64,000 nucleotides of DNA from positions 186,001-250,000 of the forward strand of contig NW_017265158.1 in NCBI RefSeq assembly GCF_001638985.1. Direction: 5' to 3'. Below the pieces are notes generated by a model. That model ran no database searches, was not told the DNA's origin, and saw nothing but the letters and a program-made list of their open reading frames with translations. How positions within the stretch are numbered: position 1 is the stretch's first letter; every line of letters begins with the position of its first letter. The translations under genes and the position numbers were made by a program. Positions 1 through 64,000 of the stretch are shown one piece after another. The DNA comes from Phycomyces blakesleeanus NRRL 1555(-). Lineage: Eukaryota; Mucoromycota; Mucoromycetes; Mucorales; Phycomycetaceae.

Positions 1-2070
1 TTTGATCCCATTTTTGGTGATACTTGGCTTCGTCAATTCTCTGCATGCATCGACAAAATGGATCCAATTGCCAAGCAGATCATCTCACAGGCGTGTCTTA
101 AGCAGAACAGGAGAGTATATCAGGCACCATGATTTCCACTCATCTGCCTTCATAAACGGAAATTTCTTTCCAATCTTTATCTTCAGAGTCGTATATCCTA
201 CAGGGAGTACCATTCTATTAGCCTCTTCCTGCATCTCTACAAAATCTTTGTCATCAAGCAAATTGTTTGCAATCCAAATATCCATCATTCGTTTTGCAGT
301 CCCGAGAAAAAGGTTGTGCATGGGATCGATAATGGTTGCACGCACTGGCTCAAAGTACACAAGTCGATGAAGCTCAGACCAACGAACACCATTCTCAATT
401 TCCAATCGCTTTCTCTCTGTCAATGTCTTTGCATTCTTCCACAGGTTTGCATGTCTGCGATTTTCTTCTTTTGTGCGGCCAGCCCATTCCGAAAACTTAA
501 GCCCAAAATAGTTTACAGCAGTGGTCCCATCAACACGAGCAAACTGATGATTGCATTTATAGCATGCACATGTGCTGTTGTGAGATGTAAACCCACACGT
601 CTTTCTTGCAGCAGGGATGTCGCATGCAACCATCAACAGAGCAGCACGTACCAGAGCACCTGAGCAGTTATATGTATCAATTGTGATACCTTTATACAAT
701 AGCATAAGTTCATCAACAAGAGGATGCAAATAGTTATTGATCTCATCGGTGCTTGCTTCTTTAGGTCCAGGCATCAATCCAACAAGAATGACATTTTCTG
801 CCTTGTTCCGCTCTTCTCTCGGCAGATTGTTAATTGTCAGGTATATCGCACCACAAGAATATGTTACTCCATCAAATGGTTGAAACCAATCAATGTTCAG
901 TGTCAATAGTAATGATCGTTCCTTCGAAACAAACTGGACACCATCCTCATCCACTAATTCGTTCCACATCTTTCCATCATATACATCGAATAAAGTACCA
1001 TCGACTTTTGGTTCACGATTCCATCTGTTGATCATACTCTCAAAAGAAGGATGTGTAAACATTTTTTTCAAGGTAGTTGTCAACGGGTTATAAACAAATG
1101 TGCACTTTGGAATCATGGCATTCTTCATACTAGACTTGTAAAGATCATTCTTACAATGCATCTTACTACCAACTCTTTTGAAATTGCAGGATGTATGTGT
1201 GTTGTTGCTGTAATCGTACAATGTGTGACAATTACTGCATGCTACATATTTTGATACGCCATTTGTCAAGTCATTGTATCCTGTCATTTTCCTCAAACCC
1301 GGAATGCTTGTGGGAAGTCAGAAATCCTCTCCATAATGTTCAAGGATTGTATTTATGAATGTAATCAAAATTACTGCGCCTTCATCCACAATGAAGCTAG
1401 AAATAAATATCACAGTGAAAACTGCAATTACTCGATGACAAATATTCTCTGGAAGGTTTTCTGTAGACTCTGTAAGTTATCATAAAATAATATTAATTTT
1501 TTGTTTCTTTAATTCAAACCTTTTTTCTTCAATCATAGTTTATTTTTAATATTTACCCTGTTCTTGCTCTCTGTTCTGTTCTTCTTGCTCAAATTTATCC
1601 GACGACTCATATTCAGACTCATACTCTGAGGTATACTCCTCTGTTTCAAAAAGAGATTCTTCCACCAAAAGAGGTAAGTGGGTATTGACATACTGCTCTG
1701 GTGAGGGTGCACCATCGGAGTAATTATCATCTATTGGTACCGAGTTTAAATAGAGTGCACATTGGGTATAAAAAATAAAATACTATTACATTCAATATGT
1801 TCTTCAATTTGATCTACGTCCATATCAGCTTCACCAGTGTTTACTTCGGCTGTCAAAACTATTTGTTCTAATGGATTAGAATACATCATATAAATAAATG
1901 AAAAATTGATAACTTAATTTACCATTAATGGTTTTATCCATATTCCTGTCATTATCATTCTGGGCATGACGCTTGGCAGTTCTTTTATCTGTCATGGTGT
2001 ATCCAAGAGGATTGCGATTGCATCTTGTGCATTTGCAACGAACTTCATCAGGATTGGCAATGGAAAACAT
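1..2070 (-). pseudogene. CACTA-0 transposase (Tnp2-like), two nonsense codons, C-terminus outside window
   Basis: Exons on the minus strand: 2070-1923 (148 nt, starts ATG), 1867-1790, 1730-1557 and 1469 onward, all joined in phase 1 as in the other copies. Exon 1 carries CKCTRC followed by an RTAKRH segment, a probable zinc-binding module; exons 2-3 are strongly acidic. Exon 4 has the family motifs NIDWFQPFDG, ACDIPAARK, the cysteine cluster CACYKC and IDPMHNLFLGT, which match Tnp2-type (CACTA/EnSpm) transposases as I know them. In-frame TGA codons at 1318-1320 and 85-87 interrupt an otherwise open frame; the first lies where paralogues have a Gln codon and the second in a variable stretch. 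DNA cleavage and joining at element ends is the expected ancestral role. Confidence 0.75.
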
Positions 2071-2090
2071 TTTTTCACTTAATTTTTTTT
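1..2090 (-). mobile_element. CACTA-0: partial CACTA-type transposon, 5' half only
   Basis: Minus-strand copy of the transposon family found five more times in this window. It holds the transposase exons and runs off the left edge, so the partner gene and the 3' terminus are not visible. No CACTG terminus is seen on the right: the copy blends near 2090 into unassigned sequence and then the truncated chromovirus pol, so its 5' end is lost. Its proteins are well diverged from the other copies, which suggests an older insertion. Confidence 0.75.
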
Positions 2091-2277
2091 AATAATAAAG
2101 GAAGTGTGTAACAGCCGTTGCTTATTATAATTGTCTTTATTATTTTGGAAAAATTCTCTCAGGGACTCTGATATATATTAGGCCAATGATATGTCTTTAA
2201 ATATATTCTCGCTGCTAAACACAGGAAATGACCTGGGTTATAATTTTTTGGCTACTATTATTGATAATTCCAGGTAA
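2091..2277. other. Unassigned 187 bp between CACTA-0 and chromovirus pol
   Basis: No convincing coding sequence, terminal repeat or TSD. It probably contains the breakpoint that removed the CACTA-0 5' end and the 5' half of the retroelement. Confidence 0.4.
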
Positions 2278-4305
2278 GTGGAATTCAATTATTTTAAGAT
2301 GTTTTTGCAGTGTATGTTGCCACTAGATTCATTGAGAAATGAAAAGTCAATTACCCATTTATGGACAGATAAGCATCAAACTGCATTTAATAACTTGAAA
2401 AAAGCACTTTTGAGTGATCTGGTGTTGTCGTACCCAGATATGAACTCTCCTTTTAGTATTAGCTGTGATGCATCTCTTACTAGTATTGGTGCAGTGTTGT
2501 ATCAAGTCAAGGATGGCAAGAAAAAATATATTTCTTTCATGGCTAAGAGCTTATCCCAAAGTGAAAGAAAGTATTCTGCGACCAAAAGAGAATTACTAGC
2601 ATTAGTATTTGCACTCAAGCGTTTTCACAAGTATGTCTATGGTTCTCACTTTACCTTGTACACGGATCACAAGGCATTGACATATCTTCACACCCAACGT
2701 GTTGCGAATCTGATGATGATCGCATGGATGGACACGATTTTACAGTATGACTTTAAGATCATTCATTTGCCTGGTGTTTTGAATGTGCTTCCTGATGCGT
2801 TGTCACGTTTGTCTGAAGAGACTGAAACATTATCAAATGAACTGGGTAGAGATAGTATGGTTAGATCCATCATGAGAAATAGTGCTGTCACTATGGAACC
2901 GCTACCAGACATCTTGAGTGGTGAGTACTTTACTCCTCTCACAGAAAATGAAAGGAATAAGTTATTAGTTGAAGAACATTTGAAAGGTCATTTTGGTGTA
3001 GAAGCTATACTACATGCCTTAAAGAGAAAAGGTATCTATTGGACCAGCTTGAAGAGTCAAGCAAATGATCTTATACAATCGTGTATACAGTGTCAACGTC
3101 ATAATATCACAAGAAAAGGTTATAATCCTTTAAGACCTGTGACTGCAACACTTCCTGGTGACAGTTGGGGAATAGATCTGGCTGGGCCATTTACAACGTT
3201 GACTAGAGGAAATAAGTACTTGTTAGTGATGATAGACATCGCAAGCAAATTTTATGTATTGTATGCCATAACTGATAAAAGGGCAGCTATGATTGCGTTA
3301 CAAGTACTGGACGTCATTAGTACATGCGGTCTGATGAGAAAGTTGCAGAGTGATTGTGGACGGGAGTTTGTGAACTCACTGATGACATGTATAAAAGAGA
3401 ATGTTGGTTTTGAACATGCATTGATTTCGCAGTACCATCCTAGAGCTAATGGTGCAAGTGAAAGAGCTGTCCAGTTGGCAGTGAACACTATTAAAAAACA
3501 AATAGTTGGTAATGTCGCTGATTGGGATCAGAAGGTGCCATCTGTGCAGTTGTTTTTGAATAGCAAGTATAATGCTAGGACTAAAAGTATGCCATTCTCA
3601 TTAATGTTTGGAAGGAATCCAAATGACTTTGTTGATTTTAGTAAAGAAAAAGATAGTGCAACTGCTGAACAGATTCAGAAAGAGTTGCAAGAAAAAATTA
3701 AAAGAATGACTGAGATAGTCTACCCTGCCGTGTTTGAACACGTAAAGCATGCCACAGAAAAGCAAAAGGAACGCTTTGATGGAAGTCACAAAATGATAGA
3801 TCTGGTTCCAGGAATCACGGTAATGATTTTGGTGACAGAAAAACAGAATAAATTAGATCCGAAGTATAAGGGATTCTACACTGTTGTTAGAAAGACTGCT
3901 GCCAATACTTATGTATTGAAAAATGAAAAGGGATTTTTAGAACCAAGGAATTATCCTCCTTCTTTATTGAAAAAAGTTTCTGAGAAGGTATTAGAGCAAA
4001 AGAATGACTTTTTTGAAGTCGAAGCAATTATTGGGCACATAAAAGATAACAAGAACAATTATTTGTATAGATGCAAATGGTTGAATTATGATGAGTCTCA
4101 CAATATCTGGGAGCCAGAGGATCATTTTACTGATCTTAAGTTCATAAAAGAATACTGGCAAAGAATTGGTGAAGCTCCAGAAGGTATCAAAGACATCAAT
4201 AAGGCTGTGGTATTTCAGATACGAAACAATAGAAAAATAAAATATTTGATAATAGAGACGTATAGAAATACTTTGAGACTGTATATAAGTTGTCTTTATT
4301 CATAA
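2278..4305 (+). CDS. Chromovirus (Ty3-like) pol, 5'-truncated: RT end, RNase H, integrase, chromodomain
   Basis: A 675-codon open frame. The 5' end starts inside the RT connection (residues about 10-25, PLDSLRNEK-like). RNase H follows (FSISCDAS, ATKRELLAL, YTDHKALTYL, ending LPDALSRL), then the integrase HHCC finger (EEHLKGHFG ... CIQCQRH) and a DDE core with acidic residues in GIDLAGP, SDCGREF and GASERAVQ. The C-terminus carries a chromodomain (FFEVEAIIGH ... YRCKWLNY ... IWEPEDHF), diagnostic of chromoviruses. Gag, protease and most of RT are missing, so it cannot be autonomous. The reading frame runs about 100 bp into the 3' LTR (LTR-I1 at 4206). No stop codons interrupt it, which suggests a fairly recent insertion before truncation. 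The listed start is only the first usable codon of the fragment. Confidence 0.88.
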   Translation: MEFNYFKMFLQCMLPLDSLRNEKSITHLWTDKHQTAFNNLKKALLSDLVLSYPDMNSPFSISCDASLTSIGAVLYQVKDGKKKYISFMAKSLSQSERKYSATKRELLALVFALKRFHKYVYGSHFTLYTDHKALTYLHTQRVANLMMIAWMDTILQYDFKIIHLPGVLNVLPDALSRLSEETETLSNELGRDSMVRSIMRNSAVTMEPLPDILSGEYFTPLTENERNKLLVEEHLKGHFGVEAILHALKRKGIYWTSLKSQANDLIQSCIQCQRHNITRKGYNPLRPVTATLPGDSWGIDLAGPFTTLTRGNKYLLVMIDIASKFYVLYAITDKRAAMIALQVLDVISTCGLMRKLQSDCGREFVNSLMTCIKENVGFEHALISQYHPRANGASERAVQLAVNTIKKQIVGNVADWDQKVPSVQLFLNSKYNARTKSMPFSLMFGRNPNDFVDFSKEKDSATAEQIQKELQEKIKRMTEIVYPAVFEHVKHATEKQKERFDGSHKMIDLVPGITVMILVTEKQNKLDPKYKGFYTVVRKTAANTYVLKNEKGFLEPRNYPPSLLKKVSEKVLEQKNDFFEVEAIIGHIKDNKNNYLYRCKWLNYDESHNIWEPEDHFTDLKFIKEYWQRIGEAPEGIKDINKAVVFQIRNNRKIKYLIIETYRNTLRLYISCLYS

Positions 4306-4748
4306 ATAAAAAGTGTCCCTTTTTATAAGAAAACACAATCTGCTCTTGTCATTACGTCTTAGTTTCTTAAGGCTTTCTTCCTTTACTATATTTGGTTATT
4401 AGAGTGTATTTACTGCTTAACTAATGTCGGTGTTACAATTATGACATCAAGTCATAAATCGTACTTCTTTAGCTCTTAGCTATTCTTTTCTCTTTTATAC
4501 TAGAGCTTTAGGACTTTCTACTAAATTAGCTCCATATCGATCTGACACAGTTTACCCAGCAGTATGATATAATTATCTTAACAATCTTTAAGATATTATC
4601 TACAGTACTAACTGTAATAATTATTGGGCTGATTACTTAATCGTTTATATATATTTTATACTGACAAGATGATAGCTACTATGCTATCCCAATATGAATA
4701 TGTTCTTATATGTGATAAATCCAACATCCGAGTGTCTGGATCACCACA
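4206..4748 (+). repeat. LTR-I1, 3' LTR of the truncated chromovirus
   Basis: 543 bp from TGTGGTATTTCAG to GGATCACCACA, with imperfect inverted termini TGTGGT/ACCACA. It follows the chromodomain directly and contains a TATATAAG-like box and an AATAAA region. Termini are supported by LTR-I3 (26080-26499), which has the same ends and a perfect 5-bp TSD. The inverted partner at 4992-5534 has the same length and only a few differences. Confidence 0.85.
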
Positions 4749-4874
4749 AAGGCCAATAAGAAATTATTAAAGGATATGAAAGTTGCATATTCCGCACCTA
4801 AAGAAAATTCAGGTACTAAAAGGAAGAATTATGCAAAGACAGCTTATCAAAAGAAGAAACGCAGTAAGGTCTAA
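4749..4874 (+). pseudogene. Lysine-rich coding remnant between the inverted LTR-I copies
   Basis: The 243-bp spacer between the two LTR-I copies opens with a 41-codon stretch ending in TAA at 4872-4874, rich in Lys (for example KKKRSKV at the end). It begins immediately at the LTR border and has no start codon, so it is a tail fragment. The basic, short C-terminus would suit a Gag tail, but I cannot identify it. The remaining spacer (4875-4991) is AT-rich with no clear feature. Confidence 0.35.
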
Positions 4875-4991
4875 ATAAAGAGTTATTTGAGCACCACAGT
4901 ACTCGTTTAAAATAAAAAAAAAGAACAAGCTGATCAGAAGAATTGCATAGAGTACTTGAACGGTATTTAGTTAATACCTGGGTGGGGATAA

Positions 4992-5534
4992 TGTGGTGAT
5001 CCAGACACTCGGATGTTGGATTTATCACATATAAGAACATATTCATATTGGGATAGCATAGTAGCTATCATCTTGTCAGTATAAAATATATATAAACGAT
5101 TAAGTAATCAGCCCAATAATTATTACAGTTAGTACTGTAGATAATATCTTAAAGATTGTTAAGATAATTATATCATACTGCTGGGTAAACTGTGTCAGAT
5201 CGATATGGAGCTAATTTAGTAGAAAGTCCTAAAGCTCTAGTATAAAAGAGAAAAGAATAGCTAAGAGCTAAAGAAGTACGATTTAGAACTTGATGTCATA
5301 ATTGTAACACTGACACTAGTTAAGCAGTAAATACACTCTAATAACCAAATATAGTAAAGGAAGAAAGCCTTAAGAAACTAAGACGTAATGACAAGAGCAG
5401 ATTGTGTTTTCTTATAAAAAGGGACACTTTTTATTTATGAATAAAGACAACTTATATATAGTCTCAAAGTATTTTTATACGTCTCTATTCTCAAATATTT
5501 TATTTTTCTATTGTTTCGTACCTGAAATACCACA
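4992..5534 (-). repeat. LTR-I2, inverted solo LTR
   Basis: Near-identical reverse copy of LTR-I1 (543 bp), so 4206-5534 is a large inverted repeat with a 243-bp centre. No internal retroelement sequence is attached on the minus strand, apart possibly from the spacer. A 5-bp TSD is not evident. Confidence 0.85.
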
Positions 5535-5875
5535 ACAGTTAACAATTTTGGTAAAGTAGTGTTGAGAGGAAAACGTCACATTTAGTGCGTAAGAAAAGTA
5601 AGAAAAATAAAAGAGGGACAAATTAATTTTGGAAAAGAATAAAAGGAAGAGAAATTTGTCTTCAGAAAATTAGAGAAGAATAAAAATAAAAATAACGAGA
5701 AGTCAAATTTTTAGAATAAGAAATAAAAATAATATAAATAAAATTAAAATTAAAATATAAAATTATAATTGGGGGTTTGAGACTTTGTGACTGACTAAAA
5801 TGGTTGAAATCGATTGAAAAAGGGACTGTGACTGTGGCCAATAGAAATTACTACGCACCACGTCGAAAGAAAAAT
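5535..5875. other. Unassigned AT-rich 341 bp upstream of tRNA-Lys
   Basis: Purine-rich AT sequence with runs of AAAATAAA type; no ORF, LTR end or repeat match within the window. It is the only tRNA 5' flank here free of a recognisable LTR. Confidence 0.5.
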
Positions 5876-5948
5876 GCCCGGCTAGCTCAATCGGTAGAGC
5901 GTGAGACTCTTAATCTCAAGGTTGGGGGTTCGACCCCCCCGTTGGGCT
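5876..5948 (+). tRNA. tRNA-Lys (CTT)
   Basis: Complete cloverleaf: acceptor GCCCGGC with GTTGGGC (two G-T pairs), D arm with TCGGTAGAGC, anticodon stem TGAGA/TCTCA around loop CTCTTAA giving anticodon CTT, and T loop GTTCGACC. No intron. An LTR-A copy starts 32 bp after the discriminator base. Confidence 0.96.
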
Positions 5949-5980
5949 ATTTACTTTTGCTTGCTTTTTAAGGATGTGTT

Positions 5981-6291
5981 TGTCGTTCCCGATCTGGGTT
6001 GGTCTTCCTTTTACTATAACAAAGTCAAAAGGTCAAACCCACTGGGGATCGGAGAGTATATGTAAAATCGAAGAGAGGATAAAAGGTACTTTTTATTGAT
6101 ATGAATTGAATTGTCTTATATAGTTTTCTAAACTAATACTGCGCATTATCCGCAGTAGTTATTATTTATATTTAATTAAAGAAATAGTCATTATACTGCG
6201 GTTAATGCTCAGGAAGATATTACTGTGCATAAAGAAGTACTGCGGTTAACTATCTTCAGATTTTACGGATTCATCAAAATAATGTCCGACA
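5981..6291 (-). repeat. LTR-A1 (solo, inverted)
   Basis: 311 bp. On its own strand it runs TGTCGGACATTATTTTGATG to CCAGATCGGGAACGACA, with 5-bp inverted termini TGTCG/CGACA. It contains a TATATAAGACAATTC box and AATAAAAAGT. Its 3' end faces tRNA-Lys at 32 bp, the same geometry as LTR-A3 beside tRNA-Glu. No clear TSD. Confidence 0.85.
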
Positions 6292-6323
6292 TGTTGTGTC
6301 AGTTGTTGTTCCTGATCTAGGCT

Positions 6324-6634
6324 TGTCGGACATTACTTTGATGAATCCGTAAAATCTGAAGATAGTTAACCACAGTACTTCTTTATGCGCAGGAATATCT
6401 TTCTGAGCATTAACCGCAGTATAATAACTATTTCTTTAATTAAATATAAATAGTAACCACTGCAGATAATGCGCAGTATTAGTTTAGAAAATTATATAAG
6501 ACAATTCAATTCATATCAATAAAAAGTAGCTTTTATCCTCTCTTTGATTTTACATATACTCCTTGATCCCCAGTGGGTTTGACCTTTTGACTTTGTTATA
6601 GTAAAAGGAAGACCAACCCAGATCGGGAACAACA
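6324..6634 (+). repeat. LTR-A2 (solo), head-to-head with LTR-A1
   Basis: 311 bp, same family and length as LTR-A1 in opposite orientation, separated by 32 bp that itself contains a short LTR-A end fragment (GTTCCTGATCTAGG). GGCT occurs on both sides (6320-6323 and 6635-6638), a possible 4-bp TSD. Together with A1 it makes a roughly 650-bp palindrome. Confidence 0.82.
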
Positions 6635-6645
6635 GGCTATCTTCC

Positions 6646-6980
6646 TGTCAGAGTTGACATCGGTAACCAAAATCGGGATTTACAAGCAACCAGTAATGGT
6701 TGACTTTTTAGGATAAAAGATCTTGACTTCACCGATTGGTCTTTCACATATGTTTTAGATGTTTAAGATGGTGAATATACTTGTAGAAGATATTACTGGA
6801 CAACAAGCATCTAAGACATATTATTGTAGCTATTCTTTTAGCCAGAAATCAAACATTATTTTATATAAATAGTCAAAAAATATAATTAATAAAAAGCATC
6901 TTTATTCTTATCTAAAAACTATTCTTAAAAACTTAACAATCCCCAGTAGTATTGCTTGTGTGACTTAGTTACAAGTGCCA
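6646..6980 (+). repeat. LTR-F1 (solo)
   Basis: About 335 bp, from TGTCAGAGTTGACATCGG to TTACAAGTGCCA. It is homologous in reverse to 45468-47147, where the Tc1 element interrupts it, which supports both termini. It contains a TATATAAATAG box and AATAAAAAGC. Confidence 0.72.
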
Positions 6981-7334
6981 GAAAAGAAATACCAGATTGA
7001 GACTTGACAGTAAATGTAGCTGAATTAGTCAAGCTTTAATAACATAGGAGTAAGCAAATAAGAGAGAGGATAAAAAGATGATTTTTATTATTTTGATTTG
7101 GGTTATCTTATATACTTTTTGAAATGATTATTTATCTTTGACTACACTCAAGTAGTGTCTAGTAATATTACAAATTATTATAAGTTGATTACAAATTTCT
7201 AAAATTACAAACTGATGAATAATCATTCTAATCCCTGCTTCTTTTATAAGAACAAGTCACTAGAACTTGTATCACTAAAATTAAGCACAACAGAGTTGAC
7301 ATTGGTGAACAAAATCGGAATTCACAAGTGTCAG
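6981..7334. repeat. LTR-like remnants, including a second LTR-F start fragment
   Basis: From about 7285 the sequence repeats the LTR-F 5' end (AGAGTTGACATTGGTGAAC) and is cut by the CACTA-1 terminus. The preceding 300 bp has a minus-strand TATA/AATAAA arrangement typical of a decayed LTR but no partner copy in this window. Confidence 0.5.
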
Positions 7335-8199
7335 CACTGGAAAAAAATAGGAAAATACTGACGTGTATATATGGGCAAACAGTACTAGAATAATGTGATA
7401 TAGCATAGTTAATATTTTTTCCACTAGATTTTAAGGTCATCTAGCACTATATGTGTAAGACTTACAAATACTATAGTATATATAGATGGAGGGTTTCACA
7501 AGTAAGGTTTGGTAGCACTTTTGATATACTTATTATGCTTAATAAATAAAAAAGTATTTAAAACTATGGATTTATCTTGATATTTTTGACAAAGAACAGG
7601 AAAGGTCAAAGACGGATTACATCATGTATATTGCTCCAATGGTTTATCTGTACTATATCTTACCTTTACTGACAGTTCTTTAAAACCTCCAATCATCAAC
7701 AGCAAAAAAACACGTCTTTAAAATTATGGACTAGTAATATGTTCTTTATTTATTTGATTTCCCATTCTTATTAGGTTGATAATGGTTTACGCTTTTATTT
7801 TTATTGGAAAGAATAGAATGTTTCTAGGTTTCAAATCTAATAAAGCTATTCCATATCCTCAGCTACTTCTTGCTCGACCAGCTTGTTATATTTGGGATGA
7901 AAAATTTTCTACAAAAACCAAATACCTGAAAAAAATAAGGTGCTTGTTACCTTTTTTTAGGGGTAAGAGCAGTACTTCTTAAGAATAGATAAAACATTAG
8001 TGATGGGAGTGCGTGCGTGTTTTATACTACGAATTTTATGCACTAATTAATACTTACATTAGAAGTACCCAGTACAAATGGACAAAGAAATAAAACATTT
8101 ACAGTAAAGCATGAGATTATGGTTTCTTTGACTATAAAACAATAGGAAAGAATTAATTTTTGTGAATTGCGTGATAGAATAATTGATTTACATATCAAA

Positions 8200-9520
8200 G
8201 GCAAAGGATTTCTTTGCAGACCAATATATTATCTGCAAAGCGGTAATATCGTCTTTAATAGAGGATATACATTAATATACAGTATAAATAATATTATTAT
8301 ATGTATAGAAGTAAATAAAAGACTTACCATGGCAATGACAGTAGCATGGGATAGAAGTTCTTGAGGCATGACACGTTCATAAGAGGGATGTTCATCTATA
8401 ATAGAAATTATATTCAGTTAGATAAATATTAAAAAGAAATAGATTAAAATAAAATAAAATATTATTGTGTCAATATTTGTGTTTGATTGTAGAGAGTATT
8501 TTTGGCGATGTGGCCTATATTAAATGTTGTAAATGAGTATTGACTACTGCTGTAATTGAGAATAAGTCTGAAGGAAATAATATAAGGCCCCAGCTATTCC
8601 AGTCAAAGGTGTTTACCGATTACTTTATTATTTAACACACAGGTTTAGCATGCATGATAGTGATTATATTTCATATGATGATATCACCATAATATGGGAT
8701 ACATCAGTGGATTATTATAAGCATAGTTATAACTCATAAACATATTTACTTTCAATGTTAATACTTCATTGGGACTACACACATTTATATAATTAATTAT
8801 ACATTAATTATCCCAAGATCACGTTGCTCTGATTAAGGCTCAGATAGGATCGATTACCTGACCCCAGTTATATAATTTTCCCAATCCAAAATAATATAAA
8901 TAGCAGCAGTAGTTCAGTGTAGGAACCTGGTCAAACTTTGATATAAAATCCTTTCTCAATAAACAAAACCTACACAAGTTCTCACAAATCTTTGTTCCTA
9001 ATTTCAAATCTTCAATTCTTCCTCTTAAAAACTTCTTCAACTTCAACCACCACAACATTAAAGAAAGAAAAAGTCAGAATGATTGTATAGAATGATGGCA
9101 TAAAGTATATTTACTAACTCTGGCTAATCTGGATGACTGTTGTGAAGATGGCGCATCAGAATGAGATGAAGAGTGAGTATCTATGACATTAAAATATATT
9201 GTTATTTTTTAGTTATACATAAAGAAGTATATATTTCTTTTAAAACAAAGAAAGTGCCTTACCATTAAACCTTGTGAGTGTAAAGAGTGAAGAGAGAGAA
9301 ACAGAGAGAATACCTATGACAGACAAAAAATTAATTCTTTTGTTCTTTGTAAAGAAGTATTTTGAACCAAAAACAATCTTACCAGAAAAATTTGCAAATA
9401 TAACAAGAATTGAAAAGAGAGAGAAAAGAGGGAAATAACAAAAAAATAAATAAAAAAAGTAAAAAAAAAAATTTAAAAAAAAAATATGTTTAAAACAAAA
9501 GAAAAAAGTGTGTTTAAAAC
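8200..9520 (-). pseudogene. CACTA-1 third gene region: tiny-exon transcript, tentative
   Basis: Minus-strand GT-AG signals bound short segments: donors at about 9391, 9262 and 8327, with matching acceptors. One segment, roughly 8328-8395, could encode NEHPSYERVMPQELLSH. The same signals recur in CACTA-2 (63880 onward) and comparable ones in CACTA-3 and CACTA-4 at the same element position. LTR-B1 sits in what would be an intron or the 3' part. No function can be assigned and the exact exon set is unresolved. Confidence 0.35.
8525..9057 (+). repeat. LTR-B1, solo LTR with 5-bp TSD
   Basis: 533 bp from TGTTGTAAATGAGTATTGAC to CTTCAACCACCACAACA, flanked by TTAAA at 8520-8524 and 9058-9062. Termini TGTTG/CAACA. 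Three more copies of this family are in the window (20592, 51486 and the longer variant at 23183). No internal region is present, so it is a solo LTR left by recombination. Confidence 0.93.
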
Positions 9521-9867
9521 AAAAGACTAAAATGATTTAATCAAGTCCCAAAGCAATCTGAAAACCGATTTACATCCCAGTCATTACAAGAAGTATTAAT
9601 AGAGATTTGTATATCAAATATATTTTGAATATATATAATAATCATACCTTTCACATAATATACTTTCCCTTGCTCTTAATCTCTTGCTACTTACTACATT
9701 TATACTTCCAAATTAACACACTTGTTCTAACAATTAAAGTATGTAAACTTGATACGATTTATTTTTAATTTAATTTAAATAAATTTAATTGTAGAATGAC
9801 AGCAATAATAATAATATAATCTGAAACTAATCATTATAATCTTTTATTTTATTATATTCTGTAGACA

Positions 9868-11198
9868 ATGACTAATACAAGACATGAACGCGCAATTGCC
9901 CTTCGTCCTGTTGAGATTACCAATCAGCAGCTTTTGGAAATACTTTCTACTGTGAGAGTGGATATGTCTACTGTAAAAGGACAGATCAGCAATGTTGAGC
10001 AAACTCTGACCAACATGAATGGCAGAATTTGCGTTCTTGCCACCACCAGCACCAACACCATCAGTGCCATAGATAGTTTGGCCAGAGCTCCCCTTGCTGC
10101 ACCTATTGTCATCTCCAACCATGAGCCTACCCGTGAAGAATCTAATGCAGTTTATGTGAGTAACATATTATAAAATATTTTATCAATTCATTTTCTCATG
10201 ATTTATTTATCAGGCACATATTCACAACCTTATGTGAAAACCCAAGCTTAGCTTGAGAACGCCAGAAAATATCCTGGCCAACAACCTCAAGCCCAGATGG
10301 GATACAAATGTTGCATTCAACAAATCTCCCAACAGGGAGATAGCCAAGAGACTTCTTTCTAACCTTGAGCACATGTTTGGTTCCTCTAGTATGAGACAGA
10401 GTGACCTCCGAAAGAGGTTGCACACCAACTTCACTAGTAGAACCCGTCATGAGAGAATGTCTGATGATGAGATAGTGGAAACAAACGCTCTTACACAAAG
10501 AGCAGCCCGTGCAGATGATGTGAGTATTATGCTAATATATATAGTTTATAGTTGAAAATTAAAAATAAAAATAACAAATTAACAAAACTTATTACTAGAA
10601 TGAGTGTTGCCGTGTACTGGCCTACAAAGACAATAAGGAGGCAATTGATCTTGTAATGCTCAGAGACTGTGCCAACACTCTCCAAAAAGCAGTAATGTCA
10701 GATGGAGAGTCTGCCGATGAAATGGACGAGGATGGCATAAAACATGTCATTCATATTGTACAACCAGGCTGGAGAAGCGATGAGGTAGATTAATTTGGAG
10801 TAATACGTTTGTATTGGTGTATTATTATATTGAGTGAATTATTAACGAATGTATTTCAGTGCAACCGTTTCATTGCACTTGTTGACACTTATGCTGTCCA
10901 GGCCATGGGGTCAAGTGCTAATCAAAGGATCCATAGGATCACTACTAGTGTGTCCAACTCAGCAGTCCCGGATAACATTAGCCCCAATTTTCCTCGGTGG
11001 GCTCTTAGAGATGGGCTCAAAATAAAAAAAATGTTTCTCTCTTTTTATCTACGATTACTTTTTACATACACAATACTATCAATATATATAGGGAATTTGT
11101 TCTGTTTTTTTTGTATAAGAAAAGGAAATTCAAGTGGGGGTTTTTTTTATTTTAAGCATAAAGCTTTTTTGGCAAAGCAATTACTAACATCTTACTAA
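9868..11198 (+). CDS. CACTA-1 partner gene: coiled-coil / MSDGESD protein
   Basis: Four exons, all phase 0: 9868-10155, 10247-10519, 10599-10784 and 10860-11198 (exon 2 acceptor chosen to keep the frame open). Exon 1 (ATG, MTNTRHERAIA) gives a heptad-like helix around residues 15-70, likely a coiled coil. Exon 2 is basic (KSPNREIAKRL, RQSDLRKRL). Exon 3 ends with MSDGESADEMD and PGWRSDE, conserved in every intact copy. Exon 4 ends FPRWALRDGL; the CACTA-2 copy stops right there (TAA), whereas here the codon is AAA at about 11020, so the frame runs on and overlaps the transposase 3' end by 47 bp. Role unknown; a DNA-binding partner like plant TnpA is the natural guess. Confidence 0.65.
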
Positions 11199-14100
11199 CA
11201 TTTCTACTTGTAGTAATCCTGGCTGTAGCAATCTCTAAAAAGATGTGGTGCACAGGTACAATGCAATGGCAACTATTGGGGGAGAAGGTGGGGAGACAAA
11301 ACTCAAGACTGTCATCCTCACGCGATCTATCAGAGGAAGTATTAAACCACTTGATATATGCGAATACATGTTGATGATCATGAACCATGCGAGTCAGGTG
11401 GAGATTGCTGTTAGAAGGGTGTGTAAAGGAGTGTGTGAAGAGATATTGTATTTGTCCAGCATAGGCTAGGGTATTTCTACCGTCACTACCAACAAACATT
11501 ACATGGACAAGAGAACCACAACTAGCTGAACCGTTTTTACCACGGTACTGTTGACCAAGTAAGTCAATGAACTTCAACTTTATGATTTCATTGTCAACAA
11601 AGGAGTTGGTGAGCGTGGCATATTGGTAACTGACAAGGTCAGGAAGATCATAGGATGTTTTGTAGTGCTGAAGCAGATGGGCATAGTCGGTCTCATCCAT
11701 CAGTGATGATTTTTTTAGCTGAAGAGGAAAAGTGGAAAGAGAGAGAGGTTCATTACCCTTTGGAGGAAGATGTGGGTTGGACAATGCTAGTAAGAATGAT
11801 TGCAATCGGAATAAATGGGAGGAGAGGGTAATGACTGTGGTAGTAGGTGTGAATTTCAAAGAAAGCTTTGAGAGAATGTTGAAAAAGGGGACGTGGCTAG
11901 AACTTTTCAGAACAGCATTGGCATAGTCACCCTTGAATGCGTTTTGAACAAAACTTCTCATATATGTTGCCTCAAAACTATCTTTTCCATTTGTCTTGAT
12001 ATGCTTCAACAGGTCATTGTATCTCTCAAACCCAAAGAGCCAGTAACCGTACACGGTTCCAAAATTATGAATGGTATTGCGAAGATGGAGATGCAGGTGC
12101 ATGTTGCAGGTGAGAATGGTGGGATTGTAGAGTTTGGTAGCCTTTTTGCAAAACATTTCCAGATAGTCATGGGCGCTGTTCACTTCATCAAATGTGATTC
12201 TTGGCTTGATAAGATAGCGGCATGCACAGACAAAATTCATCCAGTTGTACATTTCGAATGGTAGAACACCATGCAGGAGAACAGGAGAATACACCAGTAT
12301 CCAGGATTTCCAGTCGTTGGCTTTCATGTAAGGAAAGCCTTTTCCAATCTTTGATGTCAGCTTTGTATAATCCCTCAGAAGGACCATTGTCTCTGCAATT
12401 TTTTCCATGACAGCAAACTCTTCGGCTCCAATCGTTTTCTTATCAACCCACCGGTCCATCATTCTCTTTGGCGTCCCCAGAAATAAATTATGCATGGGAT
12501 CAATGATCGTTCCACGTACTAGATCAAAGTATCCAAGGTGTTGCAACTGCGACCATCGAACACCATATTCGACCTCCAGCTGGTGCCTCTCTGAGAGTGT
12601 ACTCGCACTCTTCCACTCCTCAGCATGCAACCTGTTCTCTACACCGCTACGAATATTCCAAAGTGAATAATCGAATCCACTGAAGTCCACCTGATTTGTG
12701 TTGGGCAATCTGGGGAACTGGGTTGTACACTTGTAGCACACACATGTACTATTGTGGGCTGTAAATCCACTTGTTTTCCTGGCAGCAGGGATGTCACACG
12801 CAACCATCAGCAAGGCAGCATGGACATTAGCACCAGAAGGGCACTCATAGGTCGGGACTCACATTCCAACATACAACTGTTTCATCTCGTCTACCATGGG
12901 CTTGAGATAGTTATTTATCTCCTTGCATCTTGGCTCCTTGGGACCAGGCATCAAACCAACTAGAATTGTGTTCTCAGGCTTGAACCATACCTCTTGAGAC
13001 AGATTATCTACAACCAAGTAGATTGCACCAGAAGAGTAACTAACTCCATTGAATGGCTGGAACCAGTCTATGTTGAGTGTCAACATCAATGAGTAAGGAC
13101 AAGCAACAAACAAGACACCACTTGCATCCTTCAGCTCTTTCCACATTGCTCCATCGTATACGTCGCACATAGTATCGACAATCTTAAGCTCCATGTTCCA
13201 GTGACAGATTTGCTCTTCAAAACCAGAACAAAGGAAAAGAACAGACAAAGCTTGCTTGAGAGACTGGTACAAGTATGCTCGCTTTGATACCAATGCATCT
13301 GAAGTTGACTCTTTCATCAACTTACAACCACAAGAAGAGCGTGCACCAACATTTGTGAAAACACAATGGGGAGGTACAGACATGTTTTCTTCATAGATGC
13401 AATGGCAGTTTGGACATAACACAAATCACTTGATGCCTTTGGTGATAGACGAAAAGCCAGTCATTTTATGTAGCCCAGCCAGACTTTTGGGAAGTTGGAA
13501 ATCTTGTCCATAAATTTTCAAGAGCTCGTTGATAAACTCAATCAAGACAACAGAACCCTTATTGACCACATAACAAGATGCAAAAAGTACTGTAAAAGTA
13601 GCAATAAATCTGTGCACTGGATTCTCGGGTATACCAGAAGCAGCAAAAGGGACTTTTTTTTTAAAAAAAAATTAACACACATTTTTTTTTTTAGTTTTTT
13701 TTTATGTATTTAAAACTGACCCTCATTGTTAAATTCTCCAACATAAATCTTGGCAGTGTCTTCTTCGCCATTGTCATCACTGTCATTGTCATCAGTTGTG
13801 TCAGACTCATCACCATTGTAGTCATTACCAACAAAGACGTCATTGTCAAACGTTGAGACGGTATCCAAAATAGGTGAGTTGGTCTGACCATCCATTGCTT
13901 CCACAGAATCAGATTGATACGTTGGGATTACTACAAATATGGAATATAATAGTTTATTATTAGTTTTTCTTCTGCTTTTCAAATAAAAAATGTCTTACTT
14001 TCAGTATCTACTTTCATGCTTCTCTTTTCAGCTATGTTTTTTAAAATAATAAAAAATAAAAATAAAAGCAATTATTACTCGGTAGACAGATAACTGCACT

Positions 14101-14261
14101 GAATAAATTATACAACTCTTGAATATCTCAGTACCTTCAAATCTAGCTCTTTTATTATGATGCTGAGCAGTACGTCTCGATACTTGGGAAACTCCTTGAT
14201 CACTATTATTGCATCTGGTGCAGTGGCAATCAGTGTTGTGCATTTGAATAGAAGGAAACAT
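11152..14261 (-). pseudogene. CACTA-1 transposase (Tnp2-like), two CGA-to-TGA stops
   Basis: Minus-strand exons 14261-14135, 14031-13999, 13930-13721 and 13652-11152, the same lengths as CACTA-2 apart from one missing codon (EMYNWMNF versus EMYNNWMNF). Exon 1 has the CHCTRC zinc-like motif. The large exon keeps NIDWFQPFNG, ACDIPAARK, CVCYKC, IDPMHNLFLGT and FGFERYN. It is broken by TGA at 13426-13428 and 12859-12861; at both sites CACTA-2 has CGA, so each is one C-to-T change at a CpG. Other differences from CACTA-2 are also often CG to TG (for example TTACGTGG to TTATGTGG). Ancestral role: cleavage and strand transfer at the CACTG ends. Confidence 0.88.
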
Positions 14262-14514
14262 AGTGTATGTATTTTGAATTATAAAATAAAAAAGGAAACA
14301 AGAGTGCTACAAATATTTCATTTGATACAGTTTTATAGTAAACCAAAACGTATTTTTTATTTTTTTATTTTATTTTTATTTAAGCCAACAGAATACATCA
14401 AAACTACACCCCCAACTTGATAAAAAAAAACTGCTGAGATGAAAAAAAATCCTGACATATCCACTATGATTCGACTACCTGGACAATATGTTAATAGTCC
14501 TTATTTTTCCAGTG

Positions 14515-14976
14515 TATATCTCTTTTATCTGATCTAATGCCATATACTCTGGAGCTAGTGGTCTGGCAAGTGGCCTTGCTAGTAGTAAAAGTGGGAGTGG
14601 TAGTGGCAGTAGTAGTAACAAGTCTGTTATTATTTATTATATTGTGTTAATAATAAAAAGAAAGAAAAGGAAATTTTATAATACAGGTATTTTACACTAA
14701 TACATTTTTAATGGGTAAATATTAGAGATAGTTTAGCAAAAAAATATTCAAATCTCATTGGTTGCAAATTTAAAAAAACACACTTCTTAGCAAGCAAAAT
14801 TTGAAAAATAAGAGACTCCTTTTTTCAAATTATTTGTGTCTTGTTACACTCAATTTTGGGTTCAAATTTGAAAAAATAAGCTCAATTCTCTTATAAGGAA
14901 TCTTATTTGATTTTTTCAAAATGCATAAAAGTTACTAATAACCAATGAGGAAACCAAAGCTAACAAACAACCTTCC
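14515..14976. other. Unassigned 462 bp between CACTA-1 and Ty3-D
   Basis: 14551-14622 has a Ser/Gly-codon-rich stretch (reading SGASGLASGLASS in one frame) that resembles the low-complexity Gag tail of Ty3-D but has no start and soon stops. The rest is AT-rich. The missing 230 bp of the Ty3-D 3' LTR would be expected here and is absent. Confidence 0.4.
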
Positions 14977-15595
14977 TAAAACCAAGGAGTCGATATTTTA
15001 TGTTGCAAAATGATATAAACCACTAGAAAAGAAAACAAGAAAAAGATACTGAATTGGATCAAAAGCTGATATTTTATTGAATGGAATTGTTTCTCTTTTA
15101 TTGATGAAGACATTTAAAGTTGATAATAGAAGCTCAAAAAAATAAAAATAGAAAAATAGAATAATGAGTAATCAATAAGGCAAGAATAAAATATATGAAT
15201 AAAAGATATGATAAAAATATAATGATAAAAGTACTGATGCTGCACAGAGATGTCAGCAAGATGAATTGTGTAAATTATAAAAGAGGAATGTTACTAGCAT
15301 GGGTGCCATGATTTCAAAGAAATATAATGTAGACAAATATGTTAACAAGAACAATAGAAAAAATACTATGTATAGAAAGAACAGGGAATGGAAGCAAGAT
15401 CTTCCTGTGCTTAGAAAATCTTCTCTTACCACTAAGGGCACAGCACCACATCAACAAACTGTTGATGTCAGCCTCTCATAACCAGAACAACACGTCACAA
15501 CAAACCACTAGACAAACCTACCAAGCAGACTGACCTTCTGGTACCAGACACCACAACATGGCCAAAAGCCGGGCCTGCCCACAACACACGTGACA
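14977..15595 (-). repeat. LTR-D, 3' LTR of Ty3-D (3'-truncated)
   Basis: Matches 22371-22992 of the 5' LTR over its length; its 5' end is TGTCACGTGTGTTGTG on the minus strand. The last 230 bp present in the 5' LTR (22141-22370) are missing and replaced by unrelated sequence. The element's purine-rich PPT lies directly upstream (15596-15610). Confidence 0.85.
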
Positions 15596-15700
15596 AATCC
15601 TTCCCGTCTAGGCTGAGGCCATGGGAGTGGAAGTAACACGACTCAACTATGCCTGGAATTGTTGTTATGCTCTCTTGACTTGAACCTCTGGAATCATAGC

Positions 15701-16619
15701 TCAATGCTGAATGAACAGAACCAGAGAATCACCATTCACCGCGCCTTGTAGCCTCAAGTAGTTTGGACCCGCCAGCAAGTAAGTATCATTCTTGTTTACC
15801 TGCATTACTACCATAGGTCCCAACCAACGGTCTTGCAGCTTGGTCACTGGCTTGTTGTCCCTCATGAGCACCTGCTCACCAACCACGAACCTCTTGCACA
15901 TGCCCACATGCATGTCGTACCTTTGTTTGTCTTGTAGTTGTCTGTCCTTGGTTTTCTGTCTTGCTGCCTCGCATAAACCATTGGTTAACTATTGGATGAC
16001 CTTCTGTTATATTTTTAGAAAAAGAAAAAAAAACAAAGTGCAGACGAGAAGTATGGTGAGACTTTTTTTATTGATGAAAAAAGAGATCCCCTTCTATTGC
16101 TATTTGCTATGTGAGTTTATATAGACATTGCATGTGTATTTAGGATAATGATATGAGTATATCATGTGATGTCTGTTTTCTTATATCATAGATAATATAT
16201 TGTTAAGTTATTACCCATGCTCTTGTTTGAGTGATTAGTGATGTTGACTAAGATATGTGACCTTGTTATCCATATATTCTTTATTTAACAATAGTGTGAG
16301 AAATAATGTATAATTGATACTGGTCGCTTATTCAATATGTCTTTGTCTTATTGTCTGTGCGCTCTATTTGAATCTACAATTATGTTGGATACAACACCTT
16401 CACTCTATCTGCAATCTCGTCCAGGGCTTCACCTTCTACAAAATCTGTTCTTCGAGCTGGCCAAATGGCAGAAGTGCGGATACTGTACCCAAGCAGAAGT
16501 GTAGAGGGACTATGACCAGTGGAATCATTCACCATGACTTGGAGAATTAGCAGTGCAGAGTTGACGAATTCGTCCCAACGATCTTGTGCATTGGTATCCC
16601 AAGTTATCTTGGCTAAGGT
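15701..16619 (-). pseudogene. Ty3-D integrase C-terminal part, split by LTR-G1
   Basis: Continues the integrase frame after a TAA at 16620-16622. Residues resemble the IN C-terminal domain (RFVVGEQVLMRD ... KLQDRWLGPMVV). LTR-G1 and its TSD (16005-16401) interrupt the frame, which resumes afterwards. It lacks a chromodomain, unlike the pol at 2278-4305, so the two elements belong to different Ty3 lineages. Confidence 0.72.
16005..16396 (-). repeat. LTR-G1, solo LTR in Ty3-D pol, TSD CCTTC
   Basis: 392 bp. On its strand it runs TGTTGTATCCAACATAATTG to TAAAAATATAACA. Direct repeats CCTTC at 16000-16004 and 16397-16401 mark a clean insertion. Same family as the LTR upstream of the gag at 36008 and as LTR-G2. 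Confidence 0.95.
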
Positions 16620-17302
16620 TTACACCAGAGTTTGATTCAGTCGTTCACATGTACCATTAGTTTGTGGTTGATACGCAGTAGTGGTGAGATGACGGCAACC
16701 AAGAGAAGACAAAAACTCGCGGACAAAACCAGAAGTGAAATTACTACCCCTATCAGTAAGGATGTATTTTGGAACCTCATAGTTGACGACTATTTGATTG
16801 TACATAAAAGTGGCGGTGGTCTCTGCAGTGATGTCTTGAACAGGTATGGCAATTGGCCACCTGGTAAGATAGTCAATGGCAACCAGAAGATAATGGAAAC
16901 CATTTAAAGAAGTCTTGATGGGTCCCACAGCATCGCACCCTACCATGTAGAATGGGTGTACCAGTGTTGTGATGGGTCTTGCAGGTTCATACCTTCTTCT
17001 GATCTTTCTTACTTAGACTTGACATGTGATGCATTCTTGAACTACCTTGCAGTCTAACTCAAATAAACGTGGACTAGTGTACTGCAACTGGACTTGCCTC
17101 CACATATGATTGACGCCTTGGTGTCCCTCGCAATGAACCTTACTGACCACCTTCTCTGCAATACCCTCATGCAACAGTTCTTGACCATAGGGTACTTCAG
17201 AATCCCTGCGAAAGAGCTTGCCTTTAAAGGCTGTGTACTTCTTGGCCTGTCAACAAACCTTGCGCTTGATATCAGAAGTGGAGTCAGAGGGATATTGGCC
17301 AT
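16620..17302 (-). pseudogene. Ty3-D integrase: HHCC finger and DDE core
   Basis: The zinc finger is read from about 17170 (KVHCEGHQG ... CITCQV), then an in-frame TAA, then the core with acidic residues in GCDAVGP, LTDRGSNF and QTNGTCERLNQ. It ends at TAA 16620-16622 where LVQTLAK would be expected, i.e. CAA to TAA. It would have inserted the cDNA into the chromosome. Confidence 0.8.
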
Positions 17303-17881
17303 TGCGGGTAAGAAAATAAAATATTAATAAATAGAGTGGATAATCCATTTGAAAAGAAAAATAAAATAAAATAAAAGATTTTAAAGTCAATGCTATGAGA
17401 ATTTGATTTTGAAAGATAATATATTTGGGTTACTAAGATACTTCAGAAGGGAGATTTAAGATATTTGGTGTAGAGAATACTAGTGAAGTAATAATCACGA
17501 TCAGAGAATTTGGGTACAATATTCGCATGTTTCTTGTTTAATAAAAAATAAAAAGGGAATTTGTAAAATTAAAATTTAAACTAATACTAAAAAATACTGT
17601 TTGCTAATTAATTTAATTTAAAATAAAAAAGTACTAAGAGAAAAAGAAAAGGTTGACATAGTTTCTAATAAGAAATTTTATTAGTATATGGTGGGAAAGT
17701 AAAAATAAAAAGGGTTGCTGCAGAAGATAAAGAAAATAAAAGAAGTGTCAAAAAGAAAAAGAATCCAAAAGAAAAGTCAAGAAAATAACCGGCCAGTACA
17801 TAATGTTGAGGACTTGTACTGATTTCACAGAGGGAGAAGACGAGAAAGAGCATCTGCCAGATTGTCACGGCCAGGTTGGTG
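17303..17881 (-). pseudogene. Ty3-D RNase H end and degraded linker
   Basis: Just after the TAA at 17882 the frame continues as HQPGRDNLADAL, the usual RNase H end, then dissolves into AT-rich sequence with poly-purine runs (17330-17800) before the integrase finger. No recognisable insertion boundaries, so I read it as decay or an old replacement. Confidence 0.55.
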
Positions 17882-20062
17882 TTAGATAACAAAGTCATAC
17901 TCCATGAGAGCGGCAGCCCATCTTGACAATTTTGGAGAGGGATTTGGATTCTTGATAATATAAACAAGTGCGGCATGATCAGTGTGCAAAATAAACCAGC
18001 GTCCAGCAAGGTAATGGTGGTACCTTATGACGCCCCAAATGAGTGCTAAGGCTTCCAGATGGGTGGCAGCATAGTTCCTTTCTGGTCCCCTTAGTCTTCT
18101 TGACCCGTATGCAATAACGGTTTCCTCCTCCAGACAATCACCTGGAGCTTGTGATAAAACCGCACCCAGACCACAAGTTGATGTATCTGTTATCAAAATT
18201 TGAATTTGCTGACGGTCTGGAAAAGCCAAAATTGGTGGGTTCACCAATGCAGAACAAAGAGCTCGGAATGCCTTTTCCTGCTCTGGACCCCAGACGAAGG
18301 ACACATCCTTCTTAAGCATCTTGACCAATGGTTGAGCCACCTTAGCATAGTTGAGAACAAACTGTTGATAGTAACCTGCCATACCTAAAAAGGTATGGAC
18401 TTCTTTGACGTTGCAAGGGACAGTCAGAGTCAGAAGCTTGTCAACGTTGCGAGAACAAGGAGAGAGACCAGAACCAGAGACAACATGGTCGAGATACTCA
18501 ACTGACGACTGGGCAAAGAAACACTTGCTACGCTTCAGCTTGATGTTTGACTTCTTGCATGCATTAAAAACCAGGGCCAGATGAGTCTCATGTTCCTTGA
18601 GTGTCTTGAAAAAAATAATAACATCATTAATAAAGACATAGGCGAACTTGCCCAAGAAGTTCCCCAAGATTTTAGACATTGTTCGTTGGAAGGTAGATGG
18701 AGCAGAAGTTAGACCGAAGGGCATAACAGTGAACTCAAAAGTTTCTTGCTGGGTCACAAAACCAGTGCACTTGATGGACTTCTCAGAAACAGAAACCTGC
18801 CAGTACCCACTTGCTGCGTCCAGAGTAGAGAAGAAAACCAAGCCACCCAGAGAGTCCAAAAGATTATTGATGTGTGGGAGAGGAAAAGCATCCTTGATAG
18901 TTACTTGATTTAGCTTGCTGTAGTCTACCACCAGACGCAAAGACTTGTCACGCTTCTGAACAAAAAAGACTGGGGATGTCCACAGACCACAAGAAGGATG
19001 AATAAGCGCTAAGGCCAAGAGGTTGTCTAACTCCCACTTGAGAGACTCATCCTCCTCCCAGGTCAATCGATATGGTCTTGAATGGATAGGCTCCAACGAG
19101 AACACTGGAATCTCATGGTCTAATAAATTGACCTGACCCAAACCCAAATTCTCGACAAATGCATCCTGGTTGGCCTCAATGATGCTTGCAATACTGGGGG
19201 GAAAACTCTCTTCCGCAACCTCGGAAACCAACAGAACTTCCTCAACATAGTTGAGCAGGCATTCCTCACCTCGGGTATCTTTAAATGTGGGCCCTTCCCC
19301 CACAACAGACTCCTTGCAGACATTAACAGTATAGACATAAGAGTGGAGAGGAACTGGTGTGAAATCTTTGGTCTGACCCTGAAGCTCAACCGTACCAGAC
19401 CCGTGCTTGGTGGGGATGATGATGCTGGCATCACTCAAGCACAAGTGGATGCCGTACACCCGAAACCAGGTCATTCCCAACAGGCAGAGATCATGGTTGG
19501 TACCACCGTCCTTGATGCACATGGTGTCTGGCCTAAGCTTCCCAGCAACGCAAATAGGAACATTGACAGTAATGTCACAGGGAGCATGGGCTTGACCATC
19601 CAGATATGAGAGAGGAAGACGATCACCATTGGGCACCAGACCAAGATGAAGAGCTAAGGCCTTGCTAATGACCGAGATACTGGCACCAGAGTCGAAGATG
19701 GCAGGAATAACTTGTCCATTAATAGTAATTGGGGCTCTCAGAGGTTGGCTGGATGCAAAATCCTTGTAATTGTAGTTGTAGTTATAAACGGTGTCATCAC
19801 TGTCATACCCATCGAGCTCACTGTCCAAGTCCAGATTGGCTGCATCCGACTCCACAGTGTCAGAGTCCCAATCGTCCGAGTAAAACAAATCGCTGTCCAA
19901 CAAGTCCTCCTGATTGTAGACCATGTTCACCTCTGGAGCCACCACCTTCCTCTTCTGACCGGAGAGGAACTGCAGACCGTCCTTCACGTCTTTGGATGCA
20001 GACTTGTCAAGAAGGAGCCAGTCGGCCAGCAAGAGACCAGCGTCCCCATTCTTCAGTTTGTC
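17882..20062 (-). pseudogene. Ty3-D protease, reverse transcriptase and RNase H
   Basis: Open frame of about 720 codons. An aspartic protease site FDSGASISV (about residue 112) is followed by RT with VDYSKLNQVT, LDAASGYWQ and VMPFGLTSAPSTFQ. The catalytic box, normally Y-x-D-D, reads VFINDVIIF, so the first aspartate is Asn (a G-to-A change) and the enzyme should be inactive. The RNase H domain has ILITDTST, ATHLEALALIWG and HTDHAALVYI. The frame stops at TAA 17882-17884 in DFVI*HQPGRD, where Q (CAA) is expected, and an in-frame TGA at 20063-20065 separates it from the gag-side frame. Confidence 0.9.
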
Positions 20063-20065
20063 TCA

Positions 20066-22000
20066 AACATTCTTGGAAGGAATGTTGACTGGGAGTACCC
20101 TTGGAGGTGAACAAAAACGACAAGGTTTGGAAACTGGTGGGGCAGATTGAGTAGCAGGAGAGTCTTGAACAGGAGCCATGTAAGTGTCAGAAGAGTCACT
20201 AGGAAAAGAATTTAATTGACCCTGAGAATAAAAATGTTGTTGAAGTGGAGGTAGAGTGTTTGGAAGCAGAGGTAATGGAGCAGACTTGTCTACAGCCTTT
20301 TCCTTGTTGCGTGTGTATGGACCTTTGGAAGAAGATGGATCGCCAACCCTGACACGTTTAGCAGCATAGATCGGAGCAGTCTCGACCATGTTGACAGCAG
20401 CATCCTCTGAAGAAACAGGCGCCTTTAATTGATTACGAGTGTCAGCAAAACTTATTGACACCCTTAACCTTTTCCCAAATCGTTGTCCTTGTTCAGATGC
20501 TTGGGACAGTCGGGCTTGATATGATTCTCTTCTCCACACCAGTAGCAACAATAGGTTTGAGGACCAGAAGGGCCAGCCAAACCAGATACAGTGTTGTGGT
20601 GGTTGAAGTTGAAGAAATTTTTAAGAGGAAGAATTGAAGATTTTAGATTAGAAACGAAGATTTGTGAGAACTTGTGTAGGTTTTGTTTATTGAGAAAGGA
20701 TTTTGTATCAAAGTTTGACCAGGTTCCTACACTGAACTACTACTGCTATTTATATTATTTTGGATTGGGAAAATTATATGACTGGGGTCAGGTAATCAAT
20801 CCTATCTGAGCCTTAATCAGAGCAACATGATCTTGGGATAATTAATGTATGATTAATTATATAAATGTGTGTAGTCCCAATGAAGTATTAACATTGAAAG
20901 TAAATGTGTTTATGAGTTATAATTATGCTTATAATAATCCACTGATGTATCCCATATTATGGTGATATCATCATATGAAATATAATCACTATCATGCATG
21001 CTAAACCTGTGTGTTAAATAATAAAGTAATTGGTAGACACCTTTGACTGGAATAGCTGAGGCCTTATATTATTTCCTTCAGACTTATTCTCAATTACAGC
21101 AGTAGTCAATACTCATTTACAGCACACAGGACCAGACCCACCAAAGTCAGACTTGCAAGGACCAGGACCCAAGAACCCACTCAGGCCAGAACCACCAGAG
21201 CCAAAACCACCCAAGCTAGAACCACCAGGACCACCAAGACCAGAACCACTAGAACCAGAACCACCAAGACCCGAACCCCCAGAACCAGAACCACCAGGAC
21301 CACTAGGACCAGAACTGCCAAAACCAGCACCACTGAAGCCAGAACCAGGGCCACCAAAACCAGAGCCAGCAGAGAGACAGGTATCTACCAAGTGGATCTT
21401 CATGGTCTTGAACTCCTTGATGAGCTTGGAGAGAGCATCCTCAACAAAGGAGTTCTTGGATACAGAGTCTTGAGCAGAGAAGAAATCAAACTCGGAGACC
21501 AAGCAAGCAGCAGACTGACAATATTTTTCTTCACCCACCTCCGCCTTGGAAGCTTGACGGACCAACTCGTCCCAGGAACAGGGCAGACCAGTCTTCTCTA
21601 CCTCGTAGGCAATCTTTGGGCGGAGAGCTTGCAGCAGAATGTGGATCCTCTGGGTCTCATTAGACAGGGCAACCAGACCAAAGAGCTCCTGGAGGCGGAG
21701 GGCCACCTCACCAACACCCTGACTGGGACCTTGGTGCATTTCTTTGATCTCTGTCCACCAGATGTCCTCCATCTGCCTAGAGGCAAATTATTTTTTGAAT
21801 TCGGTAGAGAACATGTTCCAGGTAGCAACCTTGGTCTTGTGTATAGCCCACCACTTGGCCGCCATGCCACAGAAGTGGGTGGCAGCCACCAAGATGGCCT
21901 CCTCATTGATCATCCCAACACTTTTCTTCAGACGGTCCATGTGCAGGAGCCAGCAGAGTGATTTGCTATTTAGGTCACCAACAAAGATCTTGGGAGCCAA
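20066..22000 (-). pseudogene. Ty3-D gag, interrupted by LTR-B2
   Basis: Begins with a gag-like helical region (HFCGMAAKWWAIH at 21788-22000), shifts frame near 21780, continues through QELFGLVALSNETQRI and ends in a long Gly/Ser repeat (21140-21370, units like GGSGSG). LTR-B2 follows. Beyond it a zinc knuckle, CYWCGEENHIKPDC (CX2CX4HX4C), is readable near 20515-20560, then a frame change and a linker that joins the protease frame. So gag has one frameshift, one LTR insertion and a second frame break near 20455. Gag would package the genomic RNA. Confidence 0.8.
20592..21124 (-). repeat. LTR-B2, solo LTR inside Ty3-D gag
   Basis: 533 bp, same family and length as LTR-B1 in reverse. Flanks TACAG (20587-20591) and CACAG (21125-21129) differ at one base and are the likely TSD. 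It lies between the Gly/Ser repeat and the zinc knuckle of gag. Confidence 0.9.
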
Positions 22001-22122
22001 GAGATATTTAGATATATTTGCTGACTTGTGTTCCTGAGGAACAGGAGGAACTGAGAGTAAAGATATTTTTCACAGCATGGTGTTGAGTAAGTTGAATATT
22101 GAATAGATAGATAGAAGATTCC

Positions 22123-22140
22123 TTGGCACAACCTCCAATT
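22123..22140 (-). promoter_or_regulatory. Putative primer binding site of Ty3-D
   Basis: Directly after the 5' LTR 3' end the minus strand reads AATTGGAGGTTGTGCC. A TGG start two or three bases from the LTR is the usual place and form of a tRNA-primed PBS. The matching tRNA is not in this window, so the primer is unidentified. Confidence 0.45.
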
Positions 22141-22992
22141 TGACATGTGATATGTTAGGTTTGTTATAGATTGTAACGGATCACTTGGCAAATAAAATAA
22201 AATGATACTAGAATAGAACAGAAGACAGATACAGCAAAAGGTGGCAAGCAGCAATAGTTGACAGGTAAGAAAAGAGAGAGCAACCAATAGAATTGTTGTT
22301 AAAATTGAGAGAGAGAAAGATATATGAAAAGAGAATGACAAAACAGAAAAGTAATAACCGACAAGAAGACCAAAACCAAGGAACCGATATGTTATGTTGC
22401 AAGATGGTATAGATCACAAAGAGAAGAAAACAAGAAACAGATACTGAAACTGAATGAATGATTTATTGAGTTGAGTTTGCTTCTCTTTTTATAGTCGACA
22501 AGATTTTAAGTTGATAATAGAAGTTTGGAAAAATAAAGATAGTAAAAATAGAATGATGAATAATCAATATGGCAAGGATAAAATATATGAATAAAAATAT
22601 GGTAAAAATATAATAATAAAGGTACTGATGTTATGTGGAGATGTTGGCAAGATGAATTATGTGCATTGTAAAAGAGGAATGTTACTAGCATAGGGAACCA
22701 TGATTTTGAATGAATACAATGTAGACAAATATATTAACAAGGGAAAAGAAAAAAGTATTGTGTGTAGAAGGAACAGAGAACGGAAGTGAGATTTTTCCTG
22801 TGCACGGAAAAATTCTCCTCTTACCACCAAGGGCACAGCATCACATCAACAAACCATTGACATCAGCCTCTCATAACCGGGACGACACATTACAACAAAT
22901 TGCCAGACAAATCTACCGAGCAGACTGACCTTCTGGTACCGGGCACCATGACATAGCCAAAAGCTCTATTTATCCATAACACACGTGATACA
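22141..22992 (-). repeat. LTR-D, 5' LTR of Ty3-D
   Basis: 852 bp, from TGTATCACGTGTG to TATCACATGTCA on the minus strand. The part 22371-22992 matches the 3' LTR. Its ends resemble LTR-C1, which starts 2 bp further right, giving a tandem LTR-D/LTR-C arrangement. Confidence 0.85.
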
Positions 22993-22994
22993 AT

Positions 22995-24652
22995 TGATGC
23001 GTGATGTGTTTGTTTGTTGTAGATTGTAACAGTATCACTTGGCAAATAAATGTAATGTGAATTATAAAATACAAGAAGAAGAATACAATAAAAATGGAAA
23101 AGAATGGGTAATTTGACAGGTAAGAATTGGTGACAGTCAGGTAGAAAAGTAGGGAGAAGATTAAAATAGAAATTGTGATAACTGTTGTGAATGAGTATTG
23201 ATTACTGCTGAATCTGAGAGTAAGACTGAAGGATAAAATAATATCCTCAGCTATTCCAGTCAAACGGATCTCCCTTTATGATATTATCTAATACACAGAT
23301 CATCATACACATAATTGATTATTTATTATTATCACCATGACATGGGATATACAAATACATATACATTATATATATGGCATCATTATATTTCATCTACATA
23401 TTTCTTTTATTATACAAATACTTAATTGAGAGACTACAACTACAACTATCTAATATTATGAAACATTACCCGAGTATCTGGGTCAGAATACTAAAATATT
23501 ACCAATAGCATAAATGCTCTTCTTTACCAAAACTCTTGGACTGATCTGACTGGAGAAGTATCATATCAATTGGTCTTTCCGGATCTTTCCAGAAGAACAA
23601 TACTCCTGGAATATGACTCATCGTGATAAAGATTACTTAAGCACACACTGAATTACAAATTAGAAAAACATATAAATATCAGTAGATAGTTCCGTGTAGA
23701 AAGACGATCAAATTTTATCATTCTTTACTTTTCTTTTGAAATAAACAACCTACACAAGTTCTCACAAATTCTTTCGTCTATATTATATTTTGCTTTATTT
23801 TCTCCCCACAACAATAACAACAAAGTCTGAGAAAAACAGAAAAGGGAAAACAGAGAAACTGAATATATCAAAATTGACAGACAACACTCCAAAAAACAAG
23901 GACACTGTGTATGAATGAAGAATAATGATAATTACGGGCAAAAATAAATAAGATCAAGGATAAAATGATGATTTTATTGATTGAAAAGGTTGTTCCTTTT
24001 ATAAACAAAAATGTTTGGTTAAAATAATTTTTTGAGGAAAAGAAAAGAAAGTCAAATGAAAATTTTTATTACATGTAACTGGTATTGATAGTAGAAGTAG
24101 AATAGAAAATTATAGAGAGAGTAAAATAAAAGTATAGTAAAAATATAATAATTGAATAAAGATAACATAAAAATATAGTGAGGTAGAATAGAAATAAAGT
24201 AATAATATAATAACGATGTAGTAAAGTAAAATAAAAAATATAATAATAGTATAATAATTGAATCTAATAAAATGTAATAAAAAATAGTATAAAATAAATG
24301 TTGGCAATAAAGAAGTATATAAAATTAGGAGAAAGAGGTATAATGTTTTTAGTGGGTGACAGGTGTTTCTGAGGTGACAATCTAGATATATATTTTAATT
24401 TTAAGGAATGAGATTATATTGGGGGGTTTGGATATAGGGGTATTGGAAGCAAGATTTCCCAAGAAACCTGAGGGGACCACTCTTGTCCCTCGAGACACGT
24501 CACTTGGTCGACTCACCGTCGACGTCAACGCCCACGAGTCCAGTACCGCCCATCACGGCTCACCGCCGGACCAAACCACTGAAGGAATCCACCATCCAGT
24601 ATCCCTCACCAGAAATTAGTTAATGCCAAATTTATTTACCACACACGTGACA
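22995..24652 (-). repeat. LTR-C1, long solo LTR split by LTR-B'
   Basis: About 1,022 bp after removing the nested 636 bp; runs TGTCACGTGTGTGGTAAA to CACATCACGCATCA on the minus strand. A plus-strand copy (LTR-C2, 26065-35439) matches along its length once its own insertions are removed, which validates both ends. Its 5' end lies 10 bp from the start of tRNA-Glu. Confidence 0.85.
23183..23813 (+). repeat. LTR-B', longer variant of LTR-B, TSD ATAAC
   Basis: 631 bp from TGTTGTGAATGAGTATTG to CCCCACAACA, with ATAAC at 23178-23182 and 23814-23818. The first 90 bp and last 80 bp align with LTR-B while the middle differs, so it is a sister subfamily. Inserted in LTR-C1. Confidence 0.94.
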
Positions 24653-24662
24653 AAATAATATG

Positions 24663-24734
24663 TCCTCAATGGTCTAGTGGCTAGGATCCGACGCTCTCAC
24701 CGTCGTGGCCGGGGTTCAATTCCCCGTTGGGGAA
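24663..24734 (+). tRNA. tRNA-Glu (CTC)
   Basis: 72 nt with acceptor TCCTCAA/TTGGGGA, anticodon stem CGACG/CGTCG around CTCTCAC (anticodon CTC) and T loop GGTTCAATTCC. No intron. LTR-C1 ends 10 bp upstream and LTR-A3 starts 32 bp downstream. Confidence 0.96.
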
Positions 24735-24766
24735 ATTATTTTTGACTAGTGTAGTGCCCAAACTAT

Positions 24767-25128
24767 TGTCATTCCTGATCTGGGATGGTCTTTCTTTTAC
24801 TATAGCAAAGTGAAAAGGTCAAACCCACTGGGGATCGGAGAGTATATGTAAAATCAAAGAGAAGATAAAAGGTACTTTTTATTGATAGGAATTGAATTGT
24901 CTTATATAGTTTTCTAAACTAATACTGCGCATTATCCACAGTAAACTATTATACTCTATTTAATTACAAGAGAAGTCCTTTTACTGCGGTTGATGCTCAG
25001 AAGATGTTACTGTGGTTAATCTTTACAAGACATTACTGCGGTTCGTTATCTATGAGGTATCTTTGACATACAGAACTGCTGCGGTCAATTATCCCGATTT
25101 CTCGGATTCATCAAAATAATGTCCGACA
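24767..25128 (-). repeat. LTR-A3 (solo) between tRNA-Glu and tRNA-Gln
   Basis: 362 bp member of LTR-A, closest to LTR-A4 (45106-45467, same length). 25129-25155 carries a second, short copy of the LTR-A 5' end (TTAAAATAATGTCTGACA), so it was inserted into or next to an older copy. Confidence 0.86.
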
Positions 25129-25168
25129 GAATTCATTAAAATAATGTCTGACAAGATTAACAGCAAAA

Positions 25169-25239
25169 GGTCTCGCCGAGATTTGAACTCGGATAATGAG
25201 AATCAGAATCTCAGATGCTAACCATTACATCACGAAACC
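25169..25239 (-). tRNA. tRNA-Gln (CTG)
   Basis: 71 nt on the minus strand: acceptor GGTTTCG/CGAGACC, D arm TGTAATGGTTAGCA, anticodon stem TGAGA/TCTCA with loop TTCTGAT (anticodon CTG), T arm CCGAG/CTCGG. No intron. LTR-H1 begins 40 bp upstream of its 5' end. Confidence 0.95.
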
Positions 25240-25279
25240 ATTGTGGTTTTGACACAAAATGTTAAAATAATTATCGGCT

Positions 25280-26060
25280 TTTAACAAATTTCAGTTGTCT
25301 GGCAGTGCAGTGACGTTGCAGAATTCTTTGTAATTCTAAAAAATTATATTCTATTATTTTTGATTTTCTGACGGCGGCCGAGGCTGAATAGAAAGCAATT
25401 TTTTTATTTATAGAGCAAAACACCAATAAGTATAATGAAAAGGCATCATTCTATCAACAATAACTTCAGACAACTACACATCATATCTTATTTTCTCACT
25501 ATATATAACTGAACGAATCAACTTGGAATTAATATTATTTTTATTATATATTCTTACAAGCATAATTATTTTCATGATTATGAATTAATAATTATTTTAT
25601 TTTATTTGTACTTAATGATAGTAGAGAACAAATTACATTTAATAGATTGTCAATTATACAACTTTTATTATATATTTTTTTTTAATTTTGTTTATTTATT
25701 TATTCAAGTTAATTACAAAACTATAAATATTGTAATACTTGTATTTAATAAACATTGATTTTTTTATCTTATTTTCTGACAACCAGTTCTCTTAATCTTT
25801 AATGCTGTTGATATTTTACTTGTTTGATTATCCGAGTATATTGAGTCAAGTCTATTGAGATTGATTAATAGTACTGTTTTTCTCTTATTTTTCTTTTATT
25901 GATTTTATTATCTTTAATTCTACATTCTCTTTTGAGTTTGTCTTTTTTTCTCTTGTAGACAAAAGAGGTTATTTTACATCTATGAACCCATTCAAATCTC
26001 AAAAACCATGATAACACCACCTATCAACATTTACTACAAATACAAGCACCACATGCGTCA
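25280..26060 (+). repeat. LTR-H1, AT-rich LTR upstream of tRNA-Gln
   Basis: About 781 bp, ending CACCACATGCGTCA. It is the inverted counterpart of LTR-H2 (44126-44921), whose 5' end reads TGTAACAAAATTTCGG. Shared 3' ends (C-G/A-CGCATCA type) relate it to LTR-C. No internal retroelement and no clear TSD. Confidence 0.75.
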
Positions 26061-26079
26061 GTTTTGTCATGTGTATTGT

Positions 26080-26499
26080 TGTGAAGTTTTATAGAATAAA
26101 ATCAATAGTAAAAAGATTGAGATGTATATAAGAATACTTTGAGACTGTATATAGGTTGTCTTTATTAAAGAATACAAAGTTGTCCTTTTTATATCAAAAC
26201 ACAATCTGCTTTGTCAGTCACATCTTAATTTCTTAAGTCTGAGTTTATTTAGATATTAGAGAGCTGGTACTGCTATGTTTATAATTTAATCTAATTGCAG
26301 TATTCTCATATTAACTCAGTGCTTACTGAGCTGTCATAATTACAGTACTTACTGTAATTAATTATTGGTCTTATTGATTTACCATAAGTAAAATAAATAA
26401 ATTATTTATTTGTTCTTGTAATGATAGCTGTTTTACTATAATAATAGGAATATGTTCTTAGATGTAATAAATCCAACAACCAAGTGTCTGGATCACCAC
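26080..26499 (+). repeat. LTR-I3, solo LTR with TSD ATTGT
   Basis: 420 bp, a diverged copy of the chromovirus LTR (LTR-I1/I2), ending GTGTCTGGATCACCACA. ATTGT at 26075-26079 and 26500-26504 is a perfect TSD and fixes the family's termini as TGTG/CACA. Inserted 15 bp into LTR-C2. Confidence 0.93.
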
Positions 26500-27494
26500 A
26501 ATTGTAAGCATGTCCAGATCTAGTCAAATTCTGATGATAGACACCGGATGGTGGGTTTCTTTGGTGGTTTGATCTGGCTGTGAGCTGTGACGGGTGGTAC
26601 TGGACTCATAGACGTTGACGTCGATGGTGAGTTGAATGAGTAACATGTCACAAGGGACAGGAGTAGTCCCCCAGGTTTTTTGAGAAATCTTGTTCCCAAT
26701 ACCCCTTATATACTGCAAAAAGAGGGCTAATTCAGTATACTAAATCTTGACCAAGTACTGTCTGAATGAATAAAATTCAGTATGAATTCGATTGGAGTTT
26801 ATGATGCTAATTTTTTAAAATTTGTGAACTAAATAAATACAATTAATATACTGAATTTTAGGAATGCAAAAAGAAAAAGTGTGATATACTTTTATGTGAT
26901 ATATTTTGGTCGCGAAAATATAGACGCACTTTTGTCAGACCACAGATTTTTCATTCTATATTAGTTTTAGAATTTTTTTAAATACAGCGCATAACATTCA
27001 ACATCTTTTTATTACTATATATGAGTTGTTAAAGAAGAGATTTGGTTAAGATTTAGTCAAGATTTAGAGGTTTATGGGTCATTTTAAAGGTTTTTATTGG
27101 TTTAAAAATTTTTTCTTATTGTTTCTAGCTATTTCTATTCGTCTACATCACTAATCGTCTCCTGTTGCAATTGGGTAGAAACATCACACTCATGATGCCA
27201 TCATTTATTTTAGTGGATATTGTATTATTTCTTTTATATATCTATTGGTCCACCCCTGGTGCAATCAACCCCTACTGTATTCTGTTGCTTGCTGCGGCAC
27301 ACTTTCTTGGCCTGTTTGTTTACTTTTATAAAAAATAATTATAGAGTGAATTAGAAAAAATGTTCTAGGTATATTTATTTGAGAGCAACAGATTATTTAA
27401 AAAATATGAATGTATTTACAATAAAGTTAAACACGAGAACAGATGGATGTCTTTAACATAAAGATAGGTATATCAATGTTTTAGTTAAATGTCT

Positions 27495-28600
27495 CAATTA
27501 TAATAATATTGTCTATAAAAAATAATAACTTTTTTTAATACAATGCAAAGTAAATAAGACTTTGATTTGCTTACCAGACAGTTCATAAAACAGAAGAGGT
27601 GGCAAGCAGAAAATACAATGACATTGTCTATAAAATATAATCTTTTATTAGAATAAAATAAAGAGTATCAGACTATTTTTTGCTTACCAATTATTCAATA
27701 CAGTAGAAGAGGCGGCATGCGGAAAATAAAGATATTATGTATAAAATATTTTCTTTTCATTAGAATTACATACAAAGAAATAGAATGATTATTTACTTAC
27801 TTGTCTGTCTGTAGAGAATAAGAGTTGGTATATAATTAAAACAGAGGACCAAGATAAAGACCAGTGACTATAAAGTGTATGGTATACATAAGAAAAATAA
27901 TAAATACAAGTTGTATCTTGAAGGTATACATTAATATTTATAAAACATACCATTTTGTAAACCCTCCAAAGGTATATGTCTTTGTTAACGGGCCAGAAAA
28001 ATCTAAACAGAATAATTAATACATAAATCGTGAATAAATATTCAAGTATATTTTTATCACCTTTTTATCATTATTTTTGAGGCAGTTAAGAAGGACTTGG
28101 TGTTTTAAAGCATAGCGTATCATGCTAGAATAAAAAAAACAAGATGATTAGGTCTTGAAACTTTGATGTGAGTTGATGCTTACCATGTTAGACATTAAGA
28201 AAGAAGTAAAGAAGAAGAAGAAAAAAATTAAAAAAAAATGGGGAAATTCAAAATTATAATTTTATGACTGTTGACCCTGAGAAACTGATAGAATCAATTG
28301 AGCAAATTGAAAGTCATTCAACCCATCCCAATTGAGACAAGACATTACGTACTAAACCATAATCTCTCACATCTTTGTAATGGATGTAAGCTATTACAAA
28401 TGCCTTTCCAAGTCGGCTTATAAAAAAAGTATAATATAGAGATCAAAATGCTATAAAGAGCATCATCAGAAAAATAATCTTTTGGTGCCTTACTTTCCAC
28501 CTTTACATATGTTTTGATTTATTTTATTATTTTAAAGAAACCCGACTCTAATTATTAAAGTATTCACAGTTTCCATTTCTTTCATTAGCCTTAAATATCT
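27495..28600 (-). pseudogene. CACTA-5 third region: repeated mini-exon-like units, tentative
   Basis: Minus-strand donor-like GTAAG(C/T) sites occur near 27572, 27685, 27800 and 28183. 27495-27830 comprises three tandem units of roughly 115 bp, each with an ATTGTCTATAAAA-like segment and a donor followed by related sequence (CAGAAGAGGTGGCAAGC, then GTAGAAGAGGCGGCATGC). It occupies the same place as the tiny-exon region of CACTA-3 and CACTA-1. No protein can be read with confidence. Confidence 0.3.
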
Positions 28601-28607
28601 CAATTCA

Positions 28608-30062
28608 TGTCTTCTAATATGCAGCAAACCAAAAAAAACGAAAAAGACGACTACAAAAAAGTCTGTTCAACAAACCACTGGGACAGCAGCAAGCACAAGA
28701 CAATGGGAAATTCTTCCCAGCTTGACAGTTAGCGCAGAGCTAGATGGTACTGTCCTGTCCACTTTGTCTACCATGAGCACCCAACTGAATGAATCTTATT
28801 CACTTGTGGAGAAGGTCTACTACAACATGGGAGCAACCAATGGCCAGTATAATAATTCGAACCATAGTTCTATCAGCTGGCTCTTATTACAGGAGAATAT
28901 ATAAAGTACCGCCTTCCAAGAGTTTCAGTAGGATATATACTAGTAATAGAATATTGCAAAGTTACTTACATTATATTTTATAGAGATTGATCCATTCTCA
29001 AACACGAGCAGTTCTGGCAACAATGCCATTGACAGTCAATGAGAGTGCCTTCTTGACATCCAACCATCCCATTGCTGATGTAGTGCAGAGCTACACACAT
29101 CAGCAAGCTGAAGTAAAGTCTGTTTCGTCTGCAGTTGTGGAAGAGAAAACCCGAAGACATATTTTGTATATGCTTCAAAGAGCAAAAGCTTGCCAAAAAA
29201 GATAGCTTGACAAAATCGGATTTCTTGACGCCGGTCCAGAAAGAGAAATGTAAGTATAGTCAACAGTTTTTGTGTAAACTATTTTAACTTTTTTTCAGAT
29301 TCTTGCAGACTACAAGGCAATTCACTTAGCTGACAAGACAAACCTTGAGTCTAAGTTTAGTGAGACTGTCGTTGACCTTCTGGACTATGACATGTTGTCT
29401 TATATTGAGTCAGATGAGGAGAAAAATAAAACTAGATATACTTCTAGAAATAGACATCCCTTGGTAAGGCCCTCATGATAAAAGTTATTTTTTTTAGTAC
29501 TTCTAACTCAAAAGTATTTATATTATAATGCACGTGAATGAATACTTTACTGTTTTGAAGAAATAGAGACTTGCTAACAAGGGACCAGACGTTATTGACA
29601 ATTCTGTCTATCCAATTATTTTGAGAAACACCAAGTTATCAAACGAGAAAAAGGCGTGTGTTGCTGCTGTTATATTTTTAGAAAAGAAGAAAAACAAAGT
29701 GCAGACAAGAAGTATGGTGAGACTTTGTTTATTGATGAAAAGAGAGATGATCTTCTATTGCTATTTGCTATGTGAGTTTATATAGACATTGCGTGTGTAT
29801 TTAGGATAATGATATGAGTATATCATGTGATGTCTGTTTTCTTATATCATAGATAATATATTGTTAAGTTATTACCCACGCTCTTGTTTGAGTGATTAGT
29901 GATGTTGACTAAGGTGTGTGACCTTGTTATCAGTATATTTTTTATTTAATGATAGTGTGAGAAATAATGTATAATTGATACTGGTCGCTTATTCAATATA
30001 TCTTTGTCTTATTGTCTGTGCGCTCTATTTGAATCTACAATTATGTTGGATACAACAGCTGC
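28608..30062 (+). pseudogene. CACTA-5 partner gene, decayed
   Basis: Convergent to the transposase as in the other copies. Exon 1 (from ATG 28608 or 28620) needs a 1-nt shift in a run of eight A to give KKTKKTTTKKSVQQ followed by a helical SAELDGTVLSTLSTM segment. Exon 2 (about 28985-29257) contains a TAG. Exon 3 (about 29300-29463) ends DYDMLSYIESDEEKN ... SRNRHPL, a degenerate form of the MSDGESD/WRSDE exon. Exon 4 (29572 onward) ends KKACVAA and its TGA was split by LTR-G2: without the insertion it reads GCT GCT TGA. Confidence 0.6.
29668..30057 (-). repeat. LTR-G2, solo LTR at the partner-gene stop codon, TSD GCTGC
   Basis: 390 bp, closely similar to LTR-G1; GCTGC at 29663-29667 and 30058-30062. 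It replaced the last codons and stop of the CACTA-5 partner gene with LTR sequence. Confidence 0.95.
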
Positions 30063-30692
30063 TTGAATTCACACATACCAACAATAAATCGTTATTTTGT
30101 TTACAAAGCACATATAGTACTTTAATGATTTTTATTGATTGTGTTGAATGATGTGGGGTGAAGTGGTAAAATATAATCAGGCAGTATTGTCAAGATGAGA
30201 AACAATTAATATATAAATAAAAGGAAAAAGAAAAAAACAAAATCAAAAAACAAAAATCAAAATAATAAATTATTATTTTATTTTAAAGTGAATTAATAAA
30301 AAAAATATATATACAAAGCAATTATTTAATTATATAACCCTGATTGTTTTATTCTCGTTTTTTTTATTAGAAATTATAATACTAATATTAGCAAAAATAT
30401 ATAATAAAGGCCAAGAAAATGGTAAATGTCAGATATTAAATATACAAGTATTTTGTCTTTTATATTATTGATAAAAGCAAGAGAAATAAATAATAGTTTT
30501 TACTATTCTTTAATAGTTAAAAAAACTGGTAATATAATTTACTATTGCTCTTTTAAATACTTAATAAAGAAGTAATGGTAAAACTTAATAAAAATAAAGA
30601 GATAAATAAAATAAACCTTTTTACAGTCAAAAAAACTTGTATTATAATTATTTATATTTATATTATATAGCACTGTATTTATTTATTTATTT
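30063..30692. other. AT-rich spacer between convergent genes of CACTA-5
   Basis: Poly-A/T and TA-rich sequence with no coding signal. In CACTA-2, -3 and -4 this convergent spacer is only 115-210 bp, so here it is expanded. Confidence 0.5.
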
Positions 30693-33600
30693 TTATGTGA
30701 CTACTTTTCTAGGCAGTGGAATGACAAGGCGTTTTTGTGTTCCACTTTGCATTTTATGCATAGTCAATGCAAAGCATGAATGCAGACGATGCACTAGAAT
30801 AATGCATGAAGAACTCTCTTCCATGTATACCTTTTCCCACAACTCTAGGCCTTGTTCAACTAACGGCTGGTGATGACTGGACTGGTAGGTGGGAAACCAT
30901 TTGATGAATGCGAACATTGACACTCTTTTGACTCCACCAATCATGATGGGATGAGTAAATAAGTACTCTATTTGACTAGGGAATTCAGATACATCGTCAT
31001 TTGTTCTCCCAAGAAACAAAACCCTCACAAAAGACCTGCGCTTCTTCTTTTCACCACTGCAGTACTCTTGCCCCAGCAATGAAATCTTTTTCACCTTTTG
31101 AATCCGATTGTTTACAAACACATCCTCACCAATTGGGATTCTCCCTACCACACAGAAGGAAACACTTGTACTCTGGTAAGCCTTGACATAGAATTCAAAT
31201 AACCACTGATAGTAATTATCCTTTATCATAGTCAAAGGCTGCAGCTTGATTGGCAAAGTGGTTGGGGGCAAGGCCTCACTTCCGGTGACATTGTATCATG
31301 GATTTGTGGCAGCTTGCAGAAATATTGGGAGGTTGCATGCCAGTACAGGTGGATGACCATTCTTCAGGCAAGAGAGGGGCGAGAGAGCAGATACCAACAT
31401 AACTTGGACAACACTCACAAGAAATTATATCATTGGCGGCAAAAGGTTGGTGAAATATGCATGTAGGAAAGTGCTGATAAATGCCTTTTCCAGGAATACT
31501 CTCATGAATGTAACCTCAAGACCATTTTGGCGGTTCGTCTTTATGTTCTTCAACTTGCTGTTGTATCTCTCAAAGCTATACAACCAGAATGCATACACTG
31601 GACCAAAGTCAAGCATTGACTCATGCAAGTGTATATGCAAATGCATATTTGGCGTGATACTACTCTTTCCATAAAGAATCTCACATTATTTTCCAAATTC
31701 TCTAAAGAGCTGGTGTGCACTGTCAATTTCTGAATATGTGACTGATGGACCGGTCAACTTTTGGCATGCCTGAACGAAGAGAGTCCAGTTTTTGAAGTCT
31801 TTTTCAGGCAAAGCGTCTTTGAGTATTACCAGCAAATATATGAGACACCACAATCACCACTCGTCTGCCTTCATATATGGGAAGCCCAATTCGATTTTTG
31901 CAGACAAAATGATATACCCAGGAGGAACAATAATACCATCAGCAAGGCGTTGCATGCGGACGAGAACAGCAGCAGGGAGATAGCCAAGGTCTTTCCAAAC
32001 ACTGATCATACACTTTGCTGTCTCAAGAAACAAATTGTGCATGAGATCAACAATTGTGCACCGAACGGGATCAAAGTAATACAAACAATGCAAATCGGAA
32101 AACTGCGTGCCATTTTGCTTCTCTAAATCTGCTCTTTCTGCATTTGATTCTGCACAAGCCCACATATCGGCGTATATGGCGTTCATCTCCTTTGTTCTTG
32201 GCACCCAGCTTTCATTGTCAAACCCAGAGTAATCGATCTTACTTGATCCGGCAATCACAGAGAAGTGATGCTCGCATTTATGACAGGCATTAGTGCTTGC
32301 ATGCCCTGTAAATCCAGCAGTTTTTCTTGCAGCAGTTATGTTGCAAGCAACATACATAAGAGTGGCGCGGACAATAGTACCATTGGGGAATGCAGCAGTC
32401 TTTACAGTTATACTGCCGTACAACTCTACCAGCTCGTCTACCAGAGGTTCCAGAAAGTTGTTCATCTGATCGATCTTTGCTTCCTTTGGACCAGGCATGA
32501 CACCAACAAGAATAATGTTCTCTAACTTCATTCTTTCTTCCCTGGGCAGGTTGTTCATTGACAGATACAAGGCCCTACTTGCATATGTACAGTCTTTAAA
32601 TGGTTGAAACCAATCTACATTCAATGTCAGCATCAAGGAATAGTCATGATTAACAAAAGACTTGTTGTCTTTGTCAAGGAGCTCACTCCACATTGCACTA
32701 TCATATATGTCTGACAAGGTACTGTTAATTGTCTCCCTTGATCTCCATTGAACGATTTGATGCTCAAACCCAGATTTGGCAAAATGCTGTGCAATGGAAT
32801 TCTTGAGGGAGTTATATGGAAAAACCATGAGAGGGATGGGGTAATCAACTTCTGAGTCAAAGAAAAGAGGATATCCGCAGTATGCTGGTGGTGTAGTTGT
32901 GTATTTTTCGAATGTGCAATTTGGTTGGTGATGACCTGGTAAGTAAATTGCAAAACACTTATTGCAGACGGTGTATTTGACAATGCTTTTTGTCATGAAA
33001 TTGAATCCGTTCATAGTCTTTAATGCATCAACGGTGAGCGGGAGATCAGTATCCTTCTCAAAGACAACAAGAAGATGGCAGAAGAATTTCAGCATAGCAG
33101 TTCCACCTGCTTGGACCAAGTAAAACACCTGAAAGATAACACCAAATAGAGCCATGAATTGGCTTGTTTGAGACATTTCATGAATTTTCAAAGAAGCAAC
33201 TACAAAGGCAAGTATTTCTGTTAATTATTTGTAACACAATATATGTATATTTCTTTTTTAAATGTATGCATACCGGAAGCAACCATGTCTTCAAAATTTT
33301 CAACACCGGCAACCTCGACTTTACTCTCATCTTCTGACTCATCACTTGAATCAGGATCGTCATTGTCAGAAGCCAATGATATTGCCTTGACATCAGACTC
33401 TTCAAATTGAAAAATCTCATCTTCTCTCAAAAAAGGTACACTCTGTACAGTAGTTTCAGCTGATACAATAGAATAATTGTTTTTATCTATAGTAAAAACA
33501 GACTATTAGCTATCTAAATTATGATTTATTAAAAATACATTTTATACTCACAGTCAATCGATGTATCAGATACATCTTCCATCTCAACATCTGTCTCTTC

Positions 33601-33838
33601 TTTGACAACTTCTGTATTAACTGATAATTAACAAAAAAAATATCAGATTTCAATTTATTCAGTAATGCGCATACTACTCAAATGTCATTTACCTCGATTT
33701 TTTGGGCCAATATCTAATAACTTATCAGCATCATTATGATGCTTAAAGGTCTGTGCATTTTGCAAAGTTCTGCCAATTGCATTTTTGGTACATGATGAAC
33801 ATGTACACATAACAGTGTAGGTTTTAGTTGTAGAATTC
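30693..33838 (-). pseudogene. CACTA-5 transposase (Tnp2-like), multiple stops
   Basis: Exon 1 starts at 33838 with CTCSSC and a TFKHH segment. Acidic exons lie at about 33590-33540 and 33470-33276, and the large exon starts near 33203. 33191-31857 is open with NVDWFQPFKD, ACNITAARK, ACHKC and VDLMHNLFLET. TGA at 31854-31856 and a TAA near 31690 break the middle, and the frame closes again at TAG/TAA codons before the C-terminal domain 31271-30693 (LPPTTLPIK ... VRVLFLGRT ... IPLPRKVVT). Several normally invariant residues have changed (ACDIP to ACNIT, DPMHNL to DLMHNL), so this is the most decayed complete-length copy. Confidence 0.85.
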
Positions 33839-34654
33839 ATAACAGTAAGAATAATATTAATAATAATAAAATAATAAAGAAGTGTATACTATATTTTATA
33901 TTTATCTTTTATATGTCTCTTATTTTTGTCATTAATAATGAGTTGATATATCTTGTTCACTATGTCATTGACTACATTGAGCTTACCGTCCCTATTAGTA
34001 AGAATTACAAATGGATTTTGATACAGCAATCTTTTCTTAAAAAAAGTGTGCCTGATTATTAATGGGGCTTCAATTTAATAATCACTGATATAATGGCGTA
34101 GTTTTTCTCTTTCGCGTTTTTTTAACATGACATCAATTCTCGCTCATTTTGGCAAGTGGTCTTTTTTAGATTTTCTTTTTCTTGTATTTTTTATGACATC
34201 AATTCTTGCTCTTTTTTCAATTTTTTTTGATATACTTTCTTATTAAAAATAAGTCATATATCATACATTATTATATTCTAATAAAAATCGGTATTTTTTG
34301 TGATGCAATAAAAATATTATTGAGTATAAATTAGGTGCATCTGTAACAACAAGTTTTTCCTTCCAGAAAAATAATTAAATACTACATTTAACATTTAATA
34401 TTTTATTTTTATTTTTTATTTTTCTGCCAAGTCAATCGAAACATATATTTTTTAAGACAGTTGTGCGATTTATTGCCTAATTAATAAATATTTGTGTTTG
34501 TATCTGTGTTTATTTAATATAATCAGAAAAAATTGCGAATTCACATCTCAAGAAAAAAATATATTGAAAAACGATGATGTTTGAAATATTTTTTCCAAAT
34601 TTTGCCAAAATTCAAAAAATAAAATTCAACCAAATCCACCCTCCTTTTGCAGTG
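33839..34654 (-). other. CACTA-5 5' terminal region
   Basis: 800 bp of AT-rich non-coding sequence between the transposase start and the CACTG end, with repeated TTTTTC/AAAAAAT tracts near the terminus (34500-34640). In transposons of this class such subterminal DNA binds element proteins, but I cannot define a repeat unit by eye. Confidence 0.45.
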
Positions 34655-35465
34655 ATACCCAAACCCCTAATTTCATTCCATTCCTTAAATAATTAGAATA
34701 CCCATCTACATCGTCACCTCAGAAACACTTGTCACCCACTAAAAAAATTATATCTCTTTCCCCTAATTTTATACATTTATTTACACTATTTTTTATTACA
34801 TTTTTATTAGACTTCATTATTATACTATTATTATATTTTTTATTTTACTACATCGTTATTATATTATTATCTTACTTCTATTTTACCTCACTATATTTTT
34901 ACTTTATCTTTATTCAATTACTTTATTTTTACTATACTTTTATTTTACCCTCTCTATATTTTTCTATTATATTTCTACTATCAACACTAGTTACATGTAG
35001 TAAAAATTTTCACTTGACTTTCTTTTCTTTTCCTCAAAAAATTATTTTAACCAAACATTTTTGTTTATAAAAGGAACAACCTTTTCAATCAATAAAATCA
35101 TCATTCTATCCTTGATCTTATTTATTTTTGCCCATAATTATCATTATTCTTCATTCATACACAGTGTCCTTGTTTTTTGGAGTGTTGTCTGTCAATTTTG
35201 ATATATTTAGTTTCTCTGTTTTCTCTTTTCTGTCTTTATCAAGCTTTGTTGTTGTCACAATTTTCATTTTTATCTTCTCCCTATTTTTTCTACCTGTCTG
35301 TCACCAATTCTTACCTGTCAAATTACCCATTCTTTTCCATTCTTATTGTATTCTTCTTCTTGTATTTCATAATTCACATTACATTTATTTGCCAAGTGAT
35401 ATTGTTACAATTCGCAACAAATAAACATATCACGCATCAGTTTTAATATCAGTTGTTGTAAAGAT

Positions 35466-35622
35466 AGTCCATGCATAACAAAATTTTGGTTATCCAGCAG
35501 TGCGGTGATGTTGCAGAATTCTTGCAATTTTAAAAAAATTATATTCTATTTTTTTATTTCCAAAGGCAACCAAGATTAGATAGAAAGCAATTTTTCTATT
35601 TGAAGAGCAAAACAGCAATAAG
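35466..35622 (+). repeat. LTR-H3, 5' fragment cut by LTR-G3
   Basis: Aligns with the first 150 bp of LTR-H1 (CCAGCAGTGCGGTGATGTTG ... GAGCAAAACAGCAATAAG). The rest is missing because the Ty3-G element begins at 35623. Confidence 0.75.
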
Positions 35623-36001
35623 TGTTGTATCTAACATAATTATAGATTCAAATAGAGCACACAGACAATAAGATAAAAGCATATTAAAGAAGTAACCAGT
35701 ATCTACTTCTCACATTATCATTAAATGAAGAACATACTGATAACAAGGTCACACAACTTAGTCAATATCACTAATTGCTCAAACAAGAGCGTGAGTAATA
35801 ACTTAGCAATATATCATCTATGATATAAGAAAACAGACATCACATGATATACTTATGTCATTACCTCAAATACACATGCAATGTCTATATAAACTCACAG
35901 AGCAAATAGCAATAGAAAATCATCTCTCTTTTTATCAATAAACAAAGTCTCACTGTACTTCTTGTCTGTACTTTGTTTTTTCTTTTTTAAAAAATATAAC
36001 A
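35623..36001 (+). repeat. LTR-G3, 5' LTR of Ty3-G
   Basis: 379 bp from TGTTGTATCTAACATAATTA to AAAAATATAACA, with CTATATAAACTC as TATA box and an ATCAATAAACAAAG polyadenylation region. Gag starts 6 bp later, leaving TTTTTTATGGTGAAC as the only room for a PBS (TGGTGAAC possible). The matching 3' LTR is not in the window. Confidence 0.9.
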
Positions 36002-36007
36002 TTTTTT

Positions 36008-37210
36008 ATGGTGAACTATTATCACAATCAAAATATGTCTTCTGAAAACCAGTCTTCTGCCCCCAGTGTTCAGAGCAGCCTCAATACAAGTGAAATTGCA
36101 AGCAATGAACAGACCGACAAGTCCATGTTGGCTATTACCAGACTTAGAGATCTTTTGGCTGCAGCTTTCATTGCCCTAGCTGATGCCATTGAACAAAACC
36201 AGCCCGAGGACACCAAGAATCAAATAAGACTGACAATTGCGGTCACAGAAGACGATCTGGCTATTCTCATATCAGCACACACCCATTTGCTTCGTTCTGG
36301 TCCTGCCTGCACTGAACAAATTGCTCCCCAATCCCGTGTTGTACTTTGCGAGCTCCCAGTTCTTCAGTGGCAAGGAAATGAGTAGAACAACATCCAGAAG
36401 GTCTACTTGTCCATTGAAGAGTGTCTGGACAATTTCGAGGATGTCCTCTACTCATACAGTCTGGATCTTAATGTGGACTGGCACCGTCTACTTCCAATTG
36501 TTTTGTCAAGAGAACAGTGTTCCTGGTATGACAACTACCTTTGTAGTTCCCCCGAGCTTCTCTGGTCCTTTGTCTGCAATGCCTTTATCAAGATGTATGG
36601 AATTAACAACCTTGAGTATCAAGTACAGCTCACATATGAGCTGATGCTTATGAGAATGAGCCCTGCAGAAACTATCAGCAACTACACAAGCCATTACTAA
36701 AGGGTTTATTGGGAAGCTGACATGGCAGACAACATGCAGGCAGCCATTGCATACACTGCCACACTTCTGCCCAAGCTGGCAAGACAAGTCTTCTTGCTAC
36801 AAGTCAACATACCCAGGGAAAAATGGGACACTATTGACAAGGCTGCTTCCCTGTCCCGGTCCATCTACAGCTAGATCTTTCTGATGAGTTTGCACAATAA
36901 CTCTGTGCACAATAACTCTGTGCCCAAAGGCCACCATCTCAACGCAGAACAGACGACCCACATGTCTGCTACTATCTCTTTTGCCTGCCCCCTTGGTTCT
37001 CCCTGTGAAGTCACACAGAGCTGTGAGCGCTCTTCCAGCAAGAGATGCTTGCTCCATGGCAAGGGCAGCCATGACTCTGAAGACTGCCATATCCCAAGAA
37101 TGCACTGGCAGCAAAAGGGAGCAATCAGATTGAAAAAGCCCCCTACATGAACAAGTATGTTGGTTCTGCTCCTTGCTGTTGGTGTGAAGAAGTTTGGTCC
37201 TACAAACATT
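36008..37210 (+). pseudogene. Ty3-G gag, three nonsense codons, cut by CACTA-4
   Basis: ATG at 36008 (or 36035, MSSENQ) opens a 400-codon gag frame interrupted by TAG 36383-36385, TAA 36698-36700 and TAG 36872-36874, all in frame and all explainable by CAG/CAA to TAG/TAA. The middle part (VDWHRLLPIVLSREQ ... YDNYLCSSPELLWSF ... YELMLMRMSPAET) looks like a retrotransposon Gag helical domain. A cysteine/histidine box follows (CLLHGKGSHDSEDC). CACTA-4 begins at 37211 and no continuation of pol is found on its other side. Confidence 0.8.
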
Positions 37211-37792
37211 CACTGGAAAAATAGGGTAATTTCATCTATGGCATAGGGTACTATTATTTGTGGAGTGGTAGCTTAAATTTCCATCACTTTTGTCTTTTTT
37301 ATTTTCGATGGCAATGATAATGCTCGGTCTGTTTTATTGGATAAAAAAACGAGTTTACTCTTTTTTGTAAAAAATGTCTGCGAGATTTCTTTTTGGGACT
37401 TGTAGCCATGTCGCAGAGTCAATAGTTGTAGGGAACTTAAACCAAATGATATCTTTTGAGTGAGATAATAAAGCTTTTTATTGTTGTAATATTTATTTAT
37501 AAGTATGATGAGGTTAATGGTTGTGATATTACTACAAATATTTTTGTTGTATATGCTCTACAGCTATTAAAATGTACATGACGACATGTTTTAACAAAAG
37601 TGTGTATTATTGTATTTTAGAATGAGGCAATCAATTACTGTTTAGAGAACTGCCCATTTTAACAACTGGAATAAACTATGTCATTTTGGAAGCTGATGTA
37701 ATTTGGAAAGATATATATTAAATTGTGTTCCTGAACAATTTTCTATTTTTGTCAATTCTAAAGACTTAAAAAATAAAACATACGCACACAAT
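37211..37792 (+). other. CACTA-4 5' terminal region and transposase promoter area
   Basis: 582 bp of non-coding sequence between the terminus and the transposase start codon; AT-rich, with poly-T stretches at 37300-37330 but no repeat unit that I can define. Confidence 0.4.
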
Positions 37793-40700
37793 ATGTCAAA
37801 CAACAACAACAATTCAGAATGCAAGTGCTCTAAATGCTCTTCCAATAGCATGGGATTTGTTTTGGTGTCTACCCAAACACTCAGAAGACATGCACAACAG
37901 GATATCGTGAGACAATATCAGCCAGGATCTTCTTATAAGTTCAAATTTAAGAAAATTATTATTGAGACAATTTTAATTAAATATTTATTTTCATATAATA
38001 TAGCCTCAGTTATAGAAGTAATGTCGAATGACAATGACATGGAGATTGATTTTGAATACAATGTTGATGCCGAAGATCAAGTTGAAGGTATGCATAGTAT
38101 TTTTATTAAAGTTTTATAATCATTTATAATATCTAATAATTTGATTCTTTTTTACCTAACAAAACAGCCGAAGACTTACTTCTTTTTGGCATTGATTCCT
38201 TGTTTGATTCTGAAAGCGAAGATGAGGGTGTCATTGAAGCAACCATTTTGGATATTTCTGACAATGAATCTGATAATGTTAGAGGTTAGTACAAAAAGCA
38301 CATATAAATCAATAAAGTCAACAAGTATTGATTTTTTTTTCAAATAGAGCACTTTTCTTCATCCAATATGCCAGTCGATCCTACTCATGCTTTCATTGCT
38401 TCTTTTGCTGCCTTCTTTATATCCAAATATGTTGTCAATTCTGGTAGTGCTGTTCTGTTAAAGTTTCTTAACGAAGTATTGGCACACTTTGGACAGTCTT
38501 TCCGTCTTCCCCTCAGTATAAATGGTGTCAACTCTATAGCCGGTCTCAGCGATGTGACTCGAGGTGTCCAGCAGTTTGTTGCATGTGGCGATTGTAACAA
38601 AGTATACAAAGAGTCTGATGTTGTTTCAGAGTGCTGTAATTTCGAGAGACTCTCTGGTAGAGAATGTGGAAACGCTCTTTTCTTTGCAACATCAAGAGCC
38701 TTGACTATCCCCAAAAAGATCTACATGTATAACTCCATAATCAAAACATTGTCTATCCTTTTTTGCTGCCCTGGATTCGAAGACACCATCAACCATTGGA
38801 GAATCAGAGTGCAAGTTCCAGGCATGATGTTTGACATTTACGACAGTACGAAGTGGAACAGTCTGAAGGATAGCAATGGTTTACTGTTTGTGAATCATGA
38901 GCACTCCATAATGCTTACCATGAACATCGATTGGTTTCAACCTTTCGATGGGGTCACTTACTCCTGTGGTGCGATATACCTTTGCATCAACAACTTGCCA
39001 AGATCAGAACAGTACAAGAAGGAGAATGTTGTTCTCGTTGGTCTCATGCCAGGGCCCAAGGAAGCAAAAACAAGTGAGATCAATCACTACCTCCGTCCCC
39101 TTGTCGCGGAACTCAACCAGTTGTATGGCAGTGTGGTGATGCCTACCATACAGTGCCCATCTGGTGCTCTTGTCCGTGCTGCCCTTCTTCTTGTTGCCTG
39201 CAACATTCCTGCTGCCCGTAAGACTTGTGGGTTCACTTCTCATTCAAGCACATGTGCATGCAATAAGTGCAACCAACAGTTCCCTCGCCTTCCAAACTCC
39301 AATGCTGTGGACTACTCTGGGTTTGTGTTTTCTGAGTGGGTGCCTTGCACTGATGCCGAAAACTGCCGTGATGCCGAGTTGTGGAGAATGGCCAGCAGTG
39401 ATGCACAGAGAAAGAGATTGGAAAGAGAAAATGGTGTCCAATGGTCAGAATTGCATGACCTGATTTACTTTAACCTCGTGGAGTGCACTGTCATCGATCT
39501 GATGCACAACCTGTACCTCGGAACAGCAAAGAGGATAATGGAGAAATGGAGATCTTCAGGTCTCATCACAGATGCACACTTGGCCGAAATGCAGTTGGAT
39601 GCTGACAAGTTTGTACTGCCAGAGGACTACACGCCATTAGGGACAAAGATTGGGCATGGCTTCCCATTCATGAAGACCGATGAGTGGAAGCCTTGGTGCT
39701 TGGTGTACTCTCCTGTTCTCCTGCGTGGTCGTCTACCTGAAGCTCATCTTGGTAACTGGACAACGTTTGTCAATGCATGCCAGTACCTCTCAATGCCAAG
39801 CATATCCATGGCTCACCTTGATGAAGCCCATCAATCTTTGGAGGCTTTCTGCAGAGAGTGCGAGAAGTTGTATAAAGCCCCATTCCTTTTGCCAAACATG
39901 CATCTCCATCTTCATCTGCGAGAGACTGTACTGAACTTTGGCCCAGTTTATGGCTATAAGCTTTTTAGTTTCAAAAGATGCAATGGTATCTTGAAAAACT
40001 ATGCGACAAATAGAAACGACAGGTTTGAGGGAACCTATATGAAGAAGTATCTTGAAGAAGCATACCAGGGAGATCTTATTCGCCAAACTTTGCCAATAAT
40101 TTGACCTGAGCATTCGGCAATCATCCTTGAGCTCACTGCATCCATTGCCAATTCCATAGTCACTTCCACTTCCACTGCCACCTCAATCCAATTCGATATC
40201 AATGCTTTTCTTGATTCTCCTGAGATCAACTTTGATATCGTCAAGGGAAACAAGCCTTTGCCCACTTCCGCACTTTCTTTAGCTCTAAAGGGGGAGATTT
40301 CCATGGATGAATCCGAGTATGAGCATTTGTTGGAATACTATCACGAGACATACGATGATCAAACTCTTGTTCATTATTGTCTGGCTGGTCATTCTGATAA
40401 TTTTGTTAACAATTGGATACAGAAGTTTGAATCAATCAATCTTCTTGGGCAAATCTACAAGAGCAAAACGAAGAATCAGTGTGGGTCGTTCATGCAAGCC
40501 TTGTTTGAGACAAGTGATGGTAGAAGTACCAAGCCATACGCGGGCCAAATTCAGTACCTCTTTGTCAATACTGCTGTAAACTCATTTGCTGGTCATGCGA
40601 GCCAGCATGTATTTGCATATGTACGATGGTACAAGGAAGTTTTACTCCAGCCCAGAGCAGGAGAAGGAGTTGAGATGAATGAGGTGGGGTTCGAAGATGA

Positions 40701-40824
40701 CAGCATGAACAGCATTCTCCCAGTGCATAGAATCTGCTATCCAGTTGTAGTAGGTGAGCACCTTGGTCTAGAAGGCGAAGTTCAGATGTGTGTAGTTCCT
40801 TTGCCACAAAAAATATATATTTAG
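37793..40824 (+). pseudogene. CACTA-4 transposase (Tnp2-like), one in-frame TGA
   Basis: Exon 1 from ATG 37793 (CKCSKC and TLRRHAQQ); its 3' splice boundary is unclear. Acidic exons end at 38087 and span 38168-38284, and exon 4 starts 38348. Exon 4 has NIDWFQPFDG, ACNIPAARK, CACNKC, IDLMHNLYLGT and HLHLRETVLNFGPVYGYKLF. The frame is open from 38348 to 40824 except TGA 40102-40104, inside LPII*PEHS, most simply CGA to TGA. The C-terminal domain (DESEYEHLLEYY ... SINLLGQIY ... SQHVFAYVRWY) follows in the same frame. Relative to the other copies DPMHN is DLMHN. One substitution away from open, so possibly recently inactivated. Confidence 0.87.
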
Positions 40825-41031
40825 ATTCAAATACAAAAATAAAACACGTATAAAAAAGAAAAATTAATTAATACAGACTAATATATATAGCTGCACATTT
40901 ATTTTTTATTATTTCTATAAATTTTTGTTTGTACTTGGCATGCTATACATGCATCTGTATACATCATGCTAATCCGTAAACATAAACAAGTAGAAAAAAG
41001 ACTCTAAAATAGTTGGCAAGAAAAAAATGAT

Positions 41032-42304
41032 TTATTTTGAAAAGCACCAATCTGGTAAAGTGACTGCCAAATTCTCGGGAATGCTCACTTCTTTCTCATA
41101 AGGGATGCGCTTTTTCAAGCTTTCTGAATTTTTCTTCAAACGGATAACAGTAAGTTCATCAATAGTACTAATAAACGTCTGGAGCTGGTTTAAAGAATAA
41201 ATAGTATTAATAAAGTATTATTATTTTCTTTAAAACATAAATAGATGTTTAACATTACCTCATCAGTTCTCCAGCTGGGACGATATGCCCGCACTTTGTT
41301 ATCTCCATCCGACTCGCCATCAGACATCACGTCAATAGAAAGAATATTTCCGCAATCATATCGATTCATGCCCTCATGAATAGCCTCTGTGTATGTCTGG
41401 TACGTGATAATACGACGGTCAAGAAGCTACCAAAGAGTATTGTATTAAAACATTAAATCAATAGTAAATTAACTTTATTTTAAAACTTACGGTCTTCTTT
41501 CTGTTGCATCTTCTTCCAGCTTTATTTCTAACCATAATCTTCTCTGCTGAGGTCCGGAAGACTCGCACTTGATTTTGGTAGTGATTCTTTATTATATTCA
41601 TAATGACACTCTTTGACACATTTGTGCAACATCTTTGAGGTCTCAGGTACTTGAAGAGAGCCAGTGCAAGTGTCTTGTTGTACTTGTCGCCATACGTGCC
41701 AGTCATTGACCATGCTGATCTATTATTATTCTCAGCAACTTTGAGCAGGTCTGTGCTAACAAAGTTTGGTTTCTTGATGTAACTATTGATAAGTTGCTAT
41801 AAAAACAGTATTAGATATATTAATCAGTAATGTTATTATTATCAATTTACTTACAGAAATCAAGGGATGATGTTTCGCTCCAAGGTCAAGATCATCATCC
41901 ATGGAAGAAGAAGAATCCGCTGGTACAGCAGAAGGCATCACGGAATTTTGGCTGGTCATTGCCTTTTTTATTTCAGCATTTTCAGTCATGAGCTGAAGGA
42001 CCGAGTTCTTCAAAAATTTATTTGTCTTGTTGGACAAATCCAGGCCATTCTTCAAATGAGTTATTGCATCAGTCACTCCTTTTACATTTTCTTGCAAGGA
42101 TTGCATCGACACATTGTTGGCGGCCAACAAGGTAAGGACGTGATCCATTGGGGTCACAGCGACTTGAACTTCAGGGGCTGTGTCAACTGCTACTTCTGGA
42201 GTTGGTGTATCAATTGGAGCAACAACACCTGCAATTGTGCTATTAAGAACAGTATTCATGCATAGGTTGGGTCGGCGGGGAGCAGTAGGAATACGCTTTG
42301 TCAT
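41032..42304 (-). CDS. CACTA-4 partner gene: coiled-coil / MSDGESD protein
   Basis: Minus-strand exons 42304-41855 (450 nt), 41796-41491 (306), 41426-41259 (168) and 41184-41032 (153); all junctions phase 0 with GT-AG, total 358 aa. Exon 1 begins MTKRIPTAPRRPN and carries a long helix (residues about 55-120, SLQENVKGVTDAITHLKN). Exon 2 is basic and ends RRCNRKKT. Exon 3 ends with MSDGESDGDN and RPSWRTDE. Exon 4 ends LPDWCFSK. No stop or frameshift, although the transposase beside it carries a nonsense codon. The 3' ends of the two genes are 207 bp apart. Proposed role, by position only, is a DNA-binding helper of the transposase. Confidence 0.72.
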
Positions 42305-43965
42305 TTTCTGTTAATAAAATAAATATTAATAATTTTCAACTAATATTGTACAATTCACTACACTTGTTATATCATATTTAAAATTCACATACTAGTAAAG
42401 AGGATAAGCGGTGCAGATTAACTCTCTACCTTTCATTTGATATTTAAGCACATCTCTCAACCGCTTGATCCACATTTAGACAACTTCTTTTCTAACTCAA
42501 TGAGGCACAAAGTAGTATTTCAAGATGACGGTGGTCATCTTCTTTTGGAGTATTACTTTTTACAGCCCGCATTTTGTCAGGGTCAAACTGGATTTTAAGA
42601 CAAGTCTTTTTTTTTCCTTTTTTTTTCTTTTAACAACATTTATTATTGATATTTTCTTTGTTTCTCTTTTGCTTATGTTTTTACAATTTCACTTATAATT
42701 TTTTCTTTCTTTTATAGCTCAATACCAAATATGTGTCTCTTTGTTTGGCTATACTCTGTCTGATATATCAAGGTAAGATATCATTCTCTTACAGATCTTT
42801 GTTACTTATCATATTGTTTGTCTAGCCATTGCTACTCATTTCCATTGAGTCTCATCATCTCTTAATCGAACATGATGATAAGTTTTTTTCTTAAAAAAAA
42901 TTCAAATTATTCTTTTGTCTTCCTCATAAATATATATTTATTTCTATTATGATTTATTAGTTATGTCTGATATTATGCAGGAAGATGTATAATCAGTAAT
43001 ATTTGGTAAGTTAACTACAATATACTTAATAAATACGCCTTTACTACGCACAATATTAATAATTATTCATTTTTAGAATGTATCTCTATTCAAAGACTAC
43101 TGGTATTGTCTTAATAATTCTGAAGAACATGTTTATATCAATTTTATGTCAAGTCTTCTCCGCCTTGTAAGTATTTATGAAGAAATTTCAATTTAAATCA
43201 TTTACTAATTCTTCTTTTCTATTAATCATTTTTTAATAGCATTCCCGCTATTAAAGTATGTATTCCATGTCTACTCCCAGAAGGCTTTAAATTATATATA
43301 GCGAGCAAGAAGTATTAGCAATTATAATAGCTATAGTATCAAAACTGTCGCAAAATTAGTATTTTTATCTAGAAAAGATTTTCCTATCAAATAAAACAAA
43401 ATTGAACAAAAAATGTATAACCCAATGTTTTTCCAAAAAATAAATAAATAAAAGTAAAATAAATAAACAAGCCAAAGAGGCTTGTTTATAAAAATCTACC
43501 TATGCTTTGTTTCTTTTTTCCATTGTAAAAAAACCTAGTTTCATTGCTTTTGTGTGTATAAAAAACCTAGTTTCATCACTTTGAGCATGTATAAAAAACT
43601 AACTATCATCATTTCTTTATATTGTAAAAAACCTACAATCATCTCTTTAATAGTTTTTAAAGCATTTCTGCAGCCAATAAAAAAACCCAGTAAAAATAAT
43701 AATATGGGACGCTAGCTCTTTATAGACCTCAAAATATAACACATAAAGAGGTAGACTCGATAGGAGTAAAGTGTAACTACAATATTTATTCAGTTTCCAT
43801 AGTTTGCAGACTGACAATCGTTCTACATTGGGTTTTTGTATACCCGTTGTTATGATGATATGCATCAGCACCATAGATGATATCGTACCATTGCTCAAAA
43901 TGATATATCACAAAAATTGAGATGATATCGGCTCAATCATCTACATTTTTGGTACATTTGATCCA
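42305..43965 (+). other. CACTA-4 third region with short GT-AG segments
   Basis: Plus-strand splice-like sites bound short segments: 42719-42772 (reads QYQICVSLFGYTLSDI), about 42983-43006 and 43078-43165, each with a GTAAG donor. This is the location of the tiny-exon region in the other copies. 43380-43640 holds near-tandem repeats of AAAAAACCTAGTTTCATC-type units (43530-43600). No start codon or product is assignable. Confidence 0.35.
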
Positions 43966-43991
43966 GATGAAATTACCCTATTTTTCCAGTG

Positions 43992-44125
43992 TGATGTGAC
44001 ACCATAACAGCAAGGGCAAAGGAGGGAACCAGGTGTACAGACACAGATAAATGTATAGCTTTTGGGGGTTCAACCCATGATTTTTCTATTGGGAGTACAA
44101 AGCTCTACTCACTATATCAAGCAAG
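43992..44125. other. Unassigned 134 bp between CACTA-4 and LTR-H2
   Basis: No ORF, LTR end or repeat found. It does not continue Ty3-G gag. Confidence 0.4.
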
Positions 44126-44921
44126 TGATGCGTGTGGTACTTGTATTTGTGATAAATGTTGACAGGTGATGTTGTCACGGTTTTTGAGATTTAAATAGGT
44201 CTGTAGATATGAAATAATCTCTTTTTTCTATAAGAGAGAAAAAGATAAACTCAAATGAGAATGTAAAATTAAAGATAATAAAATCAATAAGAAAAAAATA
44301 AGAGAAAATCAGTACTATTAATCAATCGTGATAGACTTAACTCAATATACTTGGATAATCAAACAAGTAAAATATCAACAGTATTAAATATTAAGAAAAC
44401 TTGTTGTCAGAAAATAAGACGAAGAAAAATCAATGTTTATTAAATACAAATATTGCAATATTTATAGTTTTGCAATTGATTCGTTGAATAATTAAATAAA
44501 TAAAATTATAAAAAATATAATAAAAGTTGTATAATTGATAATCTATTAAATGTGATTTGTTCTTTATCATCATTAAATATAAATAAAATAATATAATTAT
44601 TAAGTCATAATCATGAAGATAATTATGCTTGTAAAAATATATAATAATAATAAAAATAATATTAATTCTAAGTTGATTTGTTCAGTTAAATATAGTGAGA
44701 AAATAAGATATAATATGTGGTTGCCTGAAGTTATTGTTGACAGGATGATGCTTTTTCGTTGTACTTATTGGTGTTTTGCTCTACGAATAGAAAAATTGCT
44801 TTCTATTCAGCCTAGGCCGCTGTCGGAAAATCAAAAAAATAATAATAGAATATAGTTTTTCTAGAATTACAAAGAATTCTGCAACATTACCGCACTGCTG
44901 GACAACCGAAATTTTGTTACA
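44126..44921 (-). repeat. LTR-H2, AT-rich LTR upstream of tRNA-Tyr
   Basis: About 796 bp, from TGTAACAAAATTTCGG to CACACGCATCA on the minus strand; inverted counterpart of LTR-H1. Its 5' end lies 41 bp before tRNA-Tyr, against 40 bp for LTR-H1 and tRNA-Gln. No TSD found. Confidence 0.8.
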
Positions 44922-44962
44922 ATTGGAACATTATAACATTATTTTATGTCACAAGCAACTAC

Positions 44963-45044
44963 CCGGCTTTAGCTCAGTTGGTAGAGCGGAGGACTGTAAT
45001 GAATTGTAATCCTTAGGTCACTAGTTCGAATCTGGTAAGCCGGA
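44963..45044 (+). tRNA. tRNA-Tyr (GTA) with 9-nt intron
   Basis: Acceptor CCGGCTT/AAGCCGG, D arm TTGGTAGAGC, T arm ACTAG/CTGGT. The anticodon loop is CTGTAAA after removing TGAATTGTA, placed one base 3' of the anticodon where nuclear tRNA-Tyr introns sit. Mature length 73 nt with A discriminator. Confidence 0.94.
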
Positions 45045-45105
45045 GTAAATTCACATTTTGAATGTGTTGTGTCTGAATTCTTGTCAACTTGTCAAATCAT
45101 GATCT

Positions 45106-45467
45106 TGTCGGACATTATTTTGATGAATCCGAGAAATCGGGATAATTGACCGCAGCAGTTCTGTATGTCAAAGATACCTCATAGATAACAAACCGCAGTA
45201 ATGTCTTGTAAAGATTAACTACAGTAACATCTTCTGAGCATCAACCGCAGTAAAAGGACTTTTCTTGTAATTAAATAGAGTATAATAGTTTACTGCGGAT
45301 AATGCGCAGTATTAGTTTAGAAAACTATATAAGACAATTCAATTCCTATCAATAAAAAGTGTCTTTTATCCTCTCTTCGATTTTACATATACTCTCCGAT
45401 CCCCAGTGGGTTTGACCTTTTGACTTTGCTATAGTAAAAGGAAGACCATCCCAGATCAGGAATGGCA
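45106..45467 (+). repeat. LTR-A4 (solo) downstream of tRNA-Tyr
   Basis: 362 bp from TGTCGGACATTATTTTGATG to CCAGATCAGGAATGGCA; closest to LTR-A3, with which it shares long segments not in A1/A2 (around GCAGCAGTTCTGTATG). 61 bp after the tRNA. Confidence 0.86.
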
Positions 45468-45695
45468 CACTTGTAACTAAGTCGCAGAATCAATACCACT
45501 AGGGATCATTAAGTTTTTAAGAATAGTTTTTAGATAAGAATAAAGATGATTTTTATTAAATGTAATTCTTGACTATTTATACAAAACGGTTGTTGTTTTC
45601 TGGCTAAAAGAATAGCTATGATAATATGTCTTAGATGGTGGTTATCCAGTAATATCTCTATAAGTATATTCACTATCTTAAACACATAAAACATA

Positions 45696-47042
45696 CAGTA
45701 CCGAAAAGAAATGTTTCGCCTATTTTAACATCCGCCATGAATGGTAAAGAAGATATCACAACTTCAAATCCCTTTCTAAAGATGTACAATAGGTATTGAA
45801 ATATAATACTTGGAACAATAAAAGTGAAAGACATATATATTAATAATGTAAAAAAAACAGATACAGTTTTAATAGCAGATTTGCTTAAATTTCTTTTTCT
45901 TAAGTAAGGCCAATCGATTTGGCATATTCAAGCAGCATCTTTTACAAGTTTTTGATGATATTTTGTTCCACTCTTCCAACAAAGCAGCCTTCAGCTCATT
46001 CAGAGAATTTGGTCTGGGGCGTCTTGCTCTGATTCTGTGATCAATGATTCTCCATATATTCTCAATGGGGCTAAGGTCAGGGCTGTTGGGTGGCCATTGC
46101 AAAACATCAATACCATGTTTTTTCTTGAACTTTCCTGCAACTTTTGATTTATGTGCCTTGGCATTATCTTCCTGGAACTTGTAGCTACCGCTGCTAGGTA
46201 CAGGAAGAGCATGCAAGAATGGAAGAAAATGGTCTCAAAGAACTTTTACATATCTTGGACCATCCATGTTTTCATCTACGAAAACAAGTGGACTAAGTCC
46301 TCCTGACCAGATACACCCCCAGACCATAACCGATCCACCATTTCCTTGCACCTTTGGGACAAAGTGATCCGTATCAAACCTCTCACCAGTTTTGCGCCAG
46401 AGTTTTCTGCTTGAATTTTTCTTATACAGCACAAATGACGACTCATCACTCCAGATAGCTGTTTTTCACTGTTTATTCCAGTCTTTCACGGTTTTGTACC
46501 AAGCTCGGCGTTTGGCAATGTGTGCCTTGGTAAGAAAAGGCTTTGACACAGGTTTACAGCAAAAATAGTCCATGCTGTGCAAAGCTTTATGCATGGTAAC
46601 CTTGCTGACATTCTTTCCCATGTCAGCACTAGCATCATCAACAAGATCATCCAACATTGACCACCTGTCTTTTTTGAGATTCGAGACAATACGTCTTTTG
46701 TCTCTAGGTGTGAGGATCTGTGGTCTTCCAGAAGACTTTCTGTTATTGGCAGTTCCTCTTTCTTTATATCTCTTTAAAAAATATCGAACTGTTGATTTGG
46801 GTACATTCAGCTTGGCTGAAATGCTGGCAACATTATTTCCATCAAGTTGAAGTCCAAGGATCTTTCCTTTCGTCAAATCTGAAAGCACATTATAGGGCCC
46901 ATGAGAGTTATTCTTTTGTGTGTTTGGCATTATGGTAGATTTGTTAATTAGTTTTTTAAGACGTTGATAAATATAAAATATAGGTTATAAAGCAAAGGTG
47001 CAAATAGTGCGCCAGGGTGCGAAACATTTTTTTCTCAGACTG
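45696..47042 (-). mobile_element. Tc1-like DNA transposon in LTR-F2
   Basis: 1,347 bp flanked by TA on both sides (45694-45695, 47043-47044). Termini CAGTACCGAAAAGAAATGTT and CAGTCTGAGAAAAAAATGTT are inverted repeats, both continuing TTCGC. A single transposase frame on the minus strand. Confidence 0.95.
45869..46930 (-). pseudogene. Tc1-like transposase (DD34E), two nonsense codons
   Basis: One frame of 354 codons from ATG 46930 (MPNTQKNNSHG). The N-terminus has two helix-turn-helix-like parts (GKILGLQLDGNNVASIS and VPKSTVRYFLKRY, then SSGRPQILTPRDKRRI). Catalytic D in WSDES, D in QEDNAKAH, E in SPIENIW, with 34 residues between the last two: DD34E as in Tc1. TGA at 46466-46468 (DWNKQ*KT) and 46235-46237 (YVKVL*DH) interrupt it; the second is easily CGA to TGA. 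The enzyme would cut and paste the element at TA. Confidence 0.93.
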
Positions 47043-47349
47043 TATATGAAAGACCAATTAGCAAAGTCAAGATCTTTTATCCTAAAAAGTCAACCATTAC
47101 TGGTTGCTTATAAATCCCAATTTTGGTTACTAATGTCAACTCTGACAGTTATTCCATGAACTTGTCTGTTATAGTAAAAGGTCAAACCCACTGGGAGTCA
47201 AGGAGTATATGTAAAATCAAAAAGAGAATAAAAGATATTTTTTACTAATATGAATTGAATTTTCTTATATAGTTTTCTAAACTAATACTGTGCATTATCC
47301 ACAGTATCTATTATATTATATTTAAATAAAAGGAGAGTCATTATACTGT

Positions 47350-50300
47350 AACGGTATAAAAACTAAACTGATCCTAATATGAACAGCCAATGAAAAAATT
47401 CTCTGACCTATAGGCCCAGGCAGTTGGAAAATTACTTAAAATAGCAGTTTTTTCTTTTTAGAAGAAAAATATGTCAATACTGAAATCTCATACTGAGAAA
47501 AAAATCGGGTTTTTTACCCATGAAAGTCTTCTTAAAATGCGAATCTTGAGTGTCATATCAGACGCCAGAGGTAAAGTATGTTTACCTTATACTACTACAT
47601 GGTTTATATGATACTTTATTCATCAACTCTATTTACTTTATATTGTCTTTCTTACTTCAACATCTTTTAAAATGACTTATACGAAATGCATAATTGTGTA
47701 AATATATACATTTAATTTTTTATTAAAATGTATTGTAGCTGATAAAGAATAAGATGAATAGATAATATGATAAAGAATAGTAACAGATAAGAATAATGAG
47801 TAACAGATATATGGTAGTGTATATATCATGGCTTTTAAAAAAGAGTATTTTTAATTGCTAGGCTTGTAGCTAACCCATCTAGCCTTTTTCTTGGCTTTGA
47901 GCTTCAACAAAACAATGGGGTGTCTATTTGAATTGAGTGAAGGTGGGGTGACACTTATAGCAATTGGTTGCTGAGTAGGTGGAGGAGTAAAAGGAGCAGA
48001 GGTAGAGAAAGGAAAAGGCGACGTTGAATGAGTAGTAGAAAGAACAGGAAAGATAGGCAGTTGAGACAAGCTGGCGTTAGTATTTACACTTTGAGAAGCA
48101 TTGTTGGTAGCCATGAGTAATTGCATTTGTGAATTTAAACACTGTTGCTGGATCATGAGGATTTTTATGTCCTTAGCCAGTTGCTGTGTTGTGTTCATCA
48201 GAAGCCAATTCTGCTGGTTACTTTGTTCAATGAAGTTGTTGAAAGAGTTTTCATTTTTCTCAAATCAGCTGTCTTGTTGTTGCTGCAATTGTATGATCCG
48301 ATGATTCACTTCTGTCACTCTGTTGGCTACCTCTTTGTTCGTATTGACAATGTTGGGAACAAGGCTTTCATACTCTTCTAGTCTACCAATGGAAGGACTG
48401 GTAATGGCAGCTACAATATCCTCTTGGAATATTCTGAAGCTGTTACTTGAGAACGGAAGGTTTCTTGTGTTGATGTACTTATTTTCTTTGTTCAAATACA
48501 AGTAAACAGCTGCATCTTGTAAGATTATTCTTCTGCATTGTATCAAGAGTTGTAAAAATCCGCGCTTTGCTGTATTGATACTGCTTTGAGTTGCTCTTTG
48601 CTTTGCTTTTCTCTTTTTTTCTTTCAACTGCAATCTTCCATCTTCCTCCACGAATTCTACGGAATCTGCTTCTTCATCTATCTCCAAATTTATGATGTTT
48701 TCATTCTCATCCTCGTTCTCATCGACTTCATTCATCTCCTTCTCACAGACAGCTACCCACTCTGTATTACCGACACTGAAATAGTCTTCAATCCAAAGAA
48801 ATACCATCTTTTGTAATTCCATTGGTGGTGACATGCCATTTCTTGCTAGTGAGAAAGGCTTTTCCCAAAAGCCAGCCATACCTCTGGCAAAAGGAGATAG
48901 GAGTTTACCCAAGTAACGGGTCTCCAAACGACCAAGTCGATCCTTCCATCCTCCTCCTCACTTGATCAGATCAAAAGGTATCCCTAAGCCCTCAGCTTCC
49001 ATTGACCCAGCATGACGGCCACCATGCGTTACTCGTGTGGTATATATCTCTTCATCTGCAAGTGCCTTTTTTGCAGTTTTCCATTGAGAAGCACCAGTTA
49101 AACTCTTCTCAGGGCTGGTATGTCCATGCAATACCTTCCAGTTCTGCCATCTGTCTTCGTTCAAGAAGTCACCACTGATCTATAATTTTTATCAAGAAAG
49201 TTAGAAATTATTTTAAAAAAGTCCTTTTTTTTAGCTGGCCAACCTACTTGAAGCAAACTGAACATAAAAAAGGCAAATGCACCAAAAGGACATCTGAATA
49301 CGTTTTCATGGCACATGGCACATGCAAATTTGACTTCTCCTTCCTTCAGAGTCTTGCCCTTGTCTAGACTAAAAACTAAAGCAAGAGCCTGTTGCATTCC
49401 TTTGTGCTGTTTCTTTGGAATGATCATGCAAAAGTAATCTGCAAAGTTTAAATTTCTCAAATCCTGATCCCTAAGTAGCATATGGTGGTGGGAAGAGATA
49501 GAAAACATCTTGCGCAAGCCTGATTTGCTGTCAGAAGTCAAAAGGCTCTTCAGGATTCTTATAAGTTCGCCAGACTTATAAGAGTCCTGAATCATACAAT
49601 GGGCTGCTCTATCTACGTTTGTTTGTACTTGGTCATAAACAAGGTTGTGTTCATACTTCTTGATCAATTTGATCACTTCTTTAGTCTTCTTGGGAGACAG
49701 CCATCCAACTTCTCGGCGCTTGGACTGGAATTTGTGCAAGAACATCAAGACTTTCTTGTATTGATTGACAGATTCAATATCTAAAGGAACTTCAATAACT
49801 TTCTTACTACCGTTCTTGTTAGAAGGAGCATTCTCAGCAACTATAAAAATGGGTTGATGATTAAGTATAATTGACGGATTTTTTTTATGTATTTCATGCA
49901 ATTTTATATTACTTTGGAGCAAAGTCAATTGTCTTTCTTCGTTATCTTCTGTTCTTAAGCCAATTTGTGTTCTAACATCAGTCTCTACTGAAACACTTTT
50001 CATATACGTTTGCTTGAAAACAAATTCTTTGAAGAAAGCAATAACAAATTCAGTGGGCCCAACAGTGTATAGATACTGACAATCAACAGGATATCTGTGT
50101 TGGTTTTTTTTGCAAAAGTCCTTCAATTTAAGCAACATTAAAAAATGAATACAATCAATACAATATAGATTATTATTCTATTGAGTTGAGATATACCTTC
50201 CAATGTTCTAAGGGCATTCTGTAAATTGCGGCAGTGCTGGCACGTACTTTCATTGACAAAGCCTTAAGTGCAAGCTCAAACTCAGACACATTGATTGACG

Positions 50301-50910
50301 AGCTACTTTGAAGAGCAACAAAGGCATTTGAGCCAACAGAAGTAGACAAATTGGCTGAACTGGACGATTCAGCTGTTGAATTTTCAACCAGCATAATCCT
50401 TTTCGATGGTCGACCCCTACGAGCTTTCTTAGGCACCTCTTCAGAAATTGCAGCAATACTAGTAGGCTATAAAGATATATTGTTAATATTGGTGTGCATT
50501 TTTTTGCATATAATCTATTGTCTGTTTTGTTTATACTTGAACTCCGCTAGAAATCTCAGCTTCTTGTTGCTCAATTAAATGCTCTAGTTCTTCCAAATCA
50601 CACTTGTTAACAAAGCGTCTCTTAAAAGTAGTGATATTAGTAGGCAAGGGCAATATAATAAATAAGTTTTTGAAAGAAAAAGAAAAATTTAATTTTAAAA
50701 GTTAATCAAACTGTGAGCAAACCAGTAATTTCAACTCGTGAGTTGATAATACTAGAAAGTTCCAGCAGAATCAATAGTATTCTCAACTCGACTTTCAGTT
50801 TAATCAACTTGCTACTACCATATTTAGAAATTTCGGAGTAAAATAAAGACATTTCATTGGAGGATCCCATTTTTTATTTCCAAAAAAAATAAAATGAGTT
50901 ACGATACTGT
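47350..50910 (-). mobile_element. Crypton-type tyrosine recombinase element
   Basis: About 3.56 kb inserted in LTR-A5. The 7-bp sequence ATACTGT occurs at both junctions (47343-47349 and 50904-50910), and one copy belongs to the interrupted LTR. There are no TIRs, as expected for Cryptons, which integrate by recombination at short identity. It encodes a single intron-containing recombinase gene on the minus strand. Confidence 0.85.
47851..50640 (-). pseudogene. Crypton recombinase, two nonsense codons
   Basis: Exons: about 50640-50536 (acidic, LEELEHLIEQQEAE), 50475-50197 (AT-hook-like RRGRPSKR, then LEHWK), 50120-49248 and 49179 onward, with introns 50121-50196 and 49180-49247 in phase. The core resembles the fungal Crypton/Ndc10-like recombinase fold: DFCKKNQHRYPV near the N-terminus, RNLNFADYF, CHENVFRCPFGAFAFFMF, THGGRHAGS and the likely nucleophile in LETRYLGKLLSPFARGMAGF. 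TGA at 48958-48960 (DLIK*GGGW) and 48265-48267 (QQDS*FEKN) break the frame, each one C-to-T from CGA. The tail after the core is Gln-rich and coiled. The start codon of the first exon is not found. Confidence 0.8.
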
Positions 50911-51002
50911 GGTTAATAATCAGGAAGATGTTACTGCACATAAAGAGGTACTGCAGTTAACCATCTTCAAATTTTACGGATTCATCAAAATAATATCTGA
51001 CA

Positions 51003-51297
51003 AGATCGAAAATGATACAGTCAGACAAAAGTATTGTGCCCGAATTCTTGTCAGCCAATCAGGATGACGATTACACAGAATTCTCCTTTGAGAACAATGA
51101 CCAAAGTGATTTCCTTTTGCTCACAAAAGAATTAGAAAGCACATAGTTTAACAAAAGTAGAATAGAAAAGATATAAAAGAGGGTGTTATTTCATTCAATA
51201 AAAGTTATCTATCTTTCTATCCTTTTTTTATTCTTTTATCTTTGTTTACGATTCCCAGTGGGTTTGACCAATTTTGGCTGTGTTATAGCATTGGAAG
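51003..51297. other. Unassigned 295 bp with LTR-like features
   Basis: 51150-51280 has GATATAAAAGAGGG followed by AATAAAAG and CCCAGTGGGTTTGACC, the arrangement of an LTR-A U3/R/U5, so it is probably a decayed related LTR. The first half is unplaced. Confidence 0.4.
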
Positions 51298-52144
51298 TGT
51301 TGGACATTATTTTGATGAATCCATAAAATCTGAAGATAGTTAACCATAGTACTTCTTTATGCACAGTAATATCTTCCTGAGCATTAACCGCAGTATAATG
51401 ACTATTTCTTTAATTAAATATAAATAATAACTACTGCGGATAATGCGCAGTATTAGTTTAGAAAACTATATAAGACAATTCAATTTGTTGTGGTGGTTGA
51501 AGTTGAAGAAGTTTTTAAGAGGAAGAATTGAAGATTTGAGATTAGGAACGAAGATTTGTGAGAACTTGCATAAGATTTGTTTATTGAGAAAGATTTGGTA
51601 TCAAAATTTGACCAGGTTTCTACACTGAACTACCACTGCTATTTATATTGTTTTGGATTGGGAAAATTATATGACTGGGGTCAGGTAATCGATCCTATCT
51701 GAACCTTAATCAGAACAACATGATCTTGGAATAATTAATATATGATTAATTATATAAATGTGTGTAGTCCCAATCAAGTATTAACATCAAAAGTAAATGT
51801 GTTTATGAGTTATAATTATGCTTATAATAATCCACTGATGTATCCTATATTATGGTGATATCATCATATGAAATATAATCACTATCATGCATGCTAAACC
51901 TGTGTGTTAAATAATAAAGTAATTGGTAGACACCTTTGACTGGAATAGCTGAGGCCTTATATTATTTCCTTCAGTCTTATTCTCTATTACAGCAGTAGTC
52001 AATACTCATTTATAACACAATTCATATTAATAAAAGATATCTTTTATCCTCTCTTTGATTTTATGTATAATCCTTGATCCCCAGTGGGTTTGACCTTTTG
52101 ACTTTGTTATAGTAAAAGGAAGACCAACCCAGATTGGGAACGAC
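51298..52144 (+). repeat. LTR-A6, host of LTR-B3 and target of CACTA-2
   Basis: Pieces 51298-51480 and 52018-52144 form one LTR-A (TGTTGGACATTATTTTGATG to GATTGGGAACGAC). LTR-B3 splits it, and the CACTA-2 terminus replaces its final base. Confidence 0.88.
51486..52017 (-). repeat. LTR-B3, solo LTR in LTR-A6, TSD CAATT
   Basis: 532 bp, same family as LTR-B1/B2. CAATT at 51481-51485 and 52018-52022 is a perfect TSD within the host LTR's ACAATTCAATTCATAT segment. Confidence 0.95.
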
Positions 52145-55130
52145 CACTGGAAAAATAAGGACAATTAACATATTGTCCAGGTAGTCGGATCATAGTGGAT
52201 ATGTCAGGATTTTTTTTCATCTCAGCAGTTTTTTTTTATCAAGTTGGGGGTGTAGTTTTGATGTATTCTATTGGCTTAAATAAAAATAAAATAAAAATAA
52301 AATAAAAAATACGTTTTGGTTTACTATAAAACCGTATCAAATGAAATATTTGTAGCACTCTTGTTTCCTTTTTTATTTTATAATTCAGAATATATACACT
52401 ATGTTTCCTTCTATTCAAATGCACAATACTGATTGCCACTGCACCAGATGCAATAATAATGATCAAGGAGTTTCCCAAGTATCGAGACGTACTGCTCAGC
52501 GTCATAATAAAAGAGCTAGATTTGAAGGTACTGAGATATTCAAGAGTTGTATAATTTATTCAGTGCTGTTATCTGTCTACTGAGTAATAATCGCTTTTAT
52601 TTTTATTTTTTATTATTTTAAAAAACATAGCTGAAAAGAGAAGCATGGAAGTAGATACTGAAAGTAAGACATTTTTTATATGAAACGCAGAAGAAAAACT
52701 AATAATAAACTATTATATTCCATATTTGTAGTAATCCCGATGTATCAATCCGATTCTGTGGAAGCAATGGACGGTCAGGCCAACTCACCTATTTCGGATG
52801 CCGTCTCAACGTTTGACAATGACGTCTTTGTTGGTAATGACTACAATGGTGATGAGTCTAACACGACCGATGACAATGACAGTGATGACAATGGCGAAGA
52901 AGACACTGCCGAGATTTATGTTGAAGAGTTTAACAATGAGGGTCAGTTTTAAATACATAAAAAAAAACTAAAAAAAAATGTGTGTTAATTTTTTTTTAAA
53001 AAAAAAAGACCCTTTTGCTGCTTCTGGTATGCCCGAGAATCCAGTGCACAGATTTATTGCTACTTTTACAGTACTGTTTGCATCTCGTTACGTGGTCAAT
53101 AAGGGTTCTGTTGTCTTGATTGAGTTCATCAACGAGCTCTTGAAGATTTATGGACAAGATTTCCAACTTCCCAAAAGTCTGGCTGGGCTACATAAAATGA
53201 CTGGCTTTTTGTCTATCACCAAAGGCATCAAGCGATTTGTGTCATGTCCAAACTGCCATTGCATCTATGAAGAAAACATGTCCGTACCTCCCCATTGTGT
53301 TTTCACAAATTTTGGTGCATGCTCTCCTTGTGGTTGTAAGTTGATGAAAGAGTCAACTTCAGGTGCACTGGTATCAAAGCAAGCATACTTGTACCAGTCC
53401 CTCAAGCAAGCTTTGTCTGTTCTTTTCCTTCGTTCTGGTTTTGAAGAGCAAATCCGTCACTGGAACACGGAGCTTAAGATTGTCGATACTATGTGCGACG
53501 TATACGATGGAGCAATGTGGAAAGAGCTGAAGGATGCAAGTGGTGTCTTGTTTGTTACTTGTCCTCGCTCATTGATGTTGACACTCAACATAGACTGGTT
53601 CCAGCCGTTTGATGGAGTTAGTTACTCTTCTGGTGCAATTTACTTGGTTGTAAATAATCTGCCTCAAGAGGTACAGTTCAAGCCTGAGAACACAATTCTG
53701 GTTGGTTTGATGCCTGGTCCCAAGGAGCCAAGATGCGAGGAGATAAATAACTATCTCAAGCCCATGGTAGATGAGATGAAGCAGTTGTATGTTGGAATGC
53801 GAGTCCCAACCTACAAGTGCCCTTCTGGTGCTAATGTCCATGCTGCTTTGCTGATGGTTGCGTGTGACATCCCTGCTGCCAGGAAAACAAGTGGATTTAC
53901 AGCCCACAATAGTACATGTGCGTGCTACAAGTGTACAACCCAGTTCCCCAGATTGCCCAACACAAATCAGGTGGACTTCAGTGGATTCGATTATTTGCTT
54001 TGGAATATTCGTAGCGGTGTAGAGAACAGGTTGCATGCTGAGGAGTGGAAGAGTGCGAGTACACCCTCAGAAAGGCACCAGCTGGAGGTCGAATATGGTG
54101 TTCAATGGTCGCAGTTGCAACGCCTTGGATACTTTGATCTAGTACGTGGAACGATCATTGATCCCATGCATAATTTATTCCTGGGGACGCCCAAGAGAAT
54201 GATGGACCGGTGGGTCGATAAGAAAACGATTGGAGCCGAAGAGTTTGCTGCCATGGAAAAAATCGCAGAGACAATGGTCCTTCCGAGGGATTATACAAAG
54301 CTGACATTGAAGATTGGAAAAGGCTTTCCTTACATGAAAGCCGACGACTGGAAATCCTGGGTACTGGTGTATTCTCCTGTTCTGCTGCATAGTGTTCTAC
54401 CATTTGAAATGTACAACAACTGGATGAATTTCGTCCGTGCATGCCGCTATCTTATCAAGCCAAGCATCACATTTGATGAAGTGAACAGCGCCCACGACTA
54501 TCTGGAAATGTTTTGCAAAAAGGCTACCAAACTCTACACTCCCACCATCCTCACCTGCAACATGCACCTGCACCTCCACCTTCGCGAGACCATTCGTGAT
54601 TTTGGACCCGTGTATGGTTACTGGCTCTTTGGGTTTGAGAGATACAATGGCCTGTTGAAGCATATAAAGACAAACGGAAAAGATAGTTTTGAGGCAACAT
54701 ATATGAGAAGTTTTGTTCAAAACGCATTCAAGGGTGACTATGCCAATGCTGTTCTGAAAAGTTCTAGCCACGTCCCCTTTTTCAACATTCTCTCAAAGCT
54801 TTCTCCGAAATTCACACCTACCACCACAGTCATTACTCTCTCCCCCCATCCATTCCGATTGCAATCATTCTTACTAGCACTGCAAAAACAGATCAATTTC
54901 GCATATGTAAAGTATACCTAAGTTCTGATAAACAGAATAGGTAAAATTGTAGTTCAGCTCACTTTTGTGAGTAAAGTATTTGAATAGTATTTTAAGCTAC
55001 TCTATTGGCTACTGGCAGCTGTGTAGCATTAGAATGCAACATCAAACTCAAATAAAATAAAAGTGTGTTTTCTTTGAAGTCTCTTTCTTTACTATTAAAT
55101 ACTATTGTAAACCTTTCTTTTCATTTTAAA

Positions 55131-55349
55131 ATGGCTCCTATTCGCAAACCAACTGTTAGAAAAGAGTGTCGATGCTCTATCTGTAAAAGCAAGACACTAG
55201 GATTCGATCGTGTATCTGTTAAAACATTTAAACATCATCAAGAAAAAGATAATCATGATATTACACATGTTCAAATGCGTACGGTTAATACATTTGCTTT
55301 ACTTTACTTTATTTTATTTTATTTTATATCATTTCCTTTTTTATTATTT

Positions 55350-55399
<50 letters not shown>

Positions 55400-58349
55400 A
55401 ACACTAATAATAATAAATGTGTAGCCCATGAAGACACATGCGATACAATTAGTAGTGCTGTTTCTGAGCCTGTAAATCAAGAGGAAGATGGTTTTGAATT
55501 TGAACAGGAAGATGTTGAAATGAATTCTGAGCTTAGAAGTAAGAAAACTTATTTTATTACATTGATTTATTTGGGTCTAACATTCCGCTTTTGTAGACCT
55601 AAATGACACAAATGACATTTTGGATATACGGACAAGAAACCAACCTTTCTCTGAAACGGATTGCGTGTTTGGCCCTGAAGATAATGTCCAGTATACAAGT
55701 GACACTTACGAAGAAGAATATGAAGATGAATCCGATGTTGAGATGGACAATGATGAAGGTAGGTACACAGCTTTAGATAATATTATATCCTAGAAAATAG
55801 AGAGTTAATCAACGTTCTTTAAAAAAAATCAAATTAAAGATTCTTCGTTGGAATCAATCTCGGAATTGAATTTGATTCACCAATTCATTGTTATTTCGGT
55901 TGCTCTTTTTGTCTCGCTATACGTCGTGGATGAAGGAGCTGTAATCCTGATTGCCATAATCAACAAGATACTGCAGTTTTTGTTTGACCCATTCCGCCTT
56001 CCAGTGAGTGTTGCTGGCCTCAAACGTTTGGCTGGATTTGAAGCGTTGACAAGTGGTGTCAAGAAGTATGTTGCATGTAGCAAATGCCATGCCATATATG
56101 ATAATGAAGCCGCCCCTTTGTGTTGTACATCACCCAATTTTGGTAAAACCTCCTTGTGTGGCAACAGCTTGTTTAAGTCTGGTCCCGGGTCAAAAGCACC
56201 CAAAAAGACATATGTATTCCACTCCGTCAAGAAAGCCCTAAAGACGTTTTTTCAACGCCCGGATTTTGAAAACAACATCAACTCATGGAACCGCGGCCCG
56301 AAAATGGATAGCACTTTATTTGACATGTACGATGGTGCGATGTGGAATGAGATAGTAGACGTAGATGGTATACCTTTTGTTGACACCGAGCGATCACTCA
56401 TGCTCACGCTGAACATTGACTGGTTTCAGCCATTCGATGGTGTTACCTACTCCTGTGGTGCCATATATCTTGCAATCAATAATCTTCCACGCAGTGAGCG
56501 GTTCAAGAAGGAGAACGTGATTCTTGTTGGGTTAATGCCAGGGCCTAAAGAAGCAAGCACTTCTGACATAAATAACTATCTGAAACCGCTTGTGGATGAG
56601 TTGATGGAGCTGTACAAAGGTATTAAGATTAAGACTCACCAATGTCCAAATGGTACTTCTATCCGAGCAGCCCTTCTCATGGTTGCCTGTGATATACCTG
56701 CTGCAAGGAAAGTATGTGGGTTCACATCCCATACAAGTACAAATGCATGCCACAAGTGTAAGTGTCAATTTTCGAGGTTGGCTGGAACGAGTTCCGTTGA
56801 TTATTCTGGATTTGATTTCTCAAAGTGGCTCCTTCGCACTAAGAATGACAATCGTAAGGATGCAGAGATCTGGAGAAATGCAACCAAACCGACTGAGAGA
56901 CAGCGTCTTGAAGTTGCACATGGTGTTTGCTGGTCCGAACTGCATCGTCTTCAGTACTTTGACATTGTCCGCTGCACGATCATCGATCCCATGCACAATC
57001 TTTTCTTAGGCACTGCCAAAAGAATGCTGGAGAGATGGGTTGCGGATGGATTAATCAATGATAAAAAACTCGTTGCCATGCAAAAGGCTGTTGAGAAGGT
57101 AGTGTTGCCGCCCGATTACACGTCACTTGGGACAAAGATTGCCAAGGGATTTCCCTATATGAAGGCTGATGAGTGGAAGTCTTGGTGCCTTGTGTACTCT
57201 CCTGTGGTTCTAAGGGATGTGTTGCCGTTGCCAGAGTTCAAGAACTGGATAGAGTTTGTTAACGCATGCAGATACTTCACCAAGCCTAGTGTTTCTGAAG
57301 AAGACATTGAGAAAGGACACAAATGCTTAGAAGAATTCTGTAAAGGGTGTGAGACATTGTACGACCTGGACCTTCTCTCTCCCAACATGCACCTGCATCT
57401 GCACTTACGCCAAACAATGATTGACTTTGGGCCCGTCTATGGCTATTGGCTTTTCAGCTTTGAAAGGTACAATAGTGTTCTGAAAAATATCAAGACCAAT
57501 CGAAGAAACGGGTTCGAATCGACATTTATGAGACAGTTTATTGAAGAGTCGTGGAAGGGAGATTTTGTGCGTCGACTTCTGAAACCTATGCATGCACTTG
57601 CATGTTTTGAAATTTTCGATAAGTTCACCACCAACAACAACAACACCAACACCAACACTAACACCAACACCAACACCAACACCTACCTCTCTCACTCTTT
57701 CTCAATTTCTGAATATCTTGAAGCTTCACAGAATCTTTCAATGATAATTCGTGGAAACGAGCCCCTGCCACCATCCGCCTTGCCATTGAAAACAAGACCA
57801 TTATCATTTATGCCAAAACATGAATATGATTGTCTTGTAGGATACTATCAAGCTGCGTACAAGAATCCACAGATCTCAGGTTGCAAAGATGTAATTGATG
57901 ACTCACCTTTCGTCAATGACTGGATCGAAATGGTGAAGTCCGTTGATCTTCTTGGGCAAAGCTACAAAGGGTGCATTGGCACGAATGGCCGCGGATCATA
58001 CATACAAGCATATTTTACTGAACGAACTGGGTCGGAACATGCGTATGTTGGAGAGATTCAGTACCTTTTTGTTCACAATTTTAGACCAACTGTTTCTTCT
58101 CTAACATACAGAAATCCCCATAGTAGTCAGCATGTATTTGCATTTGTCAAATGGTTCAAATCCACTTTGGACAAAACAAGAGAATTAGAAGGAGTTGAGT
58201 TGTTACAGGATGAATTCTACAAGCAAGATTTTCAAAGCATCCTGCCAGTACATCGGATTCTCCTAACAGTTGCAATAGTAGATTACAAAACTACAAAAAA
58301 TGTCAACAAAAAACTCGCGATTCCTTTACCAAAAAAAATTTACTATTAA
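55131..58349 (+). CDS. CACTA-3 transposase (Tnp2-like), complete, 977 aa
   Basis: Exons 55131-55278, 55425-55538, 55597-55758 and 55840-58349, GT-AG, each junction phase 1, no stops. Residues 1-49: CRCSIC then TFKHHQEKDNH, a probable zinc module. Residues 50-141: acidic. Residues about 155-190: conserved hydrophobic segment. Candidate catalytic acids lie in NIDWFQPFDG (D335), ACDIPAARK (D426) and IIDPMHNLFLGT (D524). A CHKCKC cluster sits near 445, and MHLHLHLRQ...FSFERYN (about 658-686) is DUF4218-like. An Asn/Thr repeat (about 734-752) precedes a C-terminal domain (VDLLGQSYKG, HVFAFVKWF, PLPKKIYY). Family placement comes from motif memory; which acids are catalytic is inference. It is predicted to excise and insert the element through CACTG ends. 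Confidence 0.9.
55340..55410 (+). repeat. (AAT)n microsatellite in intron 1 of the CACTA-3 transposase
   Basis: About 16 ATA/AAT triplets in the intron between exon 1 and the acidic exon 2; absent from the other copies' first introns. Confidence 0.9.
57629..57686 (+). repeat. In-frame AAC/ACC repeat coding Asn-Thr
   Basis: Repeats of ACCAAC encode alternating Asn and Thr in a linker between the DUF4218-like part and the C-terminal domain of the CACTA-3 transposase. Paralogues have different low-complexity sequence here (Thr/Val or Ser-rich), so this is a tolerant linker. Confidence 0.9.
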
Positions 58350-58464
58350 TTCTCATACACACACTTACTTATATATTTATCCTCTATTATTATTTCCTTT
58401 AATCAATTCAATTTCAATTATTACTATTTGGCCCTACAACAGAACATAGTAAAAAAGAAAATGT

Positions 58465-59775
58465 TTATTCATCGTTGATTGCCCAACGAGGCAATGACTG
58501 GGACAGAGTGGCAGGAACAGAGCAAGGCAACAATGTTGCTGGATATCTGTTCATTCTTGGCTTTGTTCCCACGCCCGCATTTAACACGTGATGGGTACGA
58601 TCAATGTCGTCAACCATTGTCAACAATCTGTTGAACTGTATTTATTTTTATTAGTTCTTTATTTTTCTTGTTATAAAACTTATTTATTTATTCTAAATAT
58701 TATTTACCTCTTCACTTCTCCAAGTGGGGCGAGCCACATGCAAACACCGTCGTGGAAGATTGTCCACAATCTCAATATCCGACTCACCATCAGACATGGC
58801 ATCCTTCTGAAAGAGTTTGAGATAGGCCTTCTCAACAGGGTTTCCAGTCTTATATCCCATTGCAGCATCAATGGCTACCCAGTTGTCCATGTATGTCGAC
58901 TTGCGTCGGATAGACATCTGGTTATATAGATTATAGCTTGAGAAAATAGTAATATACCAATTAATTTTTTATATAGTATATACAAACCTGAAGAGTACGA
59001 CTGTTTGCTCTCCCCTTGCTGTTTTTCTTGGCCTTCTGCTCAGAAGACTCGTGAAAAGTACGATGACTGTGCTTGTACCTGTTCTTTATTTTATCACTTA
59101 TCACCCGTGGGTGAGTACCAGCTAGACGAGTCTGGGTGCTAATGTAGCTCTTCAAGTAGTTGATAACAGCTACGTTATCGCGGTGGTTAATCTTCTCGTT
59201 CAAGTTCCACTTCTTCTTACTCTCGTTCTCAGCAACAAGAGCAGGGTCGTCAGACTCGAACTTCCAGTCCCACAACTTTTCCGCGAAGATTTCCTAAATA
59301 CAGGTTGTTTAATAAGTTGTTGATACTAACATATATTAGTATTAATTACCGAGATAATGACAGAAACCTCGGCATCACTGAGGGAGGTCTGGGGGACATA
59401 GGATGGCATCAGAGATGGTCCTAGACTAGCCATACGAGTCTGATTGTTGGCATAGGCAGTTGCAAAGTCTGCAAATGCCGTATGTGTCTTTCCAGACGTG
59501 TCAACAACAACGCCCATCCTGTTTTTAAAGGCTGCCATGTTGCTATTGACAGCAGCAATGTCATCCTTGACACCGTTGATATTGTTGTTTACTTTGTTAA
59601 ACATTTCAACAATTTCCGCGTATTGCTGATCTTGGATAGTTGCGGATGAGAAACTGGGGGCAATTTCTCGAGGTCCAACACAGCCAGCCAAAACACGGTT
59701 TGCAGAGGTAGATATACTTGCAGATGCTTTTCCTTTTCCTTTACGGTCTGTTTTTCTGCTGCTATTGGAAGGCAT
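58465..59775 (-). CDS. CACTA-3 partner gene: coiled-coil / MSDGESD protein, 370 aa
   Basis: Minus-strand exons 59775-59350 (426 nt), 59293-58988 (306), 58917-58708 (210) and 58635-58465 (171); all GT-AG, phase 0, open. Exon 1: basic start (MPSNSSRKTDRKGKGKAS), then a helix (residues about 58-110, VNNNINGVKDDIAAVNSNM). Exon 2: LWDWKF and basic KIKNRYKHSHRTFHESSEQK. Exon 3: AMSDGESDIEI with RPTWRSEE at its end. Exon 4 ends LPRWAINDE. Exon number, phase and the exon 2 length of 306 are the same in CACTA-4 although the proteins differ widely, which argues for selection. The 3' end is 115 bp from the transposase stop. Function unproven; a TnpA-like DNA-binding partner is my inference. Confidence 0.8.
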
Positions 59776-61454
59776 TTTTTCTTTATTGTATTTTTATTAA
59801 AGTTTTATACATTAATAAATTATTAAAATAAAATAAATGTATGGGTTGAAATATATTTATTTTTGTTTAATCAAAGATATACATACAAAATAAGTTAATA
59901 TAAAGTAGATTTATGAAATAGCTGAGAAAAGGAAGGGATTATATATTATTTTCTATAAAATCCTTTATAACCTTGAACAACTTCTTTAATATTCAATATA
60001 GAACTTAGTGTTACAATATAATTTCGGACTATTCATTTTATTACTATTGTATTTTACTAGAGTCAATTCTCATCTAAACTGCCTTCTGTTTGAAAGCCCA
60101 CTTTTTTTTCTTCTTTTTCTTTATTTTTTTCTTATTTCTTTTTTTCCTGTTTCTTTTCCGCTTTATTTACTTTTATTCTTATTGATGTATTTGAGTTCAC
60201 ACCCTGGTAAGCAATTTGTTTTTATTATTCTACTGTTATATTTATTCTTAATGTTTTTTCTTTTATTATTATTGTGGTTGCTGATAGTATTACAAGTCTT
60301 TGCCATGTTGATTAATGGACAAGAACAAAAAGGTAAAACGCGGTTATTGTGTATGTGCTTCTTTATTAATTATTTTCTTTTTCTCTCCTCAGCTCATCAT
60401 AAAGACATACCAACAGCAGAAATTTATCCGGTAAGTCTGAATAATGTATTTATTTGTTTTATTCTTATATCTAATTTTGTTTATTTTCTATCTCTGTTAG
60501 TACTGCCAACATTTCTATGTACCTGATTGAATGGCTTGTCTTTGAAAACCGGTTTTCTTTGGTAAGTAATAAAGCCAAACTTTATTCCATAATCTTTACT
60601 AATGCGTTTTATTAAACCTTTCAGAACAACAGTCAATGTGCAATATGCCTGGTTCTGACGAAAGTACTGGTAAGTAACCATATTATTTAAATTAAAGAAA
60701 AATAAATATTTATATAATCTAATATAATTGAATAATTTTTTAGCCTTCTCTTACTAGTGAAATACCGTAAACACGCGTTTCTTTTTAGGATTCTATCGTA
60801 TTGGAAGTATTTATATATTATAATATATGAAAGGGTTTGTTATTATATTAATTATGTAGTAGCTTATATATTAGATTAGACTATATATTGTCAAGCCGTA
60901 CATATTATAAGCAAGAAGCTTTTTTTTTTTAAATAAAAACAATTTTTCCAAAACAATCCCTATAAAAATATTTGAAATGAAGTGCAAGAAGTATTGCAGT
61001 AGCATGGCATGTGTGAATCCTATAGTTTAGCCGTGCATAATTGTCCAATAAAAGTGTTTAGATTCGGAAGACAGTATACATAAATCCTGTTTCTTCTGTT
61101 AAATGATCCAATAGAATATCATTATTTCAGTAGACACTTTTCTCTGTAAAGTAATCCAATAGAATTCTACTATTTCAGTAGACAGTTTTCTATCAAAAAT
61201 AGATTTTTTATTAGAATCTCTGTTTCAAATCAAGTTTAATTTAATGTAACATCCAAAAAAAAATGCCATAATTTGATTATTCTCTCTGCGATTAAATAGT
61301 TTAAAAGAACCTTACATCTCTATATGGATCATTATAAGTTCAGAAGTTATATGGACAACTCACAGGTAACATAACATATTGCGAACGGAATCTATAAATG
61401 CCAAATTCCAGAATTTAATTATTCTGTCACTCAGAATTTCCCATACTATCGCAT
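59776..61454 (+). other. CACTA-3 third region: short exons with GT-AG borders
   Basis: Candidate plus-strand exons end at 60207 and span about 60291-60334, 60393-60430, 60501-60561 and 60625-60669, with GTAAG/GTAAA donors and CAG/TAG acceptors. In one phase the middle three read LQVFAMLINGQEQK, AHHKDIPTAEIYP and YCQHFYVPD followed by TGA. Upstream sequence is T-rich and would code a hydrophobic leader, but no reliable start exists. The same layout in five copies suggests a real small transcript. 60770-61454 is AT-rich 3' subterminal DNA. Confidence 0.4.
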
Positions 61455-62249
61455 ATGTGTAGAAATCTAATTCCCCAGTGTAGCATCATCCAACCCACAT
61501 CTTCCTCCAAAGGGTAACGAACCTCTCCCTCCTTCAACTTTTCTTCTTCAGCTAAAAAAATCATCACTGATGGATGAAACTGACTATGCCCATCTGCTTC
61601 AGCACTACAAAACATTCTATGATCTTCCCGACCTTGTCAGTTACCAATATGCCATGCTCACAAACTCCTTTGTTGACAATGAAATCACAAAGTTGAAGTT
61701 CATTGACTTACTTGGTCAACAGTACCGTGGTAAAAACGGTTCAGCTAGTTGTGGTTCTCTTGTCCACGTAATGTTTGTTGGTAGTGACGGTAGAAATACC
61801 CTAGCCTATGCTGGACAAATACAGTATCTCTTCACATACTCCTTTACACACCCTTCTAACAGCAATATCCACCTGACTCGCATGGTTCATGATCATCGAC
61901 ATGTATTCGCATATATCAAGTGGTTTAATACTTCCTCTGATAGATCGCGTGAGGATGACGGTCTTGAGTTTTGTCTCCCTACCTTCTCCCCCAATAGTCG
62001 CCATTGCATTGTACCTGTGCACCGCATCTTTTTAGAGATTGCTACAGCCAGGATTACTACAAGTAGAAATGTTAGTAAGATGTTAGTAATTGCTTTGCCA
62101 AAAAAGCTTTATGCTTAAAATAAAAAAAACCCCACTTGAATTTCCTTTTCTTATACAAAAAAAAACAGAACAAATTCCCTATATATATTGATAGTATTGT
62201 GTATGTAAAAAGTAATCGTAGATAAAAAGAGAGAAACATTTTTTTTTAT

Positions 62250-63433
62250 TTAGAGCCCATCTCTAAGAGCCCACCAAGGAAAATTGGGGCTAATGTTATC
62301 CGGGACTGCTGAGTTGGACACACTAGTAGTGATCCTACGGATCCTTTGATTAGCACTTGACCCCATGGCCTGGACAGCATAAGTGTCAACAAGTGCAATG
62401 AAATGGTTGCACTGAAATACATTCGTTAATAATTCACTCAATATAATAATACACTAATACAAACATATTACTCCAAATTAATCTACCTCATCGCTTCTCC
62501 AGCCTGGTTGTACAATATGAATGACATGTTTTATGCCATCCTCATCCATTTCATCGGCAGACTCTCCATCTGACATTACTGCTTTTTGGAGAGTGTTGGC
62601 ACAGTCTCTGAGCATTACAAGATCAATTGCCTCCTTATTGTCTTTGTAGGCCAGTACACGGCAACACTCATTCTAGTAATAAGTTTTGTTAATTTGTTAT
62701 TTTTATTTTTAATTTTCAACTATAAACTATATATATTAGCATAATACTCACATCATCTGCACGGGCTGCTCTTTGTGTAAGAGCGTTTGTTTCCACTATC
62801 TCATCATCAGACATTCTCTCATGACGGGTTCTACTAGTGAAGTTGGTGTGCAACCTCTTTCGGAGGTCACTCTGTCTCATACTAGAGGAACCAAACATGT
62901 GCTCAAGGTTAAAAAGAAGTCTCTTGGCTATCTCCCTGTTGGGAGATTTGTTGAAAGCAACATTTGTATCCCATCTGGGCTTGAGGTTGTTGGCCAGGAT
63001 ATTTTCTGGCGTTCTCAAGCTAAGCTTGGGTTTTCACATAAGGTTGTGAATATGTGCCTGATAAATAAATCATGAGAAAATGAATTGATAAAATATTTTA
63101 TAATATGTTACTCACATAAACTGCATTAGATTCTTCACGGGTAGGCTCATGGTTGGAGATGACAACAGGTGCAGCAACAGTGAGTTCAGCTCTCACAGGA
63201 GCAGCAAGGGGAGTTCTGGCCAAACTATCTATGGCACTGATGGTTTTGGTGCTGGTGGTGGCAAGAACGCCAATTCTGCCATTCATGTTGGTCAGAGTTT
63301 GCTCAACATTGCCGATCTGTTCTTTTACGGTAGACATATCAGCTCTCACAGTAGAAAGTATTTCCATAAGCTGCTGATTGGTAATCTCAACAGGACGAAG
63401 GGCAATTGCGCGTTCACGTCTTGTGTTAGTCAT
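62250..63433 (-). CDS. CACTA-2 partner gene: coiled-coil / MSDGESD protein, 312 aa
   Basis: Minus-strand exons 63433-63116 (318 nt), 63024-62752 (273), 62672-62487 (186) and 62411-62250 (162), all phase 0. Starts MTNTRRERAIALRP, with a heptad-like helix (ILSTVRADMSTVKEQIGNVE). Exon 2 is basic (NREIAKRL, RQSDLRKRL), exon 3 ends MSDGESADEMD ... PGWRSDE, and exon 4 stops after RWALRDGL with TAA. The exon 2 acceptor (AAG before 63024) is the only one nearby that keeps the frame, so it is inferred. Compared with CACTA-1 it carries a 10-residue longer exon 1 (APVRAELTVA region). 131 bp separate its stop from that of the transposase. Confidence 0.75.
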
Positions 63434-63849
63434 TGTCTACAGAATATAATAAAATGAAAGGTTATAATGATTAGTTTCAGATTATATTATTATTATTGCT
63501 GTCATTCTACAATTAAATTTATGTAAATTTAATTAAAAATAAATCGTATCAAGTTTACATACTTGAATTGTTAGAACAAGTGTATTGATTTGGGAGTATA
63601 AGTGTAGTAAGTAGCAAGAGAGTAAGAGCAAGGGAAAGTGTATTATATGAAAGGTATAATTATTATATATATTCAAAATATATTTGATATATGAATCTCT
63701 ATTAATACTTCTTGTAATGACTGAGATGTAAATCGGCTTTCATATTGCTTTGGGACTTGATGAAATCATTTTAGTCTTTTGTTTTAAACACACTTTTTTC
63801 TTTTTTTTTTAAGATTTTTTTTTTACTTTTTTTATTTGTTTTTTGTTAT

Positions 63850-64000
63850 TTCCCTCTTTTCTCTCTCTTTTCAATTCTTGTTATATTTGCAAATTTTTCT
63901 GGTAAGATTGTTTTTGGTTCAAAATACTTCTTTACAAAGAACAAAAGAATTAATTTTTTTGTCTGTCATAGGTATTCTCTGTTTCTCTCTCTTCACTCTT
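63850..64000 (+). other. CACTA-2 third region, start only
   Basis: GTAAGA donor at about 63901 and TAG acceptor at 63971, followed by an exon-like segment running off the window. The matching minus-strand signals are in CACTA-1 (9300-9400). Confidence 0.35.

Follow-up and report, generated by a model that had tools for sequence, protein, structure and literature searches.

Results

Structure of Element E1

The window, a stretch of 64,000 nucleotides of Phycomyces blakesleeanus DNA, contains a transposon, E1, at 54878..61480 (+ strand, 6603 bp; 5'-CACTGCAAAA...TTCCCCAGTG-3'), which begins with CACTG, ends with CAGTG, and is bounded by a TAG target-site duplication (left 54875..54877, right 61481-61483). 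These limits and termini were proposed in an earlier sequence-only reading and are confirmed by the flanking TAG pair and by an empty site, an uninterrupted copy of an older relative in which 72 of 78 bases are identical and TAG occurs once. By its termini, its 3-bp duplication, and its Transposase_21 protein, E1 is a CACTA/EnSpm (CMC) transposon. It is inserted into H, an older related CACTA element (52145..63959, + strand) that it splits; the limits of H reflect the extent of the repeat in common with copy A, an inverted relative at about 9325-14514, and may not be its true ends. The genome contains 37 left and 37 right ends of E1 at an identity of at least 92%. Termini of the form CACT[AG]...[CT]AGTG are present in E1 and in families F847 and F827, and for F844 the right end alone was determined. 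At the F847 and F827 loci with both ends recognized (n = 14), the 3-bp flanks are identical in 10 (L015, L016, L018, L020, and L025-L030) and differ in 4 (L012, L013, L014, and L017).

The transposase gene has the four exons previously proposed, all on the + strand: 55131..55278, with a GT donor; 55425..55538 and 55597..55758, each with AG/GT junctions; and 55840..58349, including the stop codon. The frame is open across the four exons and encodes 977 amino acids with no internal stop. Exon 4 contains the Transposase_21 domain (PF02992; Pfam match with E 9e-20 and 71 bits, cut-off 28.6) and the residue order D-D-CxxC-HxxxH-E. Genome-wide, all 150 scored places, from 558 candidates in total, exceed the Transposase_21 cut-off. 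The D, D, C(2)C, H(3-4)H, E order, as defined in the available portion of PMC12730594, was found by pattern in the transposases of five of six families; the E3 transposase (590-codon frame) has no match to these patterns.

The Partner Gene

Tail-to-tail with the transposase gene, at a distance of 115 bp, lies a second gene on the - strand, referred to here as the partner. Its exons, 59350..59775 (142 aa), 58988..59293 (102 aa), 58708..58917 (70 aa), and 58465..58635 including the stop (56 aa), encode a 370-aa product, and every intron is in phase 0, in agreement with the convergent four-exon gene of the sequence-only reading; an annotated relative, P0001, is also 370 aa long. Among the annotated partners of the E1 family, many differences from Arg to His, Cys, or Trp can be seen by eye, as CpG deamination would give, and methylation may therefore matter.

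The features that had been put forward as a family signature are largely retained, some of them in a looser form. The layout of four phase-0 exons can be modeled in six families including E1, phase-0 junctions being the sole ones tried. The N terminus is predicted to be helical, as suggested, but at low confidence, and its best PDB profile matches, which are insignificant, include coiled coils. Exon 2 is indeed basic in all 11 families, with net charges between +6 and +17, and is modeled as an all-helical domain (pLDDT 72.5, pTM 0.61). Exon 3, which contains MSDGESD ... RPTWRSEE in E1, ends in all 11 families with MS-x-x-E-[ST]...P-x-W-R-[ST]-[DEA]-[EK] rather than with the stricter motif (MSDGESD...W-R-[ST]-[DE]-E) first described, and the LP-x-W or FPRW proposed for the end of the final exon, represented in E1 by LPRW, relaxes to a P-x-W close to the end of exon 4, again in 11 of 11. 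Ten residues are invariant among the eleven partner families, distributed across exons 2-4; 6 of these are in exon 3, and most lie outside the basic domain.

The partner matches no Pfam family above its cut-off, whether homeodomain, helix-turn-helix, or enzyme domain, and PDB profile and fold searches, including a fold search with the helical model of exon 2, gave no significant match. A well-known domain with another role, which would tell against the proposed partner function, was thus sought without a match over cut-off. The names of 19 of 26 UniRef matches begin with “Homeodoma,” which indicates that another annotator saw a DNA-binding-like protein. In profile searches of predicted proteins, all 50 matches at E ≤ 5 are from Phycomyces; the description of the partner as a “fungal” counterpart therefore appears too wide at present, and a fungus-wide partner family, considered as a candidate, is unsupported by these searches.

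Related Copies and Linkage Across the Genome

Elsewhere in the window, element E3 has a partner gene at 41032..42304 (- strand, 358 aa), and that of H, at 62250..63433 (- strand), has a TGA in exon 2 at a conserved Trp position; this stop codon is common to copies H and A, and the genomic relatives L046, L047, and L049 encode Trp in its place. A weak trace of partner exon 3 at 29311..29475 (+ strand; iE 2.3e-3 and 4.1e-3 in two profile searches) is convergent with a transposase at 30702-33185 (- strand). The claim that every copy has the same gene order is not confirmed: the 30702-33185 element has just this weak trace (iE 0.004), the partners of H and A are interrupted by the stop in exon 2, and the leftmost transposase is truncated by the window edge.

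In the genome as a whole, there is good support for assigning the convergent partner to the element. Of the 40 retrieved loci in which the transposase frame is open, 39 have the partner in the same place and orientation; the fortieth, L024, is an N gap in the assembly, so that most family members do have the gene. Of 149 partner exon-2 matches, 52 are convergent with, and 1.5-3.5 kb from, a scored transposase, compared with 0-4 convergent pairs in eight controls with positions shifted by 20-100 kb, a linkage beyond chance. Within the E1 family, 32 of the 37 left ends and 34 of the 37 right ones have a partner, and the 5 left ends without it lack a right end too.

These results bear on the proposal that an ancestral element picked up the partner on a single occasion, as a passenger or host gene that plays no part in mobility. 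Such an origin would suit a protein of no known family that is confined to one genus in the searches, but the partner occupies the same place and orientation in eleven diverged families, is under constraint with pairwise identity as low as 21% (six families compared), and has no host homologue recognized outside elements among the 50 matches, as judged from the matches themselves. Host-gene capture was rejected and is, in our assessment, very improbable.

The Region between the Partner and the Right End

A region with splice-site-like signals at 60185..60700 (+ strand) had been taken as the tiny exons of a third gene, but coding by these candidate exons is unsupported. In F844 and F847, the tiny exons form homologous open peptides with strong tblastx scores; however, several frames on both strands match about equally, conservation of the inter-exon stretches is about equal to that of the exons, the three codon positions differ equally (94/77/95 in six pairs), and the L052 tiny exons carry an in-frame stop. 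The region is conserved as DNA in four families, with no codon signature, and a protein-coding third gene was rejected as unproven. E1 shares with this conserved region little beyond a pyrimidine-rich stretch.

Near the right end of E1, a 48-bp direct repeat is present twice (61090..61185, the copies 79% identical) but does not rise above shuffles as an array. Dense subterminal repeats, scanned for as exact k-mers and as mismatch-tolerant words in three families (E1, F847, and F827), are at or near shuffled and interior values, although diverged repeats could escape the scan; F847 16-mers, with counts of up to 4 as against 2-3 in shuffles and interior, are too weak to claim. Between F844 and F847, a block lying between the partner and the right end is 65-78% identical and the partners are 38% identical, and thus the DNA of the block does not track partner divergence.

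Discussion

The transposase and partner genes are tail-to-tail between a single pair of termini and are retained jointly. On balance, we consider it more likely than not that these are complete two-protein CACTA elements in which the partner, encoded apart from the transposase, serves transposition as a DNA-binding co-factor and acts like plant TnpA. The partner is predicted to bind DNA, its status as a counterpart of TnpA is plausible, and the observations suggest that movement of the element depends on two proteins. The transposase would carry out cleavage and joining at the CACT termini. The partner would oligomerize through its N-terminal helices, use the basic helical domain encoded by exon 2 to bind DNA of its element, and contact the transposase or another copy of itself through the MS-x-x-E-S ... 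RPxWRSxE tract and final PxW; it would thereby recognize the ends of its own element, as does TnpA in maize En/Spm. The pair in each family has diverged together, the partner faster.

Mean identity between families is 28% for the partner and 54% for the transposase, which upholds the earlier description of the partner as fast-evolving; in six families, the partner is less identical than the transposase in 15 of 15 pairs, and the divergence of the two proteins is correlated (r = 0.91 over these pairs). A protein that distinguishes between the many related elements of a single nucleus would be expected to behave in this way. The third codon position of the partner is the most variable in 28 of 28 family pairs, and the L040-H comparison gives dN of 0.32 and dS of 1.07; on the basis of these substitution patterns, the partner evolves under protein-level constraint. 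This constraint and the co-divergence favor a co-factor, as do the basic exon 2 with its helical model, the linkage at 39 of 40 loci, the lack of short elements described below, and the “Homeodoma” names. On the other hand, Pfam, PDB, and fold searches gave no significant match in favor of DNA binding; in E1, F847, and F827, the dense subterminal repeats that TnpA is known to target do not clearly exceed shuffles; the F844/F847 block does not follow partner divergence; and shared descent alone also predicts co-divergence.

Fast evolution of the partner would also fit an arms race, in which the protein would bind its element so as to maintain or switch on expression, as TnpA also does at a methylated Spm promoter, and would not be part of cutting; we regard such an anti-silencing or regulatory role as rather unlikely. 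The available portions of two articles describe transposon-borne genes, TET/JBP among them, thought to counter silencing in fungi (PMC12730594) and a methylated promoter reactivated by TNPA (PMC1636069), and the Arg substitutions in E1-family partners hint at methylation. However, the partner has no enzyme domain over cut-off, and this role does not specifically predict a lack of short derivatives, because a diffusible regulator should aid deleted copies too.

Plant CACTA families are rich in deletion derivatives. Among 99 paired ends from three Phycomyces families, no element shorter than 5.5 kb was found. It is possible, if doubtful, that the partner is an obligate co-transposase of a new class, with a helical DNA-binding domain and a conserved interaction motif, acting mainly on its own element; both proteins would then be needed and transposition would be largely in cis, which would explain why these ends include no internally deleted copy below that length. 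The same absence would be compatible with a bipartite transposase, in which the partner is a physical subunit, not an end-recognition factor, and the DDE protein is inactive on its own. The 6 of 10 invariant residues in exon 3 are as expected for an interaction surface, but in five of the six families tested the transposase has every residue of the D-D-CxxC-HxxxH-E order and so looks catalytically complete, and we consider a bipartite enzyme highly unlikely.

The stop codons of the transposase and partner genes are just 67-207 bp apart across six families, so overlapping 3' transcript ends are likely, and RNA interference is present in fungi of the order to which Phycomyces belongs. The partner might therefore be part of a self-encoded brake that limits copy number, either as a DNA-binding repressor or through tail-to-tail transcript overlap feeding RNA interference. 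Overlap by itself needs no conserved protein, whereas the partner is constrained as one, and copy numbers are high (tens in each family); a brake is accordingly an unlikely explanation.

CACTA elements were worked out in plants, where splicing of a shared transcript yields the second protein. Interpreted as carrying a TnpA-like co-factor, the Phycomyces elements resemble plant En/Spm (TnpA + TnpD), Tam1, and Tgmt in their CACTA termini, 3-bp duplication, and Transposase_21 (tnp2) protein, and in having a second protein that is poorly conserved and differs between families. According to the available portions of PMC1636069 and PMC2613891, the plant second protein is an alternatively spliced product of a single transcript, and its binding sites are subterminal repeats. 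In contrast, the Phycomyces partner has a separate gene, coded on the opposite strand, so that it is not a product of alternative splicing of the transposase transcript, and subterminal arrays were undetected in E1, F847, and F827. SmTRC1 of Schistosoma and the fungal TRC/CACTA relatives are likewise Transposase_21 elements outside plants. In the portion of PMC1636069 available, the SmTRC1 products come from alternative splicing and include SmTRC-PrA, an extra fast-evolving protein with a proposed TnpA-like action, and no separate second gene is described for the fungal relatives. An additional fast-evolving protein is thus common to SmTRC1 and the Phycomyces elements, but the Phycomyces partner has its own gene. 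CNIRT6 of Cryptococcus, a fungal EnSpm/CMC element, is similar in its CACTG termini and CMC transposase; in the available portion of PMC12810828, the tree legend of which lists a Phycomyces element, it is described with a transposase and no convergent conserved partner. Fungal EnSpm elements carrying TET/JBP also have an extra gene and 3-bp duplications, and this gene encodes a dioxygenase that is present in unrelated transposon superfamilies (PMC12730594, portion available). Unlike it, the Phycomyces partner is an orphan family that follows one transposase lineage. VANDAL elements, the transposase of which is Mutator-like, also have a fast-evolving, element-specific second protein, the anti-silencing protein VANC; the likeness is one of description, and the transposase superfamily and host kingdom are different.

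The presence of a convergent orphan partner across eleven families suggests that the two-protein principle was perhaps independently built, or re-wired, outside plants. It also suggests that many annotated “homeodomain” or hypothetical proteins of Phycomyces may be transposon-borne and not host transcription factors. The co-diverged protein pairs in this one genome constitute a natural series for testing how each of a set of related elements distinguishes its own ends.

Results

The CACTA (EnSpm) element E1 occupies positions 54878–61480 of the window (positions 186001–250000 of contig C25 in a 53.5-Mb assembly, assigned by its protein matches to Phycomyces blakesleeanus), with CACTG at 54878 and CAGTG at 61480. 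Its insertion site is the transposase gene of H, an older element of the same kind, whose uninterrupted sequence is preserved in A, a close relative in inverted orientation (about 9325–14514). When the flanks of E1 are joined, 72 of 78 bases match copy A, and the one TAG in A is represented by two around E1. Among 14 further loci of the families F847 and F827 with both ends recognized, the 3-bp flanks are identical in 10 and different in 4. These four (L012, L013, L014, and L017) have both ends present and no matching 3-bp flanks, which may reflect recombination between copies or assembly joins. At L029, an F847 element with the target duplication CCA is inside sequence that, over its flanks, matches a tiny exon of E1 base for base; families thus nest in one another, like E1 in H. 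Other repeats were also noted: a 543-bp inverted repeat at 4206–5534 (arms 99% complementary, 243 bp between them) has the appearance of a palindromic or foldback element of recent origin, and upstream of the CACTA transposase in L011, oriented with that gene on the plus strand, is a 326-codon open frame (1–978) that, by eye, presumably resembles a Tc1/mariner-type transposase.

The E1 transposase gene has four plus-strand exons (55131–55278, 55425–55538, 55597–55758, and 55840–58349), which join into 977 codons with no stop. Its Transposase_21 domain (PF02992) is well above the Pfam cut-off and, in a pattern test, the D-D-CxxC-HxxxH-E order is present in five of six families; the first gene is therefore that of ordinary CACTA/EnSpm elements. 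Facing it on the minus strand is the partner gene, with exons at 59775–59350, 59293–58988, 58917–58708, and 58635–58465, which encodes 370 residues with all junctions in phase 0; the two stop codons are 115 bp apart, and the corresponding distance in six families, E1 included, is 67 to 207 bp. An annotated Phycomyces protein, P0001, has the same length and 95% identity across the whole query, giving independent support for the 370-residue model. The plan of four phase-0 exons claimed in the sequence-only reading can also be drawn in E3, another element in the window, in H, and in three genomic families, phase-0 junctions being the only ones tried and the claim as to phase being based on exon homology and annotated models. 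Both copies of H (9300–11250 and 62100–63960) have a TGA at a conserved Trp position in partner exon 2, where the genomic relatives L046, L047, and L049 have Trp.

A transposase scan scored 150 matches of 558 candidates, of which 63, E1 among them, have an open frame of at least 700 codons and no stop inside the match. The 20 best-scoring loci and 20 picked for variety were fetched from the 63 without E1, and were compared with profiles of partner exons 2, 3, and 4 seeded from seven families. That the convergent partner belongs to the element was borne out at 39 of these 40 loci (19 of the best-scoring and all 20 of the variety set), where the three exons are convergent with and downstream of the transposase; the sole locus without a partner match, L024, is an N gap. 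A partner exon is broken or partly matched at some loci (L016, L019, L034, L041, and L050), and the profiles recovered non-seed families (L037, L039/L040, L041/L048/L050, L042, and the second element in L020). Exon 2 of E1 was found at 149 places genome-wide (150 scored of 298 candidates), and a scored transposase is convergent at 1.5–3.5 kb for 52 of them, as against 0 to 4 in eight shifted controls. The nearest scored transposase is otherwise arranged at 8 places, and 87 have none within 6 kb, which may be expected because only 150 of the 558 transposase candidates were scored.

For E1, 37 of 40 left-end matches were retained (three at 72–76% identity dropped), as were 37 of 40 right-end matches (two at 75–76% and one partial dropped). 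E1-family partner exon 2 is present with 32 of the 37 left ends, 31 of which are also paired with a right end in spans of 6.5–14.3 kb; the other five have neither, and 34 of the 37 right ends have the partner. In F847, 33 of 40 left ends (40 scored of 86 candidates) are paired with one of 38 right ends (two weak matches dropped), and in F827, 35 of 38 left ends are paired with one of 38 right ends (two left and one right dropped as weak). No internally deleted derivatives were seen among these 99 end pairs, none of which is below 5.5 kb and all of which are full-size or longer; the two shortest span 5,688 and 6,169 bp. Those at the long extreme, up to 22 kb, may represent copies with an interruption or ends that belong to different copies. 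In plants, families mobilized in trans commonly give rise to copies with internal deletions, so the lack of such short pairs is unusual here.

In an alignment of eleven families, exons 2–4 of the partner have 10 invariant positions (N40, R99, M143, S144, E147, P166, W168, R169, P221, and W223). As the sequence-only reading had proposed, the second exon is basic, in 11 of 11 families (net charge +6 to +17), and the protein evolves fast; exon 3 is neutral to acidic (0 to −8). Across six families, partner exons 2–4 are 21–41% identical (mean 28.1), whereas the large transposase exon (up to 612 residues) is 45–68% identical (mean 53.8), the partner being lower in 15 of 15 pairs (r = 0.91 between the two identities). 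In each of 28 family pairs, differences are most frequent at the third codon position, and where saturation is lower dN falls well short of dS (for example, 0.32 versus 1.07 for L040-H and 0.40 versus 0.89 for F847-L042); these comparisons indicate a protein that is constrained despite fast divergence. In the AlphaFold predictions, exon 2 forms a domain made up of helices only (pLDDT 72.5, pTM 0.61) and the remainder is poorly modeled; no significant matches were found in Pfam, PDB, or a viral structure set. The UniRef names of 19 of 26 close relatives start with "Homeodoma," which was not reproduced in this analysis. Among E1-family partner copies (alignment A1, P0001–P0022), many changes of Arg to His, Cys, or Trp are seen by eye, as from CpG deamination, suggesting element methylation.

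Between the partner start and the right end of E1, splice-like signals surround very short open pieces on the plus strand (60185–60700), previously read as a third gene. A block of about 600 columns common to F844, F847, L052, and L054 is 64–81% alike per 150-column bin, intron-like stretches included; E1 has little of it. Across six pairs, differences in the tiny exons are spread equally over codon positions (94, 77, and 95), and a stop interrupts one copy, so that the tiny exons were rejected as a demonstrated protein gene. Synonymous sites in the partner genes of the same four families are saturated or nearly so, except in one pair (dS 0.89), and the block (60185–60700; L022, L026, L052, and L054) is better conserved between families than those sites. 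It resembles DNA that has been conserved or exchanged, and it may give a transcript with a regulatory role.

A set of 5.8 billion predicted proteins was searched with a single sequence, a 7-family profile, and an 11-family profile, which returned 26, 44, and 50 proteins, all from Phycomyces and one of them from P. nitens; the partner was not found outside Phycomyces by this method, which requires shared five-residue words and predicted genes, so that it may occur more widely. The alignment of matches shows no proteins other than E1-, P0023-, and F827-like ones. Since the genome has additional families, some of the absence elsewhere may be due to gene models that are lacking. For the proposed counterpart of the plant system, "fungal" is broader than these searches support, all profile-search matches among predicted proteins being from Phycomyces.

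Discussion

It is well supported that the partner is an integral part of the element, and the evidence best fits transposition by two proteins, a DDE transposase and a dedicated co-factor, the latter being the most likely role of the partner. In such a system the partner would bind DNA, contact the transposase or another partner copy, and be required for excision. TnpA of En/Spm, which in the portions consulted of PMC1636069 and PMC2613891 binds subterminal repeats and is needed together with TnpD, may serve by analogy as a model of how the partner works. The Phycomyces partner departs from the TnpA system in one defining feature, being encoded by its own gene on the strand opposite the transposase. 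For another, subterminal repeats, no clear arrays were seen in E1, F847, or F827, where diverged repeats could have been missed. The main rival is that the partner is a regulator or anti-silencing protein, as is thought, in the part consulted of PMC12730594, for TET/JBP genes on other fungal transposons. 

The co-factor reading concerns a gene of which no description was found in titles and abstract openings on CACTA/EnSpm elements of fungi, Mucoromycota, Mucorales, or Phycomyces, or on second or accessory proteins. A Phycomyces element is listed in the tree legend of PMC12810828, so transposases of this kind from Phycomyces are already known, probably through Repbase. On the searches made, the partner is a new protein family. 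The element is a variant of the known CACTA/EnSpm type.
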